From Sipunculus nudus (lineage: Eukaryota; Annelida; Sipuncula; Golfingiida; Sipunculidae), in the NCBI GenBank assembly GCA_026874595.1, contig CM049316.1, positions 27,635,339-27,699,338 on the forward strand: a DNA stretch of 64,000 nucleotides, read 5' to 3'. The stretch's first letter is position 1. Every line of letters begins with the position of its first letter. Both the position numbers and the translations under genes were made by a program. The notes under the pieces were generated by a model. The model saw only the letters and a program-made list of their open reading frames with translations. It did no database searches and was not told the origin of the DNA. Of the stretch, positions 1 to 64,000 are shown one piece after another.

Positions 1-13
1 TCATAATACTCAC

Positions 14-138
14 TGGGGTAGCACCATTTCTGTCCCTAAACTCAAGATCCCCTCCTGAGGCATGGTGGGACTTAAGGTCGTTGAGCATTTTCTTCTCGAC
101 AGATAACCGGGTGTCATCAATCAGTTCCTGTGTGACTC
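14..138 (-). CDS. PPP1R16: PPP1R16-like exon: linker to start of ankyrin repeat 4
   Basis: This 125-nt internal exon is read right to left. It starts after an acceptor AG (139-140) and ends at a donor GTGAGT (complement of 8-13). Its first two bases (GA) complete a Gly codon begun by the G at 31445, so the reading GVTQELIDDTRLSVEKKMLN continues directly from the exon at 31445-31548. It then runs through a Gly-Gly-Asp segment to NGATP, the start of an ankyrin repeat (GATxLHxA in the family). In PPP1R16 proteins this region links ankyrin repeats 3 and 4, with GxTQ at its beginning, as here. The polypyrimidine tract before the acceptor is weak. The remaining repeats and the C-terminus, where vertebrate relatives have a prenylation CaaX box, lie left of the window. 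Family assignment is firm; PPP1R16A versus PPP1R16B cannot be told. Confidence 0.9.
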
Positions 139-539
139 CTGTAACGATAATTATTCAATCTCATACATCTTTAATAAATATTGAAAATATTACAAAACTG
201 CCATTCTGGACTTTACAAAAAGTCCATAAATCTGTTTAAGAAAAAATGAAACAGCTACTGAACAAGAGCATTGCTAAACTGTATAATACAACTTGCCATC
301 TTATTAAAATAAGTCTTGTTGCTTCTGACAAAACCCTGGTGAAATAATTTAATCGTGAACATTCACGGTAAATAAAGAACTATAATTATCTATATGAGGG
401 TTGCATATAGGGAAAATACGGAAAAGTATTTAAAGGGTTTTATTCTAATATCTGACATCTATTAACTTAAAATAATTTATTTGACCTTTCATAATTATAT
501 GCCTGAAACACCCTTCCCATGTTTTGTTTGTTTTGCTTA
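139..539. other. Intronic stretch, nothing recognised
   Basis: AT-rich intronic sequence with no repeat match elsewhere in the window and no credible ORF. Confidence 0.6.
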
Positions 540-755
540 AATCCATGTGTTTATAACTTGTGGAAGGTCAATCAAAATTATCCAAACACATTCCACAAGA
601 ACATCTGGCAGCAAGTCAGATGAACCTGATTTTTTTGCAAATGGTGTTTTCAAACCAGTCACCTTTCAACTTCCATACATATTGCAACCCCATGGTGACA
701 AACAGAAGTCTTGCCACACTGCTAAAAATAATGATCTTGAAAAGATCAATTTTCT

Positions 756-825
756 TGCCCCACTCCCTATAATTTCTTACCATAAGGAAAAAATATGGCA
801 AACATATTTTCTTGGGAGTGGGGCA
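756..825. repeat. Inverted repeat TGCCCCACTCCC
   Basis: A perfect 12-bp inverted repeat, TGCCCCACTCCC at 756-767 and GGGAGTGGGGCA at 814-825, encloses a 46-bp AT-rich loop inside repeat G. The 12-kb copy of G lacks it, so it may be a tiny MITE remnant. Confidence 0.5.
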
Positions 826-895
826 TTAAAATTTTTCTTGTTTTTGAAGAGAAAATTTTTCTTATGACAAGATTTTCTTTTCTGCTGGTAAGATA

Positions 896-1262
896 ATTGT
901 ATCTTACAAAGTCGGGATACTATGGTTTCACAATGGTCCCACAGCCTCCGCCACTGCAGAAATACCTTTTGAGTGGGATAACTCCAAAATATTTCACTGA
1001 TCTTTTTCAAATTTTACATTTGTATAGATATAGGTAAGAGGACGAAGCCTCTTAAATTAAAATAAGACCCTCAATTTAAAATGGGGTCATGTCCTTTGCT
1101 AGGAGTGTGACCTTGACCTTGAATAGGTCCATTTTTGCTGAAAATAACAGAAATTCTTTAATATCTCAAGAAAGCTTGCATGGACTGGTCCAAAAATCAA
1201 GGTGACCGAAGATCCTGGATAGCCTTGTGATATGCCCGAAACTGGTGGCGCCACCTATTATC
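896..1262 (-). mobile_element. Element H, 5'-truncated copy
   Basis: On the minus strand this matches 29560-29896. Shared parts are the GGTGGCGCCACC palindrome at 1244-1255, a segment containing GGACCTATTCAAGGTCAAGG, the words GGCTTCGTCCTCT and ACCTATATCTAT, and the 3' terminus with GTATCCCGACTTTGT. The 3' hairpin (GTATC/GATAC, 899-920) is at the left end. The 5' palindrome and tandem part are absent; the copy stops close to the GGTGGCGCCACC palindrome. It has no ORF and is inserted in repeat G. Confidence 0.7.
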
Positions 1263-1353
1263 CCGTGTTTACAGAGAGCTTGTAGATAAACATAATGATA
1301 CATCTGTCGTTATAAGAACTATTCTCAGCTGGTATTACCTTCAGTACACAGAG

Positions 1354-1799
1354 CAGGGCTTGACATTTACTTTTGAAAGTACTTGCCAAGTAGGGCAAGG
1401 GACAACTAGCTTTTATTTGCCCTACATGAATTTTTACTAGTCCCAAAAAATCAGTGAGCTTGGCCACAACCACAAATAAGTGATCCACATGATTATTTTG
1501 CAACAGTATATACCTATTCAAAGTATTGTTTGTTAATAATATTTCTGTTTAGCATTTGAATAGATAAAATCAGGCAAGTAATTTAAGCTAAAGGTATAAT
1601 ATTATGACTTCACTTCTCCTAAAAAAAAAGAAAGTGGCTAACATAAGATTAGTAAAGATTCAGGCTTTTGTGTTAAGGTTTATGTTGCATCTATTTTCCA
1701 AGTCCGGAAAGAAGGAACCCACTATTGGTTGCCTTTCCATCATTTTCTGGAAATTTTACTTGCCCAAGGCAAGTTGTTAACCTTTAATGTCAAGCCCTG
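1354..1799. mobile_element. hAT-like MITE, 446 bp
   Basis: The ends are CAGGGCTTGACATT (1354-1367) and its reverse complement AATGTCAAGCCCTG (1786-1799), a perfect 14-bp terminal inverted repeat. Subterminal parts are also inverted (ACTTGCC... and ...GGCAAGT). Direct repeats CAGAG lie immediately outside (1349-1353 and 1800-1804). The paralogous site near 12160 has one CAGAG and no insert, and so looks like an empty site. There is no transposase ORF. CAGGG termini are usual for hAT elements; the usual 8-bp duplication is not seen, so the superfamily is provisional. Confidence 0.7.
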
Positions 1800-1830
1800 C
1801 AGAGTGGTCAGAAATCACTTAAATCCTGCA

Positions 1831-3239
1831 GATAAGGCAGGTGTATATATATGGCAGGCCTTAATACATGATAAAAATATGAAGAAAAATGATGTTTCAG
1901 AAAGTATAATACGGCAGCATTGTTATGGTTTACATTTTGAAAATAAAATAAGGTTAATATAAGGTTAACGAGAATGAGGATGGTTTGGGAAAAGACAAAG
2001 GTTTTAAGTTTGTTTGACTTAATAGACAAAGGACATGGGGACAACAAATGACATATTAAAAACTATCAAGGAAATCGGCCATAGAGAAGTCCAGATTTAG
2101 TCTGGAAAACTGAAAAAAGGTTGAACCACAAATTTTCATACAAAAAGGACCATATGGGAAAATTGTACCATAAATCAGTTCGGCAGAGAAAAAGTTTTAC
2201 AAAAAATGAAACAAGCTTTTGTGAAGAGCTCATTTTCCCATGTCACTGATAATGCGGAAACGGGAGAACGAATCAGTTCCAGATGACATGCGTGGGTCAT
2301 CTTCCAATGAACCACGAGCCTCCTGGCTGACGTAACACAAACTAGAATTATTACTGCCTTATTACCAACAACGGTAAAGGATCCCCAAACTCAGATTGGA
2401 ACCTTTATTCTCAGACCTCTCGGGGAAACACTCACACCTAAAATGTGCTGTTGAATTATCCAAACGCCTTTCCATCACTTTGTTTAATAAGTTTAGAGCG
2501 CAGCCTATCTGCTGCTTGCTCTTGTAGTGTGAATTCCAGCTTATTCTTATAATCTGTTTAATATGATTAGAATTTTTTTGCCAAAGATGTAATTGCTATC
2601 ATCAGTTTTGCTGTATCAAGCTAAGTGAGCCCCAAAGTATTCTATTGTACCTGCTAGGTCATTAATTACTGGTGCCATGAATTTGTACCTACAAGACAAC
2701 TGATAAATGGTAATTAATAACTCAACACTTTTCCCCCTTCACTAATAGAGAGTCCAAATAGGCAAAATCCTGAGTGGCAGTGAAAGTTGTATCAGGGATA
2801 TGTTAATGATGGAGAACATAACTTTTTTCTGTACTTCAAACAAACTGGTTCTCTCGTTTAACATATTTGTTCAATAGTTGATTCCAGAATATCTCAATAT
2901 ACTGGTAACCATCCCACCCCCCCCCCCCCTTCACACCACCCACCAACATACATATACTTAACTTTGGCCAGCTATGCAGCAAGTTTGTCACAAACTGATT
3001 CAATAATTGGCTGGTTTGCCATGACAATTAACCAGGAAATTTACACTAATGCTGAGTGATGGTCAATATGCTGATGGGACTGACATATTCATTTGTACTT
3101 TCACAGGTTGTCTATTTTGGATTTTCTTTTTTCTTTAACTCAGGGACCATGACCAAAACCATGTTTGCAATCACTTGAAGCTAGAGGTAGTAAGTGGTCA
3201 TAAATTCATGTTCAATGATCGAAAGAAAAAAAAGAGCAC
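1831..3239. other. Intronic stretch; only a C13 homopolymer
   Basis: Nothing is recognised except a 13-nt poly-C run at 2927-2939. Short ORFs here lack any family resemblance. Confidence 0.6.
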
Positions 3240-3775
3240 AACATATGGTGTATATTTAATACGCCCATAATATACCTTGTGACCTCTGACCTCATTAAAT
3301 GAGTGTATTTTGCTGAGAACTTAATACAGGTGAGAAAATGTATTGGTTAATATTCATAATGAGTTTCATGAAAATCCATCAGATTTTTATGTAAGTCATC
3401 ACAGCACCACCAAAGTCTGGTGACCTCTGACCTCATTAAATATGCATGGATTTTGCTGATCATTGAACTTAGACAAGATATTATATTGGTTAATATTTCT
3501 GTTGAGTTTAATCAAAATCCATCATATTCCTGGTAATTAAGTTTTCACGGCAATGTAGCCTATTGACCTCTGACCTTATTAAATATACATGGATTCTGCC
3601 CATAATCGAACTCTGGTGAGATAATCTATTGGTATTTACTGGTAGTTATGGGGAGTTTGTGAAAATCTGTTAAAGTCCTGGCAAGTTACTGTGCTGGCTA
3701 CACTAAAAATTAATAGACAGGCAGACGGACGATGGGTATACCATAAATAATACATACCTTCATAGAAGAGCATAT
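3240..3775 (+). repeat. Dispersed repeat E, copy 1 (TGACCTCTGACCTCATTAAAT units)
   Basis: Three diverged tandem units about 133-143 bp long each begin with TGACCTCTGACC-T-ATTAAAT (near 3286, 3419 and 3563). Each continues with a TGCTGA-AA-T-GAACT segment, a GGTTAATATT segment and a GAAAATCCATCA segment. The copy ends in a GACAGGCAGACGGACGATGG tail before GGTATACC. Related copies are near 31050, 36860 and 43510. The GACGGACG tail is shared with the larger tandem-core elements. No ORF. Confidence 0.65.
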
Positions 3776-5459
3776 AAAAATGACTGAGAACCAATCATTA
3801 ATCCATTATTTTATGTACCTTCTATATTACCATAGAATTTGCTGAATAGATTTATACTTATTATATTGACTGATTCAATTAAATCTTACTAATAAGCTAG
3901 AAGTTGAATCATCGATATGATTGATTAACTGGAAAACAAACACTGAAGAGTATACAATGACTGATTAATATACATAATTAACTGATCTATCAGTCTTGCT
4001 GTTAACAAGTCAATGAAGAAACAAATTCATCTCATATATCCAAAGATTTTGCACACATATAAAACAACTGTGCCCTCCTTGTTCTGATTGTGACAAAATA
4101 AAATACTTATTAATACAATGTGTGTGAGTGTGTGTGTTTGTGTAGGGTGAGATCTCAGGGGAAAAAACCTCATAAAAAACATAAAAGTGAAAATATCCAT
4201 TGTATATGAATCTTACTAGTGTGTCTGGAATACAAACAGGGAGACAGGAGGACTGACAGTATATGGTGATTACATAACCTGCAGATAACTTTTAGTCAAT
4301 GCAGGTATAAATACAAAGTTCAACTTTATTGAATGGATGATAATCCCAGCTGGCACTACACTTGTAAGAGAACAAACCTGTGTGTCCGAAATGGCAGACA
4401 GTTTATTTAATATAAAAGACAGCTAGAGAGACATGTGGCTCTTAAAGGGCTGCAGACCTCGGATATAAACTGCCTGGCAGTGGACCATTTCTGCTTCCCC
4501 TGTCCTACAGTGAGGCTTCCACTTAATTCAGTCTCCCCGGGAGAGCAGTCAAACTGATGACAACTGGTTTTGGAGCCAAATACTGGAAAACAGACAGGCG
4601 ACAACAGTCCCTTGGATAATCAACGGTGGGTAGTTAGCTGATACAACTGTCTCAGACAGACCAGGATAGTCTCCGGCTGTGAAACCTGGGCAAACTGTGG
4701 TTGTTTTCTTTGGCTATGACAGACAGCTGAAACCTCTAATTGACCTTTTCGTCCCCAGCATCTGTCATCTTTCCTTTTCATCAGGTCTCAAAGTACAGGG
4801 TGCAACAGGTACATGTATAAAATTTCGGGAAAAACAATTTCTACTATCAACATGCTGAAATTCAAAATAAAATATTACAGAAACACAGCTTGCTGATATC
4901 ATATCCCTCATTGACAGATTTGGACTTTCAAGCAAAGGAAGCAGATAAAGACAGTTTCAGGAATTTTTTTTAACAGCCTTATTAAAGGCTCGCTCATAAA
5001 AATCTTTCTTGAGAAATATCATTTCTGCAAGAATTAAGTGAAGAATTTTGTTTAACTTTATTCACAAATTACATGAAGAACACTCTTAGGGAATTTAATA
5101 AACTTTGCACCTAACTTTTAGGTCCATTCTAGAAATTTCCAGTAGTCCATGCATAAAACTTCCAAAGGTGAACAGTTTAAAATGTTCAAAAACCTTGCCA
5201 CAAGCAAAGTATAGGATAACCTTCGAACTGGTACTAAATTTTTATGTTCATAACACTGCATGGAACAGCTCTGGCATACTTAAGTGAACTTCTTTGTGAC
5301 TACCATCCTACCTGCTCAATCAGATCAGGGATAGCTGGCTTGCTCGCGGTCCCAAGACAGAGAATAAAGCTGGGAGAAAGAGCTTTCTCATGTTCAGCCC
5401 ATAGCAAATAATGCAAACGCCTACATCTTTGTCTTTGACAAATGACTTGTGTTCTTTCT
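3776..5459. other. Intronic stretch, nothing recognised
   Basis: Contains a short imperfect TG run near 4118-4142 and otherwise unique AT-rich sequence. The minus-strand reading at 4407-4604 has no family resemblance and no convincing splice context. Confidence 0.55.
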
Positions 5460-5700
5460 TGTAAATTCAAGTTGAAAATTCATCTTTTTAAAACTTGCCT
5501 TTGATCTAACTAATAGATTTGAAATTTTAAAATCAAACTTAAGACTCATCTTTTTAAGTTGCCTTTAGTCTTGACAACAGATTTGAAATTTTAAAATCAA
5601 ATTAAAGACTCAACTTTTAAAGTTGCCTTTGGTCTGAATAACAGACTTGAAATTTGAAAATTGAATTCAAGACTCATCCTTTAGAGTTGCCTTTGTATTG
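5460..5700. repeat. 64-bp tandem repeat, about 4 units
   Basis: The word TTGCCTTT recurs at 5495, 5559, 5623 and 5687, an exact 64-bp spacing. Each is followed by a GATTTGAAATTTTAAAATCA-like segment and ACTCATCTTTT. Units are roughly 80-90% alike by eye. Non-coding. Confidence 0.8.
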
Positions 5701-7900
5701 ATAGCTGAATTGATTTTATTACCATTATCCCTTTTATATGTAGTTTCTGTCAGTCTTTTCCTATATCAATGTATGTATTCTGGGTTTTGTTTCACTAGGT
5801 ACTTTTTAACTGGTATTGCTTTCTAAGTAATAGTAAAGCTGCACAAGACAGTCACCATTTTTAATGTAAAAGGCTACTGAACAACTTCTTGGAATTTTAA
5901 TTGGTGCTATATTATATATTTATATTTAAACTATTATTATTGTTATTTTTATTATTATAATATATGAAGCAGGATGAAAGTCATGGGGGGAAAAATGAAA
6001 CCATGTGCTAATTAACTGCAGCATGGAACTCTTTAGATCAAGTTAATAAAATAAGGTCATGCAAACATGTTCCAGTTTCATATACTCATGATAAAATATC
6101 AAAGTTCAAATTATATCATCATATTCCAGTTCTTATTGTATCACCATATTCAGTTTCAATTATATTATCAAATAACATATTTGGAAAATGTATTAATAGA
6201 AAATGGTGTAACCAAAGTCCAATTAATAAAAGTAAAGAATATATTTTATACAATGAAAACTTGGGGTTGTATGATTGTTTTTACTTCTATTTTATGGAGT
6301 TGTCAGCACTTCTGATTCCTGAAGACATGTAGTCTCCACACATCAGTGATGTGATCCATAGGTAAACCCATTGTTAAAAGATATTCTAGATCTAAATAAA
6401 AGTAGTATATATCTACATTATAAACATCAAATGTTCAGAAAAGATTAAAATAAGTATATCTAGATTGAAGTCTGGTAATCGTTAAACACAGTCCAGACAT
6501 TACTCTTCCAGTCACATCACAGTGGCATTTCGCCCCTCAAACATAAAAGGTTCTATCATATTGTCAGACTGGTATGCCTTCAAAATTCAATCCTGTACTT
6601 AATGTGGATGCAATAATTTTTGTTATTTTGACAATACTTCACAGCCTGCTAAGTATGCCGTCATGCCAGATAACCTTACAAATCATAAGATATAATTGTG
6701 TTCTTACTAACAAAGGATTATTTGTAAGGTTTTATTATAGGTTTGGATAATTTTGGTGGGTACTCCATGTTATAAACACATAGCTATAAACAAATGAACA
6801 GCCTGTGTTCTGGCCTATTTTTATAAAAGGTTCAAGGGATTACCTTTATGTAATAAACCTCCAATATAAGAATTGGTTGATTTTTTTTTTAAATTTAATT
6901 CTTCATTTTTTTCATTAAAAATGTATTTTATTTTTATTTTCTTCAATTCTTTCTTAATAAAAACATACAGCAGGAAACATTTTCAATAATACTGTATTTG
7001 TTATGCTTACAATGCTTCAATATTTTATTTTACAAAAGGAAAAATAAGGAAAGCAGAGAAAGAAAAGGCACAGATATAAAATGAAACATTTGGGAAATAA
7101 GAAAAAACATTCAGTTTGGGTATCAGAGATAAAATCTGTCATACATAATTCAGTGGCTGTTTTCCTGTACCTAAAGGATTTCCAGTATATTTTATGTAAG
7201 GTGAATTCTGGTTATTATTCCTGGAAGGGTTTTATTATTCCATAAATTCCTGGTATTCAGTCTCCATGGAACAAGATAGGCCTGAGAAGATATGAGGTTA
7301 AAGCTGAAGTAGTCATGCATATTCCATTTTTGCATGACCCAGACACCCATAGATATGTGTTATACTGTTTCATGGTTATGGTGTTTTTTAATTAAAACAA
7401 AAAAATAGCAGAAATGATCTAACTTGTCTCAGGGAAAGATGCTTCACATAAAGCAACCCTCAAGTAAACAAAGATCTGACTAAAATGAACAGGAAAACTC
7501 AACTTTAAAAATACCCTATTGAGCCTGCTATTATCAGAAAGTATTTCTCATATATCTTGAACCAAATACATGACAAAATATGGAAGGAGCATCCTTGGCA
7601 AAATCCCCTTGAATATAAATCAGCCCAAAAGTCATTTAAATTTAATATTTGATCCATGAAATAAATATCATGTTAAATCTGGTGAACTGCATGTTCTTGC
7701 TGATGTTAAATTATGTGTTAATGAAATTCACATTCAAATTCATATGAAATTTTCACAATTTTGAAAATTTTGAATGGTACACAATTTTATGTAACCAGTA
7801 ACTGCAAACATCTTTTTAGTGGACTAACATCAAACTACCCAGTAAAAACCCCGGCATACTGTGTTTATCCGCTGGTCTGGATATAAATTCAGTAATGGTA
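5701..7900. other. Intronic stretch with a small repeat G fragment
   Basis: AT-rich. At about 6770-6870 a short stretch (GCCTGTGTTCTGGCCTATTT, then AAGGGATTACCTTTATGTAA) matches 43100-43185 in the same orientation, a fragment of dispersed repeat G. Nothing else is recognised. Confidence 0.5.
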
Positions 7901-9250
7901 ACTAGATGTGTCGGAACGACACGAATGCATTTGTAAAAAACATTTGTAAAATTTTGAAAAATTTTTTTAGTTCAGGAGGTGTCGTATGGTCAAAAGTAGG
8001 TCAACAAGGGCAAAATGCAAACTCGATCTGTAACGGGTCATTATCAAGCAACACACCAAAAATCATGCCAGTATATGCAGGCATTGTGAAAAGAAGTCCA
8101 TACATGTGCATTTTCCATAAAAATTTCTGTCTTTCATGAAATTTTCTATGTTTAGGAGCCGTAAAACAATCAAAAGTAGGTCAACCGGGACGAAACGCGA
8201 ACTTGATCTGTAACTGTCATTATCTGCCCACACATAAAAATTCAGGGTGGTATCTGCAGGCATTGAGGAAAAAAAGTCAGTACATATGCATTTGTTATGA
8301 AAATTTCTATTTTTCATGAAACTTTCTATGTTCAGGAGCAGTCAAATGGTCAAAAGTAGGTCAACTAGGACAAAACAAGAACTCGATCTGTAACTGGTCA
8401 TTATCTGCCTACACACCACAAATCAGGCCCAGGTCTGCAGGCACTGCGAAAAAAAGTCCATACATGCATGTGCACTTTTTTATGAAATTTTCTATGTTAG
8501 AGCACTGTCAAATGGTCAAAAGTAGGTCAACTGGGACGAAACGCGAACTCAATCTGAAACTGGTCAATATCTGCCCATACACCAAAAATCAGGCCAATAT
8601 CTGCAGGCATTGCGAAAAAAAGTCCGTACATGTGTATTTATCATGAAATTTCATATTTTTCATGAAATTTTCTATGTTCAGGAGCCGTAAAACGGTCAAA
8701 AGTAGGTCAACCAGGACAAAACGCGAACTCGATTTGTAACTGGTCTATATCTGCCCACACACCAAAAATCAGGCCAATATCTGCAGGCATTACGAAAAAA
8801 AATCCGTACATGAGAATCTGTCATGAATATTTCTATTTTTCATGAAATTTTCTAAGTTAAGGAGGCGTAAAATGTTCAAATGTTGGTCAACCGGGACGAA
8901 ACGCAAACTCGATCTGTAACTGAGCATTATCTGCCAACACACCAAAAATCAGGCCAATATCTGCAGGCATTGCGAAAAAAAGTCTGTACATGTGTATTTG
9001 TCATGAAATTTCTATTTTTCATGAAATTTTCTAAGTTTAGGAGCCGTTAAACGGTCAAAAGTAGGTAAACCGGGACGAAACGCGAACTCGATCTGTAACT
9101 GGTCTATATCTGCCCACACACCAAAAATCAGGCCAATATCTGCAGGCATTGCGAAAAAAAGTCCGTACAGCTGTTTGATTTCGGAAGGACGGAATGACGG
9201 ACATGGGTAAAATTATATGCCCTGGCCACTTTGTGGCGGGGGCACAAAAA
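7901..9250 (+). mobile_element. Element D: seven 180-bp tandem units with terminal structures
   Basis: The 5' end is ACTAGATGTGTCGGAACGAC, containing the palindrome GTGTCG-GAA-CGACAC (7908-7922). The core is a tandem array. CAAAAGTAGGTCAAC or a close variant recurs at 7991, 8171, 8351, 8517, 8697, 8877 and 9056, a spacing of 180 bp except one 166-bp unit. Units contain GAACTCGATCTGTAACTG, an ATCAGGCCAATATCTGCAGG segment and TTTCATGAAATTTTCTA. After the array come GGACGGAATGACGGACA and a 3' hairpin (TGCC...GGCA enclosing GCCAC-TTT-GTGGC, 9218-9244) followed by CAAAAA. Short ORFs here are periodic by-products. The plan matches pearl/HINE-type non-autonomous elements; the class is inferred. Confidence 0.75.
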
Positions 9251-9595
9251 TATGCGCATGCTGGGTGCTGTACAATTTTCCTTTATAAGTATTCCCTGGA
9301 CAAATGTTTTCATAACATGCACATGCCAACCTTGAATGTTCCAGTTTCTTTATCTGTATGGCTTCTTCCAACTAAGTCCTGAAGTATTTTCTTTGTGCAT
9401 GAATTATATGAAGGTTACTACATCTTATGGATAATTGGGAGACGTTAAGACATATCGGTATATTTTTTTTATTTATTTTAAGACACTGAACACCTAGAAA
9501 CTGCTACATTTTATTATAAAATATAACAAACTATAAAGCAAACAACCTTTTGTGAGAATTAAGAAAACACACAAGAAGTGAACAGATATTGGAGT
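9251..9595. other. Intronic stretch, nothing recognised
   Basis: AT-rich sequence without repeat matches in the window. Confidence 0.5.
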
Positions 9596-9703
9596 TTATG
9601 GGAAATTTTCTAATTTGACACTAACATTCTGCCGATAAAAAAAAATCACAAAAGTATATGGGCATATTGTTACAGATGTCTCTTTTGTTGTATGCAGCAT
9701 TCT

Positions 9704-9835
9704 TACATGTGTATGAGCAGCACTAGCATTGGCCGTTGCTATGGTGGCATAGCCCGGCCCACACATGGGGTCTGACATGTAAACAGCGGTCATGCTAGTC
9801 TGGGGCTTTCTCACCCACGTTTGAACCCTATTATG
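9704..9835 (-). other. Exon-like minus-strand open segment, unassigned
   Basis: On the minus strand an open reading (VQTWVRKPQTSMTAVYMSDP followed by an Ala/Thr-rich stretch with CGPGYATIATANA) ends at a donor-like CAT|GTAAGAATG. It begins after an acceptor-like CTCTACATAATAG. The base composition is clearly richer in GC than its surroundings. The family is not recognised. It could be an exon of a gene nested in the intron, part of a decayed element, or chance; no partner exon was found. Confidence 0.2.
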
Positions 9836-9869
9836 TAGAGACAGAGCTTTTGTTGTTCTAGAAGTTTCC

Positions 9870-10442
9870 TGTAATGTGTGTACTATTGGGTTTTTGGATT
9901 GTTTGAGAAATGGAAAGTTCTGGGCTTAAGGTGAATAGTTATAAATAAGGGGCTGTGTTTTAGAGCCGAGAGAAAGGAAAGAAATATTCCAGCGGACACA
10001 GAAGAGTTCAAGTCAGTTTGTGAACCTTTCCCATAATTGCAGCAGTTATAGCTTTTCTTCGAATTAGAAACGGATTTTATATAGTCTTCAGTTTGCGATG
10101 GGATCACTGCCGGGATTTCACTTTTGGATTACAACAAATTGATTTAGTGATTGAACTGGACTGTTATTCTCTGAGAAGATTTATGTGAACTGTTCATCTG
10201 GATTATATGCTTTAAAGGATTTTTTGTTGCTGTGACAGTGGTGGTATCGAGGTACTGTACACTTTATTTATATACTTGTATTGATTTACTGTTGTACTGT
10301 TGTTTTACTGTGTAATTGTATTGATTTAGTGTATTGTAATGTTGGGATTGTTTTAAGAATAAATTATGATTATTTGTTGACAAAAAACCACTGACTTCTT
10401 TATTCATTCCCCTAGACATTTCATGCTGCCTATAGTGTTACA
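9870..10442 (+). mobile_element. Possible solo LTR
   Basis: Begins TGTAATGTG and ends AGTGTTACA, so the termini are TGT...ACA. It contains a TATA-like TATAAATAAG near 9940 and an AATAAA signal near 10360, in promoter-to-poly(A) order. No primer-binding site follows, no second copy lies in the window, and flanking bases (TTTCC and GAATC) do not form a target duplication. It could be unique intronic sequence that only resembles an LTR. Confidence 0.35.
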
Positions 10443-11347
10443 GAATCTGATTTTTTAAATATCTCCATTACATAATTTATGTTCGTCACGACTACATGAT
10501 CTGTTGATATAAGTTCCGTAACAACATATATTATTATGTCTGGTACAATTATGACACTAATATGTCAAGAGCTCAGACTAGATTGGAATATATGCTATAT
10601 CTTTGCTTATAACAGGTATATTCTAAATGTAAATGTCACAAAACACACATCAGTTTGTCCTTAGATCAATCTATCCTTGAGATGGGGAACCTGGAGATGA
10701 ACTTTTGATGGATGGACGCAATTGTTTTGTACACATCAAACATTCCTCATATGGGATATTTCAGATGTTGGTATATTTGTCATTCCTCAGCGAGAGCATC
10801 TCAAAGTGACTTGGCTGCCCAGGTGGGGTACCACAAAGTGCACCAACCACCATCAATCACAGCTCAACAGCCTCAGGGACAGGGCTGTTCAGGCCCACCA
10901 CCTCTTCATAGCATCACCTCTTCAGTCTTGTCTCCTGCTGTTGACACTTTCATTACTGACTAAACAACTCTCCTTCTGTGGCCTTGGGTCCCCTGGGATC
11001 ATTTAAAGTGATCTGACCTGGCCAGATAAACCCTGTCAGTGGCAGGAACCTTCAGTCTTCTTGCAATTCCCAGCAGCAACCAATTCATTAATGAATACTC
11101 ATTAACACCAGCCAATGCCATTCAGCTAGTCTAAAGTTAACAGCTCTTCACAGAACTCTCTGAAAATTATGACCTGCCAGGATACACAATTTTATTTAGG
11201 ATTAGGGGTGATTTCTTGATATTTGGAAATCAAATAATGCTTCCTGCAAGAATTTTTCCTGCAAGAATGTTGCAATGATCACACTCAAAACACTAATGCA
11301 CCAAAGGACCTACCGGTATTCTAATATCTAACATCTAATAATATAAG
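10443..11347. other. Intronic stretch, nothing recognised
   Basis: Contains a locally GC-richer patch (about 10790-11060) with two overlapping short plus-strand readings. Neither has family resemblance or codon-like bias. Confidence 0.5.
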
Positions 11348-11803
11348 AAAATCCCCTGCATCTGTGGCTCAGTGGTAGAGCGCAGGACTCAAAGCCGGGA
11401 GATTGTGGGTTCGAATCTTTGCCAAGGCGGTGAGGTTTTTCACAGTCGGCCCCCACCCAGGTTGAGCGCTCTGCAGGCTTAATGGAAGGCTTTGCCCCAC
11501 AGCCGTGTATCACTCACATATGAGTGCATCTTAGGGGGGTTCCTCGGTGTCATGACCCAGCAATGGGGATGATTACACACCCAGGACCTGCAGGTGTGGT
11601 AGACACCGGGCCTGGGTGACACCAGGATACAAAATAAAAATGATAGGAAGTGCGTGCTACCACCCTGTCAAGTAGTCCCAAACCGAAATGGATACCCTGC
11701 AGATGAACATACTTAGGTTAAGAATTAGATAAATCAGCATTAAAAAATGGAGGCAGTTACCTCCCCCCCCCCCCCCCCCCCCAAAAAAAAATCCCCTGCA
11801 TCT
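11348..11803 (+). mobile_element. tRNA-derived SINE with 16-bp target-site duplication
   Basis: The SINE body is 11364-11787. Its head has an RNA polymerase III A box (TGGCTCAGTGG, 11365-11375) and B box (GGTTCGAATC, 11408-11417), with TAGAGCGCAGGACTC between them as in a tRNA. The body follows, with GCTTTGCCCCACAGC shared with the copy at the window's right end. The tail is C20 then A (11763-11787). AAAATCCCCTGCATCT occurs exactly at 11348-11363 and 11788-11803, flanking the element; this is the duplication expected of target-primed reverse transcription. The first few tRNA bases are missing. The parent tRNA was not determined. Confidence 0.88.
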
Positions 11804-12220
11804 TTCATCAACATGCTGTAAGCCAGAAAATGCCAGTCCCATGGTATACAGGCTGTTCACGTGCATGTCTATAACACATGGGGGCCCACCAAAATGATCA
11901 AACCACATTCTACGAGGACATCAATCTGGCAGCAAGTCAGATGAACCATGGTTTTGCTAATGGCATTTTGCAACTAGTGATCTTTTAACATCCACGCATA
12001 TGCAACCAACCTGAACCACCTTCAGTTGCATGGTTTTCTGTTGGTCAACACAGACCCATGTACCGTGTTCACTAACAGCTTATAGATATACAAGGTCATA
12101 CACTCATCACAGAGGCATTGTATGCACCTTTCTTAGCTGGAATTACATTCTGTTCATTAAAATGTAGGCAGAGTATGCCAGAAATCACATAGTTGAAGAT
12201 TACACACTTTTAATTATGAT
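11804..12220 (+). repeat. Dispersed repeat G, copy 2 (uninterrupted)
   Basis: Matches copy 1 (540-1830) and the minus-strand copy near 43 kb: GGGGGCCCACCAAAATGATC, TCTGGCAGCAAGTCAGATGA, TATGCAACC, then TTTCTGTTGGTCAACAC, AGCTTATAGATA and GCCAGAAATCAC. It is continuous where copy 1 carries two insertions, so it serves as the empty-site reference. Non-coding; class unknown. Confidence 0.6.
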
Positions 12221-14344
12221 GAGTGTTGAAGCTTAAATACGCAACTCCTCTTTGTGAATTATTTTTTGAGGGACATAATCAGGAGCAATATTTTGCCTAC
12301 TATTTCACTATTAGTTCAGTTTTGCTTTATACAAAAGTTTTCCAGCAAAACCATTCCAGCACTCAATCTCTTTTCCTTGCATATGACTGTTTTACACCTT
12401 GTTATAGCCCTGAGTGTTGGTAAACACAGTCTGTTTACCATAACAAGGCCACATGACCGGAGGTCCGATTAAGAGGGGGCAACATGCAGTGTTTCAGCCA
12501 GCATTAACATTGTATAACATTTTTAGCCAAGTCAGTCAGGGCATCTCCTGATTGGCATGTGTTGTGGCTCCACGCAGCCCACTGCCTGACGCACTGTGTT
12601 TATCTTGACCCCTGCAATCGCGCCCGGTTCACTGTTTTTTACACATGTTTACAGGAGTAAACAAGGGTTTCAAGGCAATATTTTGGCAGGTACAGATTTA
12701 TTTTAAAGGGAAGAAGCTGTTTTTCATGATAACTCAATATGCTTTAAGGTGATTGGGCCCCTTTAAAAGATATGCGATTAAAAAAGAAACTTGATGAATT
12801 ATTAATATAATCTTTTGAGGAAATAATAACCAATCAGCTGATGACATGGCCAGTGAAGTCAGTTTATTATATAATTCTATGGTATATTCAAACAACAGTA
12901 CTCCTGTTCAACATGACATTTCCCACAATATAACCTCAGAACAAAAAGTTGAAGAAATACACATCGGACCATACACCAGATAGGAGCTGGCATTTTAGGA
13001 CAATATATTTTATAAATTTGACATTCTGTTTGACATTTTACATCAATACATATTACATATCATATGACATTTTTTCAGAAGAATATTTTGTTTGGGTTTC
13101 GAAGGCTAACATTCAGGTGCAGCAGAGAGCTAAAAGGAAACTGTCTCGTCTGGCAAATTTGGAAGAAAATACTTCCCTGGCATTTGAGCTTCCTTAAAAG
13201 GAGTGCCTATGAAGAAGCTTTATCGACAGGTGTTATTTGTGACCCGTCCCGACAAAGCTCGTCAAGACGCTGGTTATGCATAATATCTATTAGAAGTGGC
13301 AACCATCAACGTAACGAGATAATGGGTGCTCTGCCTGGAGGGAATACCAAAGGTGTTCCCTTGTTCCTGGACACTGCCAGAAACTGATGGCCAATCTCAT
13401 TCCACCGGCACCAGCTTGCTGTACCAGCTAAATGGAGTGCATGTGGGGGTGTAATGGTTCTCAATGTTGGGTTTTAAACAGGAGGTCTCTCAGTCTCCAT
13501 CTGTTTCTACCTGTCATCTTCTACAGGAAACATTCCAGCCAAAGTCTTAACTGAAATAGTGCACAATTTCATCTACAATTAAGGAATTTGGCAAGATCAG
13601 AGCTGCCAAACTGCAAGATTCTTATATAAAACTTTTGTCAGTTAATTTTTGTCAGAAAACTATTAACCATAAATTATTTAGAACTTGTTTAAGTGGAAGC
13701 AGTTAGTGAATTGCAAACCCTAAAATGCAACAATGAAGTCTTAAGCATACACTAAATAAGCATAACATAATAAGTGATATATCTAATAAGAAATGCTGAA
13801 ATTGCCAAAGTTTGAACAGAAAAAGAAAGAACTTTTTTCCCATTAATCAGAAAGTCCCTTGTCTTAATGTCTTAATTTTATTAATAGTTCATTTGTTTTT
13901 CCAGGAAATCAAATAAGAATTTTTTGTCATATTTTGAATTTAAATTCAAACATTTTTGGTATAAATCCACAAAATAAATGACCTGGCTTCTGTATTTGGA
14001 CTTAACTTAGCTACAATTAAGATAATTACAGAATTTTGTTCAATAAATATACATGACTCCATCCAGAGGTTTGGTCATTAAATTGATATTTGATGAAAGA
14101 GCTGCAGGAAATTAATGTTCAAGCGGAGGATGATGGAAAATTTTAGGATGAATCATATAATATATTTGCAGGAAATTACATTTAATATGATATTCCTGAT
14201 ACTCAAAAGACCCCAAAGTCACAGTTATACAGATAATGAGGAACAGCAGAATTTTACCAAGACATATCATATATACATATCATAGTGTACTGTTTATACA
14301 GGTGTGATGTTGAATGAGTTCTATAATGAATCAAACGCCCACTG
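12221..14344. other. Intronic stretch, little recognised
   Basis: A short segment near 12745-12770 (GGTGATTGGGCCCCTTTAA) is also at 43180-43200 next to repeat G, so the end of another G-like copy may lie here. The readings at 12949-13387 have no recognisable family. Confidence 0.5.
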
Positions 14345-14990
14345 GTACTGGTAGAAATACATAGGGACCCTATTGTACTGATTATCCACAATGTCCATGG
14401 GAGGATGGTGCGTATGAGCTAGCACTGCTTTATTCTATGGTATTGTTATATGCAGCGCTGGTGGCCATGAGAAACTCCCTGATTAATAACTGATGATTTC
14501 GACATCTTCAATGATCTCTGGTTACAGCAAAGGGTACTTTGATTTGGAGAACACCCATTGATGAGTTCCTTTTGTCAAGATCAGAGAGAATTTACAGAAA
14601 TGATTTATCTAATGTATATTATTTTACTATACAAAATGTCATTTAATGATATTATACCCGAAGAAATATGTGAGGACCCTATTGTACTGGTACATGGTTA
14701 TAAATCTACAATGACCAAGGACTAGCAGGTTCCACGGCTTTGTCCTAAGGTACATCGTATTGTTTTCTGTAGCCCAGGGGGCCTTGAGCATCTCTGTGCT
14801 TAATAACTGACCCTTGCCTCATCTTCCTGATCTCAAGTAACAGTGTTCTGTTCAACAATGACTTTGATCTGGAGACCATGCATCAATGTGTCTCTTTTGT
14901 CAAGATTTGACAGGATATGCAGCAACTTTTTATCTTATGTATATCATTTTACAATACAACATATTTGTCATTTTACGATACATATCTGGT
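14345..14990. repeat. Diverged tandem duplication, about 310-325 bp per unit
   Basis: Two units share, in order: ACCCTATTGTACTG (14367 and 14676), TCCACAATG versus TCTACAATG, a CTAGCA-GCTTT segment, GCTTAATAACTGA-type sequence, TTTGTCAAGAT (14571 and 14896) and ATGTATAT-ATTTTAC. Spacing drifts from 309 to 325 bp, showing indels. Non-coding and old. Confidence 0.65.
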
Positions 14991-15894
14991 CATCTATATT
15001 CAGACACTGTTCCAACCGATTCACCATTTCCCCCTATTACTTTTTGTTATTGCTTTTTTATATCACATTTCTCCTGCGCTAGCTTAAATGCTGATTCAGC
15101 AACCTTGATTTATTGTAAAATACAAGATGTATACCAATGAATTAGCATTTCTTCACTAACAGTGTTTGCCAGTCTGATATCTGCAGAGTTAAAAAGTTGC
15201 AGCATCTCACCAAGATGATGTATCTTTAAGTACTGCTGTCACCTTCCATCTGACCGATGTGGGATTTGAGTTTTGGATATTCTGCCAGGTATCTCCTGTA
15301 TCTAACCATACATTCCCTATCGCATTTACCAATGTAAGGCATCCCACGAGCCCATGCACATCTTTTTGACTCAATCACCTCAGAGGAGGTGAAAATTAAG
15401 GAATTTTTCCCATCAATATAGTTATTAGATTAAATTAAGGTATACAATTTTGTGTTCGTCATGGGAGTCTGGAGGAATCCACTAAATCTGGATTTGATCT
15501 GAATATATGTTAGAGGATTTCCTTTTCTTCAAGCAGAGTGAATCTATGTTGTGAAAATATATTTTCACAATCCTGGCCATCAGGAAACCCCATTAAAATA
15601 AGATTTGATGTTTCTGCATGAGGATCCAAGGTTATATTCTCTTTTAGAGTCCATCTTAAGCTTTTTAATTATTACAGATAACACTGGAAGATCAGGCCTA
15701 AAATCAGCTGGTTTGTCCAGTGGCCAGCACAGGCCCCACCACACAATGCAGTCAATGATTTAATCCCAGCAGATAAAGAGACAGGTTGTTCAGAATGATT
15801 TCTTTCAATTTCTTTGACACAAGTTTGAATGTCCAGCCTTGGCAGGGGTATTTAACTATACTTACAGCTTCTCAAACATGAATTAAGAGCTCTA

Positions 15895-15942
<48 letters not shown>

Positions 15943-16262
15943 CAATGTTTAAATAAATCTATAACTTGTTCAAGTGTTTTGAAATTAATTCTTTATATAA
16001 TACTTAAATTATCTGTGTGCCACATGTGTTTGAAATACATGCTTTCAATAATGCTTTTGCAATGTTACATTTTTATGCACATAAAAACCTCTCCTTCTAG
16101 ATATGTTTATGTATCAAGAGCACCCCTCTATTCCAAACATTTCATGAAAGCAAACTTATATGGTCTTGGCCTCTTTAATGTGGGCACCTCTCTAAAACGG
16201 GAAAAAAACACAGGTACTTCAGATTCCGTAAATGGAAGTTACATTTTTCTTCTTTTGTATTA
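14991..16262. other. Intronic stretch with (AT)20 microsatellite
   Basis: The only feature is a pure AT dinucleotide run at 15899-15938 (20 repeats). Nothing else is recognised. Confidence 0.7.
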
Positions 16263-16540
16263 CAGTGAAACCTGTGTATTAAAATAAGACCACCCATAGG
16301 ACTTACCAAAAGTGGTCTTAATTCACAGGTGGTCTTATTAGACAGGTCAGTTATAACCAATGTGAGTGCTTTTGATTCACTCAAAAGTGGTTTTAATATA
16401 CTGGTGGTCTTTTTAGACAGGTCAGTTATAACCAATGTGACTGTTTTTTGGGTTCACTCAAGGATTGTCTTAACAGACCGTTGGTCTTAATGGACAGGTG
16501 GTCTTATTAGACAGGTCGTCTTTCTGAAAGGTTCGACAGT
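16263..16540. mobile_element. Degraded pogo/Tigger-type MITE
   Basis: The left end CAGTGAAACCTGTG follows TA. Inside are inverted AAGACCACC (about 16285) and GGTGGTCTTA (about 16498), and the right end AAGGTTCGACAGT is a decayed inverse of the left. The segment AGACAGGTCAGTTATAACCA is present twice (near 16340 and 16415). CAGTG-type ends with TA flanks are usual for pogo-related elements. The right terminus is eroded, so boundaries are approximate. Confidence 0.5.
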
Positions 16541-19500
16541 CTAATCAATGAACATGTCACCACTTAAAGTATCTTTCAGACCTTCAATTCTGTCAAACAT
16601 TAGCAGCTAGAGACTGACGCATGATGCTGTGTGCTCCTCAAGTATATAATGAAAATCCATCTTATGTATTACACTTCGTCAGTGTAACATATGCCACCAG
16701 TTACAGCATCTCTATTATTGTACCTATTTTGGGTTTAAACCTGAGCCAGCAATAAGCTGCCGGTTTGCAGCTAAACAAATCATACAGCTCAGTTACCACA
16801 TTTCCCCTGTGAACCAACAGACAATAAGGTCCCTATCCTGGGGGGAATGAGCCAGGGAGATGGCCTTTACAAATCACATGCCCCCTGTGGCTACTTATCT
16901 TGCTGATGTCTCAAATGCGATTATGTCTAGGGAATCTGTCAATCAAGGCATACTCTTATACTGTCAGCATACTCTTGATACCAAAAAATAAGCTTGACAT
17001 GCATTTTTTTACTAACCGCATGGACAACTGATGTTTTAGATGTGTTACCAACTGTTTACCTCTTGATATAAGTATCAATGATATGTCCTGAAGAGGCTGC
17101 AGTAAAATTCAAAGATACATTCTCACTGCCATTTTTTTTAAATCATTAATAATGTGTGTTTTGAAATATATAATATTTTTGCTAGTGGTGTGTTCTGTGG
17201 AGTTTTGAAGTGTCTGTAACTTTTATGACAGTGGTATATTTCAAAACTGAAGTGTCTGCAAGACAGTTAATATAAGTACTTCTATAACTGACTACTGGTA
17301 AGCATATAGCTACATCATTACCAAATGTGGTAACTTAAAGTTTAAGTCCTTAACAAAACTGATATTTTATCTAAATTCCCTTACTTAAAACTGATCTGAA
17401 CAATTACGACAAAAAAGTAAGCCTTAACTTTATTGATAATATATCCATATATGAACCCAAGATAATAATCAATATTAAATCAAGACAGCTAAACCCAGTA
17501 TTAGCAATGCAAAGTTTCCAAACCTGAGCCATTAACTGTTATCAACATTAATCCCAATAACTAGCAATACCATAAAAGCAGACTTTCACCATAACCCCTT
17601 GACCAGTTGGTAATGGATGTTCTGAAAATAAATGGCCATGGCAGCTCTCCACAAGAAGTCCTGATGAGGGACACATACAGTTCGGTAAAACTACTCGCTA
17701 TTCATGGACCCCCATCATCCCATTTCGCAGGACCAGTGTGTTCCACTTAACATGCTAATTTGTGCCACAATTGGCGGAACCTGGCAGGGACCCAGGATAA
17801 AATAAGGTTAAAGTCAGTGACTTTAGGTTGTAATCTAAAACCCTGACAATAGTGGCTCCACAATGAAAATGGGAAATTAGTCTGGTTTTAGGTCTCTCAT
17901 TCAGGGGAATCTGGACTCTGATCTTGTTTTCCCCGGTGCCAGGACTGGTAATGATACAGCCTGTATGAGGGGCATGGCAGACGATGGACTTATGCGAAAC
18001 ACCATCTGACTGAGATGCAAGCTGTTTTATAATGTTTTTAATAGAGCAAAGATTTTATGGCTTTTTCTGGTAGTATAAAGGATATTATCATATCACACAA
18101 TATCACCAACAACTTATCAAGTTTATGATTTTTGCAACAAACAAACACTTCCTGCCAGAAGTCCAGAGAGCCAAATAATAATAGTAGTACCTAGCTGTTC
18201 TGGTAGAACAGGCATCATCAAAGATTCTATGAAAATATTCCCATAATATCAGTCATCATATATAGTTATTATATATGTGCCATTTATTTCTGATAAATAG
18301 ATCATATACAAATAAGTGTTTTTATACAGAGAATAACATGTCATGATTTTTTTTTCATTTTTTTTATATTTATTGTTTTTAACACCTAAGTTTAACCTTT
18401 CAAATATCATGACTTTTTCTTTTTATTTTAAATACTTAAAATCCCATAATAATGTGCAGGGAGGTAAAAAGGGTCAATCTTTTTTCAAAACAAGTTTAGT
18501 CAAAACACTGATTGTAATAGTGATCAATGCTTTGACAAACTTGGATTAATAATTGTCAATGTAAAAAATGTAAATTTGTATAATCACAAATATATTATAT
18601 CAGTTGTCCAGCTGTTAAAACATATTTTTTTACCTTTAATCAGGATGTCTTTAAACACTTCACAGTGGTAAAATGAACTGAGGAAGGAATATATTGGAAT
18701 ATACTGGCTTTCAGATGAAACTTATTACTTGATTAATAAAGAAGCATTCTCTAGCTGCACTTAAATCAGCTGTACCCATCAGGTGCATGTTTTATCATCT
18801 TATTTATTTCATGTCCTCTGGTAAACAATGAAACTGAAACATTAGTCATGACAGTTCACCCTGAAGGCCATTTTCATAACCTGGTGTGGAAATAGGATAA
18901 GTCAGGCTTCAGAATAGTATGTCCTCATTTTCAAAATCTATTTCATCATTTTCAAGTGTGTTTGTATGAGCCATGACGGGGCTGAGCCTGAGGTGCTGCT
19001 GTGTGTGTTAACAACAGATTACTTGCATCTAACACACACATACCACACCCGTGCATTATTTGACTAGTTGATCACCTGAGACCGATAGAGGTTTGAGGAG
19101 GGATTATTTCTTAGATCTCAATTATTTTGTGACAGCTTCTTATGTTAGTAAATCCTTACCCAAGTAGATTTATCTTCTTCAATTAAAACAAGTTTGGTCT
19201 CCAATGATTTAAATTCTATATTCAGGCATGTGATGCCTTCAACTGATCAAATGTACAAGTTACTATTTTTCCAAATGGTATTTTAGTAAATTATCAATTA
19301 ATTAACTGTAAAATCAAAATTCTCTAATAAAATAACAAAGATAACCTCCACTCTCAGAAAACAAATCAATATAGATGCATAGACTGAGAAAAGAATAAAA
19401 TTTGGTGCAGTCATTTTTGAGATAAATGGAATAGACAGCCAATGTTTGCCGCGAGTGGAAAATAAAAAACTCAATAAATAACATGATCCTTTATATTCAT

Positions 19501-20597
19501 GCAGGAATGAGCATTAATAAAAAAAAAGTGAGAGTGTTAAGCCATTGTAGGATGTTTTGAGTCCAGATACCGGAAGCCTGTTATCCTGGCAGCGTTTTCA
19601 GGATACCACTCCAGGAAGTAACCTGCCGTGCATGTCATAACAAGCAGATTTACGACACCTTGGATTCAGGTATAAAACACAACTTGGCAAATCAGGTGAC
19701 AACAAGCATAAAATATAATAAACCAACACCAGATTATAACCTATTTGTAGCAGGATACACAACAGCAGTAAAGAACCTTTTTCTGATCTAACACAAAACG
19801 TTTTTTAACCATTGTAGCAAACAGTAAATTTTATGTAATAACTGTAAATAAGTAAAGGAAGATAAACAGATTTTCTTCGAATTTTCCATGGTGATAGAAA
19901 TGTGTAAATGATGTATATTCTTTCAATTTGAGTATTAAATGTAGAGACTTAATACTGGTATGTGAGGAGACCTATCAAGGACCCACCCTGATAATAAGTT
20001 AGGATTTGTGACCTGTTATCAGATGGCTTGACACCTTGATGGCGGACAGATAAAGGCCCATGGGATACAACCTGGGTATTTGACCCTACCAGTAGTTTAT
20101 GCCAACTACTGCTTCAGTTGGCTGTCACACGAAACACTTCAAATTAAGTCATGGAATAAGTCAAGAAATTATTAGCTAGATGGCAGCAGTGTTGACTGAC
20201 ATGCTTTCAGTTAGGCCATGATAACTGCGTCTGGTATGAGGCAGTGATTCAAAACAAATACAATGCAGCGCCACCTGTGCACTTCTAGCTGGTTTCAGTA
20301 TGCCATCCACTGAATAAAGGGAGTGAAGCAAAAATTTATAACTTTATATTCATGCAGCCTCTCTGTATTTGCCATTTTCTGGAAGAAAAATTCAGTGAAT
20401 TTTCTGTAGTAATTTTTCTAAATTCCGGGATAATTATTTTGGATTTATTTCAAGTCCGTTTGAAACATCTTAAAGTTGTAGTGGTAAACAAGTTGACACT
20501 TATATAACACTGAATACACTTGCAAGTAATAAACCCCCACTGAGTCATGTACTGACTGGTGGGTGTGCTGCTTGCAAGGTAACATGAGTCAAAATCA
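16541..20597. other. Intronic stretch of 4 kb, nothing recognised
   Basis: Unique AT-rich sequence with no repeat matching elsewhere in the window. A mixed-composition patch at about 17580-17830 stands out slightly from the surroundings but has no ORF or known motif. Confidence 0.55.
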
Positions 20598-20777
20598 ACA
20601 AGTGACCCATGGGTCATGACGCTCAGCTGACAGGGAAGAGATTCACAAAAGGAAATTTTATCATCAGAATGGTAGATACCCATTCAACTGAAGCGTCAAA
20701 CAGATTAACCAACAGGCCAAGATTTAGTCTGTATTTATATATCTGAAAAATAGAGAAAAAATGTGTAAACTTTAAAA

Positions 20778-22590
20778 ACTAGAATACGGGTAGCCGACAA
20801 GTGACTACGTGTATCCGCCAAAATCAGAGTGGAACGGGTGAAGTGAGGCATGGATTGAGTGGCAAGGGGAAACAGAGTGAGGTTTGTTGCATATTAGCAT
20901 GGATGTCTGCAGCCTAAATGTGTATGTAGGTTGTGCAACCTACCACAAATCCAGAAAGCTGTCCAAGTTGTATACATATGCAAAATTTTAGGCAGAAAAG
21001 TCAAACCACTACATGGATATGAGTGATTTTAGCCCACGGCAAACAAACAGACAGACGCTGTGCAAAAATGGTTGCAGGTGGCCCCTCCAGTTTTGTGTAT
21101 GATAAAGATCTATGTGAGATCTAAACACAAGCACAATTTTGGCCCAATTGGTCAAATGGTTCCTGAGATATTAGCTTGGATGTGTGCAGCGTTAACTAGA
21201 ATGTAGGTGGCGCCACCTGTCATAAAATCAAGAAAGCTATCCAGGATGTATAAACCTGCAAAATTTTAGGCAGTTATGTTAAACCACTATAGAGAAATGA
21301 GTGATTTTAGGCCACGGCAGACAAACAGACAGACGCTGTGCAAAAAGTGCAAAAATGGTTGCAGGTGGCCCCTCCAGTTTTGTGTATGATAAAGACCTAT
21401 GTGAGATCTATACACATACAAAATTTTGGCCCAATCGTTCAAACGGTTCCAGAGATATGAGCTTGGATGTCTGCAGCATAAACTAGAATAAAGGTGGCGC
21501 CACCTGTCATAAAATCAAGAAAGCTATCCAGGATGTATAAAACTGCAAAATTTTAGGCAGATATGTCAAACCACTGCCAAGATGTGAGTGACTTTATTGC
21601 ATGGCAGACAAACAGACAGACGCTGTGCAAGAATGGTTGCAGGTGGTGCCACCAGTTTTGCGTATGATAAAGAGCTATGTTAGATCTATACACATGCAAA
21701 ATTTTGGCCCAATCATTAATGGTTCCCGAGATATGAGCTTGGATGTCATTAGCGAGAACGAGAAAGTAGGTGGCGCCACCTGTCATAAAATCAAGAAAGC
21801 TATCCAGGATGTATACGCATACCGAATTTCAGTTGAATTAGTCAATTCACTGCAGAGATATGAGTGATTTTAACCAAAGGCAGATGAACAGATGGACACT
21901 GTGCAAACATGGATACAGGTGGCGCCACCATTTTTTGTGTATGTTATAGAGCTATCCAAGGACTACATTTGTATAATTTTTATTTCCTGATCAGTCAAAC
22001 GGTTCCTGAGATATGAGCTTGGATGTCATCAGGGTAAACGTGAATGTAGGTGGTGCCACCTGTCATAAAATCAAGAAAGCTACCCAGGATGCATAAAACT
22101 GCAAAATTTTAGGCAGATATGTCAAACCACTGCCAAGATATGAGTGACATTATCACACGGCAGACAAACAGACAGACGCTGTGCAAAAATGGTCGCAGGT
22201 GGCGCCACCAGTTTAGCGTATGATAAAGAGCTATGTTAGATCTATACACATGCACAATTTTGGCCCGATCGGTCAAACGGTTCCCGAGATAAGAGCTTGG
22301 ATGTCATCAGCGTGAATGAGAATGTAGGTTGCGCCACCTGTCATAAAATCAAGAAAGCTATCCAGGATGTATACGCATGCCGAATTTCAGTTGAATTAGT
22401 CAATTCACTGCAGAGATATGAGTGATTTTAACCAAAGGCAGATGAACAGATGGACACTGTGCAAACAGGAAAGCTTGGAAAGCTCATAAAATCAAGTCCC
22501 AGAGGAGCTCTCTGGAAACGAACGCAGCAACGGTGGAGTAACCCGGTCAAAAACATAGTATCCGCAAAACTTCGTTTTGGCGGGTACAAA
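20778..22590 (+). mobile_element. Element B1, nested in A1; six 280-bp units
   Basis: Begins ACTAGAATACGGGTAGCCGA. An imperfect palindrome ACAAGT-GACT-ACGTGT follows, then GTATCCGCCAAAA. Core units of 276-287 bp are marked by CGCCACCTGTCATAAAATCA or its variant at 20934, 21211, 21498, 21774, 22054 and 22332. Each full unit has two GGTGGCGCCACC palindromes about 140 bp apart, CAGACAAACAGACAGACGCT and GAGATATGAGCTTGGATGTC. It ends in a hairpin at 22558-22587 whose right arm TTTTGGCGGGTAC is the reverse complement of the 5' GTATCCGCCAAAA with one mismatch. The flanks GTAAACTTTAAAA and AAATACAGGTGGCTCCACC are contiguous in copy A2 near 33550, proving insertion. The short ORFs are repeat by-products. 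Confidence 0.85.
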
Positions 22591-22907
22591 AATACAGGTG
22601 GCTCCACCAGTCTGCAGAAACTAATAAAAACACTTAATGATCAATATCCATGCAAAGAATCATGGTGATCTCCGCATTAGTTGTTCAGATACTTCAGCTT
22701 TTGTATCAAATTGTCCAATATTCGAGGGATACTTCGGAGTCCTATAGCTTAAAGGATATGGGTAACAGAGACCTAATTTTAAGTTTCCACAGGCACTTTT
22801 CATGGGCCTCCTTACATGACAAGAATGAAGATTCTAGGTCCAGTTGTTGCGATTTGTACCCTGTTGACAGATAACCACATCTTTAAAGGTATCAAAAAAA
22901 GAGAAAA

Positions 22908-25522
22908 ACAAGGGACCTGTGGGTCACGACGCTCAGCTGTTATATATGAAAAAAAAAATATTATTTAGAAATGAGGCACATGCTGGTTTTGTGTGGTAAT
23001 AAATATAAGCTGTATTATGAGTTGTTGTTGTTTAGCTTATGTATGATTTTGATAGTACCTTTGGAGACAGGGAAGAGGATTGATTTCATTTATTTTATTA
23101 ACAATTGGAGTACTATTGTCACACAGATTTTGACTTGGCCATATAACTTATAAGCAGAACATATAATATAAGAGTTTAACTATTTATTAAAAAAAATTAC
23201 AAATACTGTCCCAAATATAATTTTTATTAAAAATATTAAGAGAATCATATGATTTTTTAAAATGAAATATAACTGATATGAAATATAAAATAATATTAAA
23301 GAATATATTCATGAATGCATTCATGAATACATTTTGAAAGTATTTGCATAAGTATTCATATACTTTCATTTTTACCTGAATTCCCATTCTTTATGCAAGA
23401 AATTTTATAATGGAGTACATAATCATATTCGTATTTAAATGCAATTACAAAGTATTCGCACCACGTCTGGTATTTATTCAGTTTTCACCAAACAATGATG
23501 TTGAGAATCCAGAATATACAAAATTCACACATTTAAATAATGATCATAAGTACCTGGTTTTATGGCTTTTATTTATATTAAAAAATAACTGTAAAAAATT
23601 CAATTGGACTAATTTCACATCAATGTACACACCAGACACAGTAGAAATCTAGATTAATATTATCAACTGCATCTTTGTCTATCATTAATTTCCTTCTAAT
23701 GATCCCTAATGATTAGTAATGAATAATATGATTTACTTCTTTATAATTAAAATTGAACTGAAAAATGCCAGGTGACTGCATGGTGTTATTTGGAATATGT
23801 GACATTCTACCCATCGATACAAGATTCTTATATCATCAGTAACTGCAAGTTAATTTCCTGTTATTATAAACTAACGAATTCCTTTTCTATTTTTCTTTAA
23901 TTTGTCATTAAAAACCAATAAAAATTTATTAATTTATTTTTTATTGTTATGTTGTTGGTTAAAACTACTAGATGAGTTGGGTTGGACACCTGGATCAACT
24001 GTGGCTGGCCATAAGCTGCCTGGATTCCTGTATGCCTCGCCTCAAGCGTGCATAATTTGATGAAAGGTCAACAAGGTCAACATACAGGTGACTCAAGAGG
24101 GGCTGGAGAGAGCCAAAGTCTGACAGGGTCTCATAAAAAACATTAATAAAAGCTACAATTTTTGGCCAATTTCTTTCAGCTTTCTAAACTAAAAAGCTGA
24201 AATCCTTATGTATGCATGATATAAAAATTATATCAACAGTGCTCACGGGAAACAAACGTGCCATGGTCACAGCTGGGCAAAATTTAAGGTATTAATTTTA
24301 TATTTATACTAATAACTTATAAAATTTGAAAAATTCAGAACTAATTTTGGGTATTCAATTGAATCTTGATTAAATAATGTTACATCCCTGACAAAAAAAT
24401 CTCTAGCAATGCCCTTGTTAAGGGAGTAAATATATTTGTTGATTTTTTACAAAGTGCATTATGTTTGGGCCCATAACTTAAAACAATTACGCAATACTGA
24501 CATCATTCTGGGATGTGCATAGAGAATGAAAAATATGTATATTGTTTATGATTAAAGTCAGATCAGTGGTTTTGATATTAGGCAGTCTTGAAGTGTAACA
24601 ATGGGTTTTTAATGGAAAAATGAAGTTTTTCATTAATATCTCGAAGGAATTAAGTCCTAGTGACCAAATTCTTGGCATGGTAGGGGATTTTGGAGACATC
24701 TAACTGTATGCCGAATTTAAGGAACTTAGAGCTGAAGCTGGGGAGCTGAGCTTTTGCAAACTGCATAACACTAGCTTGATGTAAACAATATGTTACATGG
24801 TGCTTGAAAACTTGATTAAAATCTACAGTTTTTGATCAACTGGTTTCAAATTTTTGGTGTTAACAGTTGAAATGCTAACAAAAACATGCTGTGAAAATTA
24901 AATCCCCAGTACTTACAGGAAAAAAACGTGCCATGGTCAAAGTTGGGCAAAATTTAAGGTACCAATTTTTTATTTTTATTAATATTTTAAAAAATTTAAA
25001 AGATTTTCATCTAATTTTGGGTATACAATTTAATTTTGATTAATTAAAGTTATATTACTGGAAAAAAGGTCCATAGCATTAACATTTTTTGTGTTAAGTG
25101 ATTAAATATCTTTCCTGATTTTTTACAAAATGCATTATGTTTGGGCCCAGAACTTTTTTAAATTGAATAATACAGACATAATTTCTGGCATGTACATAGG
25201 AACTATATCGAGGAATATTTATGGTAAATATGAGGAAAAACAGATGAGTGGTTTTGATATTAGGCAGTCCTAAAGTGTGAAAATAGGTTTTTAATAAAAA
25301 ATAGAGGTTTTTCCTTAATTTCTCAAAGGAACGAAGTTGCAAAGACCCAGTTTTCGGCTTGGTAGGAGATCTTGGGGACATCTAACATTATGCCGAATTT
25401 TGGATTCCTAGGTCTTACGGTTTCAAAACGTGCCACATCTACGGACGGACGGACAGACGGACGGACGACGGACAATGGACCACGACTATAGCTCAGATGA
25501 CTTATAGTCAGCTGAGCTAAAA
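22908..25522 (+). mobile_element. Element C, nested in A1; two 670-bp units
   Basis: Starts ACAAGGGACCTGTGGGTCAC, then GACGCTCAGCTG, terminal motifs of the A type. About 1.1 kb of very AT-rich sequence follows. Two diverged copies of a roughly 670-bp unit come next (AACGTGCCATGGTCA at 24255 and 24925; GCATTATGTTTGGGCCCA in both). A GACGGACGGACAGACGG tract leads to the 3' hairpin TAGCTCAG/CTGAGCTA (25489-25519) and AAA. The left flank TTTAAAGGT-TC-AAAA and right flank TCGTAAAAATTTGAAAAAAA are continuous in A2 near 33850-33900, so the boundaries are good to a few A residues. Insertion was into an A-rich run. No Rep/helicase ORF. Confidence 0.85.
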
Positions 25523-27600
25523 ATCGTAAAAATTTGAAAAAAATAGAGGTGGCAAACCCAGTCTGCAGAAACTGATGGAAAAGGTCATGATCAATATGTA
25601 TGCCGAAAATCATGACCATCAGTGTTGTAGTTATTGAGATACTGCAGTTTTTGTATCAAATTTTCCATTATTCTGGGGGGTAATTTTGAGCCATACAGCT
25701 TAGAGAATATGGGTAACAGAGACCTAATTTCAGGTTTCCATGGAGACTTTTAATGGGTCTCCCTGTGTGTCAAGAATGAAGATCCTAGGTCCAGTTTTAA
25801 TGATTTGTGCCCTGTTAACAGATGTTCATAACTTTAAAGGTCTCAAAAATAGAGAAAAAATTTGTAAAAAAACCCGAACAAATACAGGTGGTGCCACCAG
25901 TCTGCAGAAACTGATGAAACACTCCATGATCAATATCCATGAAAACAATTAGGTGGTCTCTGAATTAGTTGTTCAGATACTTCAGCTTTTGTATCAAATT
26001 TTCCATGATTCTGAGCTGTACTTTGGAGTGCCATAGCTCAAAGGAGATGGGTAACAGAGACCTATTTTCAGGTTTCCATGGAGACTTATCATGGGTCTCC
26101 CTGTGTGTCAAGAATGAAGATTCTAGGTCCAGTCGTTATGATTTGTACCCTGTTGACAGATAACTACATCCTTAAAGGTCTCAAAAATAGAGAAAAAAAA
26201 ATTGTGAAAATTTGAAAAATACAGGTGGCGCCACCAGTCTGCAGGTACTGTTGAAACACCTCTTGATCAATATGTATGCCAAAAATCATGACCATCAGTG
26301 TTGTAGTTATTTTGATGTTGCAGTTTGTTTTTATCAAATTTTCCATTATTCTGGGGGGTTATTGGGAGCCACCCATGGCTCAAAGGATATGGGTAACAGA
26401 GACCTTATTTCAGGTTTCCATGGAGACTTTTTATGGACCTCTCAGTGTGTCAAGAATGAAGATTCTTGGTCCAGTCTTTATGATTTGTGCCCTGTTAACA
26501 GCTGGTCACATTTTTAAAGGTCTCAAAAATAGAGAAAACAATTTGTAAAAAATAAAAAAAATACAGGTGGCGCCACTAGTCTGCAGGAAGTGATGGAACA
26601 TCTCATGATTAATATGTATGCCAAAAATCATGACCATCAGTCAAGTAGTTATTTTGATGTTGAAGTTTTTGTATGAAATTTTTGACTTTTCTGGGGGGTA
26701 CTTTGGGAGCCACCCATAGCTCGAAGGATATGGGTAACAGAGATCTAATTTACGGTTTCCATGGAGACTTTTAATAGGTCTCTCAGTGTGTCAAGAATGA
26801 AGATTCTAGGTCCAGCGGTTACGATTTGTGCAACGTTAACAGATGACAGGATCTTTAAACGTCTCAAAAATAGAGGAAAAAATCGTTAAAAAATCGAAAA
26901 ATACAGGTTGCGCCACCAGTCTGCAGGAACTTATGGAACATCTCATGATCAATATGTATGCCAAAAACCATGACCATCAGTGATGTAGTTATTGAGATGT
27001 TGAAGTTTTTGTATGAAATTTTTTACTTTTCTGGGGGGTACTTTGGGGCCCCATAGCTCGAAGGATATGGGTAACAGAGACCTAATTTCTGGTTTCCAAG
27101 GAGATTTTTCATGGACCTCTCAGTGTCTCAAGAATTAAGATTCTAGGTCAAGTCTTTACGATTTGTGCCTTGTTAACAGATGTTCACATTTTTAAAGGTC
27201 TCAAAAATAGAGAAAAAAATTCGTAAAAAATCGAAAAATAGAGGTGGCGCCACCAGTCTGCAGGAAGTGATGGAACATCTCATGATCAATATGTATGCCA
27301 AAAATCATGACCATCAGTCAAGTAGTTAATGAGATATTGAAGTTTTTGTATGAAATTTTTGACTTTTCTAGGGGGGGTACTTTGGGGCCCCATAGCTCGA
27401 AGGATATGGGTAACAGAGACCTAATTTCTGGTTTCCAAGGAGATTTTTCATGGACCTCTCAGAATCCTAAGTTACAAGGTTCTAGGTCCAGCGGTTACGA
27501 TTTGTGCCTGGTTAACAGACGGACAGATGGACAGACAGACGGACAACGGACAAAGAGTGATCGCTATAGCTCAGATGACTTTCAGTCAGCTGAGCTAAAA

Positions 27601-28342
27601 AAGGGGTTCAAAATCAAAAAGACTAGTTTATCGTTTGGGCCAATCAAAGTCCTTGACTTTACAATTGCCAGATTTGAGGAATTTTTGTAAAATCCACTGA
27701 CTGGACTAGTACTACTTCATTTTTAAAGCTTTTCCTCGGGTTTCAAGGAAGATAGGGACACCTGCTTCAATGTCATGGATTCACCACAGGCAATAAGTGT
27801 CATACTGATATGAATTTGTCAGGGATTCACAAATCATATTGGGATAGGGGCTTACATTCCCAGCTGGTATTGAAAGCTTATGATGGTCAAGTGACATTTA
27901 TCAAGGTTTAGACTTGTGATTATTTTACATTATTGGAGGCAAATAAAATTACAAATGGCTTGCACGTCCATGAGGTGACCTCACTGCCTTCCAAGACAGA
28001 TAGTGCCATTCAATTTCGTAATAAACTCCTTCACAGGGCAAAGGTAAAAATATCCAGACATTCAGCAATGAATATACCATAAAAAGGATGGAAGAAGTCA
28101 CACATCTGGAGCTTAACATACTGCCCGGTGGGTAAAAGGGTGAACATATCCAGATATGGCAATAAATAAACCCCCAGTGATATTATATGTGGTGGGTATA
28201 CCATGTATATGGAAACAAGTTAACCATATGTAACATACTGATGGGAAGAGCCATAAACAACAGGACAGATACTAGACAAGGACGAGGGTTGCTGTGAGGC
28301 AGATGCTGTAGAGGGGTGAATGTTTCCATGCATCAAGTAATA
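27601..28342. other. Intronic stretch, nothing recognised
   Basis: Unique intronic sequence between two elements. Confidence 0.5.
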
Positions 28343-29896
28343 ACTAGAAGTTTCTTGGCATCAGAGATGCCATAGTATCCCCAGAAAATTAATGCATACC
28401 CCCTTCAAAAATACGCCCCCATCTTCAGAAGCATATCCTGACACTTGACAAGCCCCCAGGGTTTCTTCATGTATGATCTTCAAAACCAAGGTCAAGATCA
28501 CTAGTCATAAAAAAATATCAGAGATATTGGTGGAAATATTTTTTGTGTCAAATTATAAAGGAAACAGAAGCAGTACATCATAAATTATGAGGTTAACAAG
28601 AATCCTATATATTCTCAGATTTGACCTTGAGGACCAAACTCAAGGTCTCCAGTCTTCGAACATGTCTGGGACCTTGGTGGAAACAACTTGTGTATCAAAT
28701 CTGAAGAAAAGAAATACTGTACTTCTAAAGTTATGGGGTTAACAAAATTCCTATGTTCCTGCAGATTTGATCTTGAAAAGCAGGGTCAAGGTCACCAGTC
28801 TTCAAACGTGATGTCAGAGACCTTGGTAGAAACGATCTGTGCATTACATTTGAAGAAAAAAATAAAGGGTACTTAAAAAATCATGAGGTTCACAAAAATC
28901 CTATATATCAGCAGATTTGAACTTGACGGTGAAGGTTAAGGTCACAAGTGTTCAAACTCTTTCAACAACTTATCATTTGACATTTTTAATTTTGATTCTC
29001 AGATAGATACATCTATCCACACGAGAAATAATATTTTTTAACCAAATGTGGAAATTTTCAAGGTAAAGGCCACTCTTATAATAAAGGTCATGACTCCAAT
29101 TTAAATATACCTCATCCCATAACCCATATCTATTTATATGCATAATATTAAAGAAATCTGTCCATTAGTTTTTTTACAAATAACTCACAGGACTGTCAAG
29201 AGGCAATTTTGAGGGTATTAAAAAGCACAAAAACAAGAAAAAGACAAACAAGATGGTGCCACCTGTCTCGCATAGAATAAGCTATCCAAGATCTTCGGTC
29301 AATCTAATTTTTGGAAGAATCAATGCATCCCTTATTGAGATTTTGTGTAATTTTCACCAAAATTGAAAATATTCAAGGTCAAGGCCAATCATATAACAAA
29401 GGTCATGACCCCAATTTAAATATACCTCATCCCAAACCCATATCTATACATATATATAATTTATGAAAGAAATCTGTCCATTAGTTTTTTACTTACAATG
29501 CTCAAAGTACTGTCAAGAAGCAATGATGGTGGTATTAAAAGTCACAAAAACATGAAAAGGATAACAGGTGGTGCCACCAGTTTCTGGTACATGACAACAC
29601 TATCCAAATCTTTGGTCAACTTGATTTTTGGATCAATCCATGTAAAATAAAGGAATTTGTATGATTTTCCCAAAAAATGGACCTATTCAAGGTCAAGGTC
29701 ACTCTCTTATTTTAGGTCAAGACCCCATTTCAAAAAGGCTTCGTCCTCTCACCTATATCTATGCACATGTCAGGTTTGGTAAAGATCTGTGAAATGTGTT
29801 TTGAGTTCTTCTGCAGACAAGATTAATCTGTGGTGGCGGCAGGACTGTCATAAAACCATATACCCATAGTATCCCGACTTTGTCTGGGGATACAAA
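28343..29896 (+). mobile_element. Element H, full-length copy
   Basis: Begins ACTAGAAGTTTCTT, then the perfect palindrome GGCATC-AGA-GATGCC (28357-28371) and GTATCCCCAGA (28375-28385). The core first has about four 145-bp units marked by CAGATTTGAnCTTGA and CAAGGTCACCAGTCTTCAAA. Two larger units of about 310 bp follow (29020-29690), carrying GGTGGTGCCACC-type palindromes near 29253 and 29567 and homologous to half-units of element B. The 3' end is a hairpin at 29869-29893 with arms GTATCCC/GGGGATAC; its right arm TCTGGGGATAC is the exact reverse complement of the 5' motif. A truncated inverted copy is at 896-1262. No ORF of interest. Confidence 0.8.
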
Positions 29897-31049
29897 TATG
29901 TTATATACCATATACTGACTAGTGCTATAACAAACATTCAAAATCTCATGAGCCCATTTTCTATGCAAAAAAATCCAAGCACAAAAATTTGCCTACTTAA
30001 ATATTGTTGGCATACAAATTTTGTGAGTAACCTTATTGAAGCTAACAGAAAAATAGAAATAGTTGAGAATTACTCAAAAATTCTTATGAGACTGAAATTT
30101 ATCTAATATTTGGAAGCAGTAATTTGCTGTGTGCTCATTGTTACTGGGCAAAAGCAACACCAAATATAGATTGTTTATTGCATATAATCTTAAACACTAA
30201 ACCAAACTGAAGTTAATGAACACAAAATCTTATCTATAAATCTTATCTTATGATACATAAATAAACCTCCATTTGGGTTATTCAGTTATTTCTTGCTACA
30301 TACATGTATCATATAAGAATGTTTGCAAACCTATTTGTGTATCACCATTAAACCATATTACGAATTGGTGCGTCTCATGATACACAGCCGACCCTATTAC
30401 CGCAGGGCCATCACTCAGAATGTAATAAATGCTATATGACATCAGGAGCAGAACTATTTGAAGTGTCACATCCTGTGATCTGAACATTTCAATGGAAATT
30501 TCTTGGTTTGGGGACCGTAGCATGTTTTAAGATTAGATATGAATCTCTGCAATAACATGGTGTATGCAGTCTGGACTGAACAGGTTAACATTCAGTCCTA
30601 ACCTCATTCTTGTACAGAGGTTTCATGAGACTGTCATAAATTTCCAACCCTCCAACTTTGGTAAATATAATACTGGGTCTTTATATCACTGTATTGTTTA
30701 TATAGTTTACTTTGTCTTTTGTCAAATAACTGTTCCCAAAGAAAGTTTTGTAATATACTTTTACAATGGCAATCTCTTTTTCTTCAACAACCGCCAAACA
30801 GCCAATCATATTTAGTACAACATTTAAATATGACATCAACATCCATCAAAGCATATCATTCCCCCTGATTCAAAGTCAAGAGTGAAACATGCACATACAA
30901 TAGCATTCCGCCTGATTTTGGAAAATATATATCCTGCATGGTGAAACCTGTCAACATTTGCAACTGTTAGTATCTATAAGTTAGGATATAGACAAACATT
31001 CCTTCAGACTAAAATCATCCCCCTTTTGTAATAAAACTGCAAAACGTCA
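29897..31049. other. Intronic stretch, nothing recognised
   Basis: AT-rich intronic sequence without matches in the window. Confidence 0.5.
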
Positions 31050-31345
31050 AAGGTGGCAGCGGTACCACAAAGAAATCTGGTGTACTCTGACCTCATTAAA
31101 TATGAGAGGACATTGCCAAGAACTGAAATCAGGAAAGGAACTGGTTAATTTTTATAGTTTTACAGTTCCATCAAAATCATTAATATTCCTGGAAATAAAT
31201 TTTAGTAGTGACACCACAAAGAAACCAAGTAACCTCTAACCCAATTAATCATGGATAGATTTTGCCCAGATGAGATAACCTATTTGTAAATATTTATAAG
31301 GAGTTTTATGAAAGTCCATCATTATTCCTAGTATGTTATTGGGCA
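31050..31345 (+). repeat. Dispersed repeat E, copy 2 (degraded)
   Basis: Two diverged units start with TACTCTGACCTCATTAAATA (near 31084) and AACCTCTAACCCAATTAAT (near 31230). They contain TTGCC-AGA-TGA and AAGTCCATCATTATTCCT segments as in the copies near 3.3, 37 and 43.5 kb. It ends about 100 bp short of the exon at 31445. Confidence 0.5.
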
Positions 31346-31444
31346 ACACTAAACATTAAGGGGCAGATGCTGCCCATATCATATGTGACCTGCATTGGGC
31401 AGGCACATAAGAATGGTTCATCCGTCTGATAGCCATGCACTCAC

Positions 31445-31548
31445 CTTTTGATGCCATCTCAGACTCAATGTATTCCAGCGTGACATCATCTTCACAGATA
31501 TCGTATGGCATATTACCATCAGCGTTCACTGACAAGAGGTCTGCACCC
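31445..31548 (-). CDS. PPP1R16: PPP1R16-like exon: end of ankyrin repeat 3 and linker
   Basis: This 104-nt exon follows the acceptor CCTTTTTAG (AG at 31549-31550) and ends at the donor AAAG|GTGAGT. Its first G completes the Lys codon begun by AA at the end of the exon at 51461 (phase 2), and its last G begins the Gly codon completed by the exon at 138-14 (phase 1). It encodes 34 full codons beginning [20 protein letters not shown] and ending IESEMASK. The VNxDGNMPYDxCED block is characteristic of PPP1R16A/B and differs from the NSEGDTPLDIAEEE-type sequence of the related PPP1R12 (MYPT1) proteins, which is the main reason for the family call. The ankyrin domain in this family positions substrates next to PP1 catalytic subunit bound at an upstream RVxF motif. 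Confidence 0.95.
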
Positions 31549-31611
31549 CTAAAAAGGAGAACAAGATATTCAGAATAACAAAAACAACTTTCCCCCTCAA
31601 CTTTTTAATTT

Positions 31612-31810
31612 ATTGGATTAAATAGTGATTGTGTAAAGACTAGTGATACTTTGGCCCTTTGACATAAGAGTTTATCTAGATGTCAGAGTGCCACCCATAA
31701 TTATGACATTATAATTGGATTAAATAGTGATTGTGTAAAGACTAGTGATACTTTGGCCCTTTGACATAAGAGTTTATCTAGATGTCAGAGTGCCACCCAT
31801 AATTATGACA
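31612..31810. repeat. Perfect 97-bp tandem duplication
   Basis: The segment starting ATTGGATTAAATAGTGATTG and ending CACCCATAATTATGACA is present at 31612-31708 and again at 31714-31810, identical by eye and separated by TTATA. A second small duplication follows (GAACCACACTGTACTTAAGC near 31811 and 31851). It lies 64 nt upstream of the exon acceptor in the transcribed direction. Exact identity suggests a recent event, a polymorphism or an assembly artefact. Confidence 0.9.
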
Positions 31811-31859
31811 GGAACCACACTGTACTTAAGCTTTGATGAGATACACTGATGAGAACCAC

Positions 31860-33145
31860 ACTGTACTTAAGCCTTGATCCAAATATTTTCATCATTTCTG
31901 ACAACACCTCATGGCCTATAGATTCACTGTCACTTAAAATAGATCAGATAAATCATTAGATATGTTGGTGCACTTTCTAATTACACCTACCCTGTACAAG
32001 ATTAAAATCTGTTGTAACTCAGCATATTGGTAACACCCCTTCCCTCCCAGCATGTTTATTCAATTTCTGACCACAAGCATGTCTCAGGGGGATTTCTGGA
32101 TGGTAACCAACTTTAAGGTGACACATAAAATGATTGCTACCACAGAGATGGATTTACACTTTATTTTATGAGTTCACATGTATTCTTTGGTGAAATTTCA
32201 TCACTCGTAGCCTAACGTTAAGATTAAATGTATATGCTATATCAATGCAACAGGATGGGTGGCCACTGCAGTGCATTTCCCTGTATGACTTTTGTCACAA
32301 CTCAAGTAGGTCTACATTCCAACATAATTGAGTAATGAGTTGTGTATTCACCACTAGATGTTGGACTCTGGCTATTGTTCTTGCCTTAATCATTATAGGT
32401 GTGCTTTCATCACTCAAAAATGAGCTGGTGCTAATGTTTAAGAGCTCCTCAACACTTGAAATCTCAACAAAACCTCTTACACAAACAGACCAGAAACCTA
32501 TAATATTTTAGGTTACAGGCATTAAAAAGACACTGTACAATAAACCATAACTTGTATGTAGTTTTATATGATAATATGATGATGCTATTGAGTATAGTTA
32601 ACATCTTAACATCTGATCAAAGACAATATAATTATAAGCCTTGTACACATCTAAGTGACTTTATCTCTCTCTCGATCCATGGGTGGTAGAAGTTGAAACT
32701 GCTTTGTTAATCCTAAGCCTGGCTCTGAGTATCCCCCAGGCAGACATCTCCCCATGCATTTCCTTGAAAGCCCCCTAGCTGCACTGTAAGCCTGTTTACT
32801 GAATCCTTGAACTGTGGCACGGCCAGTGCACTCATCCACAGTAAATGTAATAATCAGTTCCCTTCAGCCAGATCTGACTAACTTCACAAGGTCAATCTAC
32901 CCTTAACAAATCTGACTTCCAGGGTATTTTCTATCAATTCTGGGCCACTGGCCAAGATTCAAAACTGCAGTTCCAAAATCAACCTTTCAGCATCTTTCTA
33001 ATGTTCGAAAATGTTTAGTAATTTAGAAGTTGATTTGTAAGAAAAAGATATAAGATATACTGGTGAGTGAGAGAAAGAGACCAACAGAAGATAAGTCTGA
33101 GTAGGTCAGAGAGAAAGTGATTGTCAGGCCAGATGGAATCATCTG

Positions 33146-33148
<3 letters not shown>
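31860..33148. other. Intronic stretch, nothing recognised
   Basis: A minus-strand open segment at 32651-32839 has mixed composition but no recognised family and no clear splice sites. Confidence 0.5.
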
Positions 33149-33190
<42 letters not shown>

Positions 33191-35325
33191 AATGGAAAAC
33201 ACAGAAAAGACAGAAAAGAGACTGAGACACAGATTGAGACAACATATGAGACAGAGTGACACAAAAGATGAGACAAAGAGAGACAGTAGAGGAAGACAAA
33301 GAGAAAGACAAAAGAGAAAGACAAAGACAAAAGTGAGAAAATCAAAGGAGAACAAGACAAAGGAAAGAAATACAACAAGTGACCCATGGGTCATGACGCT
33401 CAGCTGACTGGGAAGAGATTTGCTAAAGGAAATTTTATCATCTGAATGGTAGTATATACCAATTCAACTGATGCATCAAACAGATTAACCAACAAGCCAA
33501 GATTGTGTCTGCATTTATATATATTTCAAAAATAGAGAAAAAATGCGTAAACTTAAAAAAAATACAGGTGGCTCCACCAGTCTGCAGAAACTAATAAAAA
33601 CACTTAATGGTCAATATACATGCAAAGAATCCTGGTGAATGCATTAGTTGTTCAGATACTTCAGCTTTAGAATCAAATTTTCCATTATTCTGAGGGATAC
33701 TTTGGAGTCCTATAGCTTGAAGGATATGGGAAACAGAGACCTAATTTCAGGTTTCCACAGACTTTTCATGGGCCTCCTTGCATGACAAGAATGAAGATTC
33801 TAGGTCCAGTTGTTACTATTTGTACCCTGTTGACAGATAACCACATCTTTAAAGGTCTCAAAATAAGAAAAAAAAAATTCGTAAAAATTTGAAAAAAATA
33901 GAGGTGGCGCACCCAGTCTGCCGAAACTGATGGAACACCTCATGATCAATATGTTTGCGAAAAATCATGACCATCAGTGTTGTAGTTATTGAAATACTGC
34001 AGTTTTTGTATCAAATTTTTCATTATTCTGGAGGGTATTTTGGAGCCATACAGCTTAAAGGATATGGGTAACAGAGACCTAATTTCAGGTTTCCATGGAG
34101 ACTTTTCATGGGTCTCCCTGTGTGTCAAGAATGAAGATTCTAGGTCCAGTTGTTATGATTTGTGCCCTGTTAACAGATGTTCATATCTTTAAAGGTCTCA
34201 AAAATAGAGAAAACAATTCGTAAAAAAACCTGAACAAATACAGGTGGTGCCACCAGTCTGCAGAAACTGATGAAACACTCCATGATCAATATCCATGCAA
34301 ACAATTATGGTGATCTCTGCATTAGTTGTTCAGATACTTCAGCTTTTGTATCAAATTTTCCATTATTCTGAGCTATACTTTGGAGTGCCATAGCTCAAAG
34401 GATGTTACCCTTCAGGTTTCCATGGAGACTTTTCATAGGTCTCTCACTGTGTCAAGAATGAAGATTCTAGGTCCTGTCTTTACGACTTGTGCCCTGTTAA
34501 CAGATATTCACATTTTTAAAGGTCTAAAAATAGAGAGAGACAGAGACCTAATTTCTGGTTTCCAAGGAGATTTTTCATGGACCTCTCAGAATGTCAAGTT
34601 ACAAGTTTCCAGGTCCAGCGGTTACGATTTGTGCCAGGTTAAAGGACGGATGGACAGACAGACGGACAGAAGGACGACGGACAGAAGGACGACAGACAAA
34701 GGGTGATCGCTATAGCTCAGATGACTTACAGTCAGCTGAGCTAAAAAGAGAGACAAAGGAAAGACAAAACTAAAGAGAGAGAGACGAAAGAGAGAAAGAT
34801 AAAGGAGAGATAGAAATGAAGAGATAAAAGAGAAAGATAAAACAGAGAAAGACAGAAAGACAAAGAGAAAGACAAAGGAGAGATAGACAAAGAGAAAGAC
34901 AAAGGAAAGAAAGTCAAAGAAAAAGAGACAAAGACAAAGGAAAGAAAGAGTCGAAGAGAAAGACAAAAGAGAAAGACAAAGGGAAAGACAAAGGAAAGAA
35001 GGTCAAAGAGAGAAAGACAGAAAAACAAAGGAGAGATAGACAAAGAGAAAGACAAAGGAAGATAGACAAAGAAAGGCAAAACAGGATAAGATGGAAAGAC
35101 ATGGAGATCGAAAAAGACAAAGAGAAAGACAGAGGAAAGAAAGTCAAAGAGAAAGATAGAGGAGAGAGAGACAAAGGAGAGAGAGATGAAAGAGAAAGAC
35201 AAAAGAGAAAGACACAGAGAAAGACAAAGGAGAGATAGACAAAGAGAAAGACAGAAAAATACAAATCAGAAAAAGACAGAAAGACAAAGGAGAGAAAGAC
35301 AGAGAAAGACAACAAAAGAGACAGT
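33149..35325 (+). repeat. (GA)n microsatellite and (GACAAAGARA)n polypurine tract, split by element A2
   Basis: A pure GA run (33149-33189) leads into purine-rich sequence made of GACAAAGAGAAAGACAAAGG-like words (33190-33374). The same composition resumes at 34747-35325 with very few pyrimidines, so the inserted element A2 interrupts one original tract of about 750 bp. Long minus-strand ORFs rich in Ser, Phe and Leu across it are low-complexity artefacts. In the host pre-mRNA the tract is CU-rich. Confidence 0.85.
33375..34746 (+). mobile_element. Element A2, 1.37-kb copy with three 339-bp units
   Basis: Starts ACAAGTGACCCATGGGTCAT, then GACGCTCAGCTGACTGGG, and is close to A1 over its first 180 bp. 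GTCTGC-type unit markers are at 33580, 33916 and 34256, a spacing of 336 and 340 bp. A GACGGACAGAAGGACG tract and the 3' hairpin TAGCTCAG/CTGAGCTA (34713-34743) with AAA end it. The right arm GTCAGCTGAGC is the exact reverse complement of the 5' GCTCAGCTGAC. Both flanks are the same GACAAAGG-type purine tract, which fixes the boundaries. It is uninterrupted and serves as the empty-site reference for insertions B1 and C. The last unit has a deletion around GGATATGGG. Confidence 0.88.
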
Positions 35326-36859
35326 TCCAGGTCAAGATTCATAGTGAGGACAAGAAAGACTAAAGAATGTCTATGAGGAATAGTGAAAGAGAAAAGGAAA
35401 ATTACAACTGCTTCCTGAAAGAAAGAAAATAGACTCAAGATGAGTTAGATTTAACAAAAATATTGTGTTACTAATCCTGAGTGATTTCTAGCAAATTTAT
35501 ATTCTATTACTGGATACTTCTGGGGAGCTTCATCAATTTTTTTCATAATGGCCTTATCCGAAATGTGTGTTTGACCGCATACCCCAGATTTTGAATGCAA
35601 TCTTTGGTATACTAAAAGAACACTAGAAACTGCTTGCCTATAAGAGTCTAGTACATGGAAACAGACTAAGAATTAAATCAAGAGCAGGAGTTGGAATGGG
35701 AGCTGTTGTTATTCAGTTCGGGTGTCAAGTGAACATTTCTGTCCATTTAGCTTGATAAAAGCACGCAACCATCACATTCTGTATAATGTGAATGGTGCAA
35801 AATTGTATATAAGATGTTTGTATAGCAACAAAAGTAAATGTTTACATATATTAGAGTTTCTCTCCAGTGTCCACAGTAATCTGATCCTATCAGCCAAACT
35901 GTAAGTTCCTAAAATGAGGTTACCTGTACATTTGTTTAACAGTCACATGAGCTGTTCCAAACCTTAATGGAACAGTACATCCTGCTATGAGCCAGACAGA
36001 CAAATGGAAAGACACTAAATGAACCACTTTAGCCCAGCATGACTTCTATACTGTGGTAGGCTTTTAGTTTGTAAGGGTTTCAAATTCATGATTTCCACTG
36101 AAGGAAAATTATCATGAAAATAAAACCTCCCTGAATAAGATGCCTCATCCAGACGAAGGAAACATCTGTTTTATTAGAGTCTCACTGGCAACTCATTCCT
36201 TGATGCCGGCCCATAAAACGTGAAAACTCTTGAAGAAAGATTGATAATAAAGATGATGAAATAAAGATAATAACATATTTTATGTACCCTGTTAATCCCA
36301 TAAATTTTTTAAATAATATATGATATTTCATAATCAGCTATAATGAAGAAACATTTTCCACTCGGGCTTCTTCAAATTGTTCAGAGTATGTGATCATTAT
36401 TTAATAATTAATATATTAATCATTACACTCTGTGAAGTTAATGCATGGAAATTAAGATTGCCAAAATGGAACCCTAACAAAAAAACTGACAAAGTGAAAT
36501 TCTCAAACATCTAACCCTGCAAATATTACGCCAACTGCATAAAACCTGTACAAGGGTTTTTAAAAATGGTCCTTTGTATTTTTTACCAATGAATACAATC
36601 TGGAAGCTTCCATTACATCAGTTTAATTCATGACTGATGATTAAACTAAAACCTGTTATTTAATTATTAATTGATTATGTCATGTTCCTCCTCCAGCTTT
36701 TACTTTTCATCAACAGTAATCATGTCAAAGATTCAAATCATGATGTTATATATAAAGTCTTAATTGTCATATTATTATTTTTGTTCTGACTTGTCCATTC
36801 CAGTTAAAATCAAAATAATGAACAAAAGCACTCCAAAAGTACACAGTATGCCTGTCATA
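35326..36859. other. Intronic stretch with one short dispersed repeat I
   Basis: At 36070-36155 the sequence TTGTAAGGGTTTCAAATTCA, a central palindromic part and AATAAGATGCCTCAT match 52935-53020 (GCAAGGGTTTAGATTT ... AATAAGATGCCTCAT). Otherwise nothing is recognised. Confidence 0.5.
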
Positions 36860-37180
36860 TATGTCTTTTGACCTTTGACCTCATGAAATATGCAAAGATT
36901 TTTCCATGAACTGAATTCTGGTAAAATCAGTTCATTGAAAATCTGTCAAATTCCTGGTACCTAAGTTATCCAGGTGACACCATAAAGAAGTGTGGTGACC
37001 TCTGACCTCATTAAATAAGATGGACTTTGCTCAGAAATTATAACTAGTGGGCGTATCTATTGGTTAATAGTTAAAATTAGTTTTGTGAAAATCCATCAAA
37101 TCCCTGTTAAGTTATTGTGGTGACACTAAAAGTAAACAGCCAGACAGATGGATGTACCAGCCTGTACAGCCGCATGGGTG
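36860..37180 (+). repeat. Dispersed repeat E, copy 3
   Basis: Two units begin TGACCTTTGACCTCATGAAA (near 36870) and GACCTCTGACCTCATTAAAT (near 36997). Conserved CTGAATTCTGGT, GAAAATCCATCAAAT and a CAGACAGATGGATG tail match the copies at 3.3 and 43.5 kb. Non-coding. Confidence 0.6.
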
Positions 37181-38942
37181 CTATCCATGCCATAATAAGA
37201 CCTGTCTTCAATGGGTATATAAAATGTCTCTCACTAGACAGGCACTCCATATAAAGAATATTCTTAATATTAATATATATACAAAACAAATGGAAAAGTC
37301 ATTTCCTATGATGTAAATGTAAAGTGGCAGAATTGTTCTAAAGTCTTATATAAATCTGAACAGTAAAAGTTAAAGGAGCTATAGCTGTAAGGGTTGGTCA
37401 AATACCCGTGAGGACTGCACTCAAACATCTAACCAAGTAGTTTAAGACTGCAGATTAAATATCAAAGATAGGTACTGTCTGATTTGAAACCATTATTTAA
37501 TACCAGTATGAGCTGAAAGGAGGATATACTCTGAGCACTGAAGAACCAAGGCAAATAGGATTTTCTTCTTGCAATGCCCCACATCACATATACCAAGGAT
37601 ACAAATCATCCAGCAAACCAACTGTCTGGTTATGCCAGTACATGACCTACTTAAGTGGCCAGTTGCCAAGTTACTCAATTGGTACTGTCTGTTCTGGTGA
37701 CATCAATATACAGAAGTACTGGTGACATAAATATACAGCATAGATTCATGTTGAGCTTTAGCCTGAGCAGTGGACATGCAGTACAGTTGTATACAAAGGC
37801 ACTTAATGGGAATAAGATATCCAAACATACAAACCAATATAGCCATTAGGAGACTTTATTTTCCTTCCTTTTGCTACAAGGACAGATCCATATCTTATTC
37901 CAACCATTGTCATAATTCTATATCATATGGTTATACCTTCATCTACATTCAGATAAGTCATTATCAAGACTTTTTGATTTATGGTTTTATGTGCACCGTC
38001 TAGCAATAATCTAGAAGTTGTAACCTGTCATAAAGATATTCAAGCAAATCTCTGAAACTCTATAAAATTTAACCGTTTTGCCTTCCAGACAAGTTTACTA
38101 TAACTGAACTATAACTATAACGCCCTACCCAAGTCATTGGAAGACTTCCTATAAAACCTGTAGTGTAGTTAGTGAAGACAATGTTCAAGGTAATTGATGT
38201 CATCTGATCTTGCCAGGGTTAAAAATTCTCACCTTTTTAAAGTTTGTTTCAAGGAACAGTACAATTTTAAGGACATGATCAAATAATATTGCAAAAACAC
38301 CTGGTGTAGATCATTTAGTTAAACAAAATATTGACTCCTGCAGCATGATATACCATGTCTGCCTTTCATCAAGGATTCCAGATAACCACTGATATAATAA
38401 ACAGGCCAAGATCCATTTATTCATGTTGGCTGTATGTGTTTTTTTTTATTTCATAAACCGACAAAAATTTATGAAACTTTTTATATTTAGAAAATTATTT
38501 TCATGACTTTTTCAACAATTTTACTGTTTTAAAACAAATCAGTCTCCAGGCAAAAAGTTGCAAAATATCAATTGTACCTCTATCTATTATGTCATTACAT
38601 GAGATGTGTTAAAATTTCACTTTAAATTCACTCCTTGTTGCCCCTGGGAAATGCCACACCCTTTCATTGAAGAAATGTGTAATTTAAGCATGCTCCCCAT
38701 TATAACATTGATTTAATCATGCAGTGGTCACGATGTCTACCTGGAAGGCAATGTCCATGTATTCCCAGGTCAAAAAGGAAATGTATCTCATTACACAGGC
38801 AGTGCTCTGTCATCTAGATTACTTATAAGACAGTCTCAGTGCAAGACTGTTAACGCAAGTCAAGGCTGGACATATTGAAACTGTCTCTAGTTCACAACGG
38901 GTTTAAATTCTTGATATTCGTGAAAGGACAATTAACAGATAA
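37181..38942. other. Intronic stretch, nothing recognised
   Basis: AT-rich intronic sequence; short readings on both strands have no family resemblance. Confidence 0.5.
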
Positions 38943-41900
38943 ACTAGATGACCTGAGGTCACGCGCTTGCCGGAAATGATGCTAAGTTAGTCAGATGAAC
39001 GAGCAGTGTCAAAGTGAAAGAAAATAATCCATAGTTTGTGAAGAAAGAAGCAATATTAACAAAGTTCTAAAGAAAATAAGATTTTGATATATTTTGATCA
39101 CCTTGACCTTGATCTTTAACTTATTTGAATAATAAACATAGGGCTTCCATATATCATCACGATATATGACAAGTGTAATTTACAAAACGATTCCTGCAAA
39201 ACTGTGGCCAGTAGAATGCTACATGTGAAACGCAAGAACCAGCAAGAAGGCGAAATTGAGGACAACTGACAAACAGACAACATACTGACAAACTGACCCA
39301 AGATTGTGAACAGATGACTTAATCATGTTATAAAGAAACCTCAGAGGAAGATAATAAGCTATAGTATGTAAATGAGGTTTATAGTTTTGGAGATATGGCC
39401 AAAAAATGATATGTTGTGCAAGTTTGAGTGCACCGCCCCCTAGCGGCCAATTCTGGAAAATGAAAAATCCGTTTCGAGATATTAGTGTAAGACATAAGAT
39501 GTAATAGTTTTAAAAGGATTCTTTCAAAACTGTGGCCTGTAGAATGCTATATGTGAGACGCAAGAACCGGCAAGCAAGCGGATTTGAGGACAACTGAGAA
39601 ACAGACGGACACACAGACAAAGTGACTCAAGATTGAGACCAAATGAATACACCAGGTTTTTTGAAAGACCCAGAGAAAGAAAATAAGCTATAGTTTATGT
39701 AAATGAGGTTTATAGTTTTGGAGATATGGCCAAAAAATGATATGTTGTGCAAGTTTGAGTGCACCGCCCCCTAGCGGCCAATTCTGGAAAATGAAAAAAT
39801 CCGTTTCGAGATATTAGTGTAAGACATAAGATGTAATAGTTTTAAAAGGATTCTTTCAAAACTGTGTCCTGTAGAATGCTATTATGAGACGCAAGAACCG
39901 GCAAGCAAGCGGATTTGAGAACAACTGAGAAACAGACGGACACACTGACAAAGTGACTCAAGATTGAGTCGAAATGACTACACCAGGATTCAGAAAGACT
40001 CAGAGGATGAAAATAAGCTATAGTTTATGTAATTGAGGCTCACAGTTTTGGAGATATTGCCAAAACATGATATGTTGGAGAGGTTTGCACCCAGCGCCCC
40101 CTAGGGGCCGAATTAAAAAAATGAAAAATTGATTTCGAGATAATAGTGTATGACTTACAATATGCCAGTTTCAAAAAGATTCCTGCAAAACTGTGGCCTC
40201 CAGGGCAAGATTACTGAAATCTCGAAATATCTCGTTTGACGATTACAGATTACAGACAAAAGCGCCGAAGGTGAAGAAGAGCAAAATTAGCGATAGTTTA
40301 TGTAGGTAAGGTTTATAATTTTGGAGAGATAGCCAAAACATGATATGTTGGGGAGGTGAAAGTGCAGCGCCCCCTAGTGGCTATATCCGGAAAAGGAAAA
40401 ATCTGTTTTTAGATATTAGTGTAACACATAAGATGTACCAGTTTTAAAAGGATTCCTGAAAAAAACTGTGGCCTGTAGAATGCTATATATGAGACGCAAG
40501 AACCAGCAAGTAGGCGGATTTTAGGACAACTGACAAAGAGACAACCTGACAAAGTGACACAAGATTGAGACCAGATGACATTACTAGGTCATGGAGAAGA
40601 CTCAGGGAAAGAAAAGAAGCCATAGTTTCTGTAATTGTGCCTTTGGGTTTTAGAGATATGGCCAATGTAATGATATGTGTGTGAGGGTCGTTTGCAGCGC
40701 CCCCTAGCAGCCATATTCAAAAAATGAAAAAACAATTTCGAGATACTAGTGTAGGACTTATGATATGTCAGTTTCAAAAAGATTGCTGCAATAATGTGGC
40801 CTTTGGCGCAAGATGAATGAAATCTCGAAATATCTCTATTCACGAGATATTTTACGAGATACTGCAAGACTTTAATAAAATCTTGTAGTACTAGTTAAAT
40901 GCTACCTGATGCAAAAAAACTAGATCACTCTAGCTTTAAAACTGACAAAGTTAGAAAAATAAGACCCCTTATTTTCGAATATCCTGACTTTTCCCCCAAA
41001 ATTTGTAATCATGGCTACGGCAAATTTGAGTCAGCTACACACCAGATGACAGGCCTTGGAACGACGATTAAAATGAGCTATTGTTGAAGTAGATACGACT
41101 GAAAGTCACACAGATATGGAGAAAAAACCGTTTTAAGAAGTTTTGACGACCTTGACCTTGACCTTTCACCTATATTAACCAAAAACAATAGGGCACCTAG
41201 AAATTATCTTTTTCATCATCCCTGTAAGTTTCAAGGTTATTGTGGCAAAATTGTGGCCAGGAGAGTGGTGACAAACAAACAAGAACCAGCAAGAAGGCGA
41301 ATTTGAGGACAACTGACAAACAGACGGACACACTGACAAAGTGACTCAAGATTGAGTCCAGATGACTACTCCAGATTATGGAGACGACTCAAAGGAAGAA
41401 TAAAGCTACAGTCTATGTAACTGAGGTTTATAGTTTTGGAGATATTGCCAAAGCATGATATGTTGGGAGAGGTTCGAGTTCAGCGCCCCCTAGCGGCCAT
41501 ATCCGGAAAATGAAAAATTGGTTTCGAGATATAAGTGTAAGACTTAAGATGTAATAGTTTCAAAAGGATTCTTTCAAAACTGTGGCCTGTAGAATGCTAT
41601 ATGTGAGACGCAAGAGCAAGCAGGCGAATTTGAGGACAACTGACAAACAGACGGACACAATGACAAAGTGACACAAGATTGAGACCAGATGACATTATCA
41701 GTTTATGGAGAAGACTCAGAGGGAAAAAATAAGCTATAGTTTATGTAATTGAGGCTTTGGGTTTTAGAGATATGGCCAATGTAATGATATCTGTGTGAGG
41801 GTCGTGTGCAGCGCCCCCTAGGAGCCATATTCAAAAAATGAAAAAACAATTTCGAGATACTAGTGTAGGACTTATGTTATGTCAGTTTTAAAAAGATTCC

Positions 41901-42533
41901 TGCAATAATGTGGCCTTTGGCGCAAGATGAATGAAATCTCGAAATATCTCTATTCACGAGATATTTTACGAGATACTGCAAGACTAGTAATAAAATCTTG
42001 TAGTACTAGTTGAATGCTACCTGATGCAAAAAACTAGATCACTCTAGCTTTAAAACTGACAAAGTTAGAAAAATAAGATCCCTTATTTTCGAATATCATG
42101 ACTTTTCCCCAAAAATTTGTAACCATGGTTACGGCAAATTTGAGTCAGCTACACACCAGATGACAGGCCTTGGAATGACAATTAAAATGAGCTATTGTTG
42201 AAGTAGCTATGACTAATAGTCACAAAGATATGAAGAAAAAAACGTTTTGAGAAGTTTTGACGACCTTGACCTTGACCTTTGACCTATTTTAACCAAAAAC
42301 AATAGGGCACCTAGAAATTATGTTTTCGAACATCCCTGTAAGTTTCAAGGTTATTGTGGCAAAATTGTGGCCAGGAGAGTGGTGACAAACAAACAAACAG
42401 ACAGACAAACAGACAAACAGACATACGCAACTGACCAATATGCTTGCCGAAATCTTTGATTCCGGCAAGCAACAAACAGACATCCGCGACTGACCAACCT
42501 GCTTGCAGAAATCGAAGATTTCCGGCAAGCAAT
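38943..42533 (+). mobile_element. Element F: composite array of 330-bp units
   Basis: Begins ACTAGATGACCTGAGGTCAC, containing the palindrome TGACCT-G-AGGTCA (38949-38961), then GCTTGCCGGAAAT (38965-38977). Core units are about 330 bp, marked by CGCCCCCTAG at 39434, 39765, 40095, 40368, 40698, 41484 and 41812, with TTTGGAGATATGGCCAA, TTTCGAGATA and GACGCAAGAACCGGCAAGCA. A block of about 1115 bp (about 40590-41280) is duplicated at about 41705-42395. The 3' end has two successive hairpins, 42442-42470 and 42501-42530. The second has arm GATTTCCGGCAAGC, whose last 13 bases are the exact reverse complement of the 5' motif. No transposition ORF is visible. Confidence 0.8.
40822..40860. repeat. Long internal hairpin in element F (also at 41936-41974)
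   Basis: ATCTCG plus AAATATCTC, loop TATTCAC, then GAGATATTT, TA, CGAGAT: a 15-bp stem with one 2-nt bulge. It is repeated in the duplicated block. It may be the 3' terminus of a further element captured inside F, because an ACTAGAT start-like motif follows about 60 bp later (near 40918). Confidence 0.6.
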
Positions 42534-42869
42534 AAAACATTCATGAATATGATGCCTTATCTACATAGCTGTAAAGTCTTTTAAAATATAGGCTCACCTG
42601 CATTTCTTGTAAGTTATAAATGCCTGTATGGCATCTAAAGTTGACAAGCAAAAAGTTATATTATAAATAACAGGTATTTATAGTACCTGTTAATGAAAAA
42701 TTGATAATATTAATAATGTCATATTTTTTTAAAGATTCCCAATCACGTATCTCTTGAAAAGAATTTATGTGATTTCTGGCTTCCTCTGTGTATATATTAA
42801 TGATCTATATGGGTAGTTTTGGTTGTGAAAAGTTTTTATAAGGCCTTCATGAAGGGTGTGTAAACTTGT
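42534..42869. other. Intronic stretch, nothing recognised
   Basis: AT-rich sequence between element F and repeat G copy 3. Confidence 0.5.
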
Positions 42870-43200
42870 TTATCAACAACATGTTTGTAAACACAGCAGT
42901 GTTGACAAATGGAAAATCATGTAACCTAAAGTAGTAGGTTGCATATATGTGGAGTTAGAAGGTCACTTGTTGCAAAGCGCCATTTGCAAAGCTCTGGGTT
43001 ATCTGACTTGCTGCCAGATGACCTTGTTGAATTTGTTTTAATTATTTTGGTGGGCCCCCACATGATGTAAACATGTTTATATGAACAAAACCTGGAGCCT
43101 GTGTGCAAGGATATCCATGATTTTTGGCCTATTTATATGAAAGCTCCAAGGGATAACCTTTAGTTTATAAAGGTCAGATAGGTGATTGGGCCCCTTTAAT
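42870..43200 (-). repeat. Dispersed repeat G, copy 3
   Basis: On the minus strand this carries GGGGGCCCACCAAAATAATT, ATCTGGCAGCAAGTCAGAT and TATGCAACC, in the same order as 11870-12010. The reverse complement of 42880-42940 (GTCAACACTGCTGTGTTTAC) matches 12035-12070. The outer part (43100-43200) also matches the fragment at 6770-6870. Confidence 0.6.
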
Positions 43201-43509
43201 GTTTTGTGCCAGTAATTAATGAGAATCATTCAACTCATTTAATGATTCCTTGGGGCCTCAACAAAAGGTTATGAATTTGTGCATATAGTAAATAATGATT
43301 ATGATTAAGGATATACTAAATGGAGGTTACTCTATGATGAAATGTCAAAAAAAGAACCTAAAAAGAAACACTGAAAAAGTGCAAATCACAAACATATAAT
43401 TCTGTAAATGTGCATGAAGCCAACTAAAGTATGACAAAACAATACAATACAGAGGGTTAGCTCATGTATGGGGGTCTGATACTGATACACAAGAGCACCG
43501 CAAGACTGA

Positions 43510-43850
43510 ATAATATGATTGTCATATGTCTTGTGACCTCTGACCTCATTAAATATGCATAATTTTGCCAAGAATTTAATTCTGGTGAGAAAGTCTTTCA
43601 GTAAATATTTATAATGAGTTTTATGAAAATCCATCTGAATTTTGGCAGGTCATTGACCACCTTGCCACCAAAGTCTGGTGACATCTGACCTCATTAAATA
43701 TGTATGGTCTTTGCCAGAAATTGAACTCAGGTGAGAAAATCTACTGCAAAGTAGTTACAGTGAGTTTTGTGAGAAAATCTATCAAAGCTCTGTAAAGTTA
43801 TTGTGGTAACATTAAAAGTTAATGGATGGACACACTTATGGATGGACCCC
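43510..43850 (+). repeat. Dispersed repeat E, copy 4
   Basis: Units start GTGACCTCTGACCTCATTAA (near 43530) and GACATCTGACCTCATTAAAT (near 43680), with TTTTGCCAAGAATT, GAGTTTTATGAAAATCCATC and a TGGATGGACACACTTATGG tail. Best match is to copy 1. Confidence 0.65.
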
Positions 43851-46024
43851 GGTATATATATCAATAATATGACTGGGTCACTATGATGGGCATATGAAAA
43901 CACACTGCAACATCCCTCTTGCAGGTTCAGCATGATAATGGTTGGTCTAAAAACAAAACTAAATGCCTACCTGGCAAAAATCACATCACATGAAACTGTA
44001 GATAATTAATGACTAGTTTTATACTTGCTGACCCGCCTGGATACAATTATGGTTGATCAATTACTGTATAATTCCTTACAGAAGACACAACTTGTAATGA
44101 GAAAACTACCGACCGTCCAATCTGCACCAGCTGCTAAATAAAATGGCAAATTTTACATGTCAAATTTTATTCAAATTTTACATATTCTCACCTAGCAAAT
44201 ATATTTTTATTTATCAAAACTCAATCAACAAATGTGGGCTAATTACTGATTACACATTCCCCTAATAACCAGTCCTAAGTTTTAACTCACTGGACAATGC
44301 AAGAAACAGGAAAATAATGACATTCTGCAGTAATTACATAACAATGGTTCTGTGTGATTGCTCAATTTAGCAGCAACTATTATAGGGCGATATATAAACG
44401 GCAATATATTCTCACAAGGTTTAAAATTAACAGTACCTGTAATTACATGTAGAATGGAAAAGGCTCACTATTGTTTAGACAGATATATCCAAGGATAATT
44501 GCATGTTCACATGTCTGCGGGTAATTTAATGTTAATTATTTATCATAGTAATGATTGGTAAATACAAATCATTTATGTCACTGTTTGGAAATCAAGTGGC
44601 TTACATGCTCTTGATGACATAGATGATTTTCACACAAAGCAGTTTCTGTAATAAGGTTTTACAGACAAACATTGCTTCTTACTAAATGTATTATACATTT
44701 GTTCAACTATTGCTGGTGTTCTGTCACTGACAATATTCCGACAAAGTTCCTATAAGTGTAAATTCCATTAATAAGGTTATTTTACTTGGCTCAACAGGTA
44801 CATCTGAGGTTAAAGTTCATTCTAGCATGATATGCATGATATACAAATTTGAATATATATGAATATAAATATTTATACTTTCATTAGAATAACAGAAATG
44901 TTACAAAACAAAATTTAACTGCCAATGATACCCCTAAATTTAAAGATGTTAATCTGAAAGTTAAATATAAAATTTTAACCTATGGGGCAGAAAACATTTG
45001 AATATGCATGATAATATATAAATATATTTATAAATTTGCAAAATTATATATACAGGATAGAGTCACGTTTTATTCCGTTATGAAAGTCTTATCTGCAAGA
45101 CATATACCTCAATCCAAGTTTTTCACTAAAAACATATATATTATTGTGATAATTTATACAGTTATAAGTTTGTAACCCTGCAAGTATAAATTTACTTTTA
45201 TGGATATTATTAATAAAAGCTATAAAAAGCACCACTGTATTCTGGATCACTGATATACCTGCAGCAATAACCATTCTCATTGAGGAATTGTATAACATAT
45301 ACAGAAAGGGAAAAAGAATTCATCCTGTAAATTTGGTAGATAAACATCCCTGAAGAAAATACGAGGTCAGCAAGAAAGATATATCTATAAACACAGACAC
45401 AAAAGTAGGTTGAGTAATGATTCAATCAGGAAGAAAATAACTTCTCCACCTCTGGTAGATATTAGAGTTATCAGAGTATGGGTATGTATCTCGGTGAATA
45501 ACTGACAATTCGTCTGCACTGACTCAATGATATATATCTCATCCATAGTGGGAGTTAACAACTGATTATAGAGTTATTACATTGATTTCTTTGTGAGTGC
45601 TGTACTGATATAATTCATCTGAACTGACGCCATGATACTGTGGAAAATTGATATTAGAGCTAGATTTTTCATCGATGTGGTTGTAGGTCTTCCTAAATAA
45701 TGTTCTCTGACTCAGTGATTCATATTTTCATCACTCTTGATGGTTAAATTTGACCCATATATATATATAAGGCCATCCTTAAAAAATTCTGTGTTAGGGC
45801 TAACCCCGCCGGTTGAGATTTTTGGCTGCGGCTGGAATTTTTTTTTTACATTTCTGCAAATTAATATTTTTTTTTGTATGATCTGCGGTAAGTGCACCTG
45901 GGTCCATAAAAATCTGCCTTCCTGTGCTAGAAAAATAGCCCTTCTTTTACAATCTTTTAGATGCTCTTAATTTCCATAATGAAAGGTATTATCCGATGTT
46001 GCCAATCGTTTAATTTGAGCCTTA
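43851..46024. other. Intronic stretch, nothing recognised
   Basis: AT-rich, with a short TA-rich run near 45762 and no repeat match elsewhere in the window. Confidence 0.5.
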
Positions 46025-47727
46025 ACAAGGGACCCATGGGTCACAGCGCTCAACTGAAGTTTGAAATTTTTGCAAATGCAAAAATATGCAAAAAATTCTA
46101 TTGTAATGTTTTTCATATATATATAAGCATATGAGAAGCTTAGAGGAAAGGGGCCCTTCTACTTGGTTATAGTAAGGTTCTAAATATATGACTGCAAAAC
46201 TAATACTCTGACCAGACTGTCATAAAGAAAAACAGTAAAAGTTTTGAAATACTGTACATGTGATGTATATGAAAAATATACAGATGGACAGGCAAGTGGA
46301 CAGAATGGACTAATACCTTTATTTCACTTTCAAGGGAATAATGCATTTAAGTTTAATATTAAAGCCTATTTTTTTTTTAGCAAATCCACTTTTACCATTA
46401 ATAGTTTTTGCCAGATTCATTTTTTTTTAATTTACAAGTTTTATAAAATTGTAATAAAAAATCTGAAAATATAAGTTAAAATATCAGTATTCTAAGATGC
46501 AATCATTATTTAACCAGCTCACATAAGGTCATCAGGTCATATTATGCATACACACATATTTTTTTATTTTTAAATCACAAATGTTTAAACTGAATTTTAA
46601 AAGAAAAAAACAATGCCAAAACATTCCTTGAATCACTATTAAAAAGTTTTGCACACTGGGGTTTACAGTTCATGCTTAATTTTATTCACCAAAATCAAAC
46701 ATTCAGAAAATTTGATAAAATAAAACATCTTTTCAAATAAAGTATACACCCTGTTGGTTGGATGAAGGACAAACAATATCATTGTGCTAATTACTATCTT
46801 AGCTCTAATGTATTGCTGGAATTAAGAGTCAATTTCACACTTGGTGAAGTTTTTACTATTCTAAAGTTAGGAATTACTTATCTGATGAACATCCACACTT
46901 TCATAGCAATACACCACTATGAAATGTGCACTTTAATCATTGTAACCCTGGTGGGCTAGATGTAAATAACACTTGACATGGTGTATGAAAACTTGAATAA
47001 AAGCTACTCTTTTCAAACAATTCCTTTGAAATTTTCAGATTTTTAAAGATTTAATCCTTATGTATATATGCTGTGAAAATTAAATCAACAATGCTTACAG
47101 GGAAAAAACGTGCCATTGCCAAAGTTGGACAAAAGTTAAGGTATGGATTTTTCATTTATGCTAATAACTTGAAAAATCTGCAAATTTGGATATAATTTTG
47201 GGTAAACAATTGAATCCTCTACTTGAAAAGTAGGTCAAGGTCACCCATCTTCAAACTTCTCTGAGATTTTGTGGATATACATCTTCACCGAAGATATAAA
47301 ATTCCTACGGTGAATCCTTTTAGAGATATCCCGATCACAAGGCCAAAGTTGAAAAATCTGATAAAATTCATTTAAAATCAGAAATTGTAGGTGGCGCCCC
47401 AAACTTGTGCAGCAGGTACAGAAAATCAGTCCCAATAATCATAGCAAGATTTGTGAAAATCCACCCAATAGTTCCTGAGAAATGAGCTCCTAAGTTTTTT
47501 TCTATTCTAAGCTCTGTGACCTTGAAAAGTAGGTCAAGGTCACCAATCTTTGAACTTGACCGAGATTTTATGGATATACATCCTCACCGAAGAAATGAAT
47601 TCCTACAGTGTATCCTTTTAGAGATATCCCGCTCAAAAGGTAAAAGTTAATGGACACCAGACGGATGGACGGACGGACAGCTTGGGTGACGACAATAGCC
47701 CATCACCCTAAGGGCTGAGGGCTAAAA
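46025..47727 (+). mobile_element. Element K, A-type 5' end with a variant 3' hairpin
   Basis: The 5' end ACAAGGGACCCATGGGTCAC, then AGCGCTCAACTGA, closely resembles elements A and C. The internal stretch 46970-47215 (CTTGAATAAAAGCTAC, AAAAACGTGCCATTGCCAAA, AATTTTGGGTA-ACAATTGAAT) matches the repeated unit of element C. Two units of about 300 bp follow, marked by CTTGAAAAGTAGGTCAAGGT (47223 and 47523) and GAGATATCCCG, with a GTAGGTGGCGCCCC remnant of the core palindrome. It ends GACGGATGGACGGACGG, then hairpin TAGCCC/GGGCTA (47696-47724) and AAA. The 3' hairpin differs from A and C. No ORF. Confidence 0.72.
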
Positions 47728-48450
47728 ACATTTTTCTGTCAGTATACATGAAAAATGATGGCAGCCTAGGCAGTGACATACTTCCCATGATTAAGTAAAT
47801 GTAAGCTGAGGTACTGTAATGCATAACGTAAAAATAATCATTGTTAAACATAATGCTTAACATAAAAAAAATCATTGTAAAAAAACAATGTAAAGATAAA
47901 ATCTCTCATTTAATTTTTTTATATACAGAATATTATTATTGTATTAATTTTTAAAAAACTGAGTTTTTTTTTCCTGTGGATAAAATGTTGCTGCTATAAA
48001 CACACAGAACACGTTTTTACACCTGCAGCTGGTTGTAAAATCTAATAAACGATAAGAACAACCTGAATGCAAATTTGCTCGTTAAAATTAATGACAATAA
48101 TTCTGATCACACCTGGGTCACATGATGACATTTAAACAATAATAACGCTGCCAGATGATTGTAATCTTAATGAAAAGCACTAACAATAAAGAGTGGAAAT
48201 TATCATAGGTCTCACACTCCTAGATGCTGTGAAATAAACCTTGGCTCCCAGAAAATGTCCTATATCCAATCTAATCTTACAAAATGATGAGCTAAAAGGG
48301 TGGGTATTTGTCCAGCTGATTATAGACAATGTTCCTTTGACGTAAATCACTCATTAAATGAGCACAGAAAAACAGGCAAAATGAACAATTACTTTCATCC
48401 CATTCTCCAGCTTTTGTTTTGTTTTTGAATGAATTCTTGCAAAATACATA
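47728..48450. other. Intronic stretch, nothing recognised
   Basis: AT-rich sequence between element K and the pogo-type MITE. Confidence 0.5.
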
Positions 48451-48626
48451 CAGTGGAACCCCGCCTTGCGACCACTCCACAATTGCGACCACCTCACAAT
48501 TACGACCGCTTTTCATGGTCCTGAATAGATGATCCAGGTAACTTTAAATTTCATAAATATGACCATCCCCAAATTGCGACCACTTTGGTCAGTCCCAGGG
48601 GTGGTCGTAATTGTAGGGTTCCACTG
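48451..48626. mobile_element. pogo/Tigger-type MITE, 176 bp
   Basis: The ends CAGTGGAACCC (48451-48461) and GGGTTCCACTG (48616-48626) are perfect inverses. Inverted TTGCGACCAC and GTGGTCGTAA-type motifs recur inside. TA lies on both sides (48449-48450 and 48627-48628), the duplication expected for Tc1/mariner/pogo elements. No transposase. Confidence 0.85.
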
Positions 48627-49623
48627 TAATATAGTTTATCTAAGCAATGAACATTACTATATAGTCTGTCCTAGTACTTGTCTTTGCATGTTTTTCCAGG
48701 ATAATTTTTTATGCATGTGAGACAGTACAAATATTTTTAGACCAATAGCTGCAGGGGCTATTCTGCCGACAGCCTAAGTGAGAAATAATGTCTTACCCTG
48801 AACTAAATTACTATGAGACAAATAATCGAAAAAATATGAAAGAACAGTCAACAATGTTTGCAACATGTACAGCCCCAGTGGCCATTCCAGCTGGGGACAT
48901 CAGACAAAGCAATATCATACGCAACTGACCTTTATGACGCCTGTATGACGTATGGAAAGTCTTCCATGGAAGAATGCAATGTCCAGATGGACCAGAAAGG
49001 TACCAAATTCTGCCCATTGACAAAAACAATGCAACAGGGTTGCAAAGTAAATACTTTTAACTTAATAAATTCTTACTTTACACAATATTGGCAGAACTTC
49101 TGCAAATATGTGTTGGGACATAAAATATTTGTACAGAATATGCATAAAACAGTTTTAGCAAAATACATGTGGACAAGGGTTCTGAGACAGACTGTATAAT
49201 AAAAGTTATATCTGAAAGAGTGGATGATAAATATCTTTCAGCATTTTGTAAGTTACTAGACATTTACATACCAGAGGTATCAGTTACAATTACAATTGGT
49301 AATACTACAATGACGTATCGTCTAAATGTATAACTGAATAGATCAAGTTCAAGACAATCAGTATACACTGTCTGTTAAATGTCATGGAACAATGGACTGT
49401 TTTTACCATATTCCATTTTAATACCAATGAATTCCATACAGTTAAATTTCCTAATACAATGGACTATTTTGTCATGTTCCATTTAAATTCAAATGTATGG
49501 AATTCATACAATGAAAAGTATTACTAAGCTACCAGTAAATGGCAATACCTTTCTCTTCTGCACTGGGGGTGGGGGGGTGGGGGGGGTTATATAGTTTTAC
49601 TTATTAAAATGACCTCAGAAAAA
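48627..49623. other. Intronic stretch with a G-rich run
   Basis: A G-rich run with single T interruptions lies at 49565-49586. Overlapping readings at 48811-49199 on both strands have no family resemblance. Confidence 0.5.
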
Positions 49624-51190
49624 ACTAGAATAAGGGTAGCCCACAAGCACCTACTTGTATCCACTGAATACAGCCCTGATGAAAATTTTGATCTGGGCTG
49701 GTCCAGATTACAATCCTGTGGTGAAGACTTCAGGATTTAAATCTGGTCTGGACTGATTTTAAACTGGGCGGGACCAGATTAGAATTTTGATCTGGGCTGG
49801 TCAAGTGTACAATACTGTGGTGGACAGACTTTAAACTTGGCCAGCCAAGATTAGAATTTTGATCTGGGCCAGTCAAGATTATAATCCTGTGGTGAACTGA
49901 TATCAAACTAACCGGCCAGCCCAGATCAGAATCCTAATCTAATCCTAGGCTAGCTTGATTCTTATCATCTTAAATCAGATAATACAGTCAGCATTTATTC
50001 CAGCTACACCATGTTGAAGGGCACAAAACACAAAATGAAGAATATCCTTTAAATAGTTTAGGCAACAAAAAAGCTAACCAACAAATGTAATGTGCTTCTA
50101 TGGTTTCATCTATTCTTCAAGCATGCAAGTTCACATCAACTTCACCTAAAAAAGCTTCATAAATATCACAATTTTAGAATATGTATCAGTTCTAAGAAAT
50201 CTCATTCAAGTAAATATCATAATTTTCAACTAAACTGTGATATTTATCTGTTCTGAAAATCCAAATTAAATGTGTAATACTAAATATATACATGCATAAT
50301 TAAATACCATCTTTACTCATTTATAAGTAAACAAAAATATTTTAAGTCTTGAAGTAGTTTTCCCCTGTAAAATATTAATGTTTAACATGATTATTTTATA
50401 AATATATTTTAGTCATTTTACATGGGGTCAAATTACAAAATTTAATATGACAGGAGTCCAAACAATGATATTTTCATAGAATATAAAAATAAATTCATTA
50501 AATATTAATTATTATGGACTTAAAATGTTTTGCAAATTCTTTGAGATGATTGAAGGCCAGCTAGGGTAGATTTACTGTAATTGAAGCCAGCCTAGGAGTA
50601 GATTAAGATTCTGATCTGGGCTGGTCCAGTTTAAAATCAGTCCAGACCAGATTTAAATCTTAAAGTCTCAAACAGGATAGTAATCTGGACGGGCCCCGGT
50701 CAAAATTTTAATTTGGGCTGGCCCATTTTCAAACTGGCCTGACCCAGATTAGAATTTTGATCTGGGCCATTCCAGATCTAAATTTGGATCTGGGCTGGCC
50801 CAGTTTTAAATTAGGCCAGATTCTAATCAGGGCCTCCACATATACACATGCAAAATTTCAGGCTGATACGTCCAAACAGTCCTCAAATATTAATATGGAT
50901 GTCTGCTGTGTAAATGTGAATGTAGGTGGCACCACCTGTCATAAAATTGAGAAAGCTATCCAAGATGTATACTTATGCAAAATTTCAGGTGAATAAGTAT
51001 GACCACTGCAGAGATTTACAAGTGATTTAATCCAAAGCATATGAACAGATGGACCCTGTGCAAAAATGGTTGCAGGTGGCGCAAAGAGTCTTTGTATGCT
51101 ATAAAACTATCCAAGAACTCAACTCATGCAATATTTTAGCTTGACTGGTCAAACGAGTCCCAAGATAAGTAGGTTTATGTGTGAATACAG
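49624..51190 (+). mobile_element. Element B2, degenerate, split by an inverted-repeat insertion
   Basis: Starts ACTAGAATAAGGGTAGCCCA like B1 and has a perfect palindrome ACAAG-CACCTA-CTTGT (49643-49658) followed by TATCCACTGAA. Sequence like a B 280-bp unit (GGTGGCACCACCTGTCATAA, AAAGCTATCCAAGATGTATA) appears only at 50840-51190. Between them lies 49673-50836, whose ends CCCTGAT and ATCAGGG are inverted. That insert holds many copies of GATCTGGGCTGGTCCAGATT-like palindromic words on both sides of about 600 bp of AT-rich sequence. The 3' hairpin was not found. Confidence 0.55.
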
Positions 51191-51459
51191 ATGCATGGAT
51201 GGATGATGTGCAGAGAAAAAAGGTCAGAGGTCATGTCAGCTGATCATAAATCTGAATTTCTTAAAATTCTGTCCAGTGGTAACATAGGTGTAACAGCGAC
51301 AGCAGCATCAGGCCGTAAACAATGGTACCTGCAAAACTGTGTGTAGGAGGATACAATTAAAAGCATTATAAGACCTGAATAACCATAACTGCAGCTTAGT
51401 AAGACTGCAGAGTCTTTTTATCATTTAATCTGATATTTCCTACAAGTACAAAATACTTA

Positions 51460-52662
<1,203 letters not shown>

Positions 52663-52733
52663 CTGATGTAATGCAGTAAGGCCATCTTCATTTGTAACGT
52701 CAGGATCAACACTGCTTGAGAGCATATTCCTCA
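52663..52733 (-). CDS. PPP1R16: PPP1R16-like exon: start of ankyrin repeat 2
   Basis: This 71-nt exon follows a good polypyrimidine tract and acceptor TTCTTTCAG (AG at 52734-52735) and ends at donor CATCAG|GTGAGG. Two bases (TG) complete a codon from an unseen upstream exon, probably Val as in the family's EVR motif, so the preceding intron is phase 1. It encodes RNMLSSSVDPDVTNEDGLTA then LHQ. PDxxNEDGLTALHQCCID across this and the next exon is a strong PPP1R16/PPP1R12 ankyrin signature. The ATG inside the exon is not a start, since the acceptor and family alignment continue upstream. The RVxF (KVSF) PP1-docking exon expected just upstream in the protein was not found to the right of here. 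Confidence 0.94.
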
Positions 52734-54899
52734 CTGAAAGAATAAAAAAAACCTTATTATTGTAAGATTAAATATTTGGCATGCAAAATATGGACCTAAA
52801 ACAAATATGACATACTACTGAAATAAACACAAGCATATTTCTGCCCTTAAGAAAAATAAATAAATAATATAAATGAATCGGGTCAGTTTTATCATGAAGG
52901 TAATCATATACATAGCTATGGTTGTCATTTTATTTGCAAGGGTTTAGATTTTGTGATTTTCACAAATGGAATTTTATAATAATCGCAATATGAAACCTCA
53001 GAAATAAGATGCCTCATACACTTACATGATGCATCTGCACAAATGGATTAGTTATCACACCTTTGTAAACATGGTTCGTTAATCAGTAACCTAATCTGTA
53101 CATTGTATTAGACCCGCCCATGCAAACACATTATTAATAATAATTAATGACTGTAACAGAAATAAATTAGATAAAGTGGGATTTATTCATATCATGTAAT
53201 AAAAACAAATACTGTTGTACTTAGATTTTATTTGTTTTCTAGTACGATTGCGAAAATGAAACCCTCGCAAATAATCTAATTAAAAATGTAGAAATCATGA
53301 AACTTCAACCTCATGAATATGCATGAAGCCCACCACAGTATGCTCACTGAATTTACCATGACAAAAAGAGAGAGGGGTGGGGAGAGAAAGAAAGTGTGAC
53401 TGAGAAATAGAAAAAAGAAAATGAGTATCCTACAAGCATGAAGGTGCTGGTAACAATGACATAATATATGTCAATCAAGGTTGACACATAACAGTATATG
53501 TAGATAAAAATATATCTAATATGCTTTGTATTAATAATTAAAATACATAATTTAAGACTGCAAAATATATTACTGGGCAAACATGCATGTGTATGTGTGT
53601 ATGACTGTGCATAAACAGGATATACAGAAAGAATAACCAGTAAAATAACTGGATGGAATTTATTACTATCAGAAACAGAAGACTTTATGCACTATAACCA
53701 AACTCCTAATGTTATAATATTACAAGTCATTAAGAGACATTCTCTCCTTTTGACTTGTTATATTATCTGTATATTATATGTTCATATAATACAATTACAA
53801 GGAAAAAAAATGCTTTTAAGTAATTAGAATATAAATTTCTAAACAACCTAAAATAACAAAATTCACAATCATGCCCTTCTCAGCAAGGGACAATCAATAA
53901 TGAGTAATTAGTCATCAATGTTGCAATAAGAAAGAGCAGCATGATGATACCTTTAAACTTTATTAGTCACATCTGTGATACATAGGACACCAACTGATAC
54001 GTTCACCCCCCAGATGCACGCTGACCACAAATGCGATTTTTATTCCTGATAGACTACAGAACGAGCATCATCATGGGCGTCAAATTTCTAGACTGCCTCC
54101 TGCGTTAACTTGGTGACAGGAAACTGCCTGGCAGACTAATTTCTTACAGATCACTATTACACAGTTTGCGTTACCTGCTACGAATAGTAATGAAGGAATA
54201 GCAGTATACGGCAGATCTACAATGAGCCTGTTTAATGCAGAACGGCACTGCATGAACACAAAAGATCATCTCTGTCAAAATGTTTATCCATAAATAATGG
54301 ACTCTGCATATTTTGTAGAAAACAAAACAGAAACAAAGAAATATAAAAGAGAAAATTCTATTGTTTATGTTGTCTTTTTCATCATCCAATCTCAATTTCT
54401 TTTTCATGATAATGCTGAATTTATGCATTCATATATCTCTTCATATCTGACATGATGTGATATGTCTCTTTGGTTGAGAGACTTGCTGATAGTAAAATTT
54501 CGCAATTTTTACCTATTTCATGATTTGCAAGGGTTTCATTTTCACAACTTCACAATACAAAGACCTATACACAGAGCATGTATAACCATTATTTAAGTAA
54601 ATTAATTATATCAAATATTATGTGCACAAAAACTTATTAACAAACAAATACTGTCTGTTAATGGCAGACAAGATTTTACCAGTAATAACAAATAAATATT
54701 GTTCTTTAATTGCATGGAAAAACATGATATCATTTAACATATCAACCTTTGAACATACACAACCTATTTTTATTCATAATTTCAATTAACCTTTTACTTT
54801 TAAATCCACGATGGGATGTCTTATTCAAAAAGTTATATTTTTCGCAGTAATTCACCCTTTGCGAATATAGCGAATTTGAAACCCTCACTTACAAAAAGG
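52734..54899. repeat. Upstream intron with scattered copies of dispersed repeat I
   Basis: Short repeat copies share GCAAGGGTTT-A-ATTTT-C and the inverse GAAACCCTCGCAAA or GAAACCCTCACTTA. They lie at about 52935-53020, 53225-53335, 54500-54570 and 54800-54895, and resemble 36070-36155. The parts are mutually inverted, suggesting decayed small MITEs. The rest is AT-rich with a purine-rich patch at 53361-53420. No upstream exon of the gene was recognised. Confidence 0.45.
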
Positions 54900-55436
54900 C
54901 AACCTCAGTACTGATCTGATGGTAGATGTTTTTGTTGTATTACAATCAGCAGCCACTTTGGCAGGATTGCCCCCATGTTATAAACGTAGTGGATATAAAC
55001 AAAATGGACACTTTGTGAATTGTGGGACCAGCTCTTTTTGGATTATTTCTATCAAAGATGCAAGAGATTATCTTCATTTAATACATGTCAGGAAAAGGAA
55101 AAGGCCCCTCTAAGTTAATAATTTTCAAGTTCTGAACTGTTTCTGATGGCTGACAGATATAATACCACTGCTCAGGATAAGTAACTATACCTCATTCTTT
55201 TAGCAGATTACAAATTTGTTAGTGTATGCAAGAAAATTAACAAAACTTGCTTGATACAAGTTTTGTAATTTACTGTAAACAGGGTTGAAAAGATACAAAT
55301 ATATATATACTTCAGTTAAATTAATCAGATTTCTTAAATATTCTTAAGTTCTATCATACTTATATTTAAAAGGTTATTCCTTCAGTTTTCCATTGCATCT
55401 ACCATAGTCTCTTACTAAAATAAGATTTTCACATTA
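54900..55436. other. Intronic stretch, nothing recognised
   Basis: No repeat, exon or motif is recognised here. A 64-codon reading at 54919-55113 has no family resemblance. Confidence 0.5.
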
Positions 55437-55745
55437 GGCCAAAAAAATAAAAGGGTATGGTTCTCAGGCACTTTTTTTCAGAAATCAATGCGGGCGGGCG
55501 GTATTTTATTTTGGACCTTTTTTTTGTATGTTTCGATAAAATTTCATATGATCAGGGAAAAGCATGTAAATGACAGGTTTCTTCTTGCTAAACAGGTAAA
55601 AGCACTACATAACAAAGAAAATCGTATGGAAATTGTATTATTTTACCTTCTTGAATGATGAAAATCAAAATAAAAATGTTTGATGCGGGGGGTTAAAATT
55701 GATGCGGGCGGTGCCTGAGAACCATACCTTTTATTTTTTTTGGCC
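55437..55745. mobile_element. PIF/Harbinger-type MITE, 309 bp
   Basis: Long, nearly perfect terminal inverted repeats of about 36 bp. The left begins GGCCAAAAAAATAAAAGGGT and continues ATGGTTCTCAGGCAC; the right is its inverse, starting GTGCCTGAGAACCATACC and ending TTTTTTTGGCC. TTA flanks both sides (55434-55436 and 55746-55748), the TWA-type duplication typical of PIF/Harbinger. A second inverted segment GCGGGCGG / GATGCGGGCGG-like motif lies just inside. The high arm identity suggests a fairly young copy. No transposase. Confidence 0.88.
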
Positions 55746-58700
55746 TTAGAGTTTTGATTATTCTTGGTACAATGAGACAGCATTGCTGCCAGCTGAGGAC
55801 TTCTAACCTCAAGGCTACATTGTTAAAAGTAACTTCCTAAGGGGACAAGCTCCCAAGGACCAAATAAAAGATGGCATGATCAGGACCATCAGCAACAATC
55901 AATGTTCTTCTGCTAACCTATTCATGCTGTCGACAATGGACCTTATAAAACTTTCATGACCTCTGTAATAAAGTTTTGATAATATTGATATGCATGAAAC
56001 CATGCAGTAAAACCAACAATATGTTGCTCTGTTAAAGCACATCTGTAGAGGGATATGGGAACTGACTTGGGACTTATAAATGGCCTAATACATGGAATCT
56101 ATACAGCATTCCTTAAAGTCAGAGAACTGCCACTGATTCGGCAATGCAGGAATGGAAAATTGGCTGAAAATTCCATCCCAGAAATCCATACATTACAGCA
56201 CTCTGATTTTTCAAGAGAAAATAATGAATTTTATTCCTAGTTACCGTCAGTTGAGTCTTTAGTGTGATGAAGTAACCTTGCTTACAACAATAACCCAAGC
56301 ATTTGATGTTTCTAAAGCCAAATAATTCCTTGTCAAACTGCCCAGACATCAGTTCATGCTCAGAGGTAATGGACTGATTGGAACATAAGGTGAGGCTGAA
56401 TCCATGTAAAATATATTCGGAAATATTCATAATCACAATATATTCAGAAGACATTGTTCAGACAGACAAATACATTGGGTCATTCAAATCTGGAAAATGA
56501 AATTTTTTTCAACAGAATAAATTCTCTCCTCTGAATGTACCAAAATTACCCAGGAAATTTTGTCACCTCTAGGATCATGTGGACATTTTTTTGTGGATTT
56601 AATGTTGTCTTTTGTCCATGGACATTATGTATGTGCAGCATTTGTTATTCAACATTTATATATGTCAAGTGGAATTATGTCTGTGGATAGTGTGCCTTTC
56701 GTCTAAGGACATTATGCAGTGTGGAATTCAGCCATCCACACTATGTCACGTGGCATCTGTCTGTAGATGACATTTTGTTCCTAGGATGTTAAGACTTGAG
56801 CCATTTGTTCATAATCTTACTTTAATACTGACAAAGGTAAGTGACTAACATTCAAGTATTTATACACCTATCAGGTCCTCATTTTTACATCTCTGCACTT
56901 GCCTTTAACTGATATAAAGTCTCTAAATTGATCTTTATCCATTCAGCACACATTTGCTCAGATTCTGGCACTACATGAACTTAACAAGCCTGTCTCAATT
57001 CAGGAGTAAACTTTATAGTAATTTTGATGTTAATCACAATTTTGTCTATCGGTTCAATCAAAATTATGCTTAAGGAGCATGTAGAACTAAAGTCTCAGAC
57101 TCAAGCAACCTGTAGCTGCTTGATAAAGCCAAACATCTTCAGTCATTCACAAAGGAACTAACAACATAACTATAAGGAGCAAATCTAAAAGGAGACATTT
57201 ATGTGTGCAATTAATTGTTCGACATACATGTCTTTATTTTTAGGAAATCATTTTCCTCTTTATTATTATAGGATTTCCGCCATTATCCAGCTACATAGGA
57301 CTTTGTAATTAACTTCTAATGCTGAATGTCCTGTTCAATCCATGCAGGCCGGATCAAGCCAAATTTGAATTCAGCTGAGAGTTAATTACTGTATTACAGC
57401 TAAGTTAGACCATGAAGACCCATGGAGTCTGGTCCTGTTATCTACTATGGTTAATGATTAGCCACAGAGCAGAGTTCATGATTAAGTTGCCTCTGTCAAC
57501 CAGCAACAAGCACCTTAGCATGGGACAGCAGTTAACCCTTGTAATCAGACCTAATTTGTTTGCTGTGTGGTGAGCCTATCAGTGCTGCTAATGGCCACAG
57601 CCAGGACTGATTGCCTGCCTTCCCTGCAGAAGAACTTTTGTTACCCAATAGGACAACCACAGTGCCCCAATCAATATCCCTATGTTCCTTTTCCCTCTGG
57701 CTATTAATACAAAACCCATTTAAGGCCATTATAAATTTCAGACTAAGAATCAATACCCCTTTACCCTTCCATTTACTGTGTATGTATTTACTGTTCAAGA
57801 TTCCAAGTTGCTTCTAGCTATAACTAAATACCATTGCCTCTAGATTAAATAAGAAAAAAAATGCATGTTTTTTTTTCAGGTGACAGTTCCATATTCCCTC
57901 AGGACTGACAAAAAGTTTAAAATGAAACACTACAGACAATTTAATAATGGCATCTCCATCTGAAGCTGAGCTGAACACATGCACCTTCTGTATTAAGTCA
58001 TCATAATCTTTGTTTCCATTTCTCCTTACTATAAAATTTGTATGTTCACCAATTCCTGGTCTCCAGCTATTTAACATCTTTCATTTTGTTACTGAGGGAG
58101 TTGGCTGGAACATAAAATTAGTATATGTCAACAGTCAAGCTCCATCTGTTGCCTTACTTATCAACATTCCAGTTTCTTTTTTCAAAATTTCTGTTTGCTC
58201 CGGAGAAATAACTGAAGAAAAGCTTCACATTCTCAGTTCAATCAATCACTGTTATAAATGGGTTCAAGGAGTTCCTTTGGCAGAGTTTGGGATCCCTTGC
58301 CCAAATTGCTCCTTTCATTCGCCAATGAAAATGTACATTTCTATAGATGTATGAGTAATCTGGGAAAGTCCAGTAAAAAAGTAAGAAGGAGACTACAGAG
58401 AAGTAGATAATAGCACATGTTGTATCTATCATTGTGCCAGCTATAGCCATTTGTTGCCTTAATGGCAACCATGAGGTCCACCTGAATTACGAGTGTCAGG
58501 TTTAGGATTTCACTCTGTGTCCCCACTTAACTGAATTACATCTGAGGGCCTGCCATATAGAGTCAAATGCCCACACAGAGTTTCACCCTATGTAAAATTA
58601 TTAAGCCCCACTTTATGCTAAGGATCCACAGCATGTACATACTGTGTACTTCTTTTTGAGAAACAAGCAGAGAAAGGATTATGAGAGTAAAGTACATAAG

Positions 58701-59466
58701 AGCTATATATATGTGTCTATATATTACTTGGTGTATTGTTTATTTTTCAGTTTTTCAGTATGGACTATGGACATGTTTGTAGTTTATATTAGGATATATT
58801 CAGTGAAGTCATCAGACTGTATATGGCAGAACCTGATGCAGAATCCAATTAAATCAGGCTTCCTGCAACAGCGCTGCATATAAACTGCCTCTGACTACAA
58901 TCAGGTGAAAGGCCTTTCAGTACAAGTCTACACCTTATATCTTATTATATCTGCCACATACAATGTACAGCAAAATGAACCAGCCACCAACAGCATTTGA
59001 TATTTTCTCCTTTTAGGGAACATCAGAAGACTGCTAGCTATATTGAGATTTTTGCTTTTATAATGTTCACAAGACTTACTAAGACAACTAAGTCATGCAG
59101 AGTTCTGCAACAGTGTCAGACTTTAATCATATTGGTAGTACATGCAAGCCAGCACAGTGTACATTCCTTTAGGCAAAACCAGTTGGTTCCCAGGGCCAAC
59201 CCGTCAATTTTGACCCCCTGTATATATAACAATGTGTATTTTCATTTTAAGTAGAAAACTACGAATTTTGAGCTGATTTTCATAATGAGCCTAACTTAAA
59301 CCATCTGATATAATCTGTGAGTGGTCATGTAATAAATTTTGTATATATTGGTTTGTCTTGTTTCTCTGATTAAAAGGTGGTTATAAGTTCTTTCATTATT
59401 AAACAAGTTAACCTGTACAACTAAATTAAGCAAATGTATAAACAAACAAGAATGGCTTACAGATAT
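55746..59466. other. Intronic or upstream stretch, nothing firmly recognised
   Basis: Unique sequence. A degenerate repetitive patch at about 56570-56780 reuses GTCTGTGGAT-, GACATTATGT- and GTGGAATT-like words. Overlapping ORFs at 57532-58526 on both strands lack family resemblance. No exon with a K/R-V-x-F motif followed by an ankyrin start was identified. Confidence 0.45.
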
Positions 59467-60440
59467 ATGTCCCCCCCCCCCCCCCTATGGGACATCCCAA
59501 AACATTAGGGGTAAAATATGCACTATCTCAAAACAATGATTCTAGATTTCAGCAGATTTGACATTTAAGATCATAGTCAACGTCACCAGATCATAGTCAA
59601 GGTCACCACTTTTTTTTAACTCCAATGAGATTTTGGCGGAAAGATTTGGTGTTTCAAATTTGAAGAAAAATCTTCAGTAGTTCCAAAATTATGGGGGTCA
59701 CAAAAAACCTAGAACTGCATAAATTTGACCTTGAAGATCAAGGTCAAGGTCACCAGTACCAAATATATTCCAAGAACCCAATTAAAACAACTTGTGTGTC
59801 AAATGTTAGGGAAAAATCTGCAATACTTAATAAGTGATTGTGTTCACGAGACAATAACTATAAATCGGCTTATCTGACCCTGAAGATCCTGGTCAAGGTC
59901 ACTGGTTTTTGAACTCACCCAAGAACTTGGTAGGAACAATTTGTGTACCAAATTTGAGGGCAAAATGTATAGGGGCAGGGTTCACAAAAATTTTACATTT
60001 CAGCAGATTTGACCTTGAAGATGATGGTCAAGGACATAGGGTTTCGAACTAGTCCAAGATTTTGGTAGGAACAGTGAGTGTTTCCAGTACTGGAGGAAAA
60101 TATGCAGCTCTTCTTAAGTGATCACGTTCACAAGAAAATAACTATAATTTGGCTGATTTGACCTTGAAGATCCTGGTCAAGGTCACCTTTTTTTTTACTC
60201 ACCAAAGAACTTTGTCAGAAAAATTTTTATACCAAATTAAAGCCAAAATGTGAAATAATTAAAAACACATGGGATTCACAAAAATTTTACATTTGGGCAG
60301 ATCTGACCTTGAAGATGAAATTCCTTACTGGATTTCGAACTCGTTGGACCTCGTAGGTACAATGGGTGATTCAATTTTGAGGAAAATATGTAGCCCTTTA
60401 AAAGTTATCACATTCACATGATATCCTACAGAGGACAATG
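59467..60440 (+). mobile_element. Element J: about six 146-bp units
   Basis: The 5' palindrome ATGTCCC/GGGACAT (59467-59495) encloses a C15 run. Units marked by GAYCTTGAAGATCnnGGTCAAGGTCACC recur near 59728, 59874, 60008, 60155 and 60302, preceded by a less clear one near 59556. They alternate CAGATTTG with CTGATTTG and also carry TTTGAGGAAAATATG and TTCACAAAAATTTTACATTT. These units are homologous to the 145-bp units in the first half of element H. A definite 3' hairpin was not found; the array fades near 60440. No ORF. Confidence 0.65.
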
Positions 60441-62259
60441 AATGGCGATGACAGACGCTTTCACTGAAAACAACACGCCCGGGGGAGGGGGAGTGTAAGG
60501 GAGAGGAGACATAATTAATACAAATATACAAAAAAAAAGACTTTCCTGGTGTCAAAGTTATAAACCAACAGTTCATTGCAAAATTCAGTTAAATCATAAC
60601 CAAGCAGGTTGACTTAGAGTGATTGACTGTTAACCACTCGATCGGCCTTTGGAAGTGAAAATTTCTGCAAATTGTGGTAGGGCAATCTTTAAAGATGCCT
60701 CCATCATATTTATAATCCCTTTTTATCTTAAAATATCTCTACCTTTATCAGTATGAATAAAGAGGAATATTATTAATGGACATTTAAACGTGCAATAGCA
60801 TGCGACAAAACATGAAACACCATCATGCAGTACACACTGTGCCCCTGGATAGGATCACAGGGCAATTTATATAATGAATATTTCACATAGGGCAAATAAA
60901 AGTTAGATGTTACTTGCCAAACCAGGAATGGAAAGTGAATATGTCAAGCTCTGTAAAGTAAAACCCATTTGTGTAAAATCTCAAATTTCCAAATTTGACT
61001 TAATTAGGAACCATTTTTTAAATTTACCTAAATAAACGTTACCACAAATACACATATCTTTACATAATAAATTAACATCAAACTAGCACATTTTACTCCT
61101 GTAATTTTCAAAATTAATTCTATAGTGCACGATTTCATCATTAATATCAGTTATGGGAATGTAAAAGATGGAATATTACATTCTGAAAAACAGTTTGCAA
61201 TTTTTAAACATGACACCTGAATATCATATCATTTCAGTGAATTTCTTACAGTAAAAAAGAATATCCCTAGAGAAGAGAATATTTAATTGTCTGTGTGAAA
61301 TAAAAGGCAAACATAGGAAATCACTAAACAGAGCAACAGGGGGTGTCCCATGTAGCAAAGGATCATGGGATACCTGTCTAGGACCCTGCTGACCTATTAA
61401 TAGTCTGCTGCCATGCAATCTCCCCAACAGAGCTATTCCTGCTGGCTTGGTTATGGCCTCCTTCCAGGTAACAATCAATGAAGATAAGAAAACAAGAGAT
61501 CAAAAGAGTAAGAATGTAGGTCAACATGAATAATACACATATATCTGGAGCTTATGCATTCCTGTACATACACATCAAGTGTGTGTTTGCATTGATGGCA
61601 AAAAATAACCAATGATCCATTATTTAATGATTATTTCATGTCCCTTTTATTTAACTGTGAACTATATAGGCTGTATGGAATTATGCCCTAAATATTAACA
61701 CGGTAAATCCAGTTTAACCTGTACATCAAGGTGAAAGGTCAAGGTAATTGACACTTATTTGTTGTACAAGGTTACATTTTAAATTAATGCTGTTTGCTAT
61801 TTTGTGTCCCGTCTTTGTTATATCTCTGGCAGAATAAGAATATCTAAACAAATATAATATTACTTCTTGCATGTGCATACAAAATCATTTATGATGGATT
61901 ATACAAAAATGTGATCTATTTAATAGATCATAATGAAAACCACCAATCATCAATATAACCAATGAATCGGCATACCACTGGTGTGCATGTGACTGAATAT
62001 AAAAAAATTTTTAAGAGTAATAGGCATATCAAACAGCACAAACTGCAAAGATATGAAAATATATGAAGCTCGTATTTGAATGAAAATCCAGGATTTTCTG
62101 TAATAAATATAATACTTAAAGTATTATCCAATATCCTAAATGTCCTGAGAGAGTTGACACTTTTAAAAGTATTATGTAAATGTCCAATGCTTCCATTGCA
62201 AGAAGAATACAGAGAGGGCAAAGGCAGGAAATACTTTTCCAAAACAACATTTAGATCTG
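60441..62259. other. Stretch with nothing recognised
   Basis: Contains a short GGGGGAGGGGG run near 60481. The minus-strand readings at 61224-61478 and 61928-62299 have no recognised family. Confidence 0.5.
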
Positions 62260-62915
62260 ACAACCATAGCCAATAGCAGGACCTGTCAATCATAGCCAAT
62301 TGCAGGACTTGTCAATCAAAGCTAATAGCAGGACCTGTCAATCGAGAACAGCAGCAGGACCTGTCAATAGCAGACAGTGGCAGGACCTCTCAATCACAGA
62401 CAGTAGCAGGACCTGACAATCACAGACAACAGCATGCCCTGTCAATCATAGTCAATAGCAGGACCTGTCAATCATAGCCAGTAGCAGGACCTGTCAATCA
62501 TAGTGAGCAGCAGGATGTGTCAATCAAAGACAGCAGCAGGACCTGTCAATCACAGACAGTGGCAGGACCTGTCAATCACAGATAGCAGCAGGACCTGTCA
62601 ATCACAGATAGCAGCATGCATGACCTGTCAATCACAGACAGCAGTCAGACCTGTCAGTCACAGACAACAGCACGGAACCTGTCAATCACAAACAGTAGCA
62701 GAACCTCTCAATCAGAGACAAGAAGCATGACGTGTCAATTACAGACAGTGGCAGGACCTGTCAATCTCAGAAGATAGCAAGACCAGTCAATCACAGAAAG
62801 TAGCAAGACCTGTCAGACAGAAGCAGGACCTGTCAATCACATGCAGGCAGTAGCATGACCTGTCAATCATAGAAAGCAGCAGGACCTGTCAATCACCCAC
62901 AGCAGTAGGACTTTG
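62260..62915. repeat. Minisatellite, about 26-27 bp period, about 24 units
   Basis: The unit is close to AGCAGGACCTGTCAATCACAGACAG. Variants alternate CACAGACAG, CATAGCCAAT and CAAAGACAG. Several units are shortened or carry insertions. The plus-strand reading at 62503-62730 (CQSQTAV-type peptide repeats) is a by-product and has stops in most of the array. No copy elsewhere in the window. Confidence 0.9.
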
Positions 62916-63879
62916 ATATCCAAGACAACAGCAGACTCTACACATGGTATAACATGCAGCAAATAACAAGGACGGAGCTAACAGTATAAATGAAATAGCC
63001 CAATTAAATGAAATAGCCCAATTAACTATTCACATGAATTACTGTCAACAATAATAAAATTGAATTATTCATTTAACATGAAACAACTGCATGAAAAGTT
63101 AAGTGCATGTGAAAGTCCCCAATCAAAACAAGAAAATCCTCAGATACTTTCAAAACAATGCAAAAAATCAGACCCTTGATACTTGACTTGTCAGCTGGCG
63201 GTTGTATCAACACACAGGTTCCTAACAGCACAAAAGTAACAATTGATTTGTGCCCCACAGGAGCGAAAAGAAAATATCATAAGAGTTACAGGGGGAAAGG
63301 TCTGAAGTAAAGCATAGCCTATGAACTGTCTGGCCCCCTTGGCTTAAGTGACATTGACAAAATAGCCCAGGGCTGAATACAAAAAGACCACTTCCTCAGT
63401 GATTGTATTCACATGTTTTGACCGTTTCTTCACTGGAATCTAGTACACCTTCGCGATCAATCAGTCACTTGAATTATTGATCATCTCAGAATCCTGGAGA
63501 GCAGTGAGTAAACAACAGGTCAGTTCACAGCACCGGTAATCAATTATTATAAATCCCCTCGACCTGTTCATTAGATAGCGGCGGTTGACTCTGATGTTTA
63601 ATAAGAACAGTTTACACATTAATTACTTATAATCTGCATCTGATCAATAAATGACCCCACAGGGAAATCAGACTTGTGAGAATCGCAATAATCAAGTCAC
63701 TACAAAATTTTACATCCTAAAATAGCAGATAACAATTGAAACATGTAAGTTATTCTTATTTTCCTGACAAACAAATTTTACTAGTAAGAAATTAAAAACA
63801 TTAAAATAGTTTCACTGGAGAACAAGGAATTATGAAAAGACAGTATTACTTAAGTAGATGTCTGATATTACCGGCTTCT
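62916..63879. other. Stretch with nothing recognised
   Basis: A small direct repeat, AAATGAAATAGCCCAATTAA, occurs near 62991 and 63007. Otherwise unique sequence. Confidence 0.5.
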
Positions 63880-64000
63880 GTGGCTCAAGGGTAGAGCACA
63901 GCTAGGACTCAAAGCCGGCAGGTCATGAGTTCAAATCTCAGTCATTCCCCATCTCAGGGGAGCACCCTGCAGACTTAACCAGAAGGCTATGCCCCACAGC
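63880..64000 (+). mobile_element. tRNA-derived SINE, second copy, cut by window end
   Basis: A box TGGCTCAAGGG (63881-63891) and B box AGTTCAAATC (63928-63937), with AGGACTCAAAGCCGG between them exactly as in the 11-kb copy. The body shares CCTGCAGACTTAACCAGAAG and GCTATGCCCCACAGC with GCTTTGCCCCACAGC at 11488-11502. A four-base insertion (AGCT) follows GAGCAC. The rest lies beyond 64000. Confidence 0.85.

Follow-up and report, generated by a model that had tools for sequence, protein, structure and literature searches.

The locus raises the question of what kind of element carries end motifs that pair with each other while their sequence changes from family to family, and how such ends might be recognised. 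We analysed a window of 64,000 nt from a single genome, that of Sipunculus nudus (GCA_026874595.1, CM049316.1, positions 27,635,339-27,699,338). The initial annotation quoted four pairs of complementary motifs, and all eight motifs are present as quoted: the A motif at 20621 and 33398 versus 25507, 27585 and 34731, and the other pairs starting at 20811/22575 (B1), 38965/42518 (F) and 28375/29883 (H). The preservation of pairing across changing sequences is a real signal. The motifs do lie beside a palindrome and a hairpin, but the ends had been swapped, the elements being on the minus strand. What was called a 3' hairpin is the element 5' end, and the supposed 5' palindrome with its motif is the element 3' end. 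The single mismatch reported for B1 exists, but is private to that copy: genome-wide there are 6,025 matches to the unaltered B motif and hairpin. A fifth family, J, also occurs in the window.

At the 5' end, a T-run is followed by an imperfect hairpin composed of the subTIR (outer arm), a loop and a complementary inverted repeat (IR). The 3' end comprises the complementary subTIR, a palindrome and CTWGTT (Table 1). The elements end outside the motifs, an arrangement that the initial annotation had counted against its own reading: the 5' limit is the T-run immediately ahead of the 5' subTIR, and the 3' limit is CTWGTT, 23-34 nt past the 3' subTIR in A, B, F and H. The CTWGTT terminus was also used to locate the J 3' end. 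Reading the palindrome-bearing end as the element 5' end was rejected, as it is contradicted by the HINE layout and by the T-run ahead of the hairpin.

Table 1. Ends of the elements identified in the window (positions are those of the window).
Element	End	Position	Strand	Features
A copy 1	3'	20597-20631	-	subTIR 20621-20631; palindrome TGACCCATGGGTCA; terminus CTTGTT
A copy 1	5'	27567-27597	-	flawed hairpin preceded by T-run; GTCY-type microsatellite inward
B1	3'	20777-20823	-	subTIR 20811-20823; imperfect palindrome; terminus CTAGTT
B1	5'	22558-22587	-	hairpin; one subTIR change private to the copy
A1 (second A-type element)	3'	22907-22939	-	diverged; nested in A copy 1
A1	5'	25489-25519	-	hairpin
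A copy 2	3'	33374-33408	-	
A copy 2	5'	34713-34743	-	hairpin
H	3'	28342-28385	-	subTIR 28375-28385; palindrome TGGCATCTCTGATGCCA; terminus CTAGTT
H	5'	29869-29893	-	hairpin with 2-nt (CA) bulge
F	3'	38942-38977	-	subTIR; palindrome TGACCTCAGGTCA; terminus CTAGTT
F	5'	42442-42530	-	two tandem hairpins, 42442-42470 and 42501-42530
J (fifth family)	3'	7900-7939	-	decayed subTIR; palindrome GTGTCGTTCCGACAC; terminus CTAGTT
J	5'	9216-9246	-	hairpin, diverged copy

According to the literature on the class, such elements move by rolling-circle replication. Judged from their architecture, the window elements are HINEs, presumed short passengers of autonomous Helentrons, and the Helentron-type class suggested by the initial annotation is correct. 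Complementary subTIRs were identified near both ends in A, B, F, H and J, and an IR, flawed in each case, lies beside the 5' subTIR in all five families. A GTCY-type microsatellite follows the hairpin in A, F and J; none was found in the short stretches examined after B and H. The palindrome after the 3' subTIR is clear in A, F, H and J and imperfect in the B consensus; the H-prime 3' ends at loci L007 and L075 have no palindrome. B1 is nested inside A copy 1, and A copy 2 is the uninterrupted counterpart of both the B1 and the A1 insertions. Comparison of B1 with this copy reveals insertion into a T-run without target duplication (8 T in the empty site, 5 + 3 in the filled site). A1 was likewise inserted in a T-run, with an ambiguous exact join. 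A canonical Helitron (Helitron1; 5'-TC...CTRR-3', no 5' hairpin) was rejected given the 5' hairpin, the 3' CTTGTT or CTAGTT and the T-run start.

The published descriptions of HINE/DINE-1 elements that were available (PMC2374699; Thomas 2014, PMC4067079) include the same subTIRs, IR beside the 5' subTIR, GTCY microsatellite, 3' stem-loop, T-rich insertion and cross-family pairing. Similarly, Pacific oyster Cg_HINE elements are described with a left flank of subTIR, IR and microsatellite, central tandem repeats and a right flank of subTIR and palindrome, although with other sequences (PMC7492417). The initial annotation considered that the pairing across families might be unreported. We reject a novel cross-family pairing code, as covariation of subTIRs or ATIRs is already in print for Drosophila (13-bp subTIRs differing between species; Yang and Barbash 2008, PMC2374699), mosquito (8-15 bp ATIRs, compensatory changes in two elements and an end-pairing model; Bao and Jurka 2013, PMC3627910) and oyster (11-12 bp subTIRs with element-specific changes in 11 Cg_HINE elements; PMC7492417).

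We compared the window with shuffled sequence using two scans. One required an 11-nt inverted repeat in which one end forms a hairpin and the other is followed by a stem of 6 bp or more. It returned 7 binned matches, representing 6 distinct pairs (three A, two F, one H), whereas 40 first-order Markov shuffles averaged 0.05 and never exceeded 1; B was missed because of its mismatch. The other scan dropped the hairpin, asking for an 11-nt inverted repeat with a T-rich start and a CTWGTT end, and found 9 clusters in the window and 1 to 10 in 20 shuffles (mean 4.25; 1 of the 20 reached 9). This is hardly above the shuffles, and the short repeat alone is therefore weak evidence; we rejected it as proof.

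An autonomous Rep/helicase partner with the same ends, which the initial annotation had proposed looking for, was found for F, the one family that the search covered. F ends flank a Rep-helicase gene in two Helentron copies of about 25.6 kb. The C11 copy has Rep and a PIF1-like helicase in one frame, and its final 130 aa appear endonuclease-like by eye; the C7 element was read except for two internal stretches, one of about 0.5 kb and one of about 1.4 kb. An Exo_endo_phos endonuclease domain was identified in a sister Helentron (C8) whose own ends were not found; we do not assign it to F, as no F ends were found in the 15.5 kb examined.

The 5' hairpin is flawed in all five families by a mismatch or 1-2 nt bulge near the middle of the stem. 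Genome-wide, the hairpin patterns match 27,163 (A), 6,025 (B), 5,070 (F) and 2,750 (H) times, with 6,076 readings for J that are inflated by counting most J hairpins twice; these patterns fixed the arm letters, and flaws elsewhere in the stem or other subTIR sequences are invisible to the counts. Lesion letters come from the first 100 matches listed per family, as do those for the A 3' end; all of these matches lie on contig C1, some in tandem arrays (one array contains 20 of the 100 listed for F), and they were tallied by reading. Among them each family's commonest form has the lesion at nt 9, counted from the base, with departures in F (nt 7 or 7-8) and H (8-9). Its type varies between and within families; its position is nearly constant. 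The flaw is usual, not universal. No perfect hairpin is among the first 100 matches listed for A, B, F or J, and the H list has 4 (2 loci); across the whole genome, 134 of about 27,029 A loci are perfect, and a perfect J hairpin exists at L022. The initial annotation did not mention the flaw.

For the outer arm of the hairpin, the distant motif is a better pairing partner than the adjoining IR arm. Complementarity between the usual 3' subTIR and the 5' subTIR is complete, and that between the IR and the 5' subTIR is broken by one lesion near the middle of the IR. The 3' subTIR is free of the flaw in all 100 A matches listed and, in the examined loci, in 10/10 (A), 11/11 (B), 16/16 (F) and only 6/10 (J). 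Some of these loci are redundant (L001, L015, L027 and L040 repeat the window, and L031 and L032 each other), and H was excluded from the 3' counts, its 3' pattern having fixed the base opposite the lesion. The lesion is predicted to cost 2.9-8.2 kcal/mol. In A, B, F and H, predicted binding to the 5' subTIR is 2.4-7.6 kcal/mol stronger for the 3' subTIR strand than for the IR strand.

The flawed hairpin and the fully pairing far end may be a clue to end recognition or closure. We see an even chance that in this genome an obligatory central lesion, placed around nt 9 counting from the base, varied in make across families of differing sequence and combined with full pairing of the 3' subTIR, represents either a strand-exchange switch or a recognition bulge for the HUH nuclease. 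The strand-exchange reading, which we hold tentatively, treats the lesion as a built-in weakness that would enable end pairing. In single-stranded DNA the weak 5' hairpin would form first; the 3' subTIR, once single-stranded, would displace the IR and open the hairpin. The ends would thereby be brought together, which could mark termination or circle closure. The underlying end-pairing model is that proposed by Bao and Jurka (2013); the added part is a lesion that would make the exchange favourable. The HINE/DINE-1 architecture, the F partner with the same ends, the flawed 5' versus flaw-free 3' end and the predicted energies are in its favour. Against it are the perfect A, H and J hairpins, the unrestored pairing at some J 3' ends, the lesions away from nt 9 in some F and H forms, and the short 5' hairpin without a lesion in Fusarium FoHeli1 as printed. 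The families perhaps share ancestry and therefore are not surely five independent cases in this one genome.

Alternatively, the irregular stem could be a protein mark, with the Helentron HUH nuclease domain binding a folded hairpin whose stem is irregular at a defined distance from the base, and end pairing a separate need. We consider this rather unlikely, although the nearly constant position and variable type of the lesion are what it would predict. By analogy, E. coli REP hairpins, on which the HUH enzyme TnpA-REP acts, need a conserved mid-stem bulge, the bases of which are moderately selected; a regular stem abolishes activity (PMC8266576). The system is bacterial, however, other REPs are perfect palindromes, and end-to-end subTIR pairing is not part of the REP/TnpA-REP system as described there. 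Such a mark alone also leaves the full pairing of the 3' subTIR unexplained. It is less probable still that the flaw is unselected, a few source elements having happened to carry a flawed IR of little function that was then copied. The lesion is mostly one inherited state per family (T in 94 of the 100 A matches listed), the variety in F could largely be CpG decay of two 3-nt states, and the Drosophila IR is described as partial and/or interrupted (PMC2374699). Yet with arms fixed in the search patterns, stems otherwise pair well in five families, and flaws of differing type fall near the same place. The rarity of perfect hairpins might instead reflect instability in DNA or silencing provoked by perfect 13-14 bp stems, with flawed ones persisting. 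We regard this as very improbable: the 134 perfect A loci persist, as do perfect 6-7 bp palindromes at the 3' ends of the same elements, and the position of the flaw would not be fixed.

A lesion rule was not found in the available text on related elements. The HINE/DINE-1 papers term the IR partial and/or interrupted and give no fixed flaw position or 3' contrast in the sections seen (PMC2374699, PMC4067079), and for Cg_HINE the accessible text describes IRs as 7-12 bp complementary (PMC7492417). Helitron2 elements share the ATIR-made 5' hairpin, complementary 3' ATIR, compensatory changes and end-pairing model, and differ in that no mention of a lesion was found in the portion consulted (PMC3627910). 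The Helentron literature, as far as it was accessible, yielded no experiment on protein recognition or pairing of the ends. A lesion rule, in which the flaw occupies one site in the 5' hairpin and the 3' end pairs in full, allows a cheap test with short oligonucleotides and provides a sharper signature for finding elements; if true, it makes the lesion a defined component of Helentron ends that can be tested. The title of PMC4067079 names DINE-1, a HINE, as the repeat with the highest copy number in Drosophila melanogaster. In S. nudus, single end motifs match thousands of times in the genome.

On the minus strand of the window, short Helentron-type elements (HINEs) of five families (A, B, F, H and J) begin with a run of T, followed by the family motif (the subTIR, a short repeat complementary between both ends), a short loop and a sequence imperfectly complementary to that motif (the IR, its hairpin partner). 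In A and F, a microsatellite rich in GTCY or GTC comes after this 5' hairpin. At the 3' end, the motif complement is followed by a palindrome (imperfect in B) and by CTTGTT or CTAGTT. Published descriptions of HINE/DINE-1 elements include subTIRs, an IR beside the 5' subTIR, a microsatellite and a 3' stem-loop (passages in PMC4067079, PMC7492417 and PMC2374699), the same layout as that of the window elements. Thus, although all eight motifs of the initial annotation are present where it placed them, its assignment of 5' and 3' ends was backwards. Pairing across families, which it considered potentially new, is already known.

The motifs are also not the element ends. A-type 3' ends stop at CTTGTT in 13 of 13 rows (two from the window, one of these counted again as locus L040), and flanks diverge beyond. 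The 3' terminus is CTAGTT in B (12/12 rows) and J (10/10), and CTAGTT or CTTGTT in 14 of 16 F rows, the other two (a single site) having CTAGTC. The 5' ends start at the T-run, which varies in length. A CTAGTT or CTTGTT 3' terminus is common to all five families despite their differing subTIRs (window positions 7900, 20597, 20777, 28342 and 38942).

Two elements, B1 and A1, are nested in A copy 1. A copy 2 is the uninterrupted version of the B1 insertion site; it has 8 T, and 5 + 3 surround B1, provided that B1 ends at CTAGTT. B1-in-A has apparently multiplied as one composite (loci L037-L046): at all ten loci extracted around the B 3' end, the window among them, the same stretch of A comes after B, with an A 3' end about 190 bp further on. 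The query for this check contained no A sequence, but it selected B copies identical to that of the window.

Locations of elements and repeats (bare coordinates are window positions)
Feature	Location	Remark
A copy 1	20597-27597	contains B1 and A1
A copy 2	33374-34743	
A1, second A-type element	22907-25519	inside A copy 1; uninterrupted counterpart at 33859-33891
GGTGGCGCCACC or close variant	21199, 21486, central repeats around 26230 and 29567	
F-type autonomous element	C11:50374843-50400606	25,764 bp
F-type autonomous element	C7:31563966-31589513	25,548 bp

Shuffles served as controls for window scans. A scan combining inverted repeat, hairpin and palindrome gave seven binned hits (six distinct pairs), against 0.05 on average, and never more than one, in 40 first-order Markov shuffles. 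Without the hairpin, the window gave nine clusters and 20 shuffles gave 1-10 (mean 4.25), one of them reaching nine. Evidence from the short repeat alone is therefore weak, and that from repeat, hairpin and palindrome together is strong.

The 5' hairpin usually has a lesion, a mismatch or bulge near its middle. Genome-wide searches that kept the arms constant and left the middle open gave 27,163 matches for A, 6,025 for B, 5,070 for F, 2,750 for H and 6,076 for J (most J hairpins being counted once per strand); reversed control patterns gave no matches genome-wide. Among the first 100 matches listed per family, none pairs perfectly in A, B, F or J, and four rows (2 of 98 loci) do in H. In these lists, the A middle is T in 94 (C 2, A 2, TG 2), and F has 3 nt opposite 4 nt in 100/100 (CGG 37, TCG 25, CTG 13, CCG 13, TGG 7, TTG 3, CAG 1, CGT 1). 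Among the matches listed, the lesion is mostly an A.G mismatch or CA bulge in H and mostly C.C in J. Perfect A hairpins, counted directly, occur at 134 loci (268 readings), ~0.5% of some 27,029. One of 66 inspected 5' hairpins fitting the family patterns is perfect, a J copy at L022.

Predicted folds have 8 bp, a mismatch, 5 bp and a triloop in the main A and J forms, a bulge in place of the mismatch in B and the CGG form of F, and 8 bp, a mismatch, 3 bp and a triloop in the A.G form of H. Therefore, in each family, the form listed most often is predicted to have the lesion at nt 9 from the stem base. Exceptions are other F forms (nt 7 or 7-8) and the CA form of H (8-9); in the TG form of A, which is rarer, the bulge lies on the opposite strand. 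Three-base loops close the 5' hairpins of all five families (GAA, AGA, AAA, TTC, ATA, GTA), and FoHeli hairpins, as printed, share the GAA loop. Unlike these families, FoHeli1 as printed has a short 5' hairpin without the lesion, which is therefore no rule for all Helitron2 elements.

The 3' end contrasts with this. With the lesion place left free, A 3' ends gave 5,845 genome matches, with the pairing G in 100 of the 100 listed. In inspected loci, counts that include repeats of window copies, the lesion is absent from the 3' subTIR in 10/10 for A, 11/11 for B, 16/16 for F and 6/10 for J. Neither the fixed place of the lesion nor this contrast was found in the published text searched; figures and supplements, outside that scope, may show both.

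Approximate predictions with DNA parameters put the cost of the lesion at 2.9-8.2 kcal/mol. For separate strands in A, B, F and H, they favour pairing of the 5' subTIR with the 3' subTIR over its pairing with the IR by 2.4-7.6 kcal/mol. Bao and Jurka, in a passage of PMC3627910, proposed that when the two ATIRs pair with each other, the 5' hairpin is destroyed and the endpoint of replication is thereby set. The lesion would suit such end pairing, because it would make exchange of the 5' hairpin for end-end pairing favourable. In Helraiser, a canonical Helitron, the 3' hairpin is reported to serve as the terminator. Recognition of the lesion by an HUH domain would also fit, by analogy with E. 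coli REP hairpins, which are described as losing activity once the stem is made regular (passage in PMC8266576). Neutral inheritance, with the lesion copied from few sources, is possible too, as the five families may be related.

The autonomous partner with the same ends that the initial annotation proposed to look for was found for F. The 1.43 Gb genome has at least 143 Helitron_like_N matches. Elements on contigs C11 and C7, with a Helitron_like_N gene, have the F 5' hairpin at the start and the F 3' subTIR, palindrome and CTTGTT at the end, the palindrome departing from that of window F in its centre only. Their alignment ends within about 2-3 nt of both element ends, and four further probe pairs beyond the 3' end gave no match. 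Identity is 97.7-99.7% over the stretches compared, which exclude two short inner C7 gaps. At C11:50374808-50374872 (L066), another 3' end directly adjoins the 5' end in a head-to-tail CTTGTT/GCTTGCC junction, an arrangement that circles or rolling-circle tandems would be expected to give.

In C11 the open frame, 2,235 codons long from stop to stop, runs against the orientation given by the element ends, as reported in passages on some Helitron2 and Helentrons (PMC3627910, PMC4067079). Pfam identified Helitron_like_N, PIF1 and OTU in 2,104 aa; the final 130 aa, outside that query, resemble an endonuclease by eye. A sister frame on C8 (2,250 codons; DNA 85.6% identical over 6.6 kb) also has Exo_endo_phos (Pfam); the ends of its element were looked for in 15.5 kb and not found.

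In the window, F 5' hairpins stand in tandem at a distance of about 60 bp (42442-42530), and C1:290268-307143 contains an array of 20 with intervals of roughly 60 bp and 1.27 kb. The central tandem repeats of A, B and H, otherwise different in appearance, share the recurring palindrome GGTGGCGCCACC or a variant close to it.
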